Assembly (NCBI RefSeq): GCF_029029505.1
Contig: NZ_JAKJSD010000001.1
Location: 310,001 to 374,000, forward strand
DNA length: 64,000 nucleotides
Direction of reading: 5' to 3'
Source of the DNA: Ancylomarina sp. DW003
GTDB taxonomy: Bacteria; Bacteroidota; Bacteroidia; Bacteroidales; Marinifilaceae
Shown here: positions 1 through 64,000 of the stretch, in pieces
How positions within the stretch are numbered: position 1 is the first letter of the stretch
How the letters are laid out: every line of letters begins with the position of its first letter
Translations under genes and position numbers: made by a program
The notes under the pieces: model-generated
Told to the model about the DNA's origin: nothing
What the model saw: the letters and a program-made list of their open reading frames with translations, nothing else
Databases searched by the model: none

Positions 1-18
1 CAAGTCGTTAAAATAAAC

Positions 19-59
19 AAAAAATAGCTAAGTTGTCAATTTCCATTGACAACTTAGCT
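19..59 (-). terminator. Rho-independent terminator of ftsH
   Basis: A perfect 14-bp stem (26-39 pairing with 46-59, arm AGCTAAGTTGTCAA) encloses a 6-base loop. Read on the minus strand it is followed by a T-run (the A-run at 19-24), and it lies just beyond the ftsH stop. It should end the rsfS-ftsH transcript. Confidence 0.85.
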
Positions 60-83
60 TTAATAAATATCTCATTCAAAGAA

Positions 84-2132
84 TTAAACAGCCTTAGAGT
101 TGTTCTCTTCTTCTGATGTATCGTCCTTATCAGGAGTTTCGGTAGGAAGGATTTTAGCATCCTCTATTTCTTTGGCGCCAAAATTTCTCTTTCCAAATAT
201 AGCTTCCAAATCTTCACTAAAGATCACTTCACGCTCCAATAGCAACTGACTCACTTTCTCGTGACCTTCCATATTGTCTTTAAGAACTTGTTTAGCTCTC
301 TCGTAAGAAGCTTCAATCATTTCTTTAACTTCTTTATCGATAAGTTCTGCAGTTTTCTCACTGTATGGCTTAGAAAAACCATAATCAGATTGTCCAGATG
401 AATCGTAGTAACTTACGTTACCTACTTTTTCACTCATTCCAAAGATCGACACCATAGCCATTGCTTGCTTGGTTACTTTCTCCAGATCATTTTGAGCTCC
501 AGTAGAAATTTTACCGAAAATCAATTCCTCAGCAGCACGCCCACCAAGAGCAGAACACATTTCATCAAGCATTTGCTCTTTAGTCGTAATACTTCTTTCC
601 TCTGGCAAATACCATGCAGCTCCAAGAGCTTTTCCTCGAGGAACAATAGTTACCTTCACCAATGGGTGAGCATATTCTAACAACCAGGATATGGTTGCAT
701 GACCAGCCTCATGATAAGCAATTGTTTTCTTTTCAGTAATTGAAATAATCTTATTTTTCTTCTCCAAACCTCCAATGATACGGTCAACTGCATCAAGGAA
801 ATCTTGTTTTTGAATAACATTTTTCTTCTTACGAGCAGCAATCAAAGCAGATTCATTACAAACATTAGCAATATCAGCTCCAGAGAAACCTGGTGTTTGC
901 TTAGCTAAGAATTCGCTCTTTACTGATTCGTCAAGTTTTAAAGGACGAAGATGTACATTAAAAATCTCTTCACGCTCATTTAAATCTGGTAACTCAACAT
1001 GAATCTGACGGTCGAAACGACCAGCTCGCATCAATGCTCTATCCAAAATATCAGCACGGTTAGTTGCTGCCAGAATGATAACACCAGAATTGGTATCAAA
1101 ACCATCCATTTCAGTTAATAACTGATTTAAGGTATTTTCACGCTCATCGTTAGCACCCATATTAGGATTCTTACCTCTGGCACGACCAATAGCATCAATC
1201 TCATCAATAAAAATGATACATGGTGATTTCTCCTTAGCTTGCTTAAACAAGTCACGAACACGACTTGCACCAACACCTACAAACATCTCAACAAAGTCAG
1301 AACCTGACATACTAAAGAAAGGTACATGAGCTTCACCTGCTACGGCTTTTGCCAAAAGAGTTTTACCTGTTCCCGGAGGGCCTACAAGCAATGCTCCTTT
1401 CGGAATCTTACCTCCTAATTTTGTATAGTTTTCAGGATGCTTAAGAAATTCTACGATTTCCTCAACCTCTTGTTTAGCCTCAGCCAAACCAGCAACATCC
1501 TTAAAGTTTGTTTTAATATCAGATTCCTTATCAAAAACTTTCGCCTTTGATTTACCAACATTAAAAATATTTCCACCACCAGCACCACCGCCAGCACCTT
1601 TGCTCATTCGCTTAAATACGAAGAACCAAATGGCCAAAATGATAAGAATTGGGAAAATGAAACCAAGAATATCACCAAAGTAATCCTTGTGATCGGTATA
1701 TTTTACAGCCACACGATCGGCCTCAGGCATTGAATCCTGAGCCTTTTCAAGATTCTTCTCGAAATTCTCAATTGAACCAATTGTAAAGAAATAATGCGGT
1801 CCTGATTTTGATGGAGAATCGAATGAATTAGAGAATAAATCCGGATACTTATCCAAATTCGCATCCTTGATATAAACATTTACATTACCAAGGTTACGAA
1901 CGATCTCTATTTTCTCAACATCATGATTACGTAACATTTCAACCTTTACCTTATGCCAGCTTGTTTCCTTAGGATTTTGCTGATAAGTAAAATATTGAAT
2001 GGCTAAAAACGATAAAGCTATAATTCCATAAATCCAATAAGCATTAAACTTAGGAGCTTTCATCATATTAGTAGGTCCCTTTCCTTTCTTATTGTTAGGA
2101 GGAGGTGTGTTAGGCATTTTCTTATCTGTCAT
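84..2132 (-). CDS. ftsH: ATP-dependent zinc metalloprotease FtsH
   Basis: This is a membrane-anchored AAA+ protease that degrades misfolded and regulatory membrane and cytosolic proteins. At 682 aa it is of usual length for the family. Two membrane segments (about residues 32-49 and 155-173) flank a periplasmic region. A glycine-rich linker leads to the AAA+ domain, with Walker A GPPGTGKT near residue 250, Walker B IIFIDEID, and a second-region-of-homology arginine stretch (RAGRFDRQ). The zinc-binding HEAGH motif near residue 473 identifies the M41 peptidase domain. The C-terminus is acidic and of low complexity. It lies 29 nt downstream of rsfS on the same strand, so the two are probably cotranscribed, and a strong hairpin terminator follows. 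Identification is secure. Confidence 0.97.
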
Positions 2133-2161
2133 TATATTTTGTATAATTCTATTTTTACTGA

Positions 2162-2536
2162 TTAAAGAACTTCTGGAACACGAGTGATTTTGGCATCAGC
2201 CCACAGCTGTTCCAATTGATAAAAATCGCGATATTCTTTCTGAAAAATGTGAACAACAACATTGGCATAATCTAAAAGAATCCACTGTGCATTCTGATGA
2301 CCTTCCTTTTTCCACACTTTTTCCTTCAATTTTTCTAGTGTTTCATTTTGAACATTATCAGCAAGTGAAGAAACATGAGTATTTGAAGTTCCATTACAAA
2401 TTACAAAATACTTACATACAGCACCACTTACATTTTTTAAATCAACACTTACAATTTCAACAGCCTTCAATGCTTTTAAGGCTTCAATAATCGTATCGAC
2501 TAATTTTTCTGGTGAAAGTTCTGTTTTTTTGGTCAT
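2162..2536 (-). CDS. rsfS: Ribosomal silencing factor RsfS (Iojap/RsfA family)
   Basis: RsfS binds ribosomal protein uL14 on the 50S subunit and blocks subunit joining during nutrient limitation. The 124-aa protein shows the family core: an N-terminal helix starting near SPEKLVDTIIEALKALKA, the FVICNGTSNTHVSSLADNV stretch, then a segment around GHQNAQWILLDYANVVVHIF and the terminal YRDFYQLEQLW motif. Length is normal. It is the first gene of a two-gene run with ftsH, an arrangement common in Bacteroidota. A TATCTTTG -7-type box lies about 19 nt upstream of the ATG. Confidence 0.93.
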   Translation of the reverse strand: MTKKTELSPEKLVDTIIEALKALKAVEIVSVDLKNVSGAVCKYFVICNGTSNTHVSSLADNVQNETLEKLKEKVWKKEGHQNAQWILLDYANVVVHIFQKEYRDFYQLEQLWADAKITRVPEVL

Positions 2537-2554
2537 ATATTAATTTTAATCTTA

Positions 2555-2562
2555 CAAAGATA
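2555..2562 (-). promoter_or_regulatory. Bacteroidota -7 box (TATCTTTG) upstream of rsfS
   Basis: On the minus strand this reads TATCTTTG, an exact match to the Bacteroidota TAnnTTTG -7 element, ending 19 nt before the rsfS ATG. No clear TTTG -33 element is seen at the expected distance, so the call rests on one box and its position. Confidence 0.5.
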
Positions 2563-2658
2563 ATTTTTTTTTAAGTCTATAATAATAAAGCAATCCCTAG
2601 ATTTTAGTCAAATGAATAAAAAAGGAGTTTCAAGTCTTAGAAATTGAAATCTTACCCT

Positions 2659-2666
2659 TAATTTTG
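2659..2666 (+). promoter_or_regulatory. Bacteroidota -7 box (TAATTTTG) upstream of birA
   Basis: TAATTTTG matches the TAnnTTTG -7 consensus and ends 26 nt before the birA ATG, giving a short leader. No convincing -33 TTTG is visible. Confidence 0.5.
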
Positions 2667-2692
2667 TCATCATATCTAATTTAAACCAGATT

Positions 2693-3442
2693 ATGCCAAA
2701 TTTATTTCTTCCTAACCAAATTATTCGAGTCGAACAATTAGATTCTACCAATTTATATGCTCTTCAATTGATAAAAGATACCAATCCGTCAGGAGGAACT
2801 GTCGTTATGGCATTAAACCAGACAGAAGGCCGCGGACAGCAAGCAAATACTTGGGAAAGTGAAAGTGGCAAAAACCTTACCATTAGTCTTATACTTCGCC
2901 CGGAGTTCATTTTAGCGCAAGATCAATTTCAGGTTTCTATGATTATTTCTCTAGGTGTTAAAGATTACCTAAGTTCTTATATTGAGAATGTTTCGGTAAA
3001 ATGGCCCAACGACATTTATGTTGGAGATAAAAAGATTGCAGGTATTTTAATTGAACAATCGATAATGGGGACTCACCTGTCACATTCGGTATGCGGTCTA
3101 GGATTAAATATTAATCAAGAGAAATTTGTTTCGGATGCTCCCAACCCTATTTCTTTGAACATGTTGACAAACGAAATATACAATATAGAAGAAGAGCTAA
3201 GCAAGATTTTAGCTTCAATTGAAAATCGTTATCTGCAGGTGCAGAAGGGGAACGCTTTACAGTTAGAAAAAGATTACCTCAAAGCTCTTTATTGGATAAA
3301 TGAGATTCGTACTTTCAAGGATGAAGATGATGAGTTTGAAGGTAAAATTGTTGGAATTTCAGAATTTGGACAACTACAAATTGAAGATGAAGATAAGGAT
3401 ATAAGAATCTTTAATTTTAAAGAGGTGAGCTTTGTAAGATAG
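2693..3442 (+). CDS. birA: Biotin--[acetyl-CoA-carboxylase] ligase
   Basis: This enzyme adenylates biotin and transfers it to a lysine of biotin carboxyl carrier proteins. The 249-aa protein has the biotin-binding glycine-rich loop GRGQQANTWES at about residues 44-54 and the KWPNDI motif near residue 104, followed by KIAGILIE. The C-terminal small domain contains GIVGIS-like strands. It has no N-terminal helix-turn-helix domain, so it should be a monofunctional ligase rather than the bifunctional biotin repressor of enterobacteria. It is divergent from rsfS and convergent with the TonB receptor gene. Confidence 0.94.
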   Translation: MPNLFLPNQIIRVEQLDSTNLYALQLIKDTNPSGGTVVMALNQTEGRGQQANTWESESGKNLTISLILRPEFILAQDQFQVSMIISLGVKDYLSSYIENVSVKWPNDIYVGDKKIAGILIEQSIMGTHLSHSVCGLGLNINQEKFVSDAPNPISLNMLTNEIYNIEEELSKILASIENRYLQVQKGNALQLEKDYLKALYWINEIRTFKDEDDEFEGKIVGISEFGQLQIEDEDKDIRIFNFKEVSFVR

Positions 3443-3450
3443 CCCACCTC
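3422..3450. terminator. Hairpin between convergent birA and the TonB receptor gene
   Basis: Arms GAGGTGAGCT (3422-3431) and AGCCCACCTC (3441-3450) pair with one mismatch around a 9-base loop. The hairpin overlaps the birA stop codon. T-runs are weak on both sides, so termination strength is uncertain, but its place between converging genes supports a shared terminator. Confidence 0.5.
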
Positions 3451-3458
3451 AATATATT

Positions 3459-5759
3459 CTATAGTTTAAATGCAAGTTTCACATTAATACTTCTACCAGG
3501 ATTATAAAATCCTAATGGCTTTAAGCTAGATAAATGATCAGTATAGGTCTTATCAAATAAATTGCTTACCCCTGCAATAAGATTTGTTCTTACTTTCCCT
3601 AAAGTAAACGATGTTCCTGTATTTATAGAGAACAAATGATATGATAAGGTTTTACTTTCAAACAGAGCAGGCTTGTTCTGCTCAAATGCATACTTCCATT
3701 CAACGTTCACAAAAGGATCTTTTAAAAAATTATTTCCCTTACAAAAGAATTTCAAACTCGTGTTTAGTTTGTGTTGTGGTATAAAAGGTAATCTCCCTCC
3801 CAAATCTTGTTTTGCAATTACCATAGAATAATCCGTGTGGACTTTTAAAAAGCTAACAGGCACAATATTAATAGATACCTCTCCACCATACAACTTGGCA
3901 TCTTGTTGATTATATGCATACACGAATCCATCTCCTTCCGGCGCCAATTCCGTGGTTGGTGATAAATATATGAAATCATACACTTTATTATAGAAAAGTG
4001 AAAAATCGATATTATGATCGTGAGTGTGATAGTGCACGCCTAAATCTGCTTCTAAACTTTTTTGAGGATCCAAGCTGGTATTTCCTTCTTCAAATCTGTT
4101 ACCATGCAAACCATGCTGTGAAAGTTCAGCCAAATTAGGTACCCGGTATCCTGTTGCAAAGTTTGTTCTCATGAGTAGAGATTCAGACACATGAAAAGTT
4201 GCTCCTAATGAAGCATTAAAATTATCAAACCTGCGGTTTATATGAACCATTTCCTCTTCATGGTGTTCTCCTTCTTCCTCATGATGTTCTTCTTCATGTT
4301 CCTCTTCAGGTTCTCCGTGAGAATGTCCACCCGTTTCTTGTTCCGGAACATACAAAGATCTATGATCATAACGCAAACCAATTTGAAAATCTACATGATG
4401 AACTTCCTTTTTAAGTAATGTAAAAAGCGAAAAATCATCAATTTTAGAATTCGGAACTATCCTGTTGGGAGCTTCCTGGTTTTTATTTGATTGATGCATT
4501 CCTTGCAAGCCGATAAGAAACTCTGTATTTTCTCCAGTTGGGAAATACAGCTTACTATCGTAGGTAAGTGTTTTTAAATCCATATCTACCAAACGAAAAA
4601 AAGTAGAATTAGGGTCTCCCTTTAATTGTCTGTTATTGAATTGATATGCAGCATTTAGCTCCAATTTATAATTCCCAAGAAATAACCTGTTTCTGGAAGA
4701 AATCAAATGTTGTGTTAAATCCTGAAACCAATAATGATTTTTTCTTTTTCCAGAACTAACCACTTCCAAAGATTCACCATTGGTCATACCAAGTTGTGGT
4801 TGTAAATAATCATAGTACACTTTAAAGCTTCCATAATCTTTAATCATCCCTAAACCTAATTGTAATCCTTTCGAATTGAAACGGCTATTTGGAACAAAAT
4901 CACCATTCCCATCTTTATAATCTTTATGTGATTGTTGATTTGCTCTAAGCATCCAAAACCAATTATTAGATGATGACTTTACTCCAACATTGTAATTTTG
5001 CCCTTGCGATACAGAATGATATTCGCTGGAAATATCGGCTTGAGTTGTATTTGCCGGGGCTGGCTTTTCGCGTAGAATATTAATTACTCCACCCATTGCA
5101 TCTGATCCATATAGTAATGACGCAGGTCCTTTAATTACCTCAACATGATCTGCTCCTTGCCCATTAATTAGAAATGGATGATCGGTAGAAAACTGGAAGT
5201 TTTCTAAACGAACACCATTATTAAGAAAAACAATATTATTTAAAGATAAACCTCTAATTACCGGGGTGCTAATACCAGGACTACGTGAAATTATATCAAC
5301 ACCAGGTATGGTAGAAAGTTTTTCACCAATAGAAGGGTAAACCAATTGTTCGAGTTTATTTTTGTTTAATACTGATATTTTTATTGAATTTTCGTGTTGC
5401 GCAGATGGAAAACCACCAGAAACCACAACATCTTGTGTTGTCACAGAAGTGAATCGTAATCCCACATTAAGCACATTGTTTGTAGTTTCAATCTGTTTAG
5501 TTTCAATAATTGATTCGTACCCGATAAAAGAAAATTGTATCGTTAATTTCCCTTCTGGAAGATGCTCCAATGTATATGATCCATCTTTATTGGTTACTGT
5601 TCCTTTTTGCAATTCCGGTATAAATACACTCACCCCCGGCAGAGGTGTTCCTTCTTTTTCATCCTGTACAATTCCACTTAATTTGTTGTTTACTGTTTCA
5701 GTAGATGCAAAAGTACTTGTAGGCAATAACAATAGTATTGCCAGAAAATATCTTATCAT
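3459..5759 (-). CDS. TonB-dependent outer-membrane receptor with His/Glu-rich loop, probably metal uptake
   Basis: The 766-aa protein begins with a signal peptide (residues 1-18). A CarboxypepD_reg-like beta-sandwich follows (about 26-110), then a plug domain (about 115-230, ending with GPASLLYGSDAMGGVINI), then a 22-strand-type barrel ending in the terminal aromatic/hydrophobic strand VKLAFKL. A predicted extracellular loop at about residues 473-505 is packed with His, Glu and Asp (pattern GGHSHGEPEEEHEEEHHEEE). Such loops are known in zinc receptors of the ZnuD type, so a divalent metal (zinc or copper) substrate is likely but not proven. The gene lies downstream of a small His/Cys-rich membrane-anchored protein on the same strand (97-nt gap). 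The pair looks like a metal-acquisition unit. Confidence 0.85.
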   Translation of the reverse strand: MIRYFLAILLLLPTSTFASTETVNNKLSGIVQDEKEGTPLPGVSVFIPELQKGTVTNKDGSYTLEHLPEGKLTIQFSFIGYESIIETKQIETTNNVLNVGLRFTSVTTQDVVVSGGFPSAQHENSIKISVLNKNKLEQLVYPSIGEKLSTIPGVDIISRSPGISTPVIRGLSLNNIVFLNNGVRLENFQFSTDHPFLINGQGADHVEVIKGPASLLYGSDAMGGVINILREKPAPANTTQADISSEYHSVSQGQNYNVGVKSSSNNWFWMLRANQQSHKDYKDGNGDFVPNSRFNSKGLQLGLGMIKDYGSFKVYYDYLQPQLGMTNGESLEVVSSGKRKNHYWFQDLTQHLISSRNRLFLGNYKLELNAAYQFNNRQLKGDPNSTFFRLVDMDLKTLTYDSKLYFPTGENTEFLIGLQGMHQSNKNQEAPNRIVPNSKIDDFSLFTLLKKEVHHVDFQIGLRYDHRSLYVPEQETGGHSHGEPEEEHEEEHHEEEGEHHEEEMVHINRRFDNFNASLGATFHVSESLLMRTNFATGYRVPNLAELSQHGLHGNRFEEGNTSLDPQKSLEADLGVHYHTHDHNIDFSLFYNKVYDFIYLSPTTELAPEGDGFVYAYNQQDAKLYGGEVSINIVPVSFLKVHTDYSMVIAKQDLGGRLPFIPQHKLNTSLKFFCKGNNFLKDPFVNVEWKYAFEQNKPALFESKTLSYHLFSINTGTSFTLGKVRTNLIAGVSNLFDKTYTDHLSSLKPLGFYNPGRSINVKLAFKL

Positions 5760-5856
5760 GATAAAATCAGAGTTAGTTAAATTATTTTAAAATTATATGC
5801 ACAGGCAATTCAATGAACTTCTTACAAAGTCATTAATTTGTACATATGTGATTTTA

Positions 5857-6192
5857 TTATATTTCCGATAATTTAACTGACTCAGGCGGAGCCCGTAAGC
5901 AAAAGTAGTATCTTAACTTTGACTTTAATTTTTCTGTTTGTTCTACTTTATGTGAAAGAAGATTGATACTAACAACTGATGGAATATGAATATTTTCAGC
6001 AGAAGTAAAAAAGAAATAATCAAAGTCCTGAATTTCACAAATATCAGTCAAGTCAGATTCTTGGTGAGAACAAGAATGACAATGATGTTCGTGATTTGGG
6101 AACATCATGTGATGAGTCTTAATCACTATTGGCAATACAAATGCCAAAGTGATTAGAAAAGAAAGTGCTCTATGCTTATTATTTAGACTCAT
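5857..6192 (-). CDS. Small His/Cys-rich membrane-anchored protein next to the TonB receptor
   Basis: This 111-aa protein was not identified with certainty. It has one N-terminal hydrophobic segment (about residues 10-24). A cluster of possible metal ligands follows: HH, NHEHHCHSCSHQ, then DICEIQDFDYFFF. It ends with a basic stretch and a YFCLRAPP motif. Small proteins of this build are often found beside TonB receptors in Bacteroidota. A role in presenting or sensing a metal in the periplasm is inference from composition and context. A well-formed promoter lies so close to the ATG that the transcript would have almost no leader. Confidence 0.7.
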   Translation of the reverse strand: MSLNNKHRALSFLITLAFVLPIVIKTHHMMFPNHEHHCHSCSHQESDLTDICEIQDFDYFFFTSAENIHIPSVVSINLLSHKVEQTEKLKSKLRYYFCLRAPPESVKLSEI

Positions 6193-6198
6193 TCAAAA

Positions 6199-6229
6199 CA
6201 AAGCTATTCAAAATTTGGGAGGGTACAAA
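6199..6229 (-). promoter_or_regulatory. Full Bacteroidota promoter (TTTG-N19-TAGCTTTG) for the His/Cys protein gene
   Basis: On the minus strand the -33 box TTTG (complement of 6226-6229) is followed after 19 bases by TAGCTTTG (complement of 6199-6206). This is a complete match to the Bacteroidota consensus. The ATG at 6192 is only 6 nt beyond the -7 box, so the mRNA should be leaderless or nearly so. The promoter partly overlaps the hairpin at 6228-6259. Confidence 0.6.
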
Positions 6230-6259
6230 AAAAGCTGTCGATTTTTCAACAGCTTTTTT
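6228..6259 (-). terminator. Rho-independent terminator after the SRPBCC gene
   Basis: AAAAAAGCTGT (6228-6238) pairs with ACAGCTTTTTT (6249-6259) around a 10-base loop. The A/T flanks give a U-tract in either direction. It lies just past the stop of the minus-strand SRPBCC gene and insulates the next gene's promoter. Confidence 0.75.
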
Positions 6260-6272
6260 CTCAATACTTTTT

Positions 6273-6770
6273 CTATTCTATATTCTGAAGATTTTGATAA
6301 GGAATCTGAGTCATTCCTTCTGCAAGTTGATTGATTCCTTTTTCAAGTTTCTTTTTCAACATCATCTTCATCATGGCATTCAACTCTGCATGCACAGTCA
6401 AACGAACCTTTGTTTCATATGGTCCTTGTTCAATCAGTTGAATCCAAAAGTAAAATTCGAAAGGGCTACGACCGTAGCCTGTCAATTTTAAAGATTTATT
6501 TTTTTCCTTTTCAACAAACTGTAAACCCGCTTCACCAAAACCTTTAATTACAAAAGAACAATTGTCTTCAGTAGCTTCCCAATGCTCAATTTGATCCTTG
6601 AAATTCATCTTTTTATTAGTTTGCTCCTCTATTTTAGCTTGTACTTCAGGATTCTCTGAAGCCAACTCAAATACCTTAGCAATTTTTCTAAAATCAGATA
6701 AAAAGGAATAAATACTATTCACATGATTTGGAATAATCTTGATATCACTTACAATCTTTGTTGTTGACAT
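6273..6770 (-). CDS. SRPBCC (START-like) family protein
   Basis: The 165-aa protein has the layout of a small START/Bet v1-like fold: an N-terminal strand (STTKIVSDIKIIPNHVNSIY), helices, a run of antiparallel strands, and a long C-terminal helix (MMKMMLKKKLEKGINQLAEG). These folds bind hydrophobic ligands, but neither ligand nor process can be read here. I chose the ATG at 6770 over a longer frame reaching 6806. The shorter start gives a sensible first strand and an AAAGAGAA stretch upstream, and the longer one would begin inside the pyrE terminator hairpin. It follows pyrE on the same strand, a neighbourhood seen in other Bacteroidota. Confidence 0.8.
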   Translation of the reverse strand: MSTTKIVSDIKIIPNHVNSIYSFLSDFRKIAKVFELASENPEVQAKIEEQTNKKMNFKDQIEHWEATEDNCSFVIKGFGEAGLQFVEKEKNKSLKLTGYGRSPFEFYFWIQLIEQGPYETKVRLTVHAELNAMMKMMLKKKLEKGINQLAEGMTQIPYQNLQNIE

Positions 6771-6790
6771 ATACTTTCTCTTTAGAATAC

Positions 6791-6822
6791 AAAAGAGGGT
6801 GCCCAATAATAAGACACTCTCT
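6791..6822 (-). terminator. Hairpin after pyrE
   Basis: AGAGGGTG (6794-6801) pairs with CACTCTCT (6815-6822). On the minus strand the stem has one mismatch and is followed by TTTT. It sits between pyrE and the SRPBCC gene and may partly separate their expression. Confidence 0.55.
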
Positions 6823-6858
6823 TTCGCTTTATTTTTTATTCGCTACTTATAGCTTTTA

Positions 6859-7491
6859 TTATTTTCTCCAGTTTGCCGGATCTTTGCGCCATTCTTTCAA
6901 CTGAGCTACATCTTCTGCTTTTACATAGCCAATTTCCTGTGCACAGTCAATCATTGTATTGTAATCGCTCAAAGTATCAACAACACAGTTTGCATTTGTA
7001 AAATTATCCTCAGCAGTTTGGAATCCGTACGTGAAAATTGCTAACATCCCCATTACATTACATTCTGCTTCGCGAAGTGCTTGAACAGCTTTCAACGAAG
7101 ATCCGCCTGTTGAAATCAAATCTTCAATAACAACAACTTTTTGTCCAGCTTTTAAATCACCTTCAATCATATTAGTCATTCCGTGAGCTTTGGCAGCAGA
7201 ACGAATATAAACCATAGGTAAATTCAACTCATCAGCAACCAATGCACCTAAAGCGATTGCTCCGGTAGCAACACCTGCAATAACTTCAACATCCGGATAT
7301 TTAGCTAAAACAGCCTTTGCAAAAGCTTTTTTAATATCAGTTCTAACTGCTGGGTACGATAAAGTTTTACGATTATCACAGTAAATTGGCGACTTCCATC
7401 CCGAAGCCCAAGTGAATGGGTTTGTAGGTTCTAGCTTAATTGCTTTTATTTGCAAAAGGTATTCAGCGATTTGTTTTGCAGTACTTTGCAT
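6859..7491 (-). CDS. pyrE: Orotate phosphoribosyltransferase
   Basis: PyrE makes orotidine 5'-monophosphate from orotate and PRPP in de novo pyrimidine synthesis. The 210-aa protein has the PRPP-binding motif VVVIEDLISTGGSS in its second half. The N-terminal region contains WASGWKSPIYCDNR, typical of the orotate-binding hood. Length is normal. It is divergent from the Nudix gene at 7619 and followed by the SRPBCC gene. Confidence 0.96.
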   Translation of the reverse strand: MQSTAKQIAEYLLQIKAIKLEPTNPFTWASGWKSPIYCDNRKTLSYPAVRTDIKKAFAKAVLAKYPDVEVIAGVATGAIALGALVADELNLPMVYIRSAAKAHGMTNMIEGDLKAGQKVVVIEDLISTGGSSLKAVQALREAECNVMGMLAIFTYGFQTAEDNFTNANCVVDTLSDYNTMIDCAQEIGYVKAEDVAQLKEWRKDPANWRK

Positions 7492-7618
7492 AGGACTATT
7501 GGATTAAATGGTTCGATAAATATGAATTGATTAAACAAAATTGGTGTAATACTCAAGCATATACCACAGTAGTACAAACTTTTACATGACAAATTCCTTA
7601 ATCTGAAATCATCCGCAA

Positions 7619-8230
7619 ATGTATAAAGTATTTTTTAAAGATCGTGCAATTTTCTTAGGCGATAAGACTGAAAGTATGAATTTTCGATGTCTGGTTTACC
7701 TGTGGACAGAAGGTGAAAATCTTGAAGACATTGTTTCAGACTTCGAAGAAGATGAAAACAAAGAAGCTTTATTTTTCGCCGCTGAAGATGTGGAAGCTCT
7801 TTTCTCAGAATTTAAACATCAATTTAAGTATATAGAAGCTGCCGGGGGATTAGTTTTTAATAAGAAAGATGAGATTCTCGCTATTCATCGATTAGGGAAA
7901 TGGGATTTACCCAAAGGGAAAGTTGAAGATGGCGAAACTGTGAAAGAAGCTGCCTTACGAGAAGTTGAAGAAGAATGCGGTATCAGTAATCTCGAATTAT
8001 CCGATGAACTTGAATCGACTTATCACACCTATTGGATGAATAATAAATGGATGCTTAAACGTAGTTATTGGTTTAAGATGAATTATTCCGGTAACGAAAA
8101 ACTGGTTCCACAAACCGAAGAGGATATTGAGCAAGTGAGTTGGATATCGATAAATCAGCTTGATGAATTTAAGGCAAACACCTATGCTTCCATTCTCGAA
8201 GTCATTAAAGAATTAAAGGAAGTTATCTAA
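7619..8230 (+). CDS. Nudix hydrolase
   Basis: The 203-aa protein has a perfect Nudix box (GX5EX7REUXEEXGU) beginning at GKVEDGETVKEAALREVEEE, about residues 101-123. It sits after the FNKKDEILAIHRLGKWDLPKG strand-loop region typical of the fold. An N-terminal extension of about 75 residues rich in Glu and Asp has no recognised motif. The family cleaves nucleoside diphosphates linked to another moiety, and the substrate cannot be predicted from the box. It is a single gene, divergent from pyrE and convergent with the gene ending at 8250. Confidence 0.9.
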   Translation: MYKVFFKDRAIFLGDKTESMNFRCLVYLWTEGENLEDIVSDFEEDENKEALFFAAEDVEALFSEFKHQFKYIEAAGGLVFNKKDEILAIHRLGKWDLPKGKVEDGETVKEAALREVEEECGISNLELSDELESTYHTYWMNNKWMLKRSYWFKMNYSGNEKLVPQTEEDIEQVSWISINQLDEFKANTYASILEVIKELKEVI

Positions 8231-8249
8231 TACTACAAGGCTCTTTATT

Positions 8250-9653
8250 TTATCTGGAATAATTCTTGCGAAGAACATTTCTTTGAATCTTAACAAAGAC
8301 CTTCTCTACCCCATCGTGTGGACCTCTGGCAGGGTATTGATAAACTTTCCCTTCCGGATCTATAATGATATAAGTTGGGAACACTTTAATCTTATAATCC
8401 TTTAGAATAGAGTTATCTTTATCAATTAAAACTACAGGCCAATTAGCCTCAGATTGTTTCAGTTTATTTCTAAATCGAATAGGATCAACATCACTAGCCA
8501 AACTTAGAAATTCGATATCTTTTCCAAAGGCTTCGTGCAACTTCATTAACAACTTTGCATCCCGTTCCCAAACTGAGTTTGTTGTGTTACAGAAATTTAA
8601 ATAAAGGTATTTTCCCTTATAATCAGACAAAGCAATACAACCAACTTTAAAATCGGGTGCACTCGTATTTTTTAACAAATGAGAAAGCTTTGCTAAATAA
8701 TTCTTCGTTAATCGATTCACTTCATTACTCTGTGAATTCTGCTCAATATTTTTTAGAATTCCAATCGCTTTTCTTCTGGATAATAAAGCATTCTGTGTTC
8801 CGTCATATACCGATTTAGCTAACAAAACATCTCTAAAATTCTTATCCTGATAGATCGTGTAATTCTGCATCAATTTGTCTAACTCCTGATAGGGCTCTCT
8901 GGTTTCCAGAATCTTTGCAAACTTAGATTTCTCTCTTCTGTGGAAAGCTGATGCTAAAGCATTATTGTAAACTTTGTTAAATAAAGTTGTATAAGCCGTA
9001 TTACTTAATTCTAATACTTGATTAGAAAAGTATTTGTTCTCTAAACTGATGTAGGCCTCAGGTCTCGACAAATAATCAAGAAAACCCAAGCGGTATTTTA
9101 AATAAGTTTGAAAATATGCATTCTTAACAGGTGCATATTCCGAATTCATTTCTTTTGCAAAACCGATACCTAGCGATGATGAACGCTTATTGTAAATACT
9201 TTCAAAATTTTGATTGACAAAATTGTCAAATTGATTATCAAACTGACGAATCAAACTATTTAAACCATTCTTATCTGCATTTCGAAAGCCTAATAAGATA
9301 TCTTGTGGTGTAAAAAATGGATCTGTTTTTTGAGCTGGTGATAGGTCTCTTTTGGGAGGTAGACTCAACTGATATTCTTTATCACCTTCTGCAAAAAAGT
9401 AACCTCTAAAAATGCCTAAAGGCAGAAATACCATCTGCGTTTCATCAATATCAAATTCTACTGAAAACCGTCCTTGCTTATCAAGTTGCATAATGGCCAA
9501 CTGCTTCTCCGTTTTCGAGAATGCATCATCGTAACACAACACCTTTATCTGCGTATTCGCATAAGCAGCGTGTTGACCAAACAACTTCACTTTTTTAGCA
9601 AATGAGCTTTGTACGCCAAGAGTCAGTATCAGTAAAATAAGTAATGATCGCAT
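8250..9653 (-). CDS. Secreted thioredoxin-fold protein lacking the CxxC active site
   Basis: The ATG at 9653 gives a clean signal peptide (MRSLLILLILTLGVQSSFA). A longer in-frame start at 9713 would spoil it. The mature protein (about 447 aa) has an N-terminal strand-rich region, a long helical middle, and a C-terminal TlpA/thioredoxin-like domain: KGKYLYLNFCNTTN, later WPVVLIDKD, KVFPTYIIIDPEGK with the cis-Pro. The position of the usual WCxxC reads TTNSV, so only a single nearby cysteine remains and classical disulfide exchange is unlikely. It lies 73 nt downstream of coaD on the same strand. Confidence 0.8.
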   Translation of the reverse strand: MRSLLILLILTLGVQSSFAKKVKLFGQHAAYANTQIKVLCYDDAFSKTEKQLAIMQLDKQGRFSVEFDIDETQMVFLPLGIFRGYFFAEGDKEYQLSLPPKRDLSPAQKTDPFFTPQDILLGFRNADKNGLNSLIRQFDNQFDNFVNQNFESIYNKRSSSLGIGFAKEMNSEYAPVKNAYFQTYLKYRLGFLDYLSRPEAYISLENKYFSNQVLELSNTAYTTLFNKVYNNALASAFHRREKSKFAKILETREPYQELDKLMQNYTIYQDKNFRDVLLAKSVYDGTQNALLSRRKAIGILKNIEQNSQSNEVNRLTKNYLAKLSHLLKNTSAPDFKVGCIALSDYKGKYLYLNFCNTTNSVWERDAKLLMKLHEAFGKDIEFLSLASDVDPIRFRNKLKQSEANWPVVLIDKDNSILKDYKIKVFPTYIIIDPEGKVYQYPARGPHDGVEKVFVKIQRNVLRKNYSR

Positions 9654-9726
9654 ATTCTTCAATTTCAAAAAACATAGGCTATTCAAATCAGAATATCTGA
9701 TACAAATAGCCAATTAATCTTATCAA

Positions 9727-10200
9727 TTACAACTTATAAGCTTCAGAGTCTTGAACCTTAGGAACGAACTGAGATGCATCACCACCATGGCGAATAATAT
9801 CACGTACAATGGTCGATGTAATCATCGTATGCTCTGGAGTCGTCAATAAGAAAATTGATTCCAAATCGTATTCCATCTTCTTATTTATTTGAGCAATGGC
9901 ACGTTCATACTCAAAGTCGGCAGCCGTACGCAAACCTCTTAGAATAAACTGAGCATTTTTCGATTTACAATACTCAACAGTCAAACCACCGTAGATCTCA
10001 ACCTCAATTCGTGGATCGTTATTGAAGGTTTCCTTAATCCACTGAATACGCTTCTCAACAGGAAAAAATTGCCTTTTCTCGGCATTATAACCTATGGCAA
10101 TAACGATTTTATCGAACAAGGGTAATGCTCTTTCAACAATTGACTGATGTCCTACTGTAAAAGGATCAAATGATCCTGGAAATATGGCTACTCTTTCCAT
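9727..10200 (-). CDS. coaD: Phosphopantetheine adenylyltransferase
   Basis: CoaD adds AMP to 4'-phosphopantetheine in coenzyme A synthesis. The 157-aa protein begins MERVAIFPGSFDPFTVGHQS, with the nucleotidyltransferase GSFDPxxxGH signature. It also has the ILRGLRTAADFEYE segment and the terminal TSTIVRDI motif, all characteristic of bacterial CoaD, at the usual length. Confidence 0.97.
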   Translation of the reverse strand: MERVAIFPGSFDPFTVGHQSIVERALPLFDKIVIAIGYNAEKRQFFPVEKRIQWIKETFNNDPRIEVEIYGGLTVEYCKSKNAQFILRGLRTAADFEYERAIAQINKKMEYDLESIFLLTTPEHTMITSTIVRDIIRHGGDASQFVPKVQDSEAYKL

Positions 10201-10286
10201 CTTCTTAATTATAATTATTTTGAAGCCTCACCTAAAATGGGCTCATTTTAATATTCTACTTGAGCTAAATTACAAAATAATTCAGC

Positions 10287-12509
10287 CTATTTAATTTTAA
10301 TTTTCTTGTACGAACTTATAAACAAGATATTACCCATATCGTCGAATCCTGTAAACATATCCAATTTGTCACGGTCAACATCTTCTCTATTGAAACCTAA
10401 AATCGTTAGATCCGCATCCATCGATTTATTCATAATCTCCTTCTTCTTATCGGTATGATCAATTCCAATCAATTCGATATTATTAGACGAAATTGGCAAT
10501 TGTCCCGATCGAATAAGACTTAATAATTTATTCTGTTCTTTTTCAAGATCTTTTTCTGGATACATAGCAAAGATCTTAATCATACTCTTCTTCCAATCTG
10601 GGTGTCCCTGAATGATATAGGCCAAAAGAATCATCAAATTCGCATTTTCATAATCTTCTGATCCTATCCAAATATGAATCTCTTTGTGATACCCAAAACC
10701 TTTAAACGAGGTATTTAGAACACAAACATCAAATTGAGTTGATTCAATCAAATTATAGTTGTCAATCACGTAGTTTAACTGATCTGGCTCGGTACGAGAA
10801 TATTCAAAAAGAATTGAATTATAACCATGTCCTGATATGCTTGAAAGCTGCATGACTTGGGCAATTGCCGAAGTCATTGACGGACTAATAATCGTATCTA
10901 AGAAAACACGGTTACGACTTCCCGATGCCAAATTAATCAAGCGTTTCATCACATCTTTAGAGTCGTCATTCGTTTTTTCACTTAGAAATCCTTCCAAGTA
11001 ATGAATGTATGTTCCGAAACCATATTTATATGAAATCCAACGTAATAAATCAAAAGCAGAACGACGTTTGAATGTATCTTGAGAAATACAAATTGCAAAA
11101 GGCCTCCAACTCACTTCTCTATCAACTTTCTCGGCACGCTGTGCAAAAATTTGTAGATATCGACTCAATTGAAATACAACACCTCGGAAAAGTTTTGCAA
11201 GACCCCGATGTTCTTTATTACTCACATTTATCCCATAATATATCACACCCATAATCAGTAACGAAATAATAGCGTAAGTCATATTCATTTGGAACATAAT
11301 CCAGAATGAAAGAATCGCACCCATTAATGACAAATACCAACGTGAACGGAAAGTAGGTCGATACGATGGATCAGCCGCAAAATGCTCAAGGAATGAAATC
11401 ATACAAATGGCACCATATGTTACCATAAAGAACATCGAAATGATCTGGGCTACAAAATCAACATCGCCAATAAATATAAACACGAAGGCAATAATTATAG
11501 AAATAACTGAAGCATTCAGAGGTTCAGTTGTTTTTTGATTCTCTTTTTTCAACCATTTATTTAGGCCTTTCTGTGGAAAGATATCATCCATACCAATGGC
11601 CTGCAAGGTGCGTGGTGCAACCATAATTGAACCCAATGCCGATGATAATGAAGCGGCAGCCAATCCTATTGGAATAATTGGCCCCCATATGGCAATATTA
11701 CTCATGATAAGCTGATTGCTATCTAAATCTTCAGGGCTAGCTGAAACTGTAAATTTATAGGCAGCAAAAAGATAGACAACTAAACCACCAACGGTTGCCC
11801 AGATAGTCCCTCTCGGAATAGATCGTTTAGGATTCTTCAGCTCTCCAGATAAACCTAAGCCGGCTGCAAGCCCTGTAAATGCAGGGAATATAATCGTAAA
11901 TACATAGAAGAAGCTCTTCGGATTCTCAATAGTTGCATCTAAAATAATATCTTGAGGAGCATCGGTAGGTGAGCCAATAAAAAACATAAACAGTGAAACG
12001 CCTAAAGTTCCCACAACGACATACAAAACTTTCATCCCCATATTAGAGCCTCGCCACAAAAACAAAACTGAAAGAAGAACCATTGTAGGAATTGTAATTG
12101 CACGTTTATCATAGATCAGCCAACCAAAATCATTGGCTACCCATTGAATAACGGGATCGAATGCTTCGCCAAATGCAATAATATAAAAAGCAACCGATAT
12201 GGCTTGAGATAAATAAAGCGTAATACCAATTGCTGCTCCAATATTCAAACCGAACGATCGAGAAATGATATAGTATGCTCCTCCACCGAGGACCTTTTGG
12301 TTGGTCGCAATTTCAGCAACTGCCATAGCCGTTGGAATGGTAATCATATGCCCCAGAATTATAATTCCAATGACACCGATAAAACCAACATTACCGACAG
12401 CCCATCCAAAACGAAGAAACAAGATTGCACCAAGAATGGTAGAAATTGCTGTCATGAAAACAGGCAAAGTTCCAAAGGTGGCACTCGATTTAGTAAAATT
12501 ATTGGCCAT
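10287..12509 (-). CDS. APC-superfamily permease, cation-chloride cotransporter-like, copy 1
   Basis: The 740-aa protein has an APC/SLC12-type transporter region of about 11-12 membrane segments (residues about 15-430). It starts with TAISTILGAILFLRFGWAVG and contains conserved ISRSFGLNIGAAIG and SALGSIMVAPRTLQA stretches. A cytosolic C-terminal region of about 300 residues follows, resembling the C-terminal domain of SLC12 cotransporters (SYKYGFGTYIHYLEG, GHPDWKKS). Substrate is unknown: such bacterial proteins are usually labelled amino acid permease, but the C-terminal domain favours cation-chloride or related transport. A near-identical-length paralogue is encoded at 58673-60895. It follows hydF on the same strand. 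Confidence 0.8.
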   Translation of the reverse strand: MANNFTKSSATFGTLPVFMTAISTILGAILFLRFGWAVGNVGFIGVIGIIILGHMITIPTAMAVAEIATNQKVLGGGAYYIISRSFGLNIGAAIGITLYLSQAISVAFYIIAFGEAFDPVIQWVANDFGWLIYDKRAITIPTMVLLSVLFLWRGSNMGMKVLYVVVGTLGVSLFMFFIGSPTDAPQDIILDATIENPKSFFYVFTIIFPAFTGLAAGLGLSGELKNPKRSIPRGTIWATVGGLVVYLFAAYKFTVSASPEDLDSNQLIMSNIAIWGPIIPIGLAAASLSSALGSIMVAPRTLQAIGMDDIFPQKGLNKWLKKENQKTTEPLNASVISIIIAFVFIFIGDVDFVAQIISMFFMVTYGAICMISFLEHFAADPSYRPTFRSRWYLSLMGAILSFWIMFQMNMTYAIISLLIMGVIYYGINVSNKEHRGLAKLFRGVVFQLSRYLQIFAQRAEKVDREVSWRPFAICISQDTFKRRSAFDLLRWISYKYGFGTYIHYLEGFLSEKTNDDSKDVMKRLINLASGSRNRVFLDTIISPSMTSAIAQVMQLSSISGHGYNSILFEYSRTEPDQLNYVIDNYNLIESTQFDVCVLNTSFKGFGYHKEIHIWIGSEDYENANLMILLAYIIQGHPDWKKSMIKIFAMYPEKDLEKEQNKLLSLIRSGQLPISSNNIELIGIDHTDKKKEIMNKSMDADLTILGFNREDVDRDKLDMFTGFDDMGNILFISSYKKIKIK

Positions 12510-12557
12510 ATATTTTAAATCAATTACAGTTTAAGAATAGTGTGTGTTTAATATGAG

Positions 12558-13757
12558 TTATAGATTAAATGGTTCTACAGCTCTTTGATATATACCCTGC
12601 ACATAAGCAATGGCTAAACCATAATTACTAACAGGAATTCCTGCCTCGATAGCAGGTAAAAGTCTATTATGAATTTGTTTTTTTGTAATCATACAACCAC
12701 CACATTGAATAACCATTGCATAATCATGAATCGGACGTCGAATAGCATCAAGACCTGAAACAATATCAAAGTCTAACTCACACTTACAGTATTTTTTCAA
12801 CCAGGCAGGTAGTTTAAATCGTCCAATATCTTCACATGATACATGATGAGAACATGACTCAAGGATCAGAACTCTATCTCCATCTTTTAAATCGTCGATC
12901 TTAGGTGTTCCTTTCATATAATTTTCGAAATCACCTTTCTGACGTGCCAAAACTGTACTGAAGCTTGTCAATGGAATATCCTTAGGTACCAACTGTCCTG
13001 CCAAATCAAAAATCTGACTATCGGTAATGGCAAGCTTTGGTTTCACATTGGTTGTCTTGAAAAACTCTTCAACCTGATCTTGTTGAAGAACAATATTCAC
13101 GCAATGATTATCCAAAACATCTCTGATGAGTTGTACTTGAGGTAAAATCATTCGACCTGCCGGAGCTTCTGAGTCAATAGGACAAATTAACATCACCACA
13201 TCATTCGGTTGAATTAAATCACCAATGATGGTTTTAAAAACCTTCGATGCTTCAGGTGCCGTTTTCTTAATCAAGTCAATAATCTCATCGAAATTATCAG
13301 TTTTAACAGTTGAGAAATCTGCTACTGTAGTTTTATAAGTTTCCTCTAATTTTATTTTTAAATCCTCATCAATTTTCATCTCATCAGACTTGTTGTGCAA
13401 GATGAAAAATGGGGTTTTATAGTAGTTAAATTTCTTAATCAAGTCTTCTTCAAAACTTCCAAACACATTATCAGCAATAACCAAAATAGCTAAATCGATG
13501 GTCGATATAGAATGTATGGTTTTTTGAATTCGTTTCTCTCCCAAATCCCCGGTATCATCAATACCAGCCGTATCGATTAAAATAACAGGTGCATAATCCA
13601 AAATCTCAAAAGACTTTTTAACAGGATCAGTCGTTGTTCCTGCCGTATCAGAAACAATAGCAATTTGTTGATCGGCCAAGGTATTTATAATGGATGATTT
13701 ACCGTAATTTCTACGCCCGTAAATCCCTATATGTGTTTTGTGATCTTTCGTTTTCAT
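12558..13757 (-). CDS. hydF: [FeFe]-hydrogenase H-cluster maturation GTPase HydF
   Basis: HydF is the scaffold GTPase on which the [FeFe]-hydrogenase diiron subcluster is completed. The 399-aa protein has an N-terminal TrmE-like G domain (P-loop GRRNYGKSS at 14-22, DTAGI, NKSD), a dimerisation domain, and the C-terminal Fe-S domain. Cluster residues are C302-x-H304 and C352-x2-C355. The residue before C352 is Gln (IQCGGCM) where HydF proteins commonly have His. The gene starts 2 nt after the response-regulator gene on the same strand, so they are coupled. HydE, HydG and a hydrogenase are not in this window. Confidence 0.93.
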   Translation of the reverse strand: MKTKDHKTHIGIYGRRNYGKSSIINTLADQQIAIVSDTAGTTTDPVKKSFEILDYAPVILIDTAGIDDTGDLGEKRIQKTIHSISTIDLAILVIADNVFGSFEEDLIKKFNYYKTPFFILHNKSDEMKIDEDLKIKLEETYKTTVADFSTVKTDNFDEIIDLIKKTAPEASKVFKTIIGDLIQPNDVVMLICPIDSEAPAGRMILPQVQLIRDVLDNHCVNIVLQQDQVEEFFKTTNVKPKLAITDSQIFDLAGQLVPKDIPLTSFSTVLARQKGDFENYMKGTPKIDDLKDGDRVLILESCSHHVSCEDIGRFKLPAWLKKYCKCELDFDIVSGLDAIRRPIHDYAMVIQCGGCMITKKQIHNRLLPAIEAGIPVSNYGLAIAYVQGIYQRAVEPFNL

Positions 13758-13759
13758 AC

Positions 13760-14926
13760 TTAGTTCTTGTTGGCGCCAGCGTAAAGCAAAATATCTTGTT
13801 TTGTAATTTCTTTATCACCCAAGATAATTAATCGCTCAATAATATTTCTAAACTCACGGATATTTCCAGTGTAGTCTAATTTTAGAAGTTCAGCAATAGC
13901 ATCTTCAGCTATCGATTTTGGAGGTAAACCCATCTCTGAACAAATCATATCAATAAAATGTTGTGCCAACAATGGAACATCTTCAAGTCTGTCATTCAAA
14001 GCCGGAACTTTAATCAGAATTACACTTAAGCGGTGGTATAAATCTTCGCGAAATTTACCTAATCCAATCTCATCCGAAAGATTTTTATTGGTTGCCGCAA
14101 TGACTCTTACGTTCACTTTGATTTCTTTATCGCCACCAACTCGAGTAATCTTATTTTCCTGAAGAGCACGCAAAACTTTGGCTTGAGCTGATAAACTCAT
14201 ATCCCCAATTTCATCCAAAAACAAAGTTCCGCCATCAGACAATTCAAACTTCCCCTTGCGTTGTTTGTGAGCTGAAGTAAAGGATCCTTTTTCGTGTCCA
14301 AATAATTCACTTTCGATAAGCTCCGATGGAATAGCTGCACAATTCACCTCAACAAAAGGTTTCTTTACTCTGTTACTTTTTTCATGAATACGGTGTGCCA
14401 CAAGCTCTTTACCCGTTCCATTAGGGCCGGTAATCAGAACTCGAGCATCAGTTGGAGCAACTTTCTCAATCATATCATTCAACTCCATAATAGCTTTCGA
14501 TTCACCTATCATGTCGTACTTTTTACTCACCTTTCTTTTCAGAACTTTAGTCTCTGTCAAAAGAACAGCCTTATCAAGTGCATTCTTAATCGTGATTAAA
14601 ATTCGGTTCAAATCAAGAGGCTTTTCAATAAAGTCAAAAGCGCCTTTTTTAATTGCTTCAACGGCTGTATCAATATTTCCGTGCCCCGATATCATAATAA
14701 CGGGAACATCGAAAGCAATTTCTTGTAGTTTTTCCAAAACTTCAAGGCCATCCATCTCCGGCATCTTTATATCGCAAAGAATCACATCAAATTCATTCGC
14801 TCCCACCATTTTAATGGCTTCCATTCCGTTCTCAGCTAGACTTACCTGATAGTTTTCGTATGAAAGAATATCTTTCAAAGTATTACGAATACTTCTTTCG
14901 TCGTCGATGATTAAAATTTTTGACAT
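13760..14926 (-). CDS. NtrC-family response regulator without a DNA-binding domain
   Basis: The 388-aa protein has a receiver domain (residues 1-120, phospho-acceptor D52 in ILCDIKMPEMDG) and a sigma-54-type AAA+ domain (about 140-370). The latter carries Walker A GPNGTGKE (167-174), Walker B GGTLFLDEIG (232-241) and an arginine-finger region. Two features are unusual. The sigma-54 contact loop reads GSFTSA (214-219) instead of GAFTGA, and the protein stops soon after the AAA+ domain with no Fis-type helix-turn-helix. It may act from solution or contact a different partner. No sensor kinase is adjacent. It overlaps functionally in position with hydF (2-nt gap) downstream. Confidence 0.88.
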   Translation of the reverse strand: MSKILIIDDERSIRNTLKDILSYENYQVSLAENGMEAIKMVGANEFDVILCDIKMPEMDGLEVLEKLQEIAFDVPVIMISGHGNIDTAVEAIKKGAFDFIEKPLDLNRILITIKNALDKAVLLTETKVLKRKVSKKYDMIGESKAIMELNDMIEKVAPTDARVLITGPNGTGKELVAHRIHEKSNRVKKPFVEVNCAAIPSELIESELFGHEKGSFTSAHKQRKGKFELSDGGTLFLDEIGDMSLSAQAKVLRALQENKITRVGGDKEIKVNVRVIAATNKNLSDEIGLGKFREDLYHRLSVILIKVPALNDRLEDVPLLAQHFIDMICSEMGLPPKSIAEDAIAELLKLDYTGNIREFRNIIERLIILGDKEITKQDILLYAGANKN

Positions 14927-14969
14927 GCTATTGTATTAAAAGATTGACTTAAATATATTTTTATTCGCT

Positions 14970-15920
14970 CTAAGATATCGATTTTTCTGATTCACCTAAT
15001 GCTTTTAAGTAATCGAAAAGTGCACCTTCTTTCAATGCATAAGCTGATTGAAACAAAACAGACAATTCGCTTTCTTTTACCAGAAAATTGATGAAGACAC
15101 TCGCTATCACCATCAGATGAACACGAGCAGAGTCCATTCCCTCCATCTGCATTCTCTCTTCAAGCGTTGATTCTAAAAAACGCCTATGTAAGGTATTAAA
15201 ATCCTCAAGCTTTATATTGTAATGTGTTTGATCTGCTTTAAATTCGCTTTTCTCTTCAGCCAAAATAACCTGACGTAAAGTAGAAAAGGATCCCGATGAG
15301 CCTATCAATGTCTTTACAGAATAGGTTTTCAATGCTTCAATCAAATCACTCAATTTGTCTTTCAGGAAAGCTTCAATCTCCTCAAGTTCATCCATTTTTA
15401 TAGGATCAGAAGGCCGGAATTGTTCTAACAGTCGAGTCATTCCGATCGGATATGATTTCTTCCAAAAAATCTTCTCTGAGTTGGCTATAATTATTTCATT
15501 ACTTCCTCCTCCAATATCAAGAATAGCAACAACCTCATCATCCAGACCAACTGCTTCGCGGGTTCCGTAATAAATTAGTTCAGCCTCTCTGTTCCCGGAA
15601 ATCACTTCAATTTCTATGTCAAAATCTTGATGAATTTGCTTTACAAAATCCATCCCATTCTTAGCTGTTCTAATTGCAGATGTAGCAAAGCCAAAGGTTT
15701 TGATTGTGTGGTAAGAGTTGATAATTTGTCTCATCTCAATAAAAGCAAGATGAGCACGTTTTTGAGCCTCTTTGGTAATATAATTCTGATTAATTCCTCC
15801 CTCTCCTAGTTTCACCGGATATTTGGAACGATGCAGTATATTAATTTGCTTATCGGCTAAAATTTCAGCCACAAGTAAATTGAATGTATTGGTACCTAAA
15901 TCGATAATTGAGATACGCAT
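14970..15920 (-). CDS. Ppx/GppA-family phosphatase (exopolyphosphatase-like)
   Basis: The 316-aa protein has the family's ASKHA ATPase fold, with phosphate-1 motif IIDLGTNTFNLLVAE at the N-terminus and phosphate-2 motif ILDIGGGSNEI near residue 138. A GSSGSFSTL adenosine-like motif lies near residue 213. It is the short two-domain form without the C-terminal HD-like extension of enterobacterial Ppx. The family hydrolyses polyphosphate or pppGpp; which one applies here is not visible. It heads a long same-strand gene run. Confidence 0.88.
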   Translation of the reverse strand: MRISIIDLGTNTFNLLVAEILADKQINILHRSKYPVKLGEGGINQNYITKEAQKRAHLAFIEMRQIINSYHTIKTFGFATSAIRTAKNGMDFVKQIHQDFDIEIEVISGNREAELIYYGTREAVGLDDEVVAILDIGGGSNEIIIANSEKIFWKKSYPIGMTRLLEQFRPSDPIKMDELEEIEAFLKDKLSDLIEALKTYSVKTLIGSSGSFSTLRQVILAEEKSEFKADQTHYNIKLEDFNTLHRRFLESTLEERMQMEGMDSARVHLMVIASVFINFLVKESELSVLFQSAYALKEGALFDYLKALGESEKSIS

Positions 15921-16085
15921 AAGTTGATTGATTTTCAGTTTTAGAAATAGCTTTTATAAGGTATCGAAAGTAGTGAATTTTCGGGGCATAACCAGCTAAA
16001 TACAGATAAGAAAAGTTAACATCTAAGATCTTGATTCAGAATCAAAAACCCTTATCAAGCAAATAATATTGTGAACTTTAGACTT

Positions 16086-17150
16086 TTAATCAAAAGCATA
16101 AGAAAGCGAAAACACATTCGAATACTTTGCTATAGATTGATCTCCAATATCAGTAAGAGCATAGTCGAGTCTGAAATTTTTATAATGAATTCCTAAGCCC
16201 ATATTAGGTTGAAAAACCAATGATTCCTTTTGTTTAAAATCGGTTTCTCGCTGAATATTGCCTACTCCCATTCTCAAATAAATCAGATTTTGATATTGAA
16301 ATTCTAAACCCATATGCGGATCAATACTTATTGGATCTCCTTCAATCATGGTATGACGCTTGCCATCAAAAGTAAAATCAGCATCTATTTCAGCCAAAAC
16401 AGAAACCTTATCCGTTAATTTAAAGTCTCTACTCACACCTAAAATCAATCTGGGAAGCGTAATTTCCGTTGAGTTCTCGGGAATCTCATTTCCTGTCGTA
16501 TTGAAAACCTCCTCCAAATTATCAGTTTTAAATACCCAGGCATTAAAAGTCGAACTGGCATCACGCAGTAATGCTCCCATTTGCCATTTTCCTCTCTTAT
16601 ATTTTACCGCAGCATCAATTCCAAAACCATAGGCCGATGCAAAATCACCTGTATGGCGATAAATCAACTTGACGTTACCTCCAATAGACAAACCTTCAAT
16701 CTTAGTTTTCTTAGCATAGGAAAATAAAAAGGCATAATCTGATGCTGAAAATGTAGTAACTAAATCGTATCGAATATTTCCATCCTTATCGATTAACTCC
16801 AGCGTATTGGGAATATCATCAACCCCATATCGAATGATACTTAAAGCCAAAGTACTTTTCTCATCCAATTTTATTCCCAGCCCTACATAGTCGTAAGCTG
16901 CCATACCAGCAAAGTATTCAGCATGCATGGCTGATAGTTCATATTTTTTCTTTAAATCGACAAGGCTAGCGGGATTCCAGTAAGCTGATTCAACACCTTT
17001 TTGAGAAGCTACAGCCACATTTCCCATTGCGAAAGCTCTTGCTCCTACACCTACGGAAAGAAATTCATTACTATATTTTGGTGCTGAAATTTGCCCCACA
17101 GCATTTAAGCCTGAGATAATAAAGAATATTGCGATTAAGTATTTCTGCAT
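16086..17150 (-). CDS. PorV/PorQ-family outer-membrane beta-barrel protein
   Basis: The 354-aa protein has a signal peptide (about residues 1-19). It then shows the N-terminal family signature around FLSVGVGARAFAMGN, followed by GVESAYWNPASL, and alternating amphipathic strands to a terminal FSLSYAFD strand. This is the FadL-like fold shared by PorV, PorQ and related type IX secretion accessory proteins. No other type IX secretion gene is nearby, so membership in that machinery is possible but unproven. Confidence 0.82.
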   Translation of the reverse strand: MQKYLIAIFFIISGLNAVGQISAPKYSNEFLSVGVGARAFAMGNVAVASQKGVESAYWNPASLVDLKKKYELSAMHAEYFAGMAAYDYVGLGIKLDEKSTLALSIIRYGVDDIPNTLELIDKDGNIRYDLVTTFSASDYAFLFSYAKKTKIEGLSIGGNVKLIYRHTGDFASAYGFGIDAAVKYKRGKWQMGALLRDASSTFNAWVFKTDNLEEVFNTTGNEIPENSTEITLPRLILGVSRDFKLTDKVSVLAEIDADFTFDGKRHTMIEGDPISIDPHMGLEFQYQNLIYLRMGVGNIQRETDFKQKESLVFQPNMGLGIHYKNFRLDYALTDIGDQSIAKYSNVFSLSYAFD

Positions 17151-17244
17151 TATTTAGATTTTGGACGAAGCGTAAAAATACAATGCTTTTTTTAGTTCAG
17201 TGACATTCTCTATGAAACTTTTCAATGCATTCCGATTTTTAGAT

Positions 17245-17252
17245 TAATTTTG
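17245..17252 (+). promoter_or_regulatory. Bacteroidota -7 box (TAATTTTG) upstream of pssA
   Basis: TAATTTTG matches TAnnTTTG and ends 50 nt before the pssA ATG. No exact TTTG -33 is seen. Confidence 0.45.
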
Positions 17253-17302
17253 CAATGCTCAGAATATGAGAGCAAATTTATTGATCAAAACAATACATAA
17301 AA

Positions 17303-18043
17303 ATGTCAATTACAAAACATATTCCCAATACCATAACTTGTTTAAATATTTTATCAGGTTGTGTTGCCAGTTTATTAGCCATTGAAGGTTATTTATTTCC
17401 AGCTGCCTTATTAATAATTCTTGCAGCTGTATTCGATTTTATGGACGGTCTGTTTGCTCGCTTATTGGGTGCTTATTCTGAAATGGGTAAAGAGTTAGAT
17501 TCTTTAGCTGACATGTTAAGTTTTGGTTTCGCCCCGGCGACCATCGCTTTTTCTTATATGCGTCTAGCTGTTCTTGGTGATTCAGGTGCTGCTTTTACGC
17601 CAGAAACACTATCTTATTCACAAATGGCAATTTTATTATCAGCTTTTATAGTTTCAATTTTCTCCGGACTTCGATTAGCCAAATTTAATGTGGATACACG
17701 CCAAACGACCTCATTCATAGGGGTTCCTACCCCAGCAAATGCGATGTTTTGGGCATCATTACCGATAATCTTTCATTTTGGTGATTACCCTATGATCGAA
17801 AACTTGCTTGAAAATCAATGGCTTATTTTAGGTGCTGTTATTATTACTTCACTTCTTTTGGTTTCTGAAATTCCAATGTTCGCACTGAAGGTTAAAAATT
17901 TAAAGTGGCAGGAAAATCAAGTTCAATATTTATTTCTAATCACTTTAGTGATTTTAGCAGTCCTACTCAAATGGTTAGTTGTTCCTTTGATTCTATTTGT
18001 CTACATCTTCTTCTCATTAATTGATAATATGAGAAAGAAATAG
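17303..18043 (+). CDS. pssA: CDP-diacylglycerol--serine O-phosphatidyltransferase
   Basis: PssA condenses CDP-diacylglycerol with serine to make phosphatidylserine, the precursor of phosphatidylethanolamine. The 246-aa integral membrane protein has the CDP-alcohol phosphatidyltransferase signature DG(x)2AR(x)8G(x)3D(x)3D, read as DGLFARLLGAYSEMGKELDS followed by LAD, near residues 49-71. Several hydrophobic segments follow. It is a single gene, closed by a hairpin terminator. Confidence 0.92.
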   Translation: MSITKHIPNTITCLNILSGCVASLLAIEGYLFPAALLIILAAVFDFMDGLFARLLGAYSEMGKELDSLADMLSFGFAPATIAFSYMRLAVLGDSGAAFTPETLSYSQMAILLSAFIVSIFSGLRLAKFNVDTRQTTSFIGVPTPANAMFWASLPIIFHFGDYPMIENLLENQWLILGAVIITSLLLVSEIPMFALKVKNLKWQENQVQYLFLITLVILAVLLKWLVVPLILFVYIFFSLIDNMRKK

Positions 18044-18429
18044 ATTCAAACTCACAATATTTCAAAGCCTTCATTTTAATTAATGAAGGTTTTTTTATGT
18101 CCAAATTTCAAAAGGCTCACAGCTGATCTAAACATTTCGAATTAATTATGAAATATTTATCGTCTCAAAATAAGTCCGTCAGAATTTCAATTTCTTCAAT
18201 ATTTAAAGTAGTAACAGAAGAAAAACACCTGATCTGAATTTCATATTGATATTCTATATAAGAAAAAATCAAAAGCGGCACTATGAATAATTAAGTAAAA
18301 TTTTTAACTTGTAAGACGAGTATAATGATTTAGTAGTTAAATCATTCTGGATTTTCTTAATAAAATCTAGTTTCTTATTGAGAATATAGACATCATATTT
18401 ATATAAAGCATTTGTAAATCATTCTAACC
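18044..18429. other. 386-nt intergenic region upstream of the act-nos operon
   Basis: Beyond the pssA terminator no gene is visible. This stretch must hold the promoter and any control sites of the long act-nos operon. No exact TAnnTTTG box was found. One short inverted repeat, ATTTC/GAAAT around 18139-18161, is too weak to call an FNR/CRP-type site. Confidence 0.5.
18068..18096 (+). terminator. Rho-independent terminator of pssA
   Basis: CCTTCATT (18068-18075) pairs with AATGAAGG (18082-18089) around TTAATT and is followed directly by a T-run. Confidence 0.85.
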
Positions 18430-19560
18430 ATGAGTAAACTTTGCCTATTCATCCCTATTGTCTTCCTTCTTCTGACAACTTCCCCATCATTTTGCAATAA
18501 TCCAGCTCCCCAACATAAGGATACTGAACACAATTTTCTTGAATCGACAAAACAAGGAGAGCGTATTTTTAAAGGCTTAGTACTCACAAAATCAAATCTG
18601 AAATCTTGCGTCAGTTGTCACAACTTAACTTATTCAGATACTCTAAACTGGAACCCTTCAGCCTGGGATATTGCACACAGCTTTGCAGATAAAAAAACAT
18701 CAGATTTCAATTCTGTTATTAATGAACCTCTGGCTAAAGTCATGTCACAAGTACATGATGGTTACCAATACAATGAAGAAGAACTAAATCATATCAAAAA
18801 TTACCTTCTAAGTCTAAAAACACATGGTGCAGAAGAGCAAAAACCTGTAGTCAATAATCTTATTCTTTTCTTATTTCTAGGCTTGCTCATTACAATTGCA
18901 TTAATCGATTTATTCTTTACTAAGAAGATAAAATATAAATTCATTCCTATTCTAATATTCTTCGCTGCCTTTGGCTACCAAATAAAGATGCTTAGCGAAG
19001 ATGCAATGGCTTTAGGTCGAAATGAGAATTATGCCCCGGATCAACCTATTAAATTTTCTCACAAAGTACATGCTACTGATAATAAAATAGATTGTAGATA
19101 TTGCCACACTGGTGTTGACAACAGTAAATCTGCTGTTATCCCTTCTGCAAATGTCTGTCTCAACTGTCATTCAATAGTCAGAGAAGGTCGTAATTCCGGC
19201 AAGTTCGAAATCAATAAAATTCATGCTGCTGTCGAAAATAATAAACCCATAGAGTGGGTTCGTATTCACAAGTTGCCTGATCATGTCTTTTTTAGTCATG
19301 CACAACATGTAAATGTAGGTAAGCGTGAATGTCAGGAATGCCACGGCGAAGTTGAACAAATGCACATTGTAAAGCAGGTTGAAGATTTATCTATGGGCTG
19401 GTGTTTAGATTGTCATGATAAAACAGCCGTTGATTTCAATTATAACAATTATTACTCCAACACATTCAAAGAACTCCATTTAAAACTTGTAAAAGAACAA
19501 ACAGATAGTGTTCGAGTTACAGATATTGGCGGCAGAGAATGTGCCCGATGTCATTATTGA
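18430..19560 (+). CDS. actA: Alternative complex III subunit ActA, multiheme cytochrome c
   Basis: ActA carries the c-haem wire of alternative complex III, which oxidises menaquinol and reduces periplasmic cytochromes or an oxidase. The 376-aa protein has a signal peptide and six CxxCH motifs: one in an N-terminal domain (C60-C63-H64) and five after the membrane segments (about 146-166 and 173-191). The five C-terminal sites match the pentahaem ActA pattern; the N-terminal monohaem domain is an addition or a lineage variant. It is the first gene of the act-nos run. Confidence 0.92.
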   Translation: MSKLCLFIPIVFLLLTTSPSFCNNPAPQHKDTEHNFLESTKQGERIFKGLVLTKSNLKSCVSCHNLTYSDTLNWNPSAWDIAHSFADKKTSDFNSVINEPLAKVMSQVHDGYQYNEEELNHIKNYLLSLKTHGAEEQKPVVNNLILFLFLGLLITIALIDLFFTKKIKYKFIPILIFFAAFGYQIKMLSEDAMALGRNENYAPDQPIKFSHKVHATDNKIDCRYCHTGVDNSKSAVIPSANVCLNCHSIVREGRNSGKFEINKIHAAVENNKPIEWVRIHKLPDHVFFSHAQHVNVGKRECQECHGEVEQMHIVKQVEDLSMGWCLDCHDKTAVDFNYNNYYSNTFKELHLKLVKEQTDSVRVTDIGGRECARCHY

Positions 19561-19607
19561 TTTCAAAAACCTATTAACCTAAGGCGCTAACTGAAAAATC
19601 ACCCAAT

Positions 19608-22556
19608 ATGAAAAAATACTGGAAAAGCCAGCAAGAAAAAAACGAGAGTCCTGAGATAAAAACAGTCAAACACAAACCTAAAGGAAATCTGGAACAAGTT
19701 CTGGATATTTTTGAGGACGGAACTGTTGAAGCCAAGAGTAATCGTCGAGATTTCTTAAAGCTCTGCGGGTATAGTTTAGCTATTACAACTGTTTTATCGA
19801 GCTGTGAAAATGCCGTTCAAAAAGCAATTCCTTATTTAAATAAACCTGAAGAGATTACACCAGGTATTGCGAATTATTATGCATCAACATATATAAATGG
19901 TAGTGACTATGCCAGTATATTAGTAAAAACAAGAGAAGGACGACCAATTAAAATTGAAGGGAATAATTTATCGCCTATTAGCAATGGTGCTTGTTCTGCT
20001 CGTGTTCAGGCTTCTGTATTGAGTTTATATGACAGTAGTCGTTATCAGCACCCACAAATTAAGCAAGAGAAAGTATCGTGGGATGAGTTTGATAAATCTG
20101 TATCAGATGCTCTGGAAGCCCAAAAAGGAAATCAAATCGCTTTATTAACACCGACCATATTCAGCCCTTCTACCAGAAAAGCTATAAAACTATTTACGGC
20201 TAAGTATCCAAATATTAAATGGATTCAATACGATACGCAATCTGCGAGTTCAATTTTAAAGGCTCACAAACTTTGTTTTGGAAAAGAAATACTGCCTGAC
20301 TATCGTTTCAATAAAGCTAACCTTATTGTTAGTTTTGATGCCGATTTTCTAGGCACTTGGATTAATCCTGCTGAATACATCAAAACCTATACTGATACTC
20401 GTAAACTTTCCGGCACTAGCAATAAAATGTCCAGGCACATTCAGTTTGAATCACGAATGAGTTTGACCGGAAGTAATGCCGACGAAAGACACACCATTAA
20501 ACCATCAGAATTAAACTTACTAATCGCACAGCTTTATAATGAAATCCTGGCATTAAAAGGATTGAAAAAATACAATGCTTCTGAATCATCTCAAAAAATC
20601 AAAGAATTAGCAAATGATTTATTCAAGCAAAAATCACGCTCATTAGTTGTTTCCGGAAGTCATGATTTAAATGCTCAAATCATTATTAATGCCATAAATT
20701 ATGAACTTGAAAACCTGGATAAAACAATTCGTTTAGATAACCCATTACAGAATCATCAAGCTATTGATGAAGATATGGATCAATTAATAAACGATTTAGT
20801 TTCAGGTCAGGTGAAAGGCTTAATCTGCTATCATTCAAATCCGGTATACAATCATCACAAAGGTGATCAACTAAAAAAGGCAATAGAAAAATTAGCTTTT
20901 AGTTTATCGATTCATGAAGCGCCGAATGAAACCTCATCCTTAATGAAGTTTGTCGCACCAGACAATCATTATCTAGAAAGTTGGAACGATTCCGAGATAA
21001 AGAAAAATTCGTTTAGCTTAATGCAACCAGCTATTCACCCTTTATTCGATACGCGTCAGTTTCAAGCCTCACTTTTAAAGTGGTCTGATCTCGAAACAGA
21101 TTATCACAAATTTATCATGAAAAATTGGGAAGAAACTCTTTTCCCAACGCAAACACTTTACACAAGCTTTAAACCCTACTGGGAACATACTTTACAGGAA
21201 GGAATTTTCGAGATTAAGAATAATAGTCAGGCTAAATCTAAGTTTGCCCAAGTAGATATACAGAAAGCTTTTGATAAGTTGACACAAAAACCTGGCACAA
21301 AAAATATCGAACTTCAGGTTTATGAGACAATTGCTCTGGGTAACGGTACATCTGCTAACAATCCTTGGCTGCAAGAAATGCCTGATCCTATAAGTAAAAT
21401 TTGTTGGGATAACTACCTCAATATTTCGCCTAAGCAAGCCAAAGAGATGGAGCTTGAAAATGGAAATATGGTAAAGCTTAATGATAAGCTTGAATTACCT
21501 GTTTACATCCTTCCGGGACAAGCTTATAATTCAGTGTCTATTGCAACGGGTTACGGTCGTGAAATCTGTGGAAAAGTTGGTGCAGAAGTTGGATTCAATA
21601 CATCAGGATTCACTCAAAATGGATTTTCGAATGTAAAACTTCAAAAAATAGAAGGACAATATGACTTTGCGATGACTCAGACTCACCATTCCATGGAAGG
21701 AAGAGCTATCGTCAGAGAAGCTAATCTTGATGAATACAAAAAAAATCCTAAGGCAGGAAATGACCACAAACATAAATATAAGAATGCTGGCATTTATAAG
21801 GAACCCGAATTCCCAAATCATCATTGGGGCCTAGCCATTGACTTAAACGCTTGTATAGGATGTGGTGCTTGTACCATTGCCTGTCAGGCAGAAAATAATG
21901 TGCCTATTGTAGGAAAAAAGGAAGTCATTCGTGCACACGAAATGTCATGGATCAGAATCGACCGCTATTTCTCAGGAGATGAAAACAAACCAGGTGTCGT
22001 TTTTCAGCCTGTGATGTGTCAACATTGCGACAACGCTCCTTGCGAAAATGTGTGTCCTGTAGCGGCAACCAATCACAGCAGTGAGGGGTTAAATCAAATG
22101 ATTTATAACAGATGTATTGGAACTCGCTATTGCGGAAACAACTGCCCTTATAAAGTAAGACGCTTTAATTGGTATGATTATACTCAAGCAGATTCAATAC
22201 CAAACAATCTTCACGATCCGGCTGGCCTGACATCAGATTTGAGCCGTATGGTTCTTAATCCTGATGTAACAATAAGAGCCAAAGGTGTTATTGAAAAATG
22301 CTCGATGTGTGTACAACGAATTCAGGAAGGAAAACTGAATGCCAAACTTAAAGGTAGAAAAGTAAAGGATGGGGAAATTAAAACAGCCTGTCAGCAAACT
22401 TGTCCTTCTGGTGCTATACTATTTGGAGACTTAAACGATAAATCGAGTGAATTATTCAAAGTCACATCAAGCGGAAGGAATTACCATTTGTTGGAGGAAA
22501 TTCACACACTTCCATCTGTTAGCTACCTGACAAAAATTAGAAATAAGAAGAGTTAA
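19608..22556 (+). CDS. actB: Alternative complex III subunit ActB, molybdopterin-oxidoreductase-like plus Fe-S domain
   Basis: The 982-aa protein joins a large region resembling molybdopterin oxidoreductases (without an evident cofactor role, as in known ActB) to a C-terminal ferredoxin-like domain. The N-terminus has a Tat-type RRDFLK motif followed by a lipobox-like LSSC. Cluster motifs include CIGCGACTIAC, CQHCDNAPCENVCP, CIGTRYCGNNCP and CSMCVQ/CQQTCP. In the third, Thr replaces the second Cys, which fits one [3Fe-4S] and three [4Fe-4S] clusters. It lies 47 nt after actA. Confidence 0.93.
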   Translation: MKKYWKSQQEKNESPEIKTVKHKPKGNLEQVLDIFEDGTVEAKSNRRDFLKLCGYSLAITTVLSSCENAVQKAIPYLNKPEEITPGIANYYASTYINGSDYASILVKTREGRPIKIEGNNLSPISNGACSARVQASVLSLYDSSRYQHPQIKQEKVSWDEFDKSVSDALEAQKGNQIALLTPTIFSPSTRKAIKLFTAKYPNIKWIQYDTQSASSILKAHKLCFGKEILPDYRFNKANLIVSFDADFLGTWINPAEYIKTYTDTRKLSGTSNKMSRHIQFESRMSLTGSNADERHTIKPSELNLLIAQLYNEILALKGLKKYNASESSQKIKELANDLFKQKSRSLVVSGSHDLNAQIIINAINYELENLDKTIRLDNPLQNHQAIDEDMDQLINDLVSGQVKGLICYHSNPVYNHHKGDQLKKAIEKLAFSLSIHEAPNETSSLMKFVAPDNHYLESWNDSEIKKNSFSLMQPAIHPLFDTRQFQASLLKWSDLETDYHKFIMKNWEETLFPTQTLYTSFKPYWEHTLQEGIFEIKNNSQAKSKFAQVDIQKAFDKLTQKPGTKNIELQVYETIALGNGTSANNPWLQEMPDPISKICWDNYLNISPKQAKEMELENGNMVKLNDKLELPVYILPGQAYNSVSIATGYGREICGKVGAEVGFNTSGFTQNGFSNVKLQKIEGQYDFAMTQTHHSMEGRAIVREANLDEYKKNPKAGNDHKHKYKNAGIYKEPEFPNHHWGLAIDLNACIGCGACTIACQAENNVPIVGKKEVIRAHEMSWIRIDRYFSGDENKPGVVFQPVMCQHCDNAPCENVCPVAATNHSSEGLNQMIYNRCIGTRYCGNNCPYKVRRFNWYDYTQADSIPNNLHDPAGLTSDLSRMVLNPDVTIRAKGVIEKCSMCVQRIQEGKLNAKLKGRKVKDGEIKTACQQTCPSGAILFGDLNDKSSELFKVTSSGRNYHLLEEIHTLPSVSYLTKIRNKKS

Positions 22557-22575
22557 ACCACTATAAAATTGAGTT

Positions 22576-23946
22576 ATGTACGTATCTCCAATTCGAGAAC
22601 CTCTTATAAAAGGAAACAAAACTTATAGCCAAATCACCAAGGATATTGCAGCTCCAATTGAGGGTAAGCCCGGGAAAGCGTGGTATATGGGTATAAGCTT
22701 AAGTTTATCTGCCATGTTTTTAGGCCTTGCCATGATGGGATGGACCATTTGGGAAGGTATTGGAACCTGGGGGCTCAACCGAACCATTGGTTGGGGTTGG
22801 GGTATCACTAATTTTGTTTGGTGGGTAGGTATTGGTCACGCAGGAACTTTTATTTCAGCTATCCTCCTACTCTTCCGCCAAAAGTGGAGAACAAGTATCA
22901 ATCGCTCTGCAGAGGCAATGACCATTTTTGCTGTATTGTGTGCGGGCTTATTCCCTTTAATTCACATGGGGCGACCTCTTTTAGCATTTTTTGTATTCCC
23001 TTATCCTAATACCCGCGATTTGTGGGTGAATTTTAATTCTCCTCTTCTTTGGGATGTTTTTGCAATCTCTACCTATCTCTTGGTTTCTCTTCTATTCTGG
23101 TATATGGGATTAATTCCTGATATAGGAACCATGAGAGATAGAGTTAAGTCAAAAGCTAAAAAATTCATTTATGGTTTACTTAGTTTTGGTTGGACCGGTT
23201 CGGTCAAGCATTGGCAACGTCACGAAAAACTCAGTTTAATATTAGCTGGTTTAGCTGCACCTCTTGTCCTTTCGGTACACAGTATTGTAAGTGCTGACTT
23301 TGCAACTTCAATTATTCCTGGTTGGCATACAACAATATTCCCTCCCTATTTTGTTGCAGGAGCCATCTTTTCTGGCTTTGCGATGGTACTGACTCTATTG
23401 ATTGTTACACGTAAAGTTCTCAATTTGGAGAACTACATCACATTGGCTCATATTGAGTCTATGAATAAGATTATTATTGCCACGGGATCAATTGTAGGTA
23501 TAGCTTATTTGACCGAATTATTTATCTCTTGGTATTCTGGAGTCGAGTATGAACAATACGCCTTTTTAAATCGAGCGGCAGGACCATATTGGTGGGCTTA
23601 CGCAATAATGATGACATGTAATGTGATTTCACCTCAACTGCTTTGGTTTAGAAAATTGAGACGAAACCTTGTCTTCACTTTTATACTATCCATATTCATA
23701 AATATCGGAATGTGGTTCGAACGATTTGTTATTATCGTAACCTCTTTACATCGTGATTATCTACCTTCAAGTTGGTCTATGTATAAACCAACTCTTGTTG
23801 AGGTTGGAATCTTTGTAGGAACACTAGGCTTATTCTTCACTTGTTTCTTATTATTTATTCGTGCATTCCCTGTAATTGCTATTGCCGAGGTTAAAACTGT
23901 TGTTAAGAGTTCCGGAGAAAAAGAAATTAAAAACGAAACGCTATGA
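22576..23946 (+). CDS. actC: Alternative complex III subunit ActC, NrfD/PsrC-like quinol-binding protein
   Basis: The 456-aa polytopic protein of the NrfD/PsrC family has about ten membrane helices and is the expected quinol-oxidising subunit next to ActB. Visible family stretches include WWVGIGHAGTFISAILLLF, HMGRP and GWHTTIFPPYFVAGAI. Its stop overlaps the actD start (ATGA), so translation is coupled. Confidence 0.94.
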   Translation: MYVSPIREPLIKGNKTYSQITKDIAAPIEGKPGKAWYMGISLSLSAMFLGLAMMGWTIWEGIGTWGLNRTIGWGWGITNFVWWVGIGHAGTFISAILLLFRQKWRTSINRSAEAMTIFAVLCAGLFPLIHMGRPLLAFFVFPYPNTRDLWVNFNSPLLWDVFAISTYLLVSLLFWYMGLIPDIGTMRDRVKSKAKKFIYGLLSFGWTGSVKHWQRHEKLSLILAGLAAPLVLSVHSIVSADFATSIIPGWHTTIFPPYFVAGAIFSGFAMVLTLLIVTRKVLNLENYITLAHIESMNKIIIATGSIVGIAYLTELFISWYSGVEYEQYAFLNRAAGPYWWAYAIMMTCNVISPQLLWFRKLRRNLVFTFILSIFINIGMWFERFVIIVTSLHRDYLPSSWSMYKPTLVEVGIFVGTLGLFFTCFLLFIRAFPVIAIAEVKTVVKSSGEKEIKNETL

Positions 23947-24461
23947 GAAGATATATTTCAGCCTATTTTACAGATGAAGAAGATCTTTTGAGGGCAAGTA
24001 AAATCCTGATGGAAAAGGAAATTTCAATTCTGGATGTTTTAACACCTTTTCCGGTACATGGTTTAGATAAAGTATTGGGTTTAAAAGAATCTAAATTACC
24101 TACTGTTGGCTTTATAGCTGGTGCTATAGGAACAATCTTTGCCTTTGGTTTTCAAACCTGGGCTTTTGTGGTTGACTACCCCCTTTTTATTGGAGGTAAA
24201 CCTCATTTTGCTATTCCGGCATTCATCCCTATCACCTTTGAAGTAACAGTGCTATTTGCTGCATTCGCCATGGTATTTGCTTTCCTTTTTAGATCAAAAT
24301 TAGGTTTGGGTGCAAAAAATAAGATCCATGATGAAAGAATAACCGATGATCGATTTGTGATCATTATTGATGCAAATGAAAGCGATGAACATTTTGAAAA
24401 TGTGAAAAATATTTTGGAACATGAAGATGCTCATGATATTCAACTCAAAGAAAATCAATAG
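23943..24461 (+). CDS. actD: Alternative complex III subunit ActD (DUF3341)
   Basis: The 172-aa protein begins with a small cytosolic alpha/beta domain (AYFTDEEDLLRASKILMEKE) including a TPFPVHGLDKVLG segment. Two membrane helices follow (about 58-80 and 95-120), and it ends with a second cytosolic segment. This is the DUF3341 layout of ActD. It overlaps actC by 4 nt. Confidence 0.93.
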   Translation: MRRYISAYFTDEEDLLRASKILMEKEISILDVLTPFPVHGLDKVLGLKESKLPTVGFIAGAIGTIFAFGFQTWAFVVDYPLFIGGKPHFAIPAFIPITFEVTVLFAAFAMVFAFLFRSKLGLGAKNKIHDERITDDRFVIIIDANESDEHFENVKNILEHEDAHDIQLKENQ

Positions 24462-24482
24462 TCAATACTAAATCACTAGCTG

Positions 24483-25646
24483 ATGAATACGAATTATATC
24501 ATATCTAAAAAAACGAAACGGGTCTTTCTATCCATATCTGTGATAGGTATTCTTTTGATTGCACTCGGTTTCCTTTTTCAAAACCCTGAAAGTAAAAACA
24601 TTTGGATGAGTGTTTTACTCAACAATCTATATTTCCTGTTTTTATCTCTTTTCGGAGTTTTATTTATAGCTCTTCATAAAATTGCTCATTCTGGGTGGCA
24701 TGTGAGTTTAAAGCGTATACCTGAGGCTCTCAGTACATTTCTGCCTTACGCAGCAGTACTCATGTTTTTACTAATATTTGGGATGCACGATTTATATCAT
24801 TGGACACATCACGATTTACACGATCCAATTATAGAAGGAAAATCAGCATACCTTAACGTGCCTTTCTTCTTTATCAGGATGGCAGTTTATTTTGCAGGTT
24901 GGATTGGCTTAAGCTACCTTCTTCGTAAGAACTCAATGTCTCAGGATTTATCTGATGATTATAAATATCACAAACAGGGTAAAGTTTTAGCAGCTCTCTT
25001 TATGGCATTTTTTGCCGTGAGTAGTTCAACAATGAGTTGGGATTGGATTATGTCTGTTGATCCTCATTGGTTCAGTACATTATTTGGCTGGTATGTTTTT
25101 ATTGGTCTTTTCGTTTCAGGAATTGCAGCCTTTATTCTAATTATAGCTTTTCTTAAGTCTCAAGGTCACCTCGAGTTTGTTAATAAAGAACACTTACATG
25201 ATTTAGGAAAATACCTTTTTGGATTCAGTATTTTTTGGATGTACCTGTGGTTCTTTCAATACATGCTTATTTGGTATTCACATATTCCGGAAGAGACCAT
25301 TTATTTTGCTCAAAGGTTGAATGGTTTCCCTGTTCTATTTTTCACCATTCTCGTATTAAATTTCCTGTTCCCTTTCCTGGCTTTAATGACTAGGAATGCG
25401 AAACGAAATATCAAGTGGTTGGCAATGGTTGCCAGTGTTGTTCTAATAGGACAGTGGCTAAATATTTATCTCATGCTAAGTCCTGGTATTTTGGGTGAAA
25501 CAGCTCAAATTGGTTTTATTGAAATAGGTGCTGCCTGTTTATATCTGGGAGGCTTTCTGTGGGTTATATTCAACGCACTTTCTAAAAAGCCATTATTATG
25601 CAAAAATGATCCTTTCCTTGAAGAAAGTTTTCATTACGAAACCTAG
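24483..25646 (+). CDS. actF: Alternative complex III subunit ActF, second NrfD-like membrane subunit
   Basis: The 387-aa polytopic protein has about ten membrane segments, with conserved FAVSSSTMSWDWIMSVDPHW and LHKIAHSGWHVSLKRIPE stretches typical of ActF. It follows actD by 21 nt. In characterised Bacteroidota operons actE comes between actD and actF. Here the actE-like gene follows actF, separated by a repeat cassette. Confidence 0.92.
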   Translation: MNTNYIISKKTKRVFLSISVIGILLIALGFLFQNPESKNIWMSVLLNNLYFLFLSLFGVLFIALHKIAHSGWHVSLKRIPEALSTFLPYAAVLMFLLIFGMHDLYHWTHHDLHDPIIEGKSAYLNVPFFFIRMAVYFAGWIGLSYLLRKNSMSQDLSDDYKYHKQGKVLAALFMAFFAVSSSTMSWDWIMSVDPHWFSTLFGWYVFIGLFVSGIAAFILIIAFLKSQGHLEFVNKEHLHDLGKYLFGFSIFWMYLWFFQYMLIWYSHIPEETIYFAQRLNGFPVLFFTILVLNFLFPFLALMTRNAKRNIKWLAMVASVVLIGQWLNIYLMLSPGILGETAQIGFIEIGAACLYLGGFLWVIFNALSKKPLLCKNDPFLEESFHYET

Positions 25647-25647
25647 T

Positions 25648-25791
25648 TTTTTTTACCGCAAAGACACAAAGGTTACGCAAAGAACACCATGAGAAAATAA
25701 TTATTGACTGAAAATGATCTTACTGATATGATAAAATCAATATTGCAAACTTGGCGAAATAACTTAGCGCTCTCTGCGGTTAAAATTAAAG
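25648..25791. repeat. Truncated repeat unit of the GxxExxY cassette
   Basis: The left edge (TTTTACCGCAAAGACACAAA) and right edge (CTCTGCGGTTAAAATTAAAG) are the two ends of an imperfect inverted repeat. Between them only a stub of a GxxExxY reading frame remains: TTG at 25704 followed by ACTGAAAATGA, 13 bases identical with the start of the intact copy at 25838. The core of the gene has been lost. It lies just after the actF stop. Confidence 0.65.
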
Positions 25792-25802
25792 TATAGATGA
25801 AT

Positions 25803-26280
25803 TGCAATTTCACAAAGACGCAATAAAGGAAAAAAGATGACTGAAAATGAAATATCAAAAGTCGTTGTTGATTGTGCATTAAAAGTACATCGACAATTAG
25901 GACCAGGATTACTTGAAAGTGCCTATCAAGAATGCTTAATGTATGAATTAAAGAATCAAGGATTAGTTGTCGAAAAAGAAAAACCGATACCTCTTGTATA
26001 TGACACAGTCAAACTTGATATTGGATATAGAATGGACCTTTTAATAAATAACAAACTGGTAATAGAAATTAAATCAGTTGAAAGCCTAAATGATATTCAT
26101 TTAGCTCAAATCTTAACATACTTGAAACTTTCAGGTTGTAAACTTGGCCTTTTAATAAATTTTAATGTTGCCCTTATCAAGCATGGTATCAAACGCGTAG
26201 TAAACAATTTATAGATATATAATAATCAACCTTGCGAACTCTGCGAAAAATGCTTTGCGTTCTTCGCGGTTAAAATAAGC
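25803..26280. repeat. Intact GxxExxY repeat cassette inside the act-nos operon
   Basis: The unit begins near CACAAAGACGCAATAAAGG and ends with ACTCTGCG...TGCTTTGCGTTCTTCGCGG TTAAAATAAGC. The right edge is the imperfect inverse of the left edge of the truncated unit upstream (ACCGCAAAGA type). Such GCAAAG-rich inverted flanks commonly accompany GxxExxY genes. The cassette ends 2 nt before the actE-like ATG and so supplies that gene's leader. Confidence 0.7.
25837..26214 (+). CDS. GxxExxY protein
   Basis: The 125-aa protein carries the name-giving motif in GPGLLESAYQECL near residues 22-34. It then has EIKSVESLNDIHLAQILTYL, resembling a PD-(D/E)xK nuclease-like core with conserved IEIKS. The family is widespread and of unproven function. 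It is usually found as an isolated gene flanked by GCAAAG-rich inverted repeats, as here. Nothing ties it to respiration, and its place between actF and the actE-like gene looks like insertion. Confidence 0.88.
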   Translation: MTENEISKVVVDCALKVHRQLGPGLLESAYQECLMYELKNQGLVVEKEKPIPLVYDTVKLDIGYRMDLLINNKLVIEIKSVESLNDIHLAQILTYLKLSGCKLGLLINFNVALIKHGIKRVVNNL

Positions 26281-26282
26281 TT

Positions 26283-27260
26283 ATGAAAAACGATTTAAGA
26301 AATACTATCATCTTATTATTCTTTATTTCAATATTCATTTCTTGTGATAGGAATAGAAACCACCCCGGGCATTCCTACTTTCCGGATATGGCCGATTCCA
26401 GAGCCTACGAAAGCTATACTGCTAATCCAAATTTTGCCGATAGTTCATCTGCACGTTTACCTGTAAAAGGAACTATACCTCGAGGAATTACGCCTTTTAA
26501 CTTCGAAAAGACTCTGGAAGATAGAGCTTTGGCTGGCCAAATCTTTTTTAATCCGGAAAAAATGAAACTAAAAGACGTTAAAGAGGGTAAAAAGCTATAT
26601 AAGATATATTGTTATAACTGTCATGGATTAAAAGGGAATGGTATGGGGTATTTATTTACCAGCGATCGATTTACTTATCAACCTGCCAGTTTAATATCAG
26701 ATAAAATGATGAATGCTCCGCGTGGAGAATTCTACCATGTTATAACTCTCGGTTATGGTATTATGGGAGCTCATGGCTCACAAATTACTCCAGACGACAG
26801 ATGGAAAATAATCGAATACATTAAAGTGAAGCTACAAGGAAAGAAGTTAGGAGAGAAAACGGTTTCAGTAGTTGATGACAGCCCTAAGGAAAGTAATGCA
26901 GACTTTGAAGCTAGAATAATGAAAGCATATCCGAACCAAAAAGGGTTTGGTCCTGTAAAATCATTAAAACTAGGTGCTATTAATAATCAAATGGCTGAAG
27001 AAGGACAAAAAATATACAAACGAATGTGCACAAGTTGTCATAAGCCAACTAAACGCTATATCGGACCTGCACCAAAAGGTATAATGGATAGAAGAACACC
27101 GGAATGGATTATGAATATGATTCTTAATCCTGAAGAAATGGTTGCAAAAGATCCTATTGCCAAAGAATTACTAGGCAGATATTTATCTCCTATGGCGGAT
27201 CAAAATTTAACAGAAGAAGAAGCTAGAAAAGTCTTAGAATACTTTAGAACAATAAAGTAA
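26283..27260 (+). CDS. Diheme lipoprotein cytochrome c: ActE-like domain fused to a Nos-type cytochrome c
   Basis: The 325-aa protein has a lipoprotein signal with lipidated C21 (IFISC). Residues about 25-185 look like ActE: the PDMADSRAYESY segment, one haem site C110-x2-C113-H114 and GYGIMGAHGSQ. A linker leads to a second cytochrome domain (about 235-325) with C249-x2-C252-H253 and RRTPEWIMNMILNPEEM. Domains of that kind often occur as a separate cytochrome before nosZ in Bacteroidota. Usual ActE is monohaem and shorter. The gene sits 36 nt before nosZ. An ActE subunit that also serves as NosZ donor is the simplest reading, but it is inference. Its mRNA leader comes from the repeat cassette. 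Confidence 0.82.
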   Translation: MKNDLRNTIILLFFISIFISCDRNRNHPGHSYFPDMADSRAYESYTANPNFADSSSARLPVKGTIPRGITPFNFEKTLEDRALAGQIFFNPEKMKLKDVKEGKKLYKIYCYNCHGLKGNGMGYLFTSDRFTYQPASLISDKMMNAPRGEFYHVITLGYGIMGAHGSQITPDDRWKIIEYIKVKLQGKKLGEKTVSVVDDSPKESNADFEARIMKAYPNQKGFGPVKSLKLGAINNQMAEEGQKIYKRMCTSCHKPTKRYIGPAPKGIMDRRTPEWIMNMILNPEEMVAKDPIAKELLGRYLSPMADQNLTEEEARKVLEYFRTIK

Positions 27261-27296
27261 CATATTCCCAATTTATTAACCTATAAATTAATTGAA

Positions 27297-29267
27297 ATGG
27301 AAAAGTCAAGATTTAAGTGGTTAGCGTATCTTTTTATCATCGGGTTTATATTTTCAGCCTGCGGTGATAATTCAAAACAACAATCTAAAGGAGCATTTGG
27401 TGACCAAGATGCAGCCTCTCAAGTATATGTGTCGCCTGGAGAATACGATGAGTTTTATGCCTTTATGTCTGGTGGATTTAGTGGACAAGTAAGTGTATAT
27501 GGATTACCTTCAGGTCGATTATTTAAAGTGATTCCTGTTTTCTCGGTAGATGCAGAAAAAGCTTATGGTTTTAATGAAGAAACAAAGCCAATGCTGAACA
27601 CTTCTTTTGGTTTTATTCCTTGGGATGATTCTCACCATCCAGAGTTATCTCAAACCAATGGAGTGCCTGATGGTCGCTGGTTATTCATTAATGGTAACAA
27701 TACGCCAAGAATAGCCCGTATTGATTTAACAACTTTTGAAACAGCAGAAATTATTGAGATTCCAAATTGTGGTGGTAATCATAGTTCGCCATTTATTACC
27801 GAGAATTCAGAATATGTTGTTGCAGGAACACGATTCAGTGTACCTATTCCTCAAAAAGATGTTAGCATTAAATCTTACAAAGAGAATTTTAAAGGATCGC
27901 TATCCTATATTAAGATTGCAGATGATGGAGAAATGAGCGTTGCATTCCAGATTTTAGTTCCTGGTTACGATTATGACTTAGCCCATTCGGGTAAAGGAAA
28001 ATCTCATGGATGGACATTCTTTACAACTTATAATACTGAGGAAAGTAATACATTACTTGAAATTGGTGCATCGCAACGCGACAAGGATTATATTGCTGCA
28101 GTAAACTGGAAAAAAGCAGAAGAATATATTGCCGCTGGTAAGGCTAAAACCATGCCTGCAAACTATGCACACAATACGTATGATGAGCATAGCCATATGG
28201 CAAAATCAGAAATGCTTAAGGAAGTTAAAGTGCTTATCCCACAAGAATGTCCTGGCTTAATTTATTACTTGCCAACCCCAAAGTCACCTCATGGTGTCGA
28301 TGTAGATCCTTCTGGAGAATATATCGTTGGTAACGGAAAACTATCTTCAGATCTAACTGTACATTCATTCTCGAAAATGCTTAAGGCAATAGAGAATGAT
28401 GATTTTGATGATGAAGTTGATGGTATTCCTGTAATTAATTTTGAAAGTGTTGTAGCTGGTTCTGTTAAAAGTACAGGTCTTGGGCCACTGCATACCGAAT
28501 TTGATGGAAAAGGAAATGCTTATACAACTTTCTTTATCTCATCTGAAGTAATTAAATGGAAAATAGGAACTTGGGAAGTTCTTGATCGTGTTCCTAGTTA
28601 CTATTCAGTTGGTCACTTAATGATTCCTGGAGGAGATTCAAAAGCACCTTTTGGAAAATATTTAGTTTCATTAAATAAGATTACTAAAGATCGCTTTTTA
28701 CCAACAGGTCCTGAGCTAACACAATCAGCGCAGCTATTCGATATATCCGGTGATAAGATGAAGCTCTTACTGGATTTCCCAACTATTGGTGAACCCCATT
28801 ATGCACAAGCAATTCCAGCGGATATCATCATGAAAAATTCGGTGAAATATTATAAGCTTGACGAAAATAAACACCCTCACAAGATTTCTTCTGAAGATGA
28901 AGCTAAGGTTGTGAGAGATGGTAATATCGTTCGAGTTTATATGACTTCAATTCGTTCACACTTTGCACCTGATAATATTGAAGGAATTAAAGTTGGTGAT
29001 AAAGTATATTTCCACCTAACCAATCTTGAACAAGACTGGGATGTTCCTCATGGTTTTTCTGTAATGGGAGCAAGAACATCTGAGATATTAGTAATGCCAG
29101 GTCAAACTGAGACCTTAGTTTGGGAACCTCAATTCCCTGGAGTATATCCTTTCTATTGTACTGACTTCTGTTCAGCACTTCATCAAGAAATGCAAGGATA
29201 TGCACGAGTATCTCCAAAAAATTCAAACGTTGAATTAAAATGGAGTGTAGGAGAATTTGATGAATAA
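27297..29267 (+). CDS. nosZ: Nitrous oxide reductase, clade II (Sec-type, lipoprotein)
   Basis: NosZ reduces N2O to N2 in the periplasm using CuA and CuZ copper centres. The 656-aa protein has a Sec/lipoprotein signal (lipobox ending at C22) instead of the Tat signal of clade I. CuZ ligands include HH at 113-114 in DDSHHPELSQTNG and further histidines along the seven-bladed propeller. The C-terminal CuA site is C621-x3-C625-x3-H629 with M632 (FYCTDFCSALHQEM). No extra C-terminal haem domain is present. It is followed by a strong stem-loop and then the nos accessory genes. Confidence 0.97.
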   Translation: MEKSRFKWLAYLFIIGFIFSACGDNSKQQSKGAFGDQDAASQVYVSPGEYDEFYAFMSGGFSGQVSVYGLPSGRLFKVIPVFSVDAEKAYGFNEETKPMLNTSFGFIPWDDSHHPELSQTNGVPDGRWLFINGNNTPRIARIDLTTFETAEIIEIPNCGGNHSSPFITENSEYVVAGTRFSVPIPQKDVSIKSYKENFKGSLSYIKIADDGEMSVAFQILVPGYDYDLAHSGKGKSHGWTFFTTYNTEESNTLLEIGASQRDKDYIAAVNWKKAEEYIAAGKAKTMPANYAHNTYDEHSHMAKSEMLKEVKVLIPQECPGLIYYLPTPKSPHGVDVDPSGEYIVGNGKLSSDLTVHSFSKMLKAIENDDFDDEVDGIPVINFESVVAGSVKSTGLGPLHTEFDGKGNAYTTFFISSEVIKWKIGTWEVLDRVPSYYSVGHLMIPGGDSKAPFGKYLVSLNKITKDRFLPTGPELTQSAQLFDISGDKMKLLLDFPTIGEPHYAQAIPADIIMKNSVKYYKLDENKHPHKISSEDEAKVVRDGNIVRVYMTSIRSHFAPDNIEGIKVGDKVYFHLTNLEQDWDVPHGFSVMGARTSEILVMPGQTETLVWEPQFPGVYPFYCTDFCSALHQEMQGYARVSPKNSNVELKWSVGEFDE

Positions 29268-29274
29268 TAAATTA

Positions 29275-29305
29275 TCCAGAAAGGACTTCAATAGTCCTTT
29301 CTGGA
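29275..29305 (+). terminator. Stem-loop between nosZ and the nos accessory genes
   Basis: A perfect 12-bp stem, TCCAGAAAGGAC (29275-29286) with GTCCTTTCTGGA (29294-29305), encloses TTCAATA. Only three T residues follow directly. It may be a partial terminator or a 3' stabiliser that raises nosZ mRNA over the downstream genes. Confidence 0.65.
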
Positions 29306-29339
29306 TTTATAATTTCAATTTTACCTATAAATCAAAAAA

Positions 29340-29933
29340 ATGATACCTAACCTATTCAGCAAGAATAATAGATCTCAGCTATTCATGTTTTTAGCAGCAT
29401 TAATGCTACTGGGACTATTTCTTTTCCCCCTTTGGAAAATTAGACTAGAAGCCCCACAATATCCTAACGGAGTAAACATGTATATTTGGATAAATCAAAT
29501 TACAGGTGACTCTCCCAGCACTTTGCAAAACATCAATATTCTCAATCATTATATTGGGATGCAGTATATTAAACCCGATTCTATTCCTGAGCTTAAATAT
29601 TTCCCTATTGTCGTCATAATCATGTCGCTATTAGGCATTGTAATTGCATTTTCTAAGAAAAGAAAGCTCTTTATCACCTGGGGTGTTATTCTCCTAATTT
29701 TAGGCATTCTAGGCATCTACGATTTCTATTTATGGGAATACGACTATGGTCATAACTTGAGCCCCAATGCTCCCATAAAAATTCCCGGCATGGTGTATCA
29801 GCCTCCTCTTATAGGATCGAAAATGTTATTAAATTTTAATGCTATTTCTTTACCACATATAGGATCCTTATTCTTAGGTTTAGCTATGGTATTCAACTTT
29901 TTATCTTTTACATTATTATGGAAAAAAAAATAA
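29340..29933 (+). CDS. Four-helix membrane protein between nosZ and nosL
   Basis: The function of this 197-aa protein is not recognised. It has four predicted membrane helices (about 13-32, 88-104, 110-132, 172-193). The large first loop carries APQYP (38-42) and LNHYIGM (68-74), and the last loop carries QPPLIG (154-159). It contains no cysteine and few histidines. It occupies the place of nosB in the epsilonproteobacterial clade II cluster (directly after nosZ), but homology to NosB cannot be judged by eye. Overlap with nosL by 16 nt argues for a nos-related role, for instance in NosZ assembly or electron transfer. Confidence 0.75.
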   Translation: MIPNLFSKNNRSQLFMFLAALMLLGLFLFPLWKIRLEAPQYPNGVNMYIWINQITGDSPSTLQNINILNHYIGMQYIKPDSIPELKYFPIVVIIMSLLGIVIAFSKKRKLFITWGVILLILGILGIYDFYLWEYDYGHNLSPNAPIKIPGMVYQPPLIGSKMLLNFNAISLPHIGSLFLGLAMVFNFLSFTLLWKKK

Positions 29934-30373
29934 TTTTATCCCATTCTTTCATAATTATCATGTTGCTATTAGCATCATGTCAACCCAAAGAAAAAGCGAT
30001 TGTCTACGGTCAGGATGAATGTATACATTGCCGGATGATGATTGTAGAGAATCAATATGGTACTGAATTGGTAACAAAAAAAGGCAAAGTGTACACTTTC
30101 GATTCCATTGAGTGCTTGATCGATTATCTTAGAACGGACAATATTGACGAAAACGAAGTGGCGCTATCACTGGTTACTGCTTTCAATCAACCTAATAAAT
30201 TAAGGGCAGTAAAAGATTCATACTACCTGCATTCAATAAAACTACCTAGTCCGATGGGCATGTTTTTAACCGCCTTTGAAAGTAAGGCAGCTGCTGAAGA
30301 AGCCAAAGCAAAATATGGTGGTGAAGTCATGGATTGGGAACTTCTTCTTAAAAAATACGATTCATTTAAATAA
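29918..30373 (+). CDS. nosL: NosL-type copper-binding lipoprotein
   Basis: NosL delivers Cu(I) for assembly of the NosZ copper centres. The 151-aa protein has a lipobox (LLASC) and the ECIHCRMMI motif, matching the CxxC-M metal site of NosL. It also has the KGKVYTFDSIECL segment typical of the NosL/NosD-associated fold. It overlaps the upstream membrane-protein gene and is 6 nt before nosD. Confidence 0.92.
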   Translation: MEKKIILSHSFIIIMLLLASCQPKEKAIVYGQDECIHCRMMIVENQYGTELVTKKGKVYTFDSIECLIDYLRTDNIDENEVALSLVTAFNQPNKLRAVKDSYYLHSIKLPSPMGMFLTAFESKAAAEEAKAKYGGEVMDWELLLKKYDSFK

Positions 30374-30379
30374 AGCGAT

Positions 30380-31624
30380 TTGCAAAGGTTTAGCTTTCTT
30401 ATTTTTTGCTTACTCATCACCTGTAATTCTATGGGTGATGTACTTCGTGTGGGAAAAAAACAAGCTTATCAAACCATTACACAAGCGATTAATAATAGCC
30501 ATCCCGGTGATTCAATTCTTATAGAAAACGGTTCATATACCGAACCGAACCTTCTAATTAAACATCCTCTCCATATTATAGGGATAGGATTTCCTAGCGT
30601 TGAAAATCAAGATGAAAAGGAAATCATTACAATTGAATCCGATAGTGTTAATATAACAGGTTTACTCTTGAAGAATGTCAAGGTTAGTTATATCAACGAT
30701 TTTGCGGCGATTAAGGTTAATGGGCAGAAACATTGTATCATCTCAAATAATCAATTAGAAAATACATTTTTTGGAATATTTTTAAAACAATCGAAAAACT
30801 GTATCATCCGAAACAATCAAATAAAAGGAAATGCTAAAAATGAAATGTCATCAGGTAATGCAATTCATCTTTGGTATTGTAAAAATATTCAGGTTGAAGA
30901 AAATCAGGCCAGAAACCATCGTGATGGCATCTATCTCGAGTTTGTAGACAATAGTGTCGTTAGGAATAATATTGTTGAAAACAACATACGGTATGGCCTT
31001 CATTTTATGTTTTCAGATCATGATGAGTATATGGGAAATATATTCCGTTCAAACGGAGCTGGTGTAGCAGTCATGTTTTCCAAATTCATTAAAATGCAAA
31101 ACAATCAGTTTGAATTCAACTGGGGAAGTGCATCCTACGGTCTGCTTCTAAAAGATATTACTGATAGTGAAATCATCAATAATGTTTTTAAACAAAACAC
31201 AATTGCCATTTATATGGAAGGTGCCAACCGGGTAGATATTCATAAAAATGAATTCAAAAATAATGGTTGGGCCATGAAAATTTATGGTAGTAGCATGTAC
31301 AACAACATCAACCGTAATAATTTCTTAAACAACAGCTTTGAACTTGGAGTAAGTGGCAGATCTGACAGTAATAATTTCAATGAGAATTACTGGAGTTCCC
31401 ATACGGGATATGATCTTGACAAGGATGGTATTGCTGATGTACCCTATCGTCCGGTTAAATTATTTTCGCGAATTATAAGTAAAATACCTTCAACCAGCAT
31501 TTTGATGCGAAGTTTATTGATTGACATTATTGATTTTGCAGAAAAAGTAAATCCTGTACTCACACCTGATAATTTAAAGGATCATCGCCCTTTAATGAAA
31601 ACCATAGACTATGATAAAAATTGA
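30380..31624 (+). CDS. nosD: NosD periplasmic beta-helix protein
   Basis: NosD works with NosF and NosY in building the copper-sulfide CuZ site. The 414-aa protein is a right-handed parallel beta-helix with repeated N-x-(I/F)-x-x-N turns (for example NNIVENNIRYGLHFMFSDHD). The start is a TTG at 30380: it gives a signal peptide (MQRFSFLIFCLLITC), an in-frame stop lies just upstream, and the first ATG would remove the signal. It overlaps nosF by 14 nt. Confidence 0.93.
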   Translation: MQRFSFLIFCLLITCNSMGDVLRVGKKQAYQTITQAINNSHPGDSILIENGSYTEPNLLIKHPLHIIGIGFPSVENQDEKEIITIESDSVNITGLLLKNVKVSYINDFAAIKVNGQKHCIISNNQLENTFFGIFLKQSKNCIIRNNQIKGNAKNEMSSGNAIHLWYCKNIQVEENQARNHRDGIYLEFVDNSVVRNNIVENNIRYGLHFMFSDHDEYMGNIFRSNGAGVAVMFSKFIKMQNNQFEFNWGSASYGLLLKDITDSEIINNVFKQNTIAIYMEGANRVDIHKNEFKNNGWAMKIYGSSMYNNINRNNFLNNSFELGVSGRSDSNNFNENYWSSHTGYDLDKDGIADVPYRPVKLFSRIISKIPSTSILMRSLLIDIIDFAEKVNPVLTPDNLKDHRPLMKTIDYDKN

Positions 31625-32318
31625 AAACCTAAATAAAGCTTACAAAAAAAATCAAGTTTTAAAGGATATCAATTTAGAACTCGAGAAAAATAAAATAATT
31701 GCCATTTTAGGTCCTAACGGGTCTGGAAAAACCACTCTCATAAAATCAATTTTAGGATTGGTAATTCCACAAAAAGGCAATATTATTTTTAATGGTCAGT
31801 CTGTTATTGGAGAATGGGAGTATCGGAATAAAATATCGTATTTGCCTCAAATAGCCAGCTTTCCTGAAAATTTAAAGGTTTCGGAACTTATCGCATTAGT
31901 TAAAGATATCCGACAACAAGATGTGGAAGATGAACATTTAATTCAATATTTTAAGTTAGACGAAGAATTGAATAAACCTTTACGCAATCTTTCCGGTGGA
32001 ACCAGACAAAAGGTTAATATGGTTTTGGCTTTCATGCTTGATTCACCTGTAATTATTTTGGATGAACCTACCGTTGGACTTGATCCTGTTGCTATTAGTC
32101 GATTCAAATCCTTATTGAAGGAAGAGAAGGCCAAAGGGAAACTCATTATTTTTACAACTCACATTATGAGTTTGGTACAGGAAATAGCTGATGAAATTAT
32201 TTTTCTACTCGAAGGAGATATTTATTTCCAGGGTTCCGTAGAAGAATTAATTAGTCAAAATGGTTCTTCAAAATTAGAATCTGCCATCACAAATCTAATT
32301 GAAAAAAGCCATGCTTAA
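31611..32318 (+). CDS. nosF: NosF ABC transporter ATPase
   Basis: NosF energises the NosDFY complex. The 235-aa ATPase has Walker A GPNGSGKTT near residue 35, signature LSGGTRQ near residue 126, and Walker B VIILDEPTVGLDP. It overlaps nosD at its start and nosY at its end. Confidence 0.95.
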   Translation: MIKIENLNKAYKKNQVLKDINLELEKNKIIAILGPNGSGKTTLIKSILGLVIPQKGNIIFNGQSVIGEWEYRNKISYLPQIASFPENLKVSELIALVKDIRQQDVEDEHLIQYFKLDEELNKPLRNLSGGTRQKVNMVLAFMLDSPVIILDEPTVGLDPVAISRFKSLLKEEKAKGKLIIFTTHIMSLVQEIADEIIFLLEGDIYFQGSVEELISQNGSSKLESAITNLIEKSHA

Positions 32319-33093
32319 AATACTCAAATATAGCCTCTTCGACCTTGTCCGATCTAATTGGAGTATCGCCTACCTCACATTTTATTTATTAGTGAGCTCA
32401 TCTATTCTTTATATGAATGGTGACCTTACTAAATCTATCATTAGTATGATGAATGTAATTCTCCTGTTGATTCCGTTGGTCGCAACTGTTTTTGGTGCAA
32501 TTTACATGTATAATTCTCGTGAATTTTCAGAATTACTGCTTTCTCATCCAATTAAAAGAAAATCAATATTTCTTGGACAATATTTTGGTTTAGCAATCTC
32601 TTTATCACTCAGTTTTATAATAGGTGTAGGACTTCCATTTATTTTCCGAGGGATTTTCGGTAGCCCTCAATTATCAAACTTTCTCGTTCTAATTGGAGTC
32701 GGTTTAATTCTAAGCTTTATCTTTTCTTTGCTAAGTTTTTTTGTGGCTCTCCGTTTCGAAAATCGAATAAAAGGCTTTGGCTTATCTCTGTTTATCTGGC
32801 TTTTTATGTCGATAATTTATGATGGACTCTTATTGCTCATCTTAATTTGGTTTGAATCCTACCCCACAGAAAAACTTGCTATAGCACTCACTCTTATTAA
32901 TCCGATTGATTTAGGCAGAGTTCTTATCATGTTATTTCTTGACACATCTGCTCTTATGGGATATACCGGAGCTGTTTTTTATAAATTCTTTGGAGCTTGG
33001 CAAGGTATTCTTATTTCACTAAGCTCATTACTTGTATGGTTAATATTACCTTTATACCTACTACTTAAGTATACAAAAAGAAAAGATTTTTAG
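32311..33093 (+). CDS. nosY: NosY ABC transporter permease
   Basis: NosY is the membrane partner of NosF in copper-site maturation of NosZ. The protein has about six membrane helices and an EFSELLLSHPIKRKSIFLGQ cytosolic coupling segment typical of NosY. I chose the ATG at 32311 (260 aa) over an upstream TTG at 32299; either way it overlaps the nosF stop. It is the last gene of the operon and is followed by a strong terminator. Confidence 0.94.
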   Translation: MLKILKYSLFDLVRSNWSIAYLTFYLLVSSSILYMNGDLTKSIISMMNVILLLIPLVATVFGAIYMYNSREFSELLLSHPIKRKSIFLGQYFGLAISLSLSFIIGVGLPFIFRGIFGSPQLSNFLVLIGVGLILSFIFSLLSFFVALRFENRIKGFGLSLFIWLFMSIIYDGLLLLILIWFESYPTEKLAIALTLINPIDLGRVLIMLFLDTSALMGYTGAVFYKFFGAWQGILISLSSLLVWLILPLYLLLKYTKRKDF

Positions 33094-33120
33094 ATTCATT
33101 CAATAAATTGATCGAATAAA

Positions 33121-33160
33121 AAAACTCATAATACGAACTAACGTCTTATGAGTTTTTTTT
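33121..33160. terminator. Bidirectional terminator between nosY and the cox operon
   Basis: ACTCATAA (33124-33131) pairs with TTATGAGT (33146-33153), flanked by an A-run on one side and a T-run on the other. It lies between the convergent nos and cox operons. Confidence 0.85.
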
Positions 33161-33206
33161 GAGCATTTATCTATAAAGAGGCTCTGTGATTCACGCCCAA
33201 AATTTA

Positions 33207-34148
33207 TTATTTCAATGTTTCCATGAACTTGATGATTTCCTTAATATCATCTTCCTTCAGTTCATTCTTGTAAGATAACATTAAACCTTTTTTATATCCT
33301 TTTACGATATCATCGTTAGGATTATAAATGGAATTTATAATATAGGTGCTGTCAACAGTTACTTCTCGTTCTTTTCCTTTGGTCAGAACTGTTTCCTTAG
33401 TTCCAAATAAGCCTTTCCAAGTTGGACCAACAATTTTAGACCCATCCAAAGAATGACAGGCTAAACAACCATTTTTCTGTACAATACGTAGTCCTAGGGC
33501 TCCGGGTTTATCAGAAATAACAGGAGCCACTGTTGTCGTATCTATATACCACTTATCAAACTCATCTTCTGCCATAACAACAACCGAAGTGGTCATTGAG
33601 GAATGAGACAAACCACAATATTCGGTACAGAATAAATCAAAATTACCTTCTCTCCCAGCTATAAACCACATAAATTCCTCTTTCCCGGGAACCAAATCTT
33701 GCTTCAACCGGAATGCAGGAATATAAAGACTATGCAACACATCTAAAGCTACTAAATCAAGCTTTACGGCACGATCTTTAGGTACATAGAGTGTATCTGT
33801 CCTCTTACCATTTTCATACTCAAATTGCCAATTCCACATACGACCAATACTTTTGATTGTAAAGGCATCGTCAGGAACCTCTTTCATAGGTTTATATCCC
33901 ATCCAGCCGTAATAAAACATGACCATTACCAGAACGGTTGGTATAAGCGTCCAAATAATCTCAAGCATATTATTACCATGAATTTGCTTTGCTTTCGGAT
34001 GCTTCGATTTTCTATATCGGAAAACGAAATAAATCATAGTCGCAGTAATTCCAACTAGAAAAAATGAAATTATTCCAAATATGACCATAAAGGAAGTATC
34101 TACTCCTTGAACAAAATTGGATGCGTCAGCCATTTCTTTTGAAAACAT
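33207..34148 (-). CDS. coxB: Cytochrome c oxidase subunit II with fused cytochrome c (caa3 type)
   Basis: The 313-aa protein has two N-terminal membrane helices and a cupredoxin domain with the CuA site C-x3-C-x3-H (FCTEYCGLSH). A C-terminal cytochrome c domain (CLACH) ends with IIKFMETLK. The fused haem domain defines a caa3-type subunit II, which takes electrons from a cytochrome or directly from alternative complex III. It is the last gene of the sco-coxA-coxC-coxD-coxB run. Confidence 0.94.
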   Translation of the reverse strand: MFSKEMADASNFVQGVDTSFMVIFGIISFFLVGITATMIYFVFRYRKSKHPKAKQIHGNNMLEIIWTLIPTVLVMVMFYYGWMGYKPMKEVPDDAFTIKSIGRMWNWQFEYENGKRTDTLYVPKDRAVKLDLVALDVLHSLYIPAFRLKQDLVPGKEEFMWFIAGREGNFDLFCTEYCGLSHSSMTTSVVVMAEDEFDKWYIDTTTVAPVISDKPGALGLRIVQKNGCLACHSLDGSKIVGPTWKGLFGTKETVLTKGKEREVTVDSTYIINSIYNPNDDIVKGYKKGLMLSYKNELKEDDIKEIIKFMETLK

Positions 34149-34151
34149 AAG

Positions 34152-34439
34152 CTATCGGTATAAGTAGTCTAAAAATGTAACGATAATAACAGAGGTTAAT
34201 AAGAGAGCGATTCCAGCCATCATGATGGCGTAAAATTTCTTATCAAACTTAAGATGCATAAAATACATCAATACAATAACAGATTTTACAGAAGCAAAAA
34301 GTAAGGCACCTGTTACCGTGTAAACTCCTAAATCTAATTGTGTAATTGCAACAGAACTGAAAGTGAGTACCAATAGAATTATCAGTATCCAAACAAAAGT
34401 GCTGTACTTTACAATGTGTGTATGTTGACCATTATCCAT
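34152..34439 (-). CDS. coxD: Cytochrome c oxidase subunit IV (prokaryotic type)
   Basis: This 95-aa protein with three hydrophobic segments contains VKSVIVLMYFMHLKFD, the KxxLVLxxFMHL-like motif of prokaryotic subunit IV. It lies between coxC and coxB with gaps of 10 and 3 nt. Confidence 0.88.
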   Translation of the reverse strand: MDNGQHTHIVKYSTFVWILIILLVLTFSSVAITQLDLGVYTVTGALLFASVKSVIVLMYFMHLKFDKKFYAIMMAGIALLLTSVIIVTFLDYLYR

Positions 34440-34449
34440 ATTTTCAGTT

Positions 34450-35064
34450 TTAAGTAATCAAGTAAAATAATGGGAATAAGAATATCCAAATCAAATCGAC
34501 TAAATGCCAATACAGGGCACTATTTTCGAGTATCACATAATCATCATGCTTAACATCATCGGTTTTAACTAACCACATGACATAAGCAATAAAACCAACA
34601 CCAATTACAATATGCAAGGCATGTAGTCCTGTCATAGCATAATACAAACCAAAAAATAAGATTTCGCCCTGGCTGCTTTGATGCAGTATTTCACTCCCTG
34701 GAAATATGCCATGAGAGATTTTTCCTGTCCACTCAAAATACTTATTCACCATGAAAATGATTGCCAAAAGAATGGTAACTCCCATTAATATCAAAGTGAG
34801 TTTTTTATTCTTCAGCTGTATAGAAGTAATTGCCATCGCAATTGTCATACTACTAACCAAGAGAATAACTGTATTCACAGTTCCAACGACAACATCCAGC
34901 TCTTCTGCAGCCAAATGAAATGCCATTGGATTTAAATAACGGTATACCGAATAGACTATGAAAAGACCACCAAAAAGCAGGAGTTCTGTGAAGATAAATA
35001 TCCACATACCTGTTTTGGCTCCTTCATCGTCTCTATGTTCGTCAATATGGGCGTGATTATTCAT
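34450..35064 (-). CDS. coxC: Cytochrome c oxidase subunit III
   Basis: The 204-aa protein has five membrane helices with the family stretches WIFIFTELLLFGGLF, TGLHALHIVIGV and YWHLVDLIWIFLFPLFYL. It overlaps the end of coxA by 8 nt. Confidence 0.94.
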   Translation of the reverse strand: MNNHAHIDEHRDDEGAKTGMWIFIFTELLLFGGLFIVYSVYRYLNPMAFHLAAEELDVVVGTVNTVILLVSSMTIAMAITSIQLKNKKLTLILMGVTILLAIIFMVNKYFEWTGKISHGIFPGSEILHQSSQGEILFFGLYYAMTGLHALHIVIGVGFIAYVMWLVKTDDVKHDDYVILENSALYWHLVDLIWIFLFPLFYLIT

Positions 35065-36667
35065 ATTTATAAGGATGATCGGTTACAGTAGGAATCTCAT
35101 CAAAATTTTCTAAGCTTGGTGGACTGGCTACAGTCCACTCGAGAGTTTTACCTTTCCAAGGATCTTTTACAGCAGGAGCTCCATAACGAGCTGATCGAAC
35201 TAAATTGGTAATGATAACAATCAACCCTACTATCATTAAAATGGCGCCAAGAGAAGAAATAATATTAGGCCCATGGAACTTATCCACATAATCGTAATAA
35301 CGACGTGGCATACCAGTCATTCCCAAGTAAAACATAGGAAGATAAAGCGTATTGAAACCTGTAAAGAACATAGCTAAGCCAATATTCGCCCACGATTTAT
35401 CATACATTCGACCAAACATTTTTGGATACCAATAGTGCAATGCACCAAAGAAAGCATACCCCGTACCTCCAAACACAATATAATGGAAATGAGCCACAAC
35501 AAAAGCCGTATCATGCAAATGTACATTAGCCGAAAGTGCTCCTAAAACCATCCCCGATAAGCCACCAATCATAAAAACAAATAGAAAACAAAGTGCCCAT
35601 AAGAAGGGTGTTTGTAAATCAATAGACGCTTTATGAAGCGTGGCTACCCAATTGAATATTTTTATGGCTGATGGAATTGCAACCAGAAAAGTCAGTATGG
35701 AAAATGTATAAAGAGCTACTCCACTCATACCGGAAGTAAACATATGGTGTCCCCAAACAAAATAACCAACGAATGCAATGGCTAATGTGGATACTACAAT
35801 AGCTGTATAGCCAAAGATTGTTTTCCTTGCGAAAGTTGGAATTATTTCAGAAATGACTCCCATTGCAGGAAGAATCATGATATACACTGCTGGATGAGAA
35901 TAAATCCAGAACAGATGTTGATATAAAATAGGATCGCCTCCTAAAGCAGGGTCAAAAAAGCCAATTTGAAGCGTTCTTTCCAAAACGACCATCAGCAAAG
36001 TAACACCTACGATAGGTGTTGCTAAAACCTGTATCCAGGAGGTTCCATATAAAGCCCAGGGGAAGAGCGGCATTTTCATCCAATTCATTCCAGGTGCACG
36101 CATGCGATGCATTGTCACAATAAAGTTAATACCCGTGACGATTGATGAAAAGCCAAGAATAAAAGCTCCTAAGACGGCTGGTAACATATTAGTCCCCGTT
36201 TTAAAACTGTAGGGAGCATAAAATGTCCAACCTGTATCAGGTGCTCCATCGCCCATAAATTGTGCTGACAGTGCAATAAAAGCTCCAATAATATAGATCC
36301 ACCACGAAACAAGGTTTAACTTTGGGAAAGCTACATCTTTAGCCCCAATCATAATAGGTAAAAAGAAATTACCGAATACAGCCGGCAAACCTGGTACAAC
36401 AATCAAAAAAATCATTGTAATACCATGAAGTGTAAAGAAACTATTATAGGTTTGAGCTCCCATAATGGTTTTCCCTGGAGCTATAAGCTCCAATTTCATT
36501 AACAATCCTAGTATGGCTGCAACTGAGAAGAAGACAAGCATACTATACAAATATAGTAATCCAATACGTTTGTGATCGGTAGAAAATATCCAGCCCATTA
36601 AGCCTTTAAATCTACCTTTGTACTCTAGGAAACTCGGGGTAGTATCCTGTGTGTGTGTTTCTATCAT
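35057..36667 (-). CDS. coxA: Cytochrome c oxidase subunit I, A2-type
   Basis: This is the catalytic haem-copper subunit. The 536-aa protein has haem ligand H81 (FTLHG) and CuB ligands H258 (YSHPAVY, 256-262) and the HH pair in WGHHMFTSGM. It also has the HFHYIVFGG haem-ligand helix. In helix VI the usual proton-channel Glu (HPEVY) is absent and YS stands before HPAVY, the mark of A2-type oxidases such as the Thermus caa3 enzyme. It lies 3 nt after the sco gene. Confidence 0.96.
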   Translation of the reverse strand: MIETHTQDTTPSFLEYKGRFKGLMGWIFSTDHKRIGLLYLYSMLVFFSVAAILGLLMKLELIAPGKTIMGAQTYNSFFTLHGITMIFLIVVPGLPAVFGNFFLPIMIGAKDVAFPKLNLVSWWIYIIGAFIALSAQFMGDGAPDTGWTFYAPYSFKTGTNMLPAVLGAFILGFSSIVTGINFIVTMHRMRAPGMNWMKMPLFPWALYGTSWIQVLATPIVGVTLLMVVLERTLQIGFFDPALGGDPILYQHLFWIYSHPAVYIMILPAMGVISEIIPTFARKTIFGYTAIVVSTLAIAFVGYFVWGHHMFTSGMSGVALYTFSILTFLVAIPSAIKIFNWVATLHKASIDLQTPFLWALCFLFVFMIGGLSGMVLGALSANVHLHDTAFVVAHFHYIVFGGTGYAFFGALHYWYPKMFGRMYDKSWANIGLAMFFTGFNTLYLPMFYLGMTGMPRRYYDYVDKFHGPNIISSLGAILMIVGLIVIITNLVRSARYGAPAVKDPWKGKTLEWTVASPPSLENFDEIPTVTDHPYKYE

Positions 36668-36670
36668 AGT

Positions 36671-37453
36671 TTAATTCTTAGGGTAGTGTCTTCTTCGTGG
36701 TTTACGAATAATTAGTAATAGGAAAACAATTAATCCGAGACCTAATATTAAGGTTCCACTCACTCGGGTTACATTTAAAACATAGCCTTGCCCTACCGGA
36801 TCGTAGGAATAACAAAACTGAAGAATTTTATTAATTGTAGGCCCTGAAAGACCTTTTGATGCTTCAAGTAAAGCCAATTTGAATTCAAATGGCAAAAAGT
36901 AAGTTCCATTCAAATATCTCGTAATTTTTCCATCGGGGCTTAAAATAATAACGGTTGCAGCGTGAGTAAAATCTTGTCCTGCTTTAATATATTTAAAACC
37001 AAGAGCATCAGTTACTCTTGCAATGTTGGCACTATCAGAGGTAAAAAAACGCCAGCCATCTTTCGTATTTTTATTTGTAACTAAGCTTTGGTAATTTTTT
37101 TTCTTTTTGATAGCCAAATCTATGGTTTCACGGGGATCGAAACCAACGGTTAGCACTTGATAATCTTCAGATAAATTCATATCCGATTTTTGAATCACAT
37201 CTGCTAAACCATCCATTAAGGGACTACATATTCCCGGACATCGGAAATAAACAAAAATCAAAGCCGTTGGCTTATCAATCTGCTCTTTAAGATTAACAAT
37301 TACACCATCTTCATTCATCACCTGAATATCCGATGGCATAAATTCATCAAGGTGTTCTATAATTCCAACTTCAACTTCCTTCTCAACATCCTGACTAAAC
37401 AAAAATGGTGCATGCAAGAGACATGCAATAAGTAAAAAAAGTGATAATTTCAT
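36671..37453 (-). CDS. SCO1/SenC-family copper chaperone
   Basis: Sco proteins deliver copper to CuA of oxidase subunit II. The 260-aa protein has a signal peptide and a thioredoxin fold with copper site CPGIC (FRCPGICSPL) and a distal His in DFTHAATVII. A C-terminal membrane helix is also present (ILGLGLIVFLLLII). As first gene of the cox operon it would assemble coxB, and possibly NosZ CuA as well. It has an unusually strong Shine-Dalgarno sequence. Confidence 0.93.
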   Translation of the reverse strand: MKLSLFLLIACLLHAPFLFSQDVEKEVEVGIIEHLDEFMPSDIQVMNEDGVIVNLKEQIDKPTALIFVYFRCPGICSPLMDGLADVIQKSDMNLSEDYQVLTVGFDPRETIDLAIKKKKNYQSLVTNKNTKDGWRFFTSDSANIARVTDALGFKYIKAGQDFTHAATVIILSPDGKITRYLNGTYFLPFEFKLALLEASKGLSGPTINKILQFCYSYDPVGQGYVLNVTRVSGTLILGLGLIVFLLLIIRKPRRRHYPKN

Positions 37454-37460
37454 TTGAACT

Positions 37461-37467
37461 CCTCCTT
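37461..37467 (-). promoter_or_regulatory. Strong Shine-Dalgarno site before the sco gene
   Basis: On the minus strand AAGGAGG ends 7 nt before the ATG at 37453. Most genes in this window have no such sequence, as is usual in Bacteroidota, so this perfect site stands out and fixes the start codon. Confidence 0.7.
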
Positions 37468-37707
37468 GTATTAATACTGTAAGATAATCGAGTTAAAACT
37501 GAACACCTTTAAATATAATAAATAATAATTGCAGCTAAAAAATAAATAGCAACTACTTATACAACAAGACATAAAATAAAACGAAATTCCACATAAAATG
37601 CAGACTACATAAGGTAATTTGAATTGATGAATATGCTACTTATCAAATAATTTATAATCAACTAAACTATTTATTCTCGTTTTTTGCCTTAACCCAAGCG
37701 ATCAAAC

Positions 37708-37735
37708 TTGTTAAAGAAGGAAGGTCATAAGTTTG
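37708..37735 (+). promoter_or_regulatory. Promoter of the cytochrome c gene at 37783
   Basis: TTG at 37708-37710 and TAAGTTTG at 37728-37735 are 17 nt apart and match the Bacteroidota -33/-7 pattern. The -7 box ends 47 nt before the ATG. Confidence 0.55.
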
Positions 37736-37782
37736 TAATCGAGGAGAAATGCTCCTATTTTTAAAATATAAACTTCGTACAC

Positions 37783-38214
37783 ATGAAAATATTCAATAAC
37801 ACACTCATTTCTCTATTTCTGCTTGTTTCCTTTTCCTGTACAAATTCAAGTAATAAAACTTTGGTTAACCAAGGTCCGGTATCAAAAAGCGAAATGGAAA
37901 AAGGGGCTCAAATTTATCGAGCGAAATGTATGACTTGTCACCGAAAAAATGGTGAAGGTTTAAAAAGTGTTTATCCTCCACTCGCAAATTCAGATTTTTT
38001 AGAAAAAAAGATGGAAGATGCGGTCAGAATGGTAAAATATGGAAGTAGCGAAGCAATTAAAGTTAATGGAATAAGATACCAGAGTTATATGCCTGCATCC
38101 GGACTTAAGGATAAAGATTTAAGCTTAGTTTTTAATTACATTCTTAACTCTTGGGGAAATTCTTACGGTCGTATAGAGCCTGAAACAATCAGAAGTATTA
38201 AAGAAAAAAAATAG
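37783..38214 (+). CDS. Monoheme cytochrome c lipoprotein
   Basis: This 143-aa class I cytochrome c has a lipobox (VSFSC), the haem site CMTCH in KCMTCHRKNGEG, and a probable axial Met in SYMPASG. It stands alone, divergent from the cox operon, and could carry electrons from alternative complex III to an oxidase or NosZ. The partner is not shown by the sequence. Confidence 0.9.
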   Translation: MKIFNNTLISLFLLVSFSCTNSSNKTLVNQGPVSKSEMEKGAQIYRAKCMTCHRKNGEGLKSVYPPLANSDFLEKKMEDAVRMVKYGSSEAIKVNGIRYQSYMPASGLKDKDLSLVFNYILNSWGNSYGRIEPETIRSIKEKK

Positions 38215-38247
38215 GTCAGAATATTTCCGACCTATTTCGTGTTTTTT
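38209..38247. terminator. Bidirectional terminator between the cytochrome c and SEC-C genes
   Basis: AAATAGGTC (38209-38217) pairs with GACCTATTT (38229-38237). The stem includes the cytochrome stop codon. A T-run follows on the plus strand, and the A-run before the stem gives one on the minus strand. Confidence 0.8.
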
Positions 38248-38257
38248 TATCTATTAA

Positions 38258-38521
38258 CTATTCCTGAATAACAGTTGCTTTAAATAATTCATGATCTTTT
38301 CTAATTCTCTTTATAGATAGAACTTTAAAAGTTTCTTCTCCTGTTAGTGAATTAATTTTACGAACGGCACGCTTACTCGACTTGTGGTGTTGAGGATAAT
38401 GGCAGCTTTTATATTTCTTACCACTGTTACAATAACACTTCTCGTTTCGCTCGATTTTAACGTAGTAAAAATCTTCTGTATCTGAACGGAAAAGATTTAA
38501 AATGGGATCTAGTAAGTTCAT
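38258..38521 (-). CDS. Small SEC-C motif zinc-binding protein
   Basis: This small protein (87 aa from the ATG at 38521; a TTG two codons upstream is less likely) carries the SEC-C zinc motif CYCNSGKKYKSCH near its middle. That motif is best known from the SecA C-terminus. Similar small stand-alone proteins are common, with no defined role. The tail is basic. Confidence 0.82.
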   Translation of the reverse strand: MNLLDPILNLFRSDTEDFYYVKIERNEKCYCNSGKKYKSCHYPQHHKSSKRAVRKINSLTGEETFKVLSIKRIRKDHELFKATVIQE

Positions 38522-38586
38522 AAGCAAGGGTTGTTGGGTTAAATGATTTCTTTAAGTTAACAGTAATCTTTAAGAAATCAAATAAA

Positions 38587-38628
38587 AAAAATGAGCTTAA
38601 AAGGAATCAACCAATTAAACTCATTTTT
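38587..38628 (-). terminator. Terminator at the end of the cbb3 accessory genes
   Basis: AATGAG-c-TTAA pairs with TTAA-a-CTCATT (38590-38600 with 38615-38625) around a 14-base loop. On the minus strand a T-run (the A-run at 38584-38590) follows. Confidence 0.75.
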
Positions 38629-38647
38629 CATCTAGCTTAATACTAGT

Positions 38648-39376
38648 TTAATGACAACAAGCAGGCTTTGCTTCTTCTGTCTTTTCAACAGGAACGGTCA
38701 TCGCTTTTTCGGGTGGGCTTAGGTAAGGAATACCCAAGCTTAAGCCTCGAAGAATAAATAATACACCGATAAAAACAATGGCGTAGGGTATCACTCGAGT
38801 TAGCTTTTTTCTCAGTTCAAGTGTAATCATATTTCCAATAAGAGAAACTGCTAATAGCATTGGTATAGTTCCTAAGCCGAAGACGAACATGAACAAAGAA
38901 CCACTAGTAGATGATCCTGTTGCAATTGCCCCTGCAATGGCAAAATAAACTAAGCCACATGGCAATAAACCATTCAACAATCCAATTAGAAAAAGTGATG
39001 AATGACTACTTTGCGTGAAGAGCTTTCTTAACGACATTTTCACTTTGCCAACAAAACCAAAGACAGATTTCTCAGTATCGAATCGATTCTTATACAAGGA
39101 AGGTGCAACTACCGATAAGATCATGATAACACCCATAATAATAGATACCCATTGCTGAAAACCACTCATAACGAGTCCTTGTCCCAAAAGACCAAAAATG
39201 GCACCCATAATAGCATATGTAACGGCACGCCCAAGGTTATAAATAACACCTCCCAATATTCGTAGCAACCACGAGTCTGTTTTTAAAGGAATAGCAAGGG
39301 CAATGGGCCCACACATTCCCACACAGTGGAAACTTCCTAACAAGCCAAGGCTAAGGGCTGATAAATAAATCATCAT
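38648..39376 (-). CDS. TauE/SafE-like membrane protein of the cbb3 cluster
   Basis: The 242-aa protein has about six membrane helices. It starts with LGLLGSFHCVGMCGPIALAI, whose HCxxMCGP motif is typical of the DsbD/TauE-like proteins found beside ccoGHIS genes. It ends in a cytosolic or periplasmic PACCH. The Cys/His/Met content suggests copper handling for oxidase assembly, but that is inference from motif and position. It lies 13 nt after the FixH/CcoH gene. Confidence 0.82.
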   Translation of the reverse strand: MMIYLSALSLGLLGSFHCVGMCGPIALAIPLKTDSWLLRILGGVIYNLGRAVTYAIMGAIFGLLGQGLVMSGFQQWVSIIMGVIMILSVVAPSLYKNRFDTEKSVFGFVGKVKMSLRKLFTQSSHSSLFLIGLLNGLLPCGLVYFAIAGAIATGSSTSGSLFMFVFGLGTIPMLLAVSLIGNMITLELRKKLTRVIPYAIVFIGVLFILRGLSLGIPYLSPPEKAMTVPVEKTEEAKPACCH

Positions 39377-39389
39377 TACGTCTTATAAT

Positions 39390-39836
39390 TTACTTCGACA
39401 AATAAATAGCTTCTTCCTGATAGTATTCTTTTCCTTGATATTCCCAATCAATTTGAATCGCATAGCGTCCTTTTACAAGCTTCTCTGACTCAAAAAGCTG
39501 AACACCTTCATCATTCAAATTGATATCAGAGCGTAAATCGTTATCTGAATTTGACGGGCGATAAAGAATAATACTTCCATTCACATCTTCTCTCATTCCC
39601 TTTGGAAACTGAACCTCGATTATTCCTCCTTTTTGAGAAACAATAACCTTCTCTGTCAAAGTCTGAGTATTCTTTATCTTATCAATTTTAGATTGAAATT
39701 CAATTCCCTGAGGATAATAATCCTTTGAAATAAGATTGATATCCTGAGTTGTACTAAAAACAACGAATATCAAAACACCAATCACATATATGGAGGCAAA
39801 CATAGCGAGTTTTGTACCCCAACTTAATTTTTTCAT
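39390..39836 (-). CDS. ccoH: FixH/CcoH-family cbb3 oxidase assembly protein
   Basis: The 148-aa protein has one N-terminal membrane helix (about 8-28) followed by LISKDYYPQGIEFQSKIDKI, the characteristic FixH segment, and a periplasmic beta-rich domain. CcoH is needed for cbb3 assembly. It lies between ccoG and the TauE-like gene. Confidence 0.88.
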   Translation of the reverse strand: MKKLSWGTKLAMFASIYVIGVLIFVVFSTTQDINLISKDYYPQGIEFQSKIDKIKNTQTLTEKVIVSQKGGIIEVQFPKGMREDVNGSIILYRPSNSDNDLRSDINLNDEGVQLFESEKLVKGRYAIQIDWEYQGKEYYQEEAIYLSK

Positions 39837-39933
39837 ATGATAATAATTTTCATATTAAGGTCATATGGAAGTCGCCAATAACCATTCTACTCAATAGAAA
39901 TCTATTCATGGCTCGTTTCATATCGTATATTCT

Positions 39934-41331
39934 CTAATTAGGTCCAACAAAAGTAAGATCAACTTTCTCAATCAATCTATCTTTTGCAAAAACGCCAACT
40001 TGTATTTGTATGTTATCTGTTAAAACAGATTTCTTAGGAAACTTGGCAAAAAATGTGCCTTCATGTATAGAGCTGGCAGCTGCATTAAAAGTTTTCCCAA
40101 TAATTTGAATTTCACCTTCTCTATCAAGAATCTTAAATTCAACAGGCAAATCCTCCGTTGTTTTATTCACAATCTTGAAGCTATACATATTACTAATAAT
40201 TCCTTCAGCTGGTTCCTGATACATCAAACCTGGTGTACGCAGAATTATAGCTTCTAAATCTGTTCTCGAAGCGAACAATCCCGCCACTACACCAAGTAAT
40301 ATGACAAGAACTGTAGTGTAAGCAATTTTACGGACTGGCCACTTCTGTTTGATACCTTCTGCAATATTTTTTTCCGAATCGAATCGTATCAACCCCTTAG
40401 GTTTTCCTTGCCATGCCATTACCGAATTACAAGCATCTATACAAGCTGTACAATTAATACATTCAAGCTGGGTACCGTCACGAACATCTATCCCTGTAGG
40501 GCAAACATCAACACAATCGTAACAATCGATACAATCCCCTTTATTATCAGCTTCTCTATCTTCACCTGCCTCCAGTGGTGCTCTTTCTTCTCCTCTTTTA
40601 TAATCGTAAGCAACTACAATCGTATTTGAATCAAGCAAAACTCCTTGCAAACGACCATATGGACAAATCATAGCACAAACTTGCTCTCTCAAACGTGAGA
40701 AAACAAAATACATCACCGTTGAAAATAACAGTAATGCTATAAACAAAATAGAACTACTTCCGGGATTATTCCAAAGGTTTAAAACAAAATCGGCACCTCT
40801 TACATATGATAGTAAAGCACTTGAAAGAATTAAGCAAATACCGTAGAAAAGGGAATGCTTCAAAGTTTTCTTCCAGAACTTCTCAAAGTTCATCGATTGA
40901 GCCTTCAATTTTCGTTGCTCTTGCGGTGTTCCTTCAATCAAATATTCTATTCTTCGAAAAATAAACTCCAAAAACACCGTTTGCGGACATGCCCAACCAC
41001 ACCAGATACGGCCATAACTTACCGTAAACAGGACGATAAACACAAAAAGTGTAATCATTGAAAATAGAAAAATATGGAAATCTTGTGGCCAAAAATAAAC
41101 ACCCAAAAGAATAAATTTCCTTTCTATAACATTAAGCAGAACAAAAGGATCACCATTTACTTTTATAAAGGGAAGTACCAAAAGCATCGTCAACAGCAAA
41201 TAGCTAACTACATTTCTATAATTGTATAGTTTACCTTTAGGTTGTTGGGCATACACCCATTGTCTTTTCCCCTTTTCATTTAAAGTTACAAGTTGATCTC
41301 TATAGGTATTATCCAAATTCTGGTTGAGCAT
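39934..41331 (-). CDS. ccoG: CcoG/FixG cbb3 oxidase accessory ferredoxin
   Basis: The 465-aa membrane protein has about five helices, a GRIWCGWACPQTVF motif, and a cytosolic ferredoxin domain with two cluster motifs (CIDCYDCVDVCP and CINCTACIDAC). A C-terminal Ig-like periplasmic domain completes it. CcoG reduces copper for cbb3 assembly. Length and order match the family. Confidence 0.95.
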   Translation of the reverse strand: MLNQNLDNTYRDQLVTLNEKGKRQWVYAQQPKGKLYNYRNVVSYLLLTMLLVLPFIKVNGDPFVLLNVIERKFILLGVYFWPQDFHIFLFSMITLFVFIVLFTVSYGRIWCGWACPQTVFLEFIFRRIEYLIEGTPQEQRKLKAQSMNFEKFWKKTLKHSLFYGICLILSSALLSYVRGADFVLNLWNNPGSSSILFIALLLFSTVMYFVFSRLREQVCAMICPYGRLQGVLLDSNTIVVAYDYKRGEERAPLEAGEDREADNKGDCIDCYDCVDVCPTGIDVRDGTQLECINCTACIDACNSVMAWQGKPKGLIRFDSEKNIAEGIKQKWPVRKIAYTTVLVILLGVVAGLFASRTDLEAIILRTPGLMYQEPAEGIISNMYSFKIVNKTTEDLPVEFKILDREGEIQIIGKTFNAAASSIHEGTFFAKFPKKSVLTDNIQIQVGVFAKDRLIEKVDLTFVGPN

Positions 41332-41347
41332 TACGCGTTCTTATCTA

Positions 41348-41923
41348 TTATTTCTCTTGTTTATACAATTCACCTTCAGCTTTTTTTGCATTGGGTGGGT
41401 TTGTGCCTATCAAAGTCATCACATAACTTGAAACCTGTAGCATTTGCTCAGGAGACAATTGATTCTGCCAAGCTAACATACCTTTTAAAGGTTTACCAAC
41501 TTTTATAATCTTGTAAACATCTTCAAGGCTACCACCATTCAACCAGTAATCATCAGTCAGGTTTGGCCCAATCGCATTTCCTTCTCCAAGAAGAGCGTGA
41601 CATGCCACACAGTTTTTATCGTAAAGAGCTTTACCAGCTTCTAAATCTTTAGCACCTTTCATTAAAACAAGAGAACTCTCGTCAAATGTTGGTTTTGGTT
41701 TATTAGCCTCTGCAAGTGCCATTTCCTTTTCGTATTCAGCAATCTGAAGATCGTCGCCAAACACATGATAACGGAACATGTATACAGCTGAAAACACAAT
41801 GGTTACATAAAATAAATAACGCCACCAAGTTGGCATTGGGTTATTCAACTCCTGAATCCCATCGTAATCATGATCACTGATTAGGTGCGCATTTTCTTCA
41901 AGAAACTTATCTTTTTTTTCCAT
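41348..41923 (-). CDS. ccoP: cbb3 oxidase cytochrome c subunit CcoP, short monoheme form
   Basis: The 191-aa protein has an N-terminal CcoP segment (DYDGIQELNNPMPTWWRYLF) leading into one membrane helix. One cytochrome c domain follows, with CVACH (NCVACHALLGEGNAIGPNLT). Proteobacterial CcoP is about 300 aa with two haems; here only one is present, so the electron path to CcoO is shorter. It lies between ccoQ and ccoG. Confidence 0.93.
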   Translation of the reverse strand: MEKKDKFLEENAHLISDHDYDGIQELNNPMPTWWRYLFYVTIVFSAVYMFRYHVFGDDLQIAEYEKEMALAEANKPKPTFDESSLVLMKGAKDLEAGKALYDKNCVACHALLGEGNAIGPNLTDDYWLNGGSLEDVYKIIKVGKPLKGMLAWQNQLSPEQMLQVSSYVMTLIGTNPPNAKKAEGELYKQEK

Positions 41924-41976
41924 TACAGAATATTTTAATGTCTTAAACAGTTTTTATATCAGAACAAAAAGCAAAG

Positions 41977-42183
41977 TTAATCAGGCATAGAATGATTCGA
42001 ATTTGAATCAATCTCTTCATCTGTTAGTGCATAACTTTCCATATCGTGGAAATAGCTTTTATTGCTTTTCTTAAATGTCCACCATATCATCCCCATAAAA
42101 AAGCTAAAGAAGATGATTAGTGAGATGCTTGGGAAAAGACCAACATCTGATATACTTTGTAAATAATGACTTACTAGTTTCAT
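41977..42183 (-). CDS. ccoQ: cbb3 oxidase small subunit CcoQ
   Basis: This 68-aa single-helix protein contains SLIIFFSFFMGMIWWTFKKSN and an acidic tail, the usual CcoQ/FixQ layout. It lies between ccoNO and ccoP. Confidence 0.87.
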   Translation of the reverse strand: MKLVSHYLQSISDVGLFPSISLIIFFSFFMGMIWWTFKKSNKSYFHDMESYALTDEEIDSNSNHSMPD

Positions 42184-42268
42184 ACTTTATAAGATTAAAG
42201 TACAAAGGCGAAAGGTTAAAGTAAATTTGGATCAATTTACTTTATCCTTTATCCTTATTACTTGGTTT

Positions 42269-44413
42269 TTATTCTTTTACTGAGATATCGCGACCTAATC
42301 GTTGTAGGTAAGCAATAACTGCAATAATCTCTTTTTCACTTGCAACCTCAACGCCATTCTTCTTAAGGTCGGCAGCAATTTCATCAGCTTGTTTCTTCAA
42401 ATCATCAACCGCAACTTCATCATAGTTTGCCGGATACGGAGCTTCGTCATAAGGAACACCAAGCTTAACCATTGTACGAATTTTAGCAGCTGTATATTTG
42501 GTGCTCAAATCATCCTTAATTAACCAAGGATAAGCTGGCATAATTGACTGTTTGTTCATCTTTTGTGGATCAAGCAAGTGGTTAAAATGCCAAACATTCG
42601 TTTTGTACATTTTACCCCCAGGCACACCTGAACGAGCCAAATCCGGGCCTGTTCGTTTCGATCCCCATAAGTGTGGGTGATTGTAAACGAGTTCACCCGC
42701 TTTAGAATAATCTCCGTAACGCTCTGTTTCCGATCTAAATGGTCGAATCATTTGCGTATGACAAGTATTACATCCTTCCCGGATATAAATATCACGACCT
42801 TCTAATTCCAGAGGCGTATATGGTTTCACACTTTCGATAGTTGGAATATTTGATTTAACCAAATACGTTGGAATTACCTCGAAAGCACCACCAATTAAGA
42901 TAGCCACTGTTGCTAAAACCATAAATTGTACCGGACGACGCTCTAACCAACGGTGCCATCCTTCACCTTTAGCTCTCTTTGGCGAAGTAACCAAAGCCGG
43001 AGCTGAAGCTTCTTCGTTATCGGCACATTTACCTGAAGCAGCTGTTTTAAGAAGATTATAAACCATTAAGAATAATCCCACAAAGTAGAATACACCACCA
43101 AGAACTCTCACATGATACATTGGTAAAATCTGAGTGATCGTCTCAAGAAAGTTAGGGTAAGCTAACAGGCCATCCGGCGTAAATTCTTTCCACATTAGAG
43201 TTTGTACAATGGCACCCCAATACAATGGTAAGGCATAAAAAATGATACCTAAAGTTCCAATCCAGAAGTGTGCATTTGCCAATTTCTCTGAATACAACTT
43301 CGTTTTCCACATTTTAGGGAAAAGGTAATACAACATACCAAAGGTTAAGAAACCATTCCAACCCATCGCTCCAATATGTACGTGAGCAATATTCCAGTCT
43401 GTATAGTGAGTTAATGAGTTAACCCATTTAAGTGACATCATAGGTCCTTCAAAAGTTGACATACCATAACAAGTTACTGCCACAACCATAAATTTAAGTG
43501 TTGCACTGTCACGAACTTTATCCCAAGCACCTCTAAGTGTTAACAGACCATTGAACATACCACCCCAAGATGGCGCAATAAGCATAATAGAGAATACAAC
43601 ACCTAATGATTGTGCCCAATCTGGTAAAGCTGTATATAACAGGTGATGAGGACCAGCCCAAATATAAAGGAATACTAATGCCCAGAAGTGAATAATCGAT
43701 AGTCGGTACGAATACACAGGACGATTAGCAGCCTTAGGCAAGAAATAATACATCAAACCTAAATAAGGAGTTGTTAAGAAAAACGCTACAGCATTATGAC
43801 CGTACCACCATTGAACCAAGGCATCTTGAACACCAGCGTAAACCGGGTAAGATTGTAACCAGCTATATGGAATCTCAATTGAGTTACCAATATGAAGAAC
43901 AGCAACTGTTACAAACGTAGCAATATAGAACCAAATAGCGACATATAAATGATCTGCTCTTCTTTTCAAGATTGTCCCAAACATATTCCATCCAAAAACA
44001 ACCCAGATGATTGTAATTGCAATATCAATAGGCCACTCAAGCTCAGCATATTCTTTACTTGTTGTAATTCCCAAAACAAAGGTCACGGCAGCAGATACAA
44101 TAATTGCTTGCCATCCCCAAAAGTGTACCCAACTTAATTTATCGCTAAACATACGAGCCTTTAAAAGACGCTGAAGCGAATAATATACTGCTGTAAAAAT
44201 ACCATTACCAACAAAGGCAAAGATCACCGCATTCGTATGAATCGGCCTAATTCTACCAAATGTAGTATAAGCCAAATTGAAATTAAAAACGGGGAACGCC
44301 AATTGTAAAGCAGCCAAAAGACCGACCAACATTCCGACTACACCCCACAATATGGTAGCGTAAGCAAAATATTTTACGATTTTATTGTCGTAAGAAAAAT
44401 GTTGTGTTTCCAT
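42269..44413 (-). CDS. ccoNO: cbb3 oxidase subunits I and II fused (CcoNO)
   Basis: The 714-aa protein joins catalytic CcoN (about 1-470) to the membrane-anchored monohaem CcoO (about 490-714). CcoN shows RPIHTNAVIFAFVGNGIF, WWYGHNAVAFFLT and AHVHIGAMGWNGF. CcoO shows GCNTCHTQMIRPFRSETERY. A charged linker (SPKRAKGEGW) joins the two. This gives a high-affinity oxidase for low oxygen. The fused form is known in Bacteroidota. Confidence 0.96.
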   Translation of the reverse strand: METQHFSYDNKIVKYFAYATILWGVVGMLVGLLAALQLAFPVFNFNLAYTTFGRIRPIHTNAVIFAFVGNGIFTAVYYSLQRLLKARMFSDKLSWVHFWGWQAIIVSAAVTFVLGITTSKEYAELEWPIDIAITIIWVVFGWNMFGTILKRRADHLYVAIWFYIATFVTVAVLHIGNSIEIPYSWLQSYPVYAGVQDALVQWWYGHNAVAFFLTTPYLGLMYYFLPKAANRPVYSYRLSIIHFWALVFLYIWAGPHHLLYTALPDWAQSLGVVFSIMLIAPSWGGMFNGLLTLRGAWDKVRDSATLKFMVVAVTCYGMSTFEGPMMSLKWVNSLTHYTDWNIAHVHIGAMGWNGFLTFGMLYYLFPKMWKTKLYSEKLANAHFWIGTLGIIFYALPLYWGAIVQTLMWKEFTPDGLLAYPNFLETITQILPMYHVRVLGGVFYFVGLFLMVYNLLKTAASGKCADNEEASAPALVTSPKRAKGEGWHRWLERRPVQFMVLATVAILIGGAFEVIPTYLVKSNIPTIESVKPYTPLELEGRDIYIREGCNTCHTQMIRPFRSETERYGDYSKAGELVYNHPHLWGSKRTGPDLARSGVPGGKMYKTNVWHFNHLLDPQKMNKQSIMPAYPWLIKDDLSTKYTAAKIRTMVKLGVPYDEAPYPANYDEVAVDDLKKQADEIAADLKKNGVEVASEKEIIAVIAYLQRLGRDISVKE

Positions 44414-44451
44414 GTATGTTATAGCTTTATTAATTTACGAATGAATTCTGT

Positions 44452-44664
44452 TTACTTTTCTTCTGAGGACTTTGACTCATCCTCTTTTATATCTTTAGTT
44501 TTACTTTCTTCCTGATCTTTAATTTCTTGGTCATCAAATAAAATCCTGACCGATGGTGAATAAGTATCTTCGTACTGTCCTTTCTTAACGGCCCATAAGA
44601 AACCAATTAAGAAGCCTCCGGCCACTACCATACTCACCGCTATTAAAACAAATATTACGCTCAA
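44452..44664 (-). CDS. ccoS: cbb3 oxidase maturation protein CcoS
   Basis: This 70-aa single-helix protein (SVIFVLIAVSMVVAGGFLIG, then FLWAVKKGQYED) matches CcoS. The start is a TTG at 44664, supported by the conserved MSV start of the family. The tail is highly charged (DEESK type). It lies between ccoI and ccoNO. Confidence 0.9.
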   Translation of the reverse strand: MSVIFVLIAVSMVVAGGFLIGFLWAVKKGQYEDTYSPSVRILFDDQEIKDQEESKTKDIKEDESKSSEEK

Positions 44665-44700
44665 GTTTCAATTTTTTAACCTTGTATATAATCAAACAGC

Positions 44701-47181
44701 CTAATTAAGCTGCACACGTTTTTTACTTAGCTTACCAACACTTGGCAAAACCTCTTTTTTATTTTTGAATTCTTTTGATTCTTTATTTCTCGCAAAATAG
44801 CTCGTTGTAAAACTTGCAAATGCGACTACCGAAATTGAACTTACAGGCATTAGCAATGCAGCCACTATAGGGGATAAAATTCCCTGAACAGCAAAATACA
44901 AACCGACTAAATTGTAAGCAAATGACAGTAGGAAACTCAATTTAACAACCCACATCCCTTTTTTAGAGATGCTTAAAAATCTTTTCAGCTCTTGAAATTT
45001 CGAAGCTTCCAAAATGGCATCACAAGCTGGAGAAAAATGGTAAATATCATCAGCAATAGAAATACCAACATCACTCACTTTTAAGGCGCCCGCATCGTTT
45101 AAGCCATCCCCAATCATTAATATCTTTTTACCGCTTTCTTTTAGAGCTTGGATATACTCCAATTTCTCTTTGGGAGATTGGTTGAATAATAAACTTGAAT
45201 TCTTAGGGAAAATTTCTGCCAAAATCGATTTTTCAGCATCATTGTCACCAGAAAGAACATGCAATCCATAGTTCGACGATAAGGACGAAATCAATTCATT
45301 TAGGCCCGTGCGATACTGATTACTCATTATGAATCGACCTTTTACATTCCCATCTATAGAAACATACACTTCGGTTGATCCAGATAAATTTTCAGCTTTA
45401 GAATCTAAAACAAAACTAGCTGAACCGATTTTCACATCTCTTCCTTCAATCTTTCCAGTCAATCCTAAAGAAACCATCTCTTTAAATTCATCTACTTTTT
45501 TAGCAGAATAATTACCAAGATGATCGTAAAGAATCGTACTCAATACATGAGAAGAATGTCTAGCTAGTGATTTAACCGCATCGAAATCTTCTTTGCTTAA
45601 ATCTTCACCATCATATTTTACACTTACTGCATCAGCTTGAGTTATAGTTCCCGTTTTATCAAAAACAATCGTGTCTATTCCACTTAATGCCTCTACGATA
45701 TCGGCACCTTTTAAGTAGATGCCCAATCGGCCTAACATTCGCATTGTGTTACCTAAAGCGAAAGGTGACGATAAGGCTAAAGCACATGGGCAAGCAACAA
45801 TCAAAACCGATGTAAAAGCAAATACTGCCTTAGAAGTATCATTAAGTAACCAATAAAAACCAGCCAAAGCACCTATAGCAATAACAATAATGGTGAAGTA
45901 TTTACTTATCTGATCGATTAAAGAATTCAATTTTGAGAAATAAATTTCTTTATCCTCCGATTGATTCCATAGTTGCGTCAAGCGCGACTGCACCACTTCT
46001 TTTTCGATGCACATTTCTATAGCGCCACCTACTTGCTTACCTCCGGCAAACAAATGATCACCTATCGACTTTAAAACGGATCTTGACTCGCCGGTAACAA
46101 AACTATAATCAATTAATGCTTCTCCCTTAGTCAATATCGCATCGGCAGGTATTAATTCCTGATTACGAATGAGAATAATATCACCCTTTTTCAATTTATT
46201 GATCTGAGTACTTTCCTCTTTATCATCAACAATTTTGCTAACTGCAACAGGGAAGTATGAACGGTAATCTCTTTCAAAGGAAAGAGCCTGATAACTCTTG
46301 CTTTGATACCATTTCCCTATCAATAAAAAGAAAATTAAGCCTGTAAGGGAATCCATATAACCTGACCCTGTACTGGTAAATATTTCGAAACTAGATTGTA
46401 TAAAGAGAGTGATAATACCCAGAGAAATAGGTACATCAATATTGATAAACTTATGCTTTAATCCTTTGAACGCAGAAATGATATAGTCGTTTCCACTATA
46501 AAAAAGAACAGGTAGAACCAGAAGAAAATTCATCATTCCAAAAAAGGATTTGAAATGACTCTCTAAATACTCTGATCCGGGCACATATTCAGGTAGGCTC
46601 AGTAACATGATGTTACCAAAACTAAAACCTGCTACACCAATTTTATAAAGAAGTTTTTTATTAGCATCCTGATTCTTTTTTTCCTGAAGGTTGTCTAGTG
46701 TAATTTCAGGAATATAATGAATGGATGCGAGTAGTTCAGCTAGTTCTCGTAAGCTTAATTCTTCAGAATTAAAAGTAACTGTCACTTCCTTTTTAACAAA
46801 GTTGACCGTTGACTTAAGGACAGCTTTATTTAAAACATTTAAATGTTCAAGTAGCCAAATACAGGAGCTACAGTGAATCCCGGGAATATACAAGCTTACT
46901 TTTCGTATTGCGTCTTCGGAAAATTCATAAAGCTTTGAAGAGATTTCTTCGTCATCGAGAAAAGCATACTTTTCTTTAAATTTACCTTCCTCAACCCGAA
47001 TTCCCGGTGTTGACTCAATATTGTAATAAGAACAAAGTTCGTTCTCGTTTAAAAGCTGATATACAGTAGAACAACCTGAGCAACAAAATGGCTTACCATC
47101 CCAAATTACGGGGTGTTTACCACAATCGTCGCCACAATGGATACAGGCTTCGTTTTTTGTATCTTCAGCTATTTTCGTCAT
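44701..47181 (-). CDS. ccoI: CcoI-type copper-exporting P1B ATPase
   Basis: CcoI moves copper across the membrane for cbb3 assembly. The 826-aa protein has an N-terminal cysteine-rich domain (CIHCGDDCGKHP, FCCSGC) and a heavy-metal domain with HCSSC. The eight-helix ATPase core has CPC in ACPCALALSSPFAL, DKTGTIT with the phosphorylated Asp, and GDGLNDAGAL. It heads the cbb3 gene set. Confidence 0.95.
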   Translation of the reverse strand: MTKIAEDTKNEACIHCGDDCGKHPVIWDGKPFCCSGCSTVYQLLNENELCSYYNIESTPGIRVEEGKFKEKYAFLDDEEISSKLYEFSEDAIRKVSLYIPGIHCSSCIWLLEHLNVLNKAVLKSTVNFVKKEVTVTFNSEELSLRELAELLASIHYIPEITLDNLQEKKNQDANKKLLYKIGVAGFSFGNIMLLSLPEYVPGSEYLESHFKSFFGMMNFLLVLPVLFYSGNDYIISAFKGLKHKFINIDVPISLGIITLFIQSSFEIFTSTGSGYMDSLTGLIFFLLIGKWYQSKSYQALSFERDYRSYFPVAVSKIVDDKEESTQINKLKKGDIILIRNQELIPADAILTKGEALIDYSFVTGESRSVLKSIGDHLFAGGKQVGGAIEMCIEKEVVQSRLTQLWNQSEDKEIYFSKLNSLIDQISKYFTIIVIAIGALAGFYWLLNDTSKAVFAFTSVLIVACPCALALSSPFALGNTMRMLGRLGIYLKGADIVEALSGIDTIVFDKTGTITQADAVSVKYDGEDLSKEDFDAVKSLARHSSHVLSTILYDHLGNYSAKKVDEFKEMVSLGLTGKIEGRDVKIGSASFVLDSKAENLSGSTEVYVSIDGNVKGRFIMSNQYRTGLNELISSLSSNYGLHVLSGDNDAEKSILAEIFPKNSSLLFNQSPKEKLEYIQALKESGKKILMIGDGLNDAGALKVSDVGISIADDIYHFSPACDAILEASKFQELKRFLSISKKGMWVVKLSFLLSFAYNLVGLYFAVQGILSPIVAALLMPVSSISVVAFASFTTSYFARNKESKEFKNKKEVLPSVGKLSKKRVQLN

Positions 47182-47212
47182 ATTGCAGACTCATTAGTCT
47201 TAATCGAAAACA

Positions 47213-47341
47213 ATGTTCTCAGATTCAACTCTTATTTATATTATTGCTGGTGTTACTCTTGCACATTTTCTTTTGGGAATAGGCTATTTACTTTATAAGT
47301 TAGGCTTTGCTCCCAAAAAGAAAAAAGACGATAAAGAGTAA
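47213..47341 (+). CDS. Predicted 42-aa single-helix membrane protein
   Basis: An ATG at 47213 opens a 42-codon frame ending at TAA 47341. It encodes one hydrophobic helix (about residues 7-28, LIYIIAGVTLAHFLLGIGYL) followed by a basic-then-acidic tail (APKKKKDDKE). The frame fills the gap between divergent ccoI and the convergent cytochrome gene almost exactly. The positive-inside tail and clean hydrophobic core argue for a real small protein, possibly an oxidase-associated one, but no family was recognised. Confidence 0.55.
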   Translation: MFSDSTLIYIIAGVTLAHFLLGIGYLLYKLGFAPKKKKDDKE

Positions 47342-47349
47342 AATAAGCT

Positions 47350-47370
47350 CTAAATCTGATTAAGATTTAG
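47350..47370. terminator. Hairpin between the 42-aa gene and the convergent cytochrome gene
   Basis: CTAAATCT (47350-47357) pairs with AGATTTAG (47363-47370) around GATTA, overlapping the cytochrome stop. No clear T-run follows on either side. Confidence 0.4.
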
Positions 47371-48271
47371 TTCTCATTTTCGACAACTGAAACACCTGGA
47401 ACAGAACTAGAAAAATAACACTCCAAATACCAATTACACCTAAAAGATAACTTGCGATAATCCAAATTGGAGCATTCGCTCTGGTTCCCCACATGGCTCT
47501 TTCATCAAGTGGATTCTTTGGATTTGTTGGTACAGCAATTGATAAAACACGCTTTTCTTCAATTACGCCATATTCATCTTCATCAGTAATCTTAATCGTT
47601 AGATCAACCTGTCCTTCTCTGTCACCAGGAAGATCAGTTGGGAACTGAATCAATAATTCTCCTTTCGCATCAGTATAAGCTTCCTCGCCTGAAATATCTA
47701 ATTGTCCAAATGCTCTCTTTATAAGAAAACTCAATTCGATTCCTTCCAGGCCAGCTCTCTTACCATCCTTTTTTAATCCTGTTAAATGTGCTTTTAACTT
47801 CTTATGCTCCGAGTCAATATCAAGTTCAATCTTAACATCAGACACTTCAGGATTCACAACAGCTTTCGTAACGACAGCTTTCTTTTTATTCTTATCGAAA
47901 GAACGTAAATAGGCAATTACCATCCATTTACTTTCATCATTCAATGTTTTCTCAAAAGTCGGCATGGCGCCTTTACCTACTTTAACCTTGTGGTAAATTT
48001 CACCATCAGACTGAACAAGAAAATTTTGAGATCCTAAATCAGCTGGAGCTGGCACCAAAGGCAACATATTTGCCTTGGTCGGATCACCATGACATGATTT
48101 ACAATTGGTTTGATAGACTTTCTTTCCTGTACTTATATTTTTCTTGCTTAACTCATATGGGTTAAGCTTCTTTTTTGCTGTAGCAGATACTTTCCAATCC
48201 TCAGCAGATGCCGAATTCATAAAGGCAAATACAAGAACAAGAGTCGCTAATATAGTGGATAAGTTTTTCAT
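47360..48271 (-). CDS. Membrane-anchored monoheme cytochrome c of the Fe-S/NrfD module
   Basis: The 303-aa protein has a signal peptide (1-23) and a cytochrome c domain with CKSCH in TNCKSCHGDPTKANMLP and a probable axial Met in GAMPTF. A beta-rich domain follows, then a C-terminal membrane helix (IWIIASYLLGVIGIWSVIF). It is the third gene of a run with the Fe-S and NrfD-like genes (15-nt gap). It probably receives electrons from them and passes them to a soluble cytochrome or an oxidase. Confidence 0.85.
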   Translation of the reverse strand: MKNLSTILATLVLVFAFMNSASAEDWKVSATAKKKLNPYELSKKNISTGKKVYQTNCKSCHGDPTKANMLPLVPAPADLGSQNFLVQSDGEIYHKVKVGKGAMPTFEKTLNDESKWMVIAYLRSFDKNKKKAVVTKAVVNPEVSDVKIELDIDSEHKKLKAHLTGLKKDGKRAGLEGIELSFLIKRAFGQLDISGEEAYTDAKGELLIQFPTDLPGDREGQVDLTIKITDEDEYGVIEEKRVLSIAVPTNPKNPLDERAMWGTRANAPIWIIASYLLGVIGIWSVIFLVLFQVFQLSKMRTKS

Positions 48272-48286
48272 GTGTTTCTTGATTTT

Positions 48287-49627
48287 TTATTCCTCAATTT
48301 TATAATCAATTCCCTTTTGGTCAGCAATTTCGCAAATAGGCACAACTGGGAAGATTTTTGCCAGAACAGTAATAATCAATAATGCCAAAGCAAAACTCAA
48401 TACTGTAACTGTGATTTCGACTGAAGATGGAAAATAATGCTGATAATTATCCGGAACATTCTGAATAGGAAGATGTGGATGCAACATAGTAGGAATTACA
48501 ATCACATAACGCTTAAACCAAGCACTTGCCAATACAAAAATAGAAATGATCATGATTGGCTTTGGCATTCTAAAACGCTTGTTCACCATCAATATGATTG
48601 GAAGAATATTTCCTAAAAGTTGAGACGACCAGAACATAATTGCCCATGATCCAAAGAACAACTCTTTTAGGTGCACACTATCTCCTGATTTCATTTTATA
48701 ACCTGGAACCAAAAACTCATTCACATTAAAATACAAGTAAACCAAACAAACTGCAACCATCAGTTTACCCATTTTATCGAAATGCAATTCAGTAATATAA
48801 TCCTGTAACTTGTAGTTGACTCTAAAGAAATACATCGCAATAATTAAAGCTGCAGAACCTGCAACAAATGCTCCTGCAACGAAGTAAGGTCCAAAAATTG
48901 TCGTATCCCATCCATTACGCAATGTTGCAGCAAACAACCACGATGTTACTGTATGAATAGCTAAGCCAACAGGAACAATTAAAACCATTAAAGTTCGAAT
49001 CATCTTATGAAGATGCTTATGTTGTTCTGGTGTATTGGTATAGCCAAACGATAGAATTGCATATAGCTTCTTTAGCATTGGCGGTGCTGTTTTAATCTCT
49101 TTTTTACAGATTGCCAAATCAGGAATCATTGGCAAGATCAACAAGAGAGCACTGATAACCAAGTAGGTTGTAATAACAGTAACATCCCAAAGAATTGGAG
49201 ATTGAAAACGTCCGTGGATCATAACATTCAATACTCTATCAGGACGACCCATATCTAAAACTATAACCAAACCAGCTACTGCTACAAAAGCGACAGCTAT
49301 GATTTCGGCAATTCTCGATATTGGAGCTATCCAATCGACTTTCAGCAAGCCAAGTATGGATGAAATTAGCATTCCCACTAAACTTACCGCTACAAAGAAC
49401 ACGAAGTTGGCGATATAAAGTCCCCAAGACACATAGTCGCGCATGCCTGTAACACCAAGTCCATCACGAAGCTGTACGTAATACGCCCAAGCTCCCACAG
49501 AGATTACTGTTATTAGAAAAACAATCCATAACTCAAGCCCTCTATGATTTTGCATCGGACGAAGGACATCTTGTTTTATTTTCTCAAAGGAAAGTGTTGT
49601 TTCTTTCGATTTTGTATCGTCATTCAT
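48287..49627 (-). CDS. NrfD/PsrC-like membrane subunit
   Basis: This 446-aa polytopic protein has about ten helices and NrfD-family features: GDMGRPDR-like LDMGRPDRVLN, GRFQSPILWDVTVI and GWDTTIFGPYFVAGAF. It is the expected quinol-reactive partner of the Fe-S protein encoded just upstream. It is clearly related to ActC but shorter in context, with no molybdopterin-like subunit beside it. Confidence 0.92.
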   Translation of the reverse strand: MNDDTKSKETTLSFEKIKQDVLRPMQNHRGLELWIVFLITVISVGAWAYYVQLRDGLGVTGMRDYVSWGLYIANFVFFVAVSLVGMLISSILGLLKVDWIAPISRIAEIIAVAFVAVAGLVIVLDMGRPDRVLNVMIHGRFQSPILWDVTVITTYLVISALLLILPMIPDLAICKKEIKTAPPMLKKLYAILSFGYTNTPEQHKHLHKMIRTLMVLIVPVGLAIHTVTSWLFAATLRNGWDTTIFGPYFVAGAFVAGSAALIIAMYFFRVNYKLQDYITELHFDKMGKLMVAVCLVYLYFNVNEFLVPGYKMKSGDSVHLKELFFGSWAIMFWSSQLLGNILPIILMVNKRFRMPKPIMIISIFVLASAWFKRYVIVIPTMLHPHLPIQNVPDNYQHYFPSSVEITVTVLSFALALLIITVLAKIFPVVPICEIADQKGIDYKIEE

Positions 49628-49680
49628 AAGTAAAATGATTTTCTATGAATATTTAATATATCGTGTGTTTTAATCTTTGA

Positions 49681-50616
49681 CTAGTGAAGATTCTCTTCAT
49701 TCAATAGATCACCATTGAATTCAAAAGCTCTATTTTTTGGAGGCAAATAATAAACACGAGGCTTAGTTCCCAGCTCTTCCATTAGAGTATAACCCGCATT
49801 TTCTTCTATCAATTTAGAGAAACGAACCGTTTCGCCACTTGTTCCATTCGTTACAGCATCTTCGTTTCTATCTCCAAAATAGTAAACACCATTAGGACAT
49901 GCAGAAACACATGACGGTAACTTATCTTCACGAAGACGGTCGGCACTGAACAGACATTTGCTCACAGTACCTTTCTTCTGTGGTACATTCGCCTCTATAT
50001 TATAGGTTAAATCTTTATATTTTTCAGCATCCTTAGGTTCAGTCCATTGGAATATACGTGCTGAATAAGGACATGCTGCAATACAAAAACGACAACCAAT
50101 ACAACGTTCATTATCGATTAGAACAATTCCATCCTGACGTTTAAATGTTGCATCAACAGGACAAACCTTAGTACATGGTGGGTTATCGCAATGCTGACAA
50201 GGTTTAGGCATAAAGTAAGGTGCCGTATGATCAGCATCCTGCATCTGCAAGACATTAATATGATGTTGATCAGCTCTTAATTGATGATGATTTTGACAAG
50301 CAGACATACATTTACGAGCATTCCTACATTTACTCAAGTCAATTACCATTACGAACGATTTCCCAGCTATTCCCTCGCGACCTCTTTGCTGTAATTCATC
50401 AAGAGGTTCATTTACTGTTGGGCGAAGTTGATTTTTATCTACCTGAACCAATTGTCCGTCTGCAGTAAGTAAGTTTACGGTTTCACCAGGCTCTTTAGCT
50501 GCAGCCTTAGCAGCACTTAGAAGTGAAAAACTACTTACAACTCCAGCTGCACCAACAGTTACTCCAAAGCTTTTCAGAAAATTTCTTCTACTCTTGTCGG
50601 AAGTTTTTTGTGTCAT
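49681..50616 (-). CDS. Tat-exported four-cluster ferredoxin-like protein (DsrO/NrfC/HybA type)
   Basis: The 311-aa protein has a Tat signal (SRRNFLKSFGVTVGAAG) and cysteine groups for four iron-sulfur clusters: CRNARKCMSAC, CQHCDNPPCTKVCP, CIGCRFCIAACP and CLFSADR/CVSACP. The first group has wide Cys spacing (C-x5-C-x3-C). It should sit in the periplasm on the NrfD-like protein and carry electrons between quinol and the cytochrome c of the same run. It lies 53 nt upstream of the nrfD-like gene. Confidence 0.92.
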   Translation of the reverse strand: MTQKTSDKSRRNFLKSFGVTVGAAGVVSSFSLLSAAKAAAKEPGETVNLLTADGQLVQVDKNQLRPTVNEPLDELQQRGREGIAGKSFVMVIDLSKCRNARKCMSACQNHHQLRADQHHINVLQMQDADHTAPYFMPKPCQHCDNPPCTKVCPVDATFKRQDGIVLIDNERCIGCRFCIAACPYSARIFQWTEPKDAEKYKDLTYNIEANVPQKKGTVSKCLFSADRLREDKLPSCVSACPNGVYYFGDRNEDAVTNGTSGETVRFSKLIEENAGYTLMEELGTKPRVYYLPPKNRAFEFNGDLLNEENLH

Positions 50617-50769
50617 ATCTCAAGAATTTGCTCTGTCACGATTTTGGAATACCATGCTTTGATCTACCGTATCGTATTTACAAAATGTGTATTAAATACA
50701 CTTCGAATATTGTTGTTATTATTCTAAAAATTAAGCTCTGTTTTTTATCAGAACTACTTGCAAAACATT

Positions 50770-50777
50770 CAAAGGTA
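50770..50777 (-). promoter_or_regulatory. -7 box (TACCTTTG) for the Fe-S/NrfD operon
   Basis: On the minus strand TACCTTTG matches TAnnTTTG, 153 nt upstream of the Fe-S gene ATG. That would give a leader of about 145 nt. No -33 TTTG was found, so this is tentative. Confidence 0.35.
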
Positions 50778-51229
50778 AATAATATTTTTAGATTATTTAA
50801 CAGTTGAAAACCTCCCACCCAACTCAACATAACGTATTGTTTTTGGCAACAAAAGCACTCCTTATATACTGTATTACTGACCATTAACAAATACCCGTCA
50901 AAATAAAACATCAATAACACTTACATCTAAGCGTTTATTCAGATTAAATCTAAAAAGATCCTCTAATCTTTAATATCAAGCCATTACGTTAGTAGATACA
51001 AGGGAAGCAGAAAGATCCAATAAAGACAAAAAGCTTTATTGATTTTTCTAAACAGCTCATAAAGTAAGTCTATAATGCGAAAGAGATATAAGCCTTTAAT
51101 GGCGCGCAAACAATTAACACTCAACAAACTAACACTCATTCTTGTCAAAAATATAAATTCCTCCATCATGTTTTATAAGACATTAATAGAATGAGTTGAT
51201 TTAGGCTTTTCTATAAAGAATTAAAAGCG

Positions 51230-51237
51230 TAATTTTG
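51230..51237 (+). promoter_or_regulatory. -7 box (TAATTTTG) upstream of the DAHP synthase gene
   Basis: TAATTTTG matches TAnnTTTG and ends 52 nt before the ATG at 51290. Confidence 0.45.
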
Positions 51238-51289
51238 TGCGACTATTTCAGCCAAAGACTCATACACTCATCTGGCTTAACTCAAGACT

Positions 51290-52384
51290 ATGAACGAATT
51301 AAACAATTTAAAACCTATTAATGAATGGTTTAAAAAATTAGACAGCCGTCCTCTTATCATAAGCGGACCTTGTAGTGCTGAATCTGAAGATCAAGTCTTA
51401 AATACTGCTCGTCAATTAAAGGAAATTGAACAAGTCAAAATATTCAGAGCTGGTATATGGAAACCGAAGACTGATATAAATAGTTTTGAAGCTAATGGCG
51501 ATGATGCCTTACATTGGTTAAACCGTGTGAAACTAGAAACGAACATGCTCACTATGGTGGAAGTTGCTTCTCCTAAGCATGTTGAAATGTGTTTACGCCA
51601 CAATGTAGATATTCTTTGGATTGGGGCCAGAACAACTTCAAACCCATTCTCAATTCAGGAACTTGCAAGTGCTCTTCAAGGAATGAATGTACCTGTGATG
51701 ATTAAGAATCCTCTCAACCCAGATATCAATCTCTGGATTGGAGCATTGGAACAAATCAACAAAGCTGGTATTTCCAGAATGGCAGCCATTCATTGTGGCT
51801 TCTATCCTTTTGAACAAACAAGCTTACGAAATATTCCTAAATGGGAAATTCCTATTGAGTTGAAATCTCGATTTCACAACTTACCTATGATTTGCGATCC
51901 ATCACATATTGCTGGTGATAAGCAACACATTCAGCAGATTTCTCAGAAGGCCCTTGATTTAAATATGGATGGCCTCATGATAGAGAGTCATTTTAAGCCA
52001 GAAGAGGCATTAAGTGAGGCGCAACAACAGTTAATACCATCGGAGTTAAATACAATTCTAAACCGTTTAATTTGCCGATTGAGTATTAAGAATAGCGAAG
52101 ACTATAACCCACTTGGTCAATACCGTAATCAGATTGATTCTTTAGATGCTCAGCTTATAGAACTTCTTGCTCAGCGAATGAATGTTGTTAGTGAAATTGG
52201 TGATTACAAATCAGAGCAAAATCTAAATATCCTACAACTTAAGCGATGGGAAAAAGTTAGAGAACAAGGAACTGAACTTGGGAAATCCTTAGGTCTATCA
52301 GAAAAATTCTTAACTCAATTGCTTAGAATGATTCATAAGGAAGCAATTCTCATTCAAAACGATGTTATGAATAACAAGAAATAA
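51290..52384 (+). CDS. Bifunctional DAHP synthase - chorismate mutase
   Basis: The 364-aa protein joins an N-terminal KDO8P/type I-beta DAHP synthase domain to a C-terminal type II chorismate mutase. The first domain (residues about 15-255) has ISGPCSAES, FRAGIWKPKTD, WIGARTTSNPFSIQ and CDPSHIAGDK. The second (about 270-364) has YRNQIDSLDAQLIELLAQRM and VSEIGDYKSEQNL. It combines the first step of the shikimate pathway with the branch point to Phe and Tyr, and the mutase is likely to mediate feedback. It is a single gene with its own terminator. Confidence 0.95.
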   Translation: MNELNNLKPINEWFKKLDSRPLIISGPCSAESEDQVLNTARQLKEIEQVKIFRAGIWKPKTDINSFEANGDDALHWLNRVKLETNMLTMVEVASPKHVEMCLRHNVDILWIGARTTSNPFSIQELASALQGMNVPVMIKNPLNPDINLWIGALEQINKAGISRMAAIHCGFYPFEQTSLRNIPKWEIPIELKSRFHNLPMICDPSHIAGDKQHIQQISQKALDLNMDGLMIESHFKPEEALSEAQQQLIPSELNTILNRLICRLSIKNSEDYNPLGQYRNQIDSLDAQLIELLAQRMNVVSEIGDYKSEQNLNILQLKRWEKVREQGTELGKSLGLSEKFLTQLLRMIHKEAILIQNDVMNNKK

Positions 52385-52405
52385 ATTCTCGATTCTTGAG
52401 AAACG

Positions 52406-52441
52406 AAAAAGCCAGTAGATTTAAAATCCACTGGCTTTTTC
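52406..52441. terminator. Bidirectional terminator between DAHP synthase and mltD-like genes
   Basis: AAAAAGCCAGT (52406-52416) pairs with ACTGGCTTTTT (52430-52440), with inner GATT/AATC pairing. It serves two convergent genes. Confidence 0.88.
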
Positions 52442-52458
52442 TTTATGCGTATATTTTC

Positions 52459-54162
52459 TTAACTCTTCTCTTTAATCTTCAACTTCTGCCCTACTCTAAG
52501 ACTGCGAGAGTTTTTTATATTATTAATTCTCATGATATCGTAGTTTGAAACACCTGGAAACTTTTTAGCAATTGTCCAAAAGTTATCATTCTTTCTTACC
52601 GTATAGTAAATGTAATTTCCACTACCTGTTGATGACGATTTTTTAACACTGCTCTTCTTCGATTTACTTGCAACATATGATTTCCCTACAGTCGCTTGCT
52701 TTTGTTTCTTAGACATACTATTAAAAGACTTATAGTACGAAGCTTTTGACTTAGGTACATACACAGCTAACTTCTGCCCAACACGAATCATATTACGACG
52801 GATATTATTCCAATAGCGTAAATCAGATGTTCTTACATGAAACCATGAAGCGATTAAACCTACTGCATCACCAGACTTCACCTTATAATACACTTTGGCT
52901 TTTCCCTTAGGTACGACATGAGCAAATTTCTGATATCTGTCTCGCGGGTTTGCAAGCTTATCTTTTAAATTGAAATAATATTCCTTTTTATAAGACGTAA
53001 TTGAATCTTGATTATCGATGAAAGCCAAAGCAGCTTCAAACGGTACCTTAAGCGAATAGGGCTTTCTTAATGCAGGAATAATATCCGCACGGTATTGTGG
53101 ATTCAATTCTCGTAATTTTGCCTTAGAAACATTCGTAAACTTAGAAATCTGATCAAAATGAATCTGCTCTTTAATCATCAAAGTATCACAAACCTCAGGG
53201 AATTGATTTGGTCTTGGGTACAAACCATGTTCCTCGTGAAAATTGAATGAGTATAAGGCTGCAATAAAGGCTGGCACATAACCTCTTGTTTCTTTTGGCA
53301 AGCGGTAGTAGATGTCCCAATAGTTCTTCTTACCACCACTACGACGTATCGCTTTGTTTACATTTCCAGGACCGCAATTGTAAGCTGCAATAACCAAAGG
53401 CCAGTTTCCATACATTTTGTATAAATCCTTTAGGAATTTAGCCGCTGCGTAACTCGATTTAATTGGATCACGACGCTCATCTACGAAAGAGTTCACTTCC
53501 AACTTATACTGTCTACCTGTAGAATACATAAATTGCCACAAACCTGAAGCACCAGCTCTGGATAAAGCTTTAGGATTAAGAGCTGACTCAATAATTGGCA
53601 AATACTTTAATTCCTGGGGTAAACCTTCTTTGTCAAGAATTTCTTCGAAAATAGGAAAGTAATATTCTGACATTCCCATCATAAGCTCTACTTGCTTTCT
53701 TCTGCGTTGCGTATAAAGCTCAATATAGTTACGTACAATTTTGTTGTACGACAAATCGAACATTGATGGAATGGACTGTAATCGCTTAATATAAACCGAA
53801 TCGGCAAGCTTTTTCTTTACATACTTTGTTTTTGGACCTTCATAAGCTGTCGTTCTAAAAGAATTTTCAGCATACCAGGCATTAACCAACTTATCCAAAT
53901 TACTTTTGAATTCTGGTTGAATGCTATCATTCAGATCCCAACGTACATCAACGGGATTAATTTTTAGAAAAGCCAAAGAATCTTTCTCCACAGCTGGAGT
54001 CATATCTTCTTCCTCTATAATAGGATTTTCAACTTCACTTTCTTGGGCAAACAGCTCAGACACCTCTTCTTTTGCAGAAGCTTTTTCAACAACTGTTTTG
54101 CTCGTAGAACAAGCCATGCTCATAATAAGAGCCAACGAATAAAGGGAATATTTAAATTTCAT
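52459..54162 (-). CDS. MltD-like lytic transglycosylase with two LysM domains
   Basis: The 567-aa lipoprotein has a lipobox ending MSMAC. Its SLT domain carries the catalytic Glu in KYLPIIESALNPKALS, followed by GASGLWQFM and NCGPGNVNKA. Two LysM domains follow (YYKVKSGDAVGLIASWFHV and YYTVRKNDNFWTIAKKF), separated by a Ser/Lys-rich linker. It cleaves peptidoglycan glycan strands. It is the last gene of the parA-parB-DUF5683 run. Confidence 0.93.
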   Translation of the reverse strand: MKFKYSLYSLALIMSMACSTSKTVVEKASAKEEVSELFAQESEVENPIIEEEDMTPAVEKDSLAFLKINPVDVRWDLNDSIQPEFKSNLDKLVNAWYAENSFRTTAYEGPKTKYVKKKLADSVYIKRLQSIPSMFDLSYNKIVRNYIELYTQRRRKQVELMMGMSEYYFPIFEEILDKEGLPQELKYLPIIESALNPKALSRAGASGLWQFMYSTGRQYKLEVNSFVDERRDPIKSSYAAAKFLKDLYKMYGNWPLVIAAYNCGPGNVNKAIRRSGGKKNYWDIYYRLPKETRGYVPAFIAALYSFNFHEEHGLYPRPNQFPEVCDTLMIKEQIHFDQISKFTNVSKAKLRELNPQYRADIIPALRKPYSLKVPFEAALAFIDNQDSITSYKKEYYFNLKDKLANPRDRYQKFAHVVPKGKAKVYYKVKSGDAVGLIASWFHVRTSDLRYWNNIRRNMIRVGQKLAVYVPKSKASYYKSFNSMSKKQKQATVGKSYVASKSKKSSVKKSSSTGSGNYIYYTVRKNDNFWTIAKKFPGVSNYDIMRINNIKNSRSLRVGQKLKIKEKS

Positions 54163-54305
54163 ATTTGTTTCTTTTCTTCATTTCCATTTCATCGAGAAAT
54201 AGAATTCAAATTAAAATTAGTGCTATTTGCACACTCCACTCTTGATTATACGCGTACAAGCAAATTATATTGCTTCACAAATCTTAAAAAGTGTATAATC
54301 TCCCA

Positions 54306-54848
54306 CTATTTTAAGATATCAATTACAGATTGAATAAGACAACTTTTGCTATTCACCTTAATGTAATTCTCCTTTTCCAATCCCCACAATCCCAAATCTT
54401 CAGCATCCTGATTCAAATCAAAATATTTTATCGCATCTTTTGCAATTGTTCTTCTTTGATCATCTGTAAGAATTTTAGCTTGATACTTAGGCCAGGTTTC
54501 AGAAGTTCTTTCTTCAATCCACAAAGAATCGTTCCTCTCTACCAAAGATTTAAAATATTTCACAAGCTTATCGACATGCTCTCGATTTTCTTCTATATCT
54601 TTTTCAGTAAGCTCCACAGTCTTCAAACCCGAATCCGAATTAACATGCATCAGGTATTTAGAATTATGAAAATGAATGGTTGCTGAATTGAACTCCTGAT
54701 CAAGAATATCCGAAAACAAAATAAAATCACGCTGCTCTTGTATATCTATTGTATCACCAACAATATGATGTAAAACAACTAGTTTATCCTGAGAAAAGGC
54801 AGCTAAATTTAGAAATACAAAAGTTACCAAACTTAAAATCATTCTCAT
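54306..54848 (-). CDS. Secreted protein of unknown function in the parAB-mltD run
   Basis: The 180-aa protein has a signal peptide (MRMILSLVTFVFLNLAAFS). The mature part is strand-rich, then helical, with acidic and Trp-containing segments (SLWIEERTSETWPKYQAKIL) and no cysteine pair beyond one near the C-terminus. No family was recognised. Gaps of 31 nt upstream and 143 nt downstream fit the same transcript. Confidence 0.72.
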   Translation of the reverse strand: MRMILSLVTFVFLNLAAFSQDKLVVLHHIVGDTIDIQEQRDFILFSDILDQEFNSATIHFHNSKYLMHVNSDSGLKTVELTEKDIEENREHVDKLVKYFKSLVERNDSLWIEERTSETWPKYQAKILTDDQRRTIAKDAIKYFDLNQDAEDLGLWGLEKENYIKVNSKSCLIQSVIDILK

Positions 54849-54879
54849 AACATTCTGATTTTTATCAAGCTATAAGATA

Positions 54880-55533
54880 CTAAAAATTAATTCGGCAAGA
54901 AAGACCTAGTGTACTACCACTCACCGGAGTATAGTTCATTTTAGGCTGAACAGTCATTGTAAGGTTATCATTAATATTAAAGGTACTAAGGTGTGCATCA
55001 ACCGTTGCGTCAATAATATTAAGCACATAGACACCAAATAAAATGATATAACTTAAATCTCTGTCTCGCTTATAAGAATCTTTCTTATTCTGAAAAGTAG
55101 TTTTGTACCATTCATCTTCTTCTGGTGTTGTTGCTGAAAAATCTCTATCAGGAACAACTTTTTCATAACGTTTAGAATCTGGTTCAATAAGGTCACTGTC
55201 TTCTGGCCGGTTCTTGTATTCCAGAAATTTAGAAAAATCAACATAGGCATTCTTAAAATCATTGTATTGCCCCGTGTTCCAACCAATAGCATAAAGCGTA
55301 ACACCAATACCACCATACAGAATTGGCAGTTTCCAATACTTTCTATTATAGATTTGGCCTAAACCAGGTAATAAAGCAGAATAAAGTGTTGCCTTATGGG
55401 GTGAATGCTCTTTTATTTTAATAGGTGCAATAACGGTATCAGCCTCTATTATTTGTGCTTGAACATTTTGTCCGGAAATTAGCACAAGAAAACAAAGCAC
55501 TACAAATAGAAGAAGTGTTTTTATCTTATTCAA
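54880..55533 (-). CDS. DUF5683 membrane protein
   Basis: The 217-aa protein has a signal or first helix and then the DUF5683 core: HSPHKATLYSALLPGLGQIY, NRKYWKLPILYGGIG, a second helix and DRDLSYIILFGVYVLNIIDA. The start is a TTG at 55533, since no ATG gives the signal. The gene is regularly found after parB in Bacteroidota; its role is unknown. Confidence 0.88.
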   Translation of the reverse strand: MNKIKTLLLFVVLCFLVLISGQNVQAQIIEADTVIAPIKIKEHSPHKATLYSALLPGLGQIYNRKYWKLPILYGGIGVTLYAIGWNTGQYNDFKNAYVDFSKFLEYKNRPEDSDLIEPDSKRYEKVVPDRDFSATTPEEDEWYKTTFQNKKDSYKRDRDLSYIILFGVYVLNIIDATVDAHLSTFNINDNLTMTVQPKMNYTPVSGSTLGLSCRINF

Positions 55534-55556
55534 AATCGTATTCTTTTGAGTTTTAA

Positions 55557-56441
55557 TTATGATTTCATTTGATCAAGAACGCCTAAAATACGTTCCAAAT
55601 CATCATCAGATTTAAAAGGAATGATAATCTTTCCTTTTCCTTTATCATTACGTTTCAAATCAATTTTAGAATTGAAATGTTTCGATAAGTGTTCCTTTAG
55701 GCTCTCATACTCTTCAGCCAAACGTGCAGGGCTTGCTTTTTCTTTAGCAGGAGCTCCATTATTTGCTGCACGAACCAATTCTTCAATTTTTCTTACTGAC
55801 AATTCTTGAGCAACTGCCATCTTGAAAATAGACAACTGAGCTTCTCTACTCTCAACATTTACAAGAGCACGGGCATGTCCCATCAAAATTAATTTCTCAC
55901 GAATCCCTTTCTGAATTTCAGCAGGAAGTTTCAATAAACGCAGGTAATTTGATATTGTTGAACGTTTCTTCCCAACACGATCACTCAAGCTTTCCTGAGT
56001 TAAATCACATTCGTCAATCAAACGTTGGTACGAGATAGCAACTTCAATAGAGTCTAAATCCTCACGCTGAATATTCTCAACCAATGCCATTTCCAGCATT
56101 TTGTCATCTTCAGCAAGACGAACGTAAGCTGGAATCTTAGTCAAACCAGCAATTTTTGACGCTCTAAAACGACGCTCCCCGGCAATAAGTTGATATGAAT
56201 TGCTATTAAGCTTACGCACAGTAATAGGCTGAACAATGCCAATCTCTTTTATCGATTTTGCCAATTCATTTAAGGCTTCCTCGTCAAATTGAGTTCGAGG
56301 CTGAAATGGATTCACTTCAATTTTCGATAATTCAATTTCGTTGCTAAGTTCATGTTCCTGACGCGACGGACGAGTTTGAATATCATCTCTATCATCAATC
56401 AGAGCTCCTAAACCTCTACCTAATGCACTCTTTTTTACCAT
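55557..56441 (-). CDS. parB: Chromosome partitioning protein ParB
   Basis: ParB loads at parS sites and drives chromosome segregation with ParA. The 294-aa protein begins ALGRGLGALIDD and has the CTPase/ParB box GERRFRASKIAGL. A helix-turn-helix region follows (LTQESLSDRVGKKRSTISNY), then LMGHARALVN and a C-terminal dimerisation domain. It lies 62 nt after parA. Confidence 0.96.
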   Translation of the reverse strand: MVKKSALGRGLGALIDDRDDIQTRPSRQEHELSNEIELSKIEVNPFQPRTQFDEEALNELAKSIKEIGIVQPITVRKLNSNSYQLIAGERRFRASKIAGLTKIPAYVRLAEDDKMLEMALVENIQREDLDSIEVAISYQRLIDECDLTQESLSDRVGKKRSTISNYLRLLKLPAEIQKGIREKLILMGHARALVNVESREAQLSIFKMAVAQELSVRKIEELVRAANNGAPAKEKASPARLAEEYESLKEHLSKHFNSKIDLKRNDKGKGKIIIPFKSDDDLERILGVLDQMKS

Positions 56442-56503
56442 AACATATCATTATAAAATATGAATTCGACTAAGGTCTCAAGCCCAAGTCGAATTTCATT
56501 TTC

Positions 56504-57307
56504 TTATTTCTCAATTTCATTTTCCTGAACTTCTTCCTCAACTTCAGAATTGTTTTCTACCAACTCTCTGGCAAGATTCAAATAGTTAATTGCACCATTT
56601 GATTCTGCATCGTATAAAATAGCAGGCTTACCATAACTTGGAGCTTCTCCTAGTTTTGTATTTCGCTGAATAATGGTTTCGAAAACCATATCCTGAAAGT
56701 GCTTCTTAACTTCACTCACAACTTGGTTCGACAAGCGTAAACGACTATCATACATCGTTAACAGGAAACCCTCGATTTCCAAATCCGGATTCAATCGACT
56801 TTGAATAATTTTAATCGTATTCAAAAGTTTTCCTAATCCTTCCAATGCAAAATATTCGCATTGTACCGGAATTAAAATAGAATCAGCAGCTGTTAAGGCA
56901 TTCACTGTAATTAAACCTAAAGAAGGTGAACAGTCGATTAAAATATAATCGTAGTCATCGCGAAGCGTATTTAAGACATTCAAAAGAATTTTTTCACGAT
57001 TAGCTAAGTTCAACATCTCAATTTCAGCTCCAACTAAATCGATATGAGATGGAAGAACATCCAAGCCTTCCATGTCCGTTTTCAGAATTGCATCCTTAGG
57101 ATTGGTTCCATCAACAATACACTCGTAAAGGCTGTTTTCAATAGCACGAACATCAAAACCGTAACCCGATGTTGCATTAGCTTGCGGATCGGCATCAACA
57201 ATAAGAACGCGATGTTCCAATACAGCAAGACTTGATGCCAGATTGATAGCAGTCGTTGTTTTTCCAACACCACCTTTTTGATTTGCAAGAGCGATTATTT
57301 TAGCCAT
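56504..57307 (-). CDS. parA: Chromosome partitioning ATPase ParA
   Basis: The 267-aa ATPase has the deviant Walker [15 protein letters not shown], the [12 protein letters not shown] motif and [14 protein letters not shown] chose the ATG at 57307 over a TTG two codons earlier because the [13 protein letters not shown] start is the conserved one. The C-terminal tail is acidic. It is the first gene of the parA-parB-DUF5683-unknown-mltD run. Confidence 0.96.
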
Positions 57308-57456
57308 AAACAATTCCCATTTTAATTAGAGTAAACGAAAAATACACGTTCCTCAATTAGTAGATACAACACTTACTTTCAGTACGAACAGAACTTGAAC
57401 CCAACTACACTAAACTCTTATATTCTAGTATTATTAGTTCAGAATTTCGTTAGTTT

Positions 57457-57464
57457 CAAAGATA
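57457..57464 (-). promoter_or_regulatory. -7 box (TATCTTTG) upstream of parA
   Basis: The minus strand reads TATCTTTG, an exact TAnnTTTG match 149 nt before the parA ATG. If used, the leader is about 140 nt. Confidence 0.4.
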
Positions 57465-57545
57465 GTATTTTAAAAGACATTTAAAATTCGGATACACTCA
57501 GACTTATTAAAAATAAGCCTAAAGTTATAAACAATCTAAAACGCC

Positions 57546-58547
57546 TTAAACTTCAGTATATAGTTTTAAGCTTTCCTCTAACAGTTGTTCTTTATCAATT
57601 GGAACAACTACTGGTATTTCACAAACAATTCCTCCTGCAAGGTTCGATATAGCAGCAATTTCAGCTGCATTCATTCCTGCAGCCAAACAAAGTGTAGCAA
57701 CAGAAATTACTGTATCCCCTGCTCCTGACACATCTGCAATTTTTCTGACAACTGCAGGAATATGCTCATAAGTATTCTCATTACTGATAAACACACCAAG
57801 CTCCGAAAGAGTAATCAATAACTTATCAACGCCCATTTCTGACTGAAATTGTTTAGCTGCTCTAAATAAACCTTCAATATCACCTTTCTCTAAACTCAAG
57901 TTAGATCCTTCAAGGAATTCTTTGAAATTAGGTTTAAATAAGGTGACATTTTTATAATCGGAGTAATGGCGTTTTTTAGGATCGACCAAAATTGGAATCT
58001 CTATTTCCTTCGCTTTAGATGTAACTGTCTCAATCAGCTTTTTGGTGATTAAGCCTTTGTCGTAATCTTCAAAAACAATTGCATCAATCTTTTTAGTTTC
58101 CAACAGATTCAAAACATGATTTATAAATGCCAATTCTGTTTCATCCGCTAATTCATGCGTATCTTCTTCATCAATACGAATCACATGTTGATTATTGCTA
58201 ATGAATCTGGTTTTAACTGTTGTTCTGCGATGAGAACTGACGACAATACCTGATTGCTCTTGTTGAATCTCAGATAACAACTTAATGAAATCCTTACCTC
58301 TGTCATCATCACCAATTACCGAACACAAAATAGGATTAGCTCCTAGTGATTTGATATTCAGAGCAACGTTGGCAGCACCCCCCAACCTGTTCTCACGACT
58401 TGAGCATGAAAAAATAGGCACCGGAGCTTCTGGAGAAATACGATCGACTTCGCCCCATGCGTAAGCATCAACCATAACGTCACCAATAATAAGTATGTTG
58501 TAATCAGAGAAGGATTCGAAAATACGATTCAATTCAGATTTATTCAC
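57546..58547 (-). CDS. rfaE1: D-glycero-beta-D-manno-heptose-7-phosphate kinase
   Basis: The 333-aa PfkB-family kinase makes heptose 1,7-bisphosphate for lipopolysaccharide core. It has AWGEVDRISPEAPVPIF, GGAANVALNIKSLGAN and the C-terminal anion hole DVSGAGDTV. The C-terminal cytidylyltransferase domain of enterobacterial HldE is absent, so that step should be encoded elsewhere. The start is GTG at 58547. Confidence 0.92.
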   Translation of the reverse strand: MNKSELNRIFESFSDYNILIIGDVMVDAYAWGEVDRISPEAPVPIFSCSSRENRLGGAANVALNIKSLGANPILCSVIGDDDRGKDFIKLLSEIQQEQSGIVVSSHRRTTVKTRFISNNQHVIRIDEEDTHELADETELAFINHVLNLLETKKIDAIVFEDYDKGLITKKLIETVTSKAKEIEIPILVDPKKRHYSDYKNVTLFKPNFKEFLEGSNLSLEKGDIEGLFRAAKQFQSEMGVDKLLITLSELGVFISNENTYEHIPAVVRKIADVSGAGDTVISVATLCLAAGMNAAEIAAISNLAGGIVCEIPVVVPIDKEQLLEESLKLYTEV

Positions 58548-58575
58548 AAGCGGTATTTTTTTTTAGTTTTCCCAA

Positions 58576-58583
58576 CAAAGATA
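58576..58583 (-). promoter_or_regulatory. -7 box (TATCTTTG) upstream of rfaE1
   Basis: The minus strand reads TATCTTTG, an exact -7 match 28 nt before the GTG start. No -33 TTTG was seen. Confidence 0.45.
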
Positions 58584-58672
58584 AACAAATTCAAATCTTT
58601 AGAAATAGGTGCATGTTGGCTTTAGTCTTTTTTAAGAGAATAGTCCAATTTTAAACACTCCGGGAAATATGC

Positions 58673-60895
58673 TTATTCAATTTCTTTTTTGGAATTTGCA
58701 TTTACAAACAGAATATGCCCCAAATTATCGTAGCCCTTAAACATCTCGGCCCCCTCATGTTTTATAAGATCACCTCTAAATCCAATGAGGGTCAGACCAG
58801 CATGTTCCGAACGCTCATTTATCATTTCTTTAGGCGAAACATTTTCTTGCTCAATAAGTACCTCTACATTTGAATTTCGAATTGGCAATCGACCTGAAGC
58901 AATCATTTCATCCAAACTCTGACGCACTTCAGTAGCTTGTTGCTCCTTACATATATTAAATATTTTTATATCTGCTTTTTTCCAATCAGGATGTCCCGCA
59001 ATAATAAAACTTAAAAGAATCATTAAATTAGCATTATCAGCATCACTTGGTTTAATCCAAATATGAATATCAGATTTCAACTTAAACGTTCGGTTTGAAC
59101 TTCCAAGGACACAAAAATCAAAATTCCCTGCATTTGCCAAAGCATAGTTCTCAATAATTTCCTCTAAATTTTCAGCACTCGATTTATCGTACTCGAAAAT
59201 CACCATATTATTTTCCATACCAGCAACTCCCGGCAACTGAATAGCCTGAGCAATGGCTGAGGTATAGGATGGTGAAATAATTGTATCGACAAAAACATGA
59301 TTCCCAACATTCTCCGATCGACTAACCAGCAAATCCAACTCTTCCTTGGCCTGCATATGGCTTGCTTTAGAATAATAACCTTCAATTCGATGCAAATAGG
59401 TGCCAAAACCATATTTATAAGCAATCCAATTCAATAACTTAAAGGCCGTATCTCGTTCAAAAGAATCTTTCGAGATACAAATAGCACTTGGACGCCACTC
59501 TTGTACGCGTTTCTTTCCTGCTTTTTGCAAAAAAACCTGCACGTTTCTATTTAATTGATATAAAGAATTTAGGAAAATAGAAGCCAAACCATGCCTGTCT
59601 TTATGGTAAGAATTAATATATAAATAGGTGATCACCATCAGTAAAATAGCGGCTAAAGCATACAGCGTATTAATTTTAAACATGATTAAAATAGAAACGA
59701 CAAAACCGAGCATCGACAAATACCACTTCGATTTAAATGAGGGTCGATAACTGGGTGAGGAACCAAAATGATTTAAAAAGGAAATCAAACAAAGTGCCCC
59801 GTAAGTCACCATAAAAAACATAGATATCACCTCGGCAACCGCATTAATATCGCCAAGAATAACAAAAAACAGAGCAATCAAACAGGTCACAAGAGAAGCA
59901 TTAATTGGCTCACCATCTTTTTGTCGCCCCTTGGCTAACCAACTATTTAATCCTCTGGAAGGTAAAGATCGGTCAACCGACAGAGCCTGCAAAGTTCGAG
60001 GAGCAACCATTACGGAACCCAAAGCCGATGAAATAGTTGAAGCGGCTAATCCTAGAGGAATGACAATAGCTCCACCCAATGCGATTTTACTCATAATCAA
60101 CTGATGCTCCAATAAATCTTCAGCACTTGCAAATTGGGCTAATTTGTAAACGACAAGCACATAAATAACCATGCCTATAAAGGTTGCTGCTGTAGTTCCC
60201 CATGGAATAGATTTAGATGGATTTTTTAAATCTCCGGATAAACCAACACCAGCCGTCATTCCCGTAAAAGCAGGAAATATAATTGCAAAAATCACAAAGA
60301 AATTATCCGAATTTCTGAATTCTCCTTTAAATACACTAAAGTCAGATACAGCAGCATGTGGTGTATCTCCAAGAAAAAAAAGCAATAGAGATGCAAAAAG
60401 AATAGCAACAACAAAATAAAGTGCTTTCACACCAAGATTGGCTCCTTTTTTCAATATCAAAACAGACAACAGTAACATGGCTGGAACAGAAATAAGCTGT
60501 CTCGGCAAACTCATGTTGTAATTGGTTTGAATCCAATTAAAAACTGGCTCAAATGCTTCGGTAAAAGCAATCACATAGAAAGCAACCGAAATGGCTTGAG
60601 AGAAAAATAAAGCTAAGCCAATTGTTGCCCCTATATTTAATCCGAATGATCTGGAAATAATAAAATATTCACCTCCTCCTTCTACACGCTTATTGGTAGC
60701 TAATTCAGAAATTGCGAAAGCCGTTGGTATGGTAACCAAATGTCCCAAAACAATAATTAGGATAACACCCCAAAAACCGACTGTTCCAACTGCAAAACCA
60801 AATCTTAAAAATAAGACAGCACCCAAAATGGTTGAGATCGCTGTAAAGAATACGGGTGCAGTTCCAAACTTTCTACTTTGTAAATCCTCTGGCAT
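58673..60895 (-). CDS. APC-superfamily permease, cation-chloride cotransporter-like, copy 2
   Basis: The 740-aa paralogue of the protein encoded at 10287-12509 is identical in length and alignable from end to end by eye. Shared stretches include TAISTILGA, IISRSFGLNIGA, SALGSVMVAPRTLQAL, SYKYGFGTY and GHPDWKKAD. It has about 11-12 membrane segments, then a cytosolic C-terminal region of about 300 residues. The substrate is unknown. It stands 125 nt upstream of rfaE1 on the same strand. Confidence 0.8.
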   Translation of the reverse strand: MPEDLQSRKFGTAPVFFTAISTILGAVLFLRFGFAVGTVGFWGVILIIVLGHLVTIPTAFAISELATNKRVEGGGEYFIISRSFGLNIGATIGLALFFSQAISVAFYVIAFTEAFEPVFNWIQTNYNMSLPRQLISVPAMLLLSVLILKKGANLGVKALYFVVAILFASLLLFFLGDTPHAAVSDFSVFKGEFRNSDNFFVIFAIIFPAFTGMTAGVGLSGDLKNPSKSIPWGTTAATFIGMVIYVLVVYKLAQFASAEDLLEHQLIMSKIALGGAIVIPLGLAASTISSALGSVMVAPRTLQALSVDRSLPSRGLNSWLAKGRQKDGEPINASLVTCLIALFFVILGDINAVAEVISMFFMVTYGALCLISFLNHFGSSPSYRPSFKSKWYLSMLGFVVSILIMFKINTLYALAAILLMVITYLYINSYHKDRHGLASIFLNSLYQLNRNVQVFLQKAGKKRVQEWRPSAICISKDSFERDTAFKLLNWIAYKYGFGTYLHRIEGYYSKASHMQAKEELDLLVSRSENVGNHVFVDTIISPSYTSAIAQAIQLPGVAGMENNMVIFEYDKSSAENLEEIIENYALANAGNFDFCVLGSSNRTFKLKSDIHIWIKPSDADNANLMILLSFIIAGHPDWKKADIKIFNICKEQQATEVRQSLDEMIASGRLPIRNSNVEVLIEQENVSPKEMINERSEHAGLTLIGFRGDLIKHEGAEMFKGYDNLGHILFVNANSKKEIE

Positions 60896-61196
60896 AGGTC
60901 ATTCATGTTTAATTATCATCGAATCTTACTAAATTTAAACTTTATTATTTAGCCTCACGAATCTTTCTCAACAAAATTTCTAATTCGAAACTGGAGTTTT
61001 ATATGATAATAGACTCAATCTGTTCAACGATTTTGAGTGCTAATACAGGAAATTATTACTATTTTCGGCTTTAATTATTAGATCTAAATTTTTAACAATA
61101 TAGCTTTAAATCGTCTCAATAAGAGATTAACCTAAATCATTATCTAACTACTGATCAATACTCAAGCTGTATTTTAAAGACATAAAACGAAAAACA
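60896..61196. other. 301-nt divergent intergenic region
   Basis: AT-rich, between the second permease gene and the thioredoxin-fold lipoprotein gene. No reading frame, strong hairpin or exact -7 box was seen. Confidence 0.45.
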
Positions 61197-62351
61197 ATGA
61201 AAAAACTATTATTTGCACTTCCACTATTACTTCTGTTTGCATGTAATCAGGAACCTAAGGTTAAAATAACAGGAAGTATTAAAAAGGCTGATGGTATCAC
61301 ATTATATCTTGATAAACTTCACACAGCTAGTGCAGAAACTGTTGACTCTGTAAAACTAGATAAGGATGGAAAATTTAGCTTCAAGACTAAATCAAACCAA
61401 CCTGAATTTTATTTATTGCGTTTATCTAACGGAAAATTAATCACCCTGCTTACTACGCCTGAGGAAGAAGTTGAAGTCAATTCAATCTCAACACATATGA
61501 GCAGAGCCTATATTGTTTCTGGTTCAACAGGTTCAGCTTTTGTAAAAGATCTTAATGATAAATTAAAGGAAACGAAGGATAGTTTGGCTGTAATCAAGAA
61601 ACAGCTTAAAGAAAAGAAGTCTGATCCAAATTACGGAAGCATCTCTCAAAACCTATTGGCTAAATATATCGAAGTCATTAAAGATCAGAGAGAATTCTCG
61701 ATTAACTTCATCATGAAGAATGCAACTTCTCTTTCCAGCTATTTGGCACTTTATCAGAAAATTGATAAAGACACATATACTTTAAATGAGAATTCTGACA
61801 TCAAATTTGCAAAGATTGTTGCTTCATCGATGAGAGCGCTATACCCGGAGCATGAGTATACAAAAGCAGTATTAGCCAATTTAGAAAAAATGCAGAAAAA
61901 TCTGGCAAATATTAAACTTAAGGAATTAATCAAAGAAAAAGGTGCAAACTACCCTAACCTGGCTCTTAAGAATACAGAAGGGAAAGAAGTTAGCCTAAAC
62001 TCTTTGCATGGCAAACTAATCGTATTAAGCTTTTGGGCTTCGCAAGATGCTAATTCAAGAAAACAAAACAGCACACTGAGCAAGATCTACAAAAAATACA
62101 AAAATAAAGGTTTAGAGATTTATCAGGTTTCTGTGGATCAGAATGAAGACCAGTGGAAAGAAGCAATTAAAAAAGATGGTTTGAAATGGACAAATGTTTG
62201 TGAGTTGGAAAATGGTAGCGCCATGGCAGTTCGTAACTTTAATGTTCAGCAAATCCCTGCCAATTACCTTATTAGCAGACAAGGTGAAATTGTTGGTAAA
62301 AACCTTTACGGATTGGCTTTAGAAGAAAAAGTAGCTGATTACATCAAATAA
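61197..62351 (+). CDS. Thioredoxin-fold lipoprotein with DUF4369-like N-terminus, lacking CxxC
   Basis: The 384-aa lipoprotein has a lipobox ending LLLFAC. Its N-terminal beta domain (KITGSIKKADGITLYLDKL) resembles DUF4369. A helical middle and a C-terminal TlpA-like domain follow: NLALKNTEGKEVSLNSLHGK, LIVLSFWASQDANS, and QQIPANYLISRQGEI with the cis-Pro. The active-site cysteines are replaced (ASQDANS instead of AxWCxPC), so it is not a normal disulfide reductase. A binding or structural role in the periplasm is possible. Confidence 0.86.
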   Translation: MKKLLFALPLLLLFACNQEPKVKITGSIKKADGITLYLDKLHTASAETVDSVKLDKDGKFSFKTKSNQPEFYLLRLSNGKLITLLTTPEEEVEVNSISTHMSRAYIVSGSTGSAFVKDLNDKLKETKDSLAVIKKQLKEKKSDPNYGSISQNLLAKYIEVIKDQREFSINFIMKNATSLSSYLALYQKIDKDTYTLNENSDIKFAKIVASSMRALYPEHEYTKAVLANLEKMQKNLANIKLKELIKEKGANYPNLALKNTEGKEVSLNSLHGKLIVLSFWASQDANSRKQNSTLSKIYKKYKNKGLEIYQVSVDQNEDQWKEAIKKDGLKWTNVCELENGSAMAVRNFNVQQIPANYLISRQGEIVGKNLYGLALEEKVADYIK

Positions 62352-62369
62352 AAATTAAAGACGATTAAG

Positions 62370-62408
62370 GAGTTCGTTTCGAAAATCCCTCCAAACGAAC
62401 TCTGTTTT
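62370..62408 (+). terminator. Terminator after the thioredoxin-fold lipoprotein gene
   Basis: GAGTTCGTTT (62370-62379) pairs with AAACGAACTC (62393-62402) around a 13-base loop, followed by TGTTTTA. Confidence 0.75.
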
Positions 62409-62429
62409 AATGCTTAACTAAGCACATAT

Positions 62430-63194
62430 ATGACAACTGGAAAAAAAATCTATTTTGCTTCTGATATTCACTTGGGTGCACCAGCTTTAAACAACAATCT
62501 TCAACGCGAAAAGTTGTTTGTAAAATGGCTAAACCAAGTGAAAGAAGATGCCAAGGCCATTTATTTAATGGGTGATATTTTCGATTTCTGGTTCGAATAC
62601 AAGCGAGTTGCGCCTCGGGGATTTACGCGAGTTCTTGGTAAACTTGCTGAAATTTGCGATTCCGGCATTGAAGTTCATTTCTTCACCGGGAATCACGATA
62701 TCTGGGTTTTCGATTATTTGCCACAAGAGTTAGGCATAATTGTTCACCGAAACGAAGTCAAAACAGAAATAGAAGGCAAAAAATTCTTCCTTGCTCATGG
62801 CGATGGACTTGGCCCGTATGACAAAGGGTATAAAATGCTGAAGAAAATTTTCACCAGCAAATTTTTACAATGGTGCTTTGCCCGTCTACATCCGAATTTT
62901 GCAATTGGTATAGCTCACAAATGGTCGTCGCACAGCAGATTGAGCGACGGCAAAGTTGAAGCTGATCAGTTTAGAGGCACCGACAAAGAATGGCTGGTTC
63001 TATTTGCCAACGATGTACTTAAAAATGAAGATTTCGATTATTTTGTTTTTGGGCATCGTCATTGGCCTTGTAATATTGAGCTCGACAAAGGGGCTCGCTA
63101 TATCAACACCGGCGACTGGATTTCTCACTTTACCTATGCTGTATTTGATGGTGAAACGATGGAACTGATGAATTTTGAAAAACCTGAAGCCTAG
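62430..63194 (+). CDS. lpxH: UDP-2,3-diacylglucosamine diphosphatase
   Basis: LpxH hydrolyses UDP-2,3-diacylglucosamine to lipid X in lipid A synthesis. The 254-aa calcineurin-like phosphoesterase has the metal-ligand motifs FASDIHLG, MGDIFDFW, GNHDIW, LAHGDG and FGHRHWP in the usual order. It may share a transcript with the rmuC gene 37 nt downstream. Confidence 0.9.
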   Translation: MTTGKKIYFASDIHLGAPALNNNLQREKLFVKWLNQVKEDAKAIYLMGDIFDFWFEYKRVAPRGFTRVLGKLAEICDSGIEVHFFTGNHDIWVFDYLPQELGIIVHRNEVKTEIEGKKFFLAHGDGLGPYDKGYKMLKKIFTSKFLQWCFARLHPNFAIGIAHKWSSHSRLSDGKVEADQFRGTDKEWLVLFANDVLKNEDFDYFVFGHRHWPCNIELDKGARYINTGDWISHFTYAVFDGETMELMNFEKPEA

Positions 63195-63231
63195 CTTCTA
63201 TCTCAACACTAAAACTTACTAAATTCTCATT

Positions 63232-64000
63232 ATGGAATTTTTATATATCGCAATCGGAATTTTAAAAGGGATGATTATTGCCTGGCTAATTTTAAGGAAA
63301 AAATTAGGTACTGCCGCTGCCGATCATCGTGAAGCACTTTTGAAAAAAGAAAATGCTTTTATTCTTGAAAAAGCTGAACTTGAACAATCAAAATTGAGAT
63401 TTGAAGAGAGAGCAAACAATCTTTTAAGTGAAAAGCAGGAATTCCAAAAAGAGCTTACTGAAGAGAGAGAGAAGAATGAAAAACTGACTCGCTCCGTTTC
63501 TATTTCTGCAACCGAGCGTAAGAATTTAGAAGAAAAGCTAGAATCTCAGAAAAAAGAACTTGAAGAACTTCAAAAACGTTTCACTACTGAGTTTGAGAAT
63601 ATCGCAAACAAAATTCTAAAAGAGAACTCAAAGGAATTTAGCTCTTCGAACCAGAAGAATATGAATGAGATTTTAAGTCCCATAAAGGAGAAATTAATTT
63701 CATTTGAAAAGAAGGTTGAAGAGACCTACGATAAGGAATTACGCGATAAAATCAGCTTGCGCGAAGAGGTAAAAAAGCTTTACGATTTAAACACGAAGAT
63801 CTCTGATGAAGCCAATAATCTAACCAAAGCCCTTAAGGGTGATGTCAAAAAACAAGGAAACTGGGGCGAAGTTGTTCTTGAAAGAATTCTTGAAAGGTCG
63901 GGCTTGACCAAAGGTCAGGAATACGACAGAGAGGTTGCCATGAAGAATGACGACGGACAATCAATTCGTCCTGATGTGATTATTCGCCTACCAGAAGAGA
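63232..64000 (+). CDS. rmuC: DNA recombination protein RmuC, cut by the window end
   Basis: The frame opens at ATG 63232 and runs off the window, with about 256 codons visible. It has an N-terminal membrane helix (EFLYIAIGILKGMIIAWLIL) and a long charged coiled-coil (about residues 35-150). It then enters the RmuC nuclease-like domain with KKQGNWGEVVLERILERSGL and DGQSIRPDVIIRLP. RmuC limits inversions at short inverted repeats. The 3' end is missing only because the window stops. Confidence 0.92.
   Translation, partial: MEFLYIAIGILKGMIIAWLILRKKLGTAAADHREALLKKENAFILEKAELEQSKLRFEERANNLLSEKQEFQKELTEEREKNEKLTRSVSISATERKNLEEKLESQKKELEELQKRFTTEFENIANKILKENSKEFSSSNQKNMNEILSPIKEKLISFEKKVEETYDKELRDKISLREEVKKLYDLNTKISDEANNLTKALKGDVKKQGNWGEVVLERILERSGLTKGQEYDREVAMKNDDGQSIRPDVIIRLPEE

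Follow-up and report, generated by a model that had tools for sequence, protein, structure and literature searches.

Nitrous oxide (N2O, laughing gas) is a strong greenhouse gas that is destroyed by N2O reductase (NosZ), and the Bacteroidota are a large group of N2O reducers. We know of no established electron donor to NosZ in Bacteroidota. The locus studied here raises the question of whether alternative complex III (ACIII) could supply NosZ through one of its own subunits. A preliminary description of this DNA had noticed a single lipoprotein with two different c-haem domains, the first resembling ActE and the second resembling the cytochrome that precedes nosZ, and had read it as a possible link from ACIII to NosZ. 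The window, i.e., the whole stretch of DNA analysed (64,000 nucleotides), is part of contig C1 of a genome of 4.84 Mb that is 99.98% complete.

Gene content of the locus

The genes are arranged in the order actABCDF (18430-25646), a GxxExxY gene, the fused gene actE::cyt, a gap of 36 bp, nosZ (27297) and further nos-type genes up to 33093, bearing out the first placement of the fused gene between the act genes and nosZ. The features are:

18430..19560, + strand: actA, multihaem cytochrome, CxxCH at 60, 222, 243, 301, 325 and 371 (6btm_A, E=7.8e-49)
19608..22556, + strand: actB, iron-sulfur / molybdopterin-like ACIII subunit (6btm_B, E=3e-209)
22576..23946, + strand: actC, NrfD-type membrane quinol subunit (PF03916)
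23943..24461, + strand: actD (PF11821 ActD, E=1e-54)
24483..25646, + strand: actF (6btm_F, E=4e-92)
25837..26214, + strand: GxxExxY (PDDEXK_3) gene between actF and actE::cyt (TIGR04256, E=6e-44)
26283..27260, + strand: actE::nos-cytochrome fusion, two haem c motifs (PDB and Pfam matches)
27297..29267, + strand: nosZ, Sec-type N2O reductase (TIGR04246, 942.7 bits, cut-off 625)
29340..29933, + strand: conserved membrane protein 3' of nosZ, in the NosB place (position in relatives)
29918..30373, + strand: nosL-like copper lipoprotein (position; same place in relatives)
30380..31624, + strand: nosD-like (position)
31611..32318, + strand: nosF-like ABC ATPase (position)
32299..33093, + strand: nosY-like ABC permease (position)
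33207..36667, - strand: coxB (which carries a CxxCH itself), a pair of small genes and coxA, a caa3-type oxidase convergent to the nos genes (coxA PF00115; layout in relatives)

The six CxxCH motifs of ActA comprise one N-terminal motif and five others. A search of the window's own genome found only one full-length ActB. The GxxExxY gene, which is missing at this place in the relative G001, looks like an insertion into the respiratory operon and no part of the system. With NosZ over the TIGR04246 cut-off and a nosL/D/F/Y-like gene order, the cluster fits the clade II (Sec) nos type. A sequence scan of NosZ found no CxxCH of its own, and no nosR was noticed among the ORFs of the window's nos cluster, which were inspected by eye. 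The product of 29340-29933, a presumptive NosB, matches no Pfam family over the cut-off. Of the 67 named nosZ loci among the best 80 loci described below, 64 have its counterpart, as do nos loci of the order sample; in the other three of the 67, the sequence stops inside or soon after nosZ. The nosL, nosD, nosF and nosY names at 29918-33093 are presumptive, given by position. A promoter scan at the locus returned hits at chance level only, and a terminator search found none. Elsewhere in the window (47360-50616), a three-gene set encoding a cytochrome c, an NrfD-like protein and a ferredoxin-like protein resembles a small ACIII-like module; it is also present in G001 and in the more distant fusion carrier G811.

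The fused protein

The ORF at 26283-27260 (+) starts with ATG and encodes a predicted lipoprotein of 325 aa with lipobox Cys21. Two CxxCH motifs were identified, at residues 110-114 and 249-253, and a Pfam scan returned two cytochrome c stretches, so the protein is a lipoprotein with two different c-haem domains, as initially described. Its parts are:

26346..26840, + strand: ActE domain (residues 22-186), haem motif 26610-26624, Met161 26763-26765
26346..26492, + strand: N-terminal ActE part (residues 22-70), which looks genus-native by segment identities, the remainder being unlike same-genus unfused ActE
26841..26936, + strand: linker (residues 187-218), weakly conserved, low model confidence in part
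26937..27257, + strand: nos-type cytochrome c domain (residues 219-325), haem motif 27027-27041, Met304 27192-27194

The best PDB match of domain 1 (residues 24-182) is 6btm_E, ActE of the Flavobacterium ACIII (E=1.2e-29), in agreement with its first assignment as ActE-like; further ActE matches are 6f0k_E (3e-21), 6lod_E (2e-14) and 8k9e_E (3.5e-13). Domain 2 (residues 222-324) best matches 3CP5, a cytochrome c of Rhodothermus marinus (E=6.7e-24; 5.3e-25 when the domain is queried by itself), and is also related to the mobile domain of ActA (6btm_A, E=4e-5). A Foldseek search with the predicted structure returned ActE chains as its top three matches and also paired 3CP5, at 42% identity. The model is moderately confident overall (mean pLDDT 70; below 50 at residues 250-262 of domain 2) and shows helical parts flanking a less certain linker. 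Met161, the candidate axial ligand of the ActE haem, is present in 77/77 aligned ActE rows with a residue there, and Met304, the candidate axial ligand of the cytochrome haem, in 117/117 such cytochrome rows. Lipobox Cys21, CxxCH 110-114 and the candidate ligand Met161 are thus accompanied by an added second haem domain, unlike in a single-haem ActE, and the nos-type cytochrome is here the C-terminal domain of ActE and not a free lipoprotein or soluble protein.

The fusion is intact in the window, in G001 (86% identity), in G054 (66-68%) and in G578, and the copy in G811 is cut at a contig end. This recurrence rules out a sequencing error, an assembly artefact or chance.

Origin of the second domain

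A scan was run over the genome contigs of 84,980 species, and the best 80 loci were taken. Of these, 72 are stand-alone cytochromes, 7 hold an ActE and 1 is fused. In 67 of the 72 stand-alone loci among these best 80, nosZ lies on the same strand 5-687 bases downstream with nos genes behind it; the gap is shorter than 200 bases in 35 of the 67, and longer gaps could fit a small gene. The five stand-alone loci without a following nosZ are L080, L083 (near contig end), L090, L128 and L129, and none of the 72 gave an ActE match. In the order sample, nosZ comes next in 12 of 14 stand-alone cytochrome loci, the exceptions being those of G518 and G563. Domain 2 shares 56-70% identity with the free cytochromes among the best 80 loci, and its profile finds free relatives with a best E value of 3.7e-53.

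The structural homologue has the same setting. The cytochrome of G098 (L246:8048-8356) shares 100% identity with 3CP5 over the 104 residues compared, and we therefore take G098 to be R. marinus. A NosZ match (L246:8448-10382) starts 92 bases after this cytochrome gene. The likeness of the second domain to the cytochrome before nosZ, as originally proposed, is thus upheld by the best 80 loci, by the order sample and by the 3CP5 genome. Reduction of soluble cytochrome c by the R. marinus ACIII is reported in PMC5928083, which cites the 3CP5 paper (Stelter 2008) for it. Since the 3CP5 gene and its relatives are set among nos genes, the cytochrome family reportedly reduced by R. marinus ACIII is a nos-operon family. 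In the literature searched, no mention of the nos setting of 3CP5 was met.

In a phylum sample of 395 genomes, ActE is present in 124 of the 128 genomes with a nos-type cytochrome (E<=1e-20) vs 154 of the 267 others (p=9e-19, kinship uncorrected). Because ActE already accompanies nearly all of these cytochromes, the fusion appears to replace a free shuttle cytochrome, and the initial proposal that it replaces NosR or bc1 was overstated.

Distribution of the fusion and its association with nosZ

The nos-type ActE fusion was found in five genomes of three genera and two families: the window's genome (G000), G001 and G054 in family f1, and G578 and G811 in family f15. Named proteins from Marinifilum and from Labilibaculum sit among the f1 ActE proteins in the ActE tree, and we take this family to be the Marinifilaceae. 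nosZ is present in all five genomes. Both haem motifs and Met161 are kept in 5/5 fusions and Met304 in 4/4 of the whole copies. Three carriers are of lower quality: G054 (6% contamination, with nosZ on a different contig from the fusion), G578 (82% complete) and G811 (75% complete).

The counts that follow are drawn from related genomes and are not kinship-independent. ActE matched at E<1e-25 in 26 of 96 relatives; it is fused in three (G000, G001 and G054) and unfused in 23; the latter include one ActE cut by a contig end and one ActF-ActE fusion. The same-genus genome G003 gave no ActE match at E<1e-25. NosZ exceeds the curated cut-off in 4 of the 96 (G000, G001, G054 and G071), and the cytochrome of G071 is free. 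Within f1, the fusion and nosZ occur together in 3/56 genomes and either alone in 0/56 (Fisher p=3.6e-5, kinship uncorrected), and the 18 genomes of this family that have ActE and no nosZ over the cut-off carry an unfused ActE. In the order sample of 393 genomes, three fused genes (G000, G578 and G811) were among the strong domain-2 matches, and nosZ at E<=1e-60 was detected in 25 genomes, including all three. ActE better than 1e-50 is found in 20 of these 25, as the three fusions and as 17 frames of 188-222 aa, four of which were read directly and have one haem motif each. In the phylum sample, the window holds the only ActE fusion among the strong matches listed. A profile search found no second strong nos-cytochrome match in G000, G578 or G811.

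Two sets of candidates for further fusions were rejected. Long frames with weak domain-2 matches in the order sample lie 6.2-7.7 kb from ActE in 10 paired genomes; this is about the actA-to-actE distance, and they are therefore taken as ActA N-terminal domains. The only one of the 10 that was read, ActA of G723 (L336:3-1409), has seven CxxCH in the available piece. Among 20 stretches with long ActE frames, 17 have an ActE ORF and none of these is of the nos type; they are ActD-ActE types, long single-haem forms or dihaem types of family f65, and the remaining three (L290, L295 and L296) gave no ActE match at the threshold used.

In f65, ActE carries a second haem domain in all 12 act loci picked (L297-L308). 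This domain matches CoxB in 12/12 (E 2e-19 to 5e-9), and five C-termini queried apart matched the CoxB cytochrome domain at 8e-25 to 1e-12 vs 2e-4 at best for the nos cytochrome. The same cluster contains coxBA on the far side of actF. The ActA ORF was read in 11 of these loci and shows five CxxCH in 10 of them, the remaining one being cut, with four. These proteins rule out that dihaem ActE is nos-specific, and dihaem ActE as such is not new. Neither finding that would have refuted the first reading was made: the second domain does match nos-linked cytochromes, and the nos-type fusion was seen only with nosZ (5/5). Dihaem ActE without a nos cytochrome does exist, but its second domain is of the CoxB type; a nos-type cytochrome match was found in six of the 12 f65 genomes and in none of the other six.

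Genomic settings and evolutionary origin

The fusion occurs in two settings. In G001, actE::cyt and nosZ are separated by tens of bases, as in the window, and actF and actE::cyt are equally close. The same-genus genome G002, with no nosZ over the cut-off, has a monohaem actE followed directly by the convergent coxB, and this actE/coxB junction is where the window has its nos genes. The window's actE is a mosaic. Its residues 22-70 share 86-88% identity with unfused ActE of the same genus (G002 and G004), whereas residues 71-186 share 36-61% with these two, which share 56-87% with each other; over the latter segment the window's protein shares 60-76% identity with the fused protein of G054 and more than 90% with that of G001. 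Recombination inside actE is the simplest reading of this pattern, in which the fused C-terminal part would have replaced the native one in the window's genus along with the arrival of the nos genes.

The pattern in G054 is mixed. Its residues 22-70 share 84-86% identity with ActE of its own genus (G016 and G040) vs 59% with the window, and residues 141-186 share 83-85% vs 76%; residues 71-95 alone lean to the window's protein (60% vs 48%). Recombination in actE of G054 as well is therefore doubtful, and the identities support one such event. Because its ActE domain mostly resembles that of its own genus, the G054 fusion may have arisen on a native ActE.

In f15 (G578 and G811), the order is nosZ, a NosB-like gene, three genes, nosL-D-F-Y, actA-B-C-D-F and actE::cyt, all in one direction. 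The fused actE is the last gene seen, at the opposite end of the set from nosZ, and no free cytochrome was seen before nosZ in either genome. The set spans two contigs in each, with the break inside actB in G578 and inside nosZ in G811/G490, and we infer from where the pieces break that the sets are continuous. A second, monohaem ActE is encoded on another contig in both genomes, within a complete actABCDFE set in G578 and beside actF up to the contig end in G811. G069, a third species of this genus, carries a single monohaem ActE and gave no nosZ match. The fusion in f15 would thus be borne by an additional copy of the entire ACIII gene set, linked to the nos genes.

The phylogenies are compatible with a single origin of the five fusions but do not establish it (p-AU 0.457 for their common clade in the ActE tree; SH-aLRT 72 in the cytochrome tree). 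A plasmid origin was considered and rejected, as only nosZ-level matches were obtained, on two plasmids.

Proposed electron route and alternative explanations

The domain comparisons, gene order and co-occurrence with nosZ support the original reading of the protein as an ACIII-to-NosZ link, and we consider it probable that the fused ActE gives ACIII a built-in exit to NosZ through a tethered nos cytochrome. ActE carries, on a linker, the cytochrome c that is encoded separately before nosZ in most nosZ-bearing Bacteroidota examined. Menaquinol would be oxidised at ActC and the electrons passed to ActB, the haems of ActA and the haem of ActE, and from there through the tethered cytochrome to CuA in NosZ. 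In this way a free shuttle would become a built-in exit, and NosZ would share the output of ACIII with the caa3 oxidase. The latter could receive its electrons via the N-terminal haem of ActA, which stands apart from the others, in line with the proposal made for Flavobacterium. The transfer of electrons to NosZ, its direction and its benefit are what we infer from these sequences.

The bc1 cytochrome b (PF00032) was not found in any of the five fused genomes, two of which are 75-82% complete, and the same model matched in 7 of 14 control genomes. Electrons from menaquinol therefore probably reach haem c by way of ACIII in the fused genomes. With a single full ActB detected in its genome, the window probably has to use the same ACIII for the caa3 oxidase as well, likely the other client of the complex. 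One point against the proposed exit is that 17 of the 20 order-sample genomes with both nosZ and ActE manage without the fusion.

The route bears on a published question, namely what ActE donates to in Flavobacterium. In F. johnsoniae, aa3 oxidase activity is reported to be intact after deletion of actE, and the authors offer two options: ActE feeds another acceptor, with electrons splitting at the ActA/ActE interface, or it serves only as an electron sink (PMC8552683). The parts of that study used here make no mention of nitrous oxide. For the window, the simplest reading of the sequences is that the acceptor of ActE would be the tethered nos cytochrome and then NosZ, with the N-terminal haem of ActA serving the oxidase. 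The natural fusion makes the questions of the NosZ donor and of the ActE acceptor both testable.

Instead, the second domain might be a general extra ACIII shuttle working mainly for the caa3 oxidase, its nos ancestry being a mere record of its source. We judge this unlikely, despite several points in its favour. The window's nos and cox genes both adjoin the same ACIII, the only one found in the genome. In R. marinus, which has a five-haem ActA, direct donation from ActE to the caa3 oxidase is reported, as is a potential of +165 mV for the ActE haem (PMC5928083). The f65 dihaem ActE has a CoxB-type domain and is clustered with coxBA in 12/12 loci. Domain 2 is also related to the mobile domain of ActA, which is thought to serve the oxidase, so the nos cytochrome could serve the oxidase too. 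Yet CoxB and ActA of the window already own extra haem motifs, and actE is unfused both in the 18 f1 genomes without nosZ over the cut-off and where cox lies beside act, in G002 and seven named Marinifilaceae loci. In G578 and G811, moreover, the fused set sits with nos genes although another ActE exists.

A neutral fusion is decidedly less probable still. Here the nos genes would have arrived beside actE and its stop codon been lost, the product still working with no special coupling. The position of actE as the last act gene in f1, directly upstream of the nos gene site, and trees that allow a single origin both agree with this. The spread over three genera and two families with conserved haem motifs and methionines (Met161 in all five, Met304 in the four whole copies) speaks against it, as does the fused actE of G578 and G811, which lies at the far end of the set from nosZ, so that adjacency alone is insufficient as a cause. 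That the tethered cytochrome activates or repairs NosZ (CuZ reduction or copper loading) and does not deliver turnover electrons is highly improbable: its free relatives do sit among the nosL/nosDFY maturation genes, but NosZ of the window has no CxxCH and its genome no second strong nos-cytochrome match, which would leave NosZ lacking any such turnover donor.

If the exit to NosZ is real, a fixed wire would let N2O reduction in these bacteria conserve energy at ACIII, which would then be a branched hub whose exits can be exchanged. It seems that ActE is an exit onto which an acceptor's cytochrome can be fused. The chances appear about even for the wider proposal of a nos-wired ACIII, which in f15 would be a dedicated second copy. 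Its ActE would covalently bear the NosZ donor, allowing energy-conserving N2O respiration with no free carrier, and ActE would be a branch exit customised by fusing the acceptor's cytochrome, that of NosZ here and that of the oxidase in f65.

Comparison with known systems and other fusions

The idea that ACIII feeds N2O reduction is already in print, for denitrifiers that lack bc1 and in which ACIII is stated to pass electrons from quinol on to N2O (PMC9270275), and act-nos clustering is known from Methylacidiphilum (PMC11102522). As far as the literature was searched, three things are new: the fusion of ActE with a nos cytochrome, the second ACIII set linked to nos genes and the setting of 3CP5 in a nos locus; no description of such a fusion was met in the titles, abstracts and parts of texts covered.

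The ACIII of F. johnsoniae (6BTM) likewise has ActABCDEF, a hexahaem ActA and a lipid-anchored ActE, but its ActE has one haem, vs two here, and the proposed acceptor is not identified in the parts of PMC8552683 used here. The R. marinus cytochrome 3CP5 is a homologue of domain 2 encoded before nosZ; unlike here, it is a free protein apart from ActE. For the R. marinus ACIII (6F0K), soluble cytochrome c is a reported electron acceptor, and ActE is given as the caa3 donor (PMC5928083). In Methylacidiphilum caldifontis IT6 (Verrucomicrobiota), the nos cluster lies inside the ACIII gene cluster and act and nos genes are clustered as here, but with two nosC cytochrome genes and no fusion mentioned in the parts of the article used (PMC11102522). 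In Neisseria, an extra C-terminal haem of CcoP branches electrons to the nitrite reductase AniA, which is likewise a second exit to a denitrification enzyme, although in another complex, to another enzyme and via soluble cytochrome c2 (PMC8552683). The f65 dihaem ActE shares with the present protein a C-terminal acceptor-like haem domain, which is there of the oxidase type. ActD-ActE of Melioribacter roseus is also an ActE fusion, but its partner is a membrane subunit and it has a single CxxCH (PMC3534657). ActD and ActE are joined in other families too, as seen in the long-frame survey, and one act set (G092) has both ActF-ActE and ActC-ActD fusions (L182:8052-9581 and 9586-11523).

The nos-type cytochrome is also joined to other proteins. 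In G448 (L181:7407-8636), CcoP of a cbb3 oxidase is fused to it, between ccoNO and nos genes, in parallel to Neisseria CcoP/AniA. G171 (L179:3555-5357) and G289 (L180:5190-6971) encode a protein of ~600 aa that ends in a nos-type cytochrome directly before nosZ; outside this C-terminal cytochrome, the G171 protein matches no Pfam family. These three cases show that fusion of the nos cytochrome to another protein next to nosZ has happened repeatedly. An exception is G257 (L178:4039-7017), in which a 992-aa GDSL lipase + DUF7133 protein ends in a nos-type cytochrome and no nos genes were found within the 8.5 kb read around it. In five genomes (G831:C873, G704:C506, G695:C223, G767:C85 and G645:C31), a long NosZ frame (~800-900 aa) lies beside a second NosZ-like frame of ~750 aa that falls below the curated cut-off.
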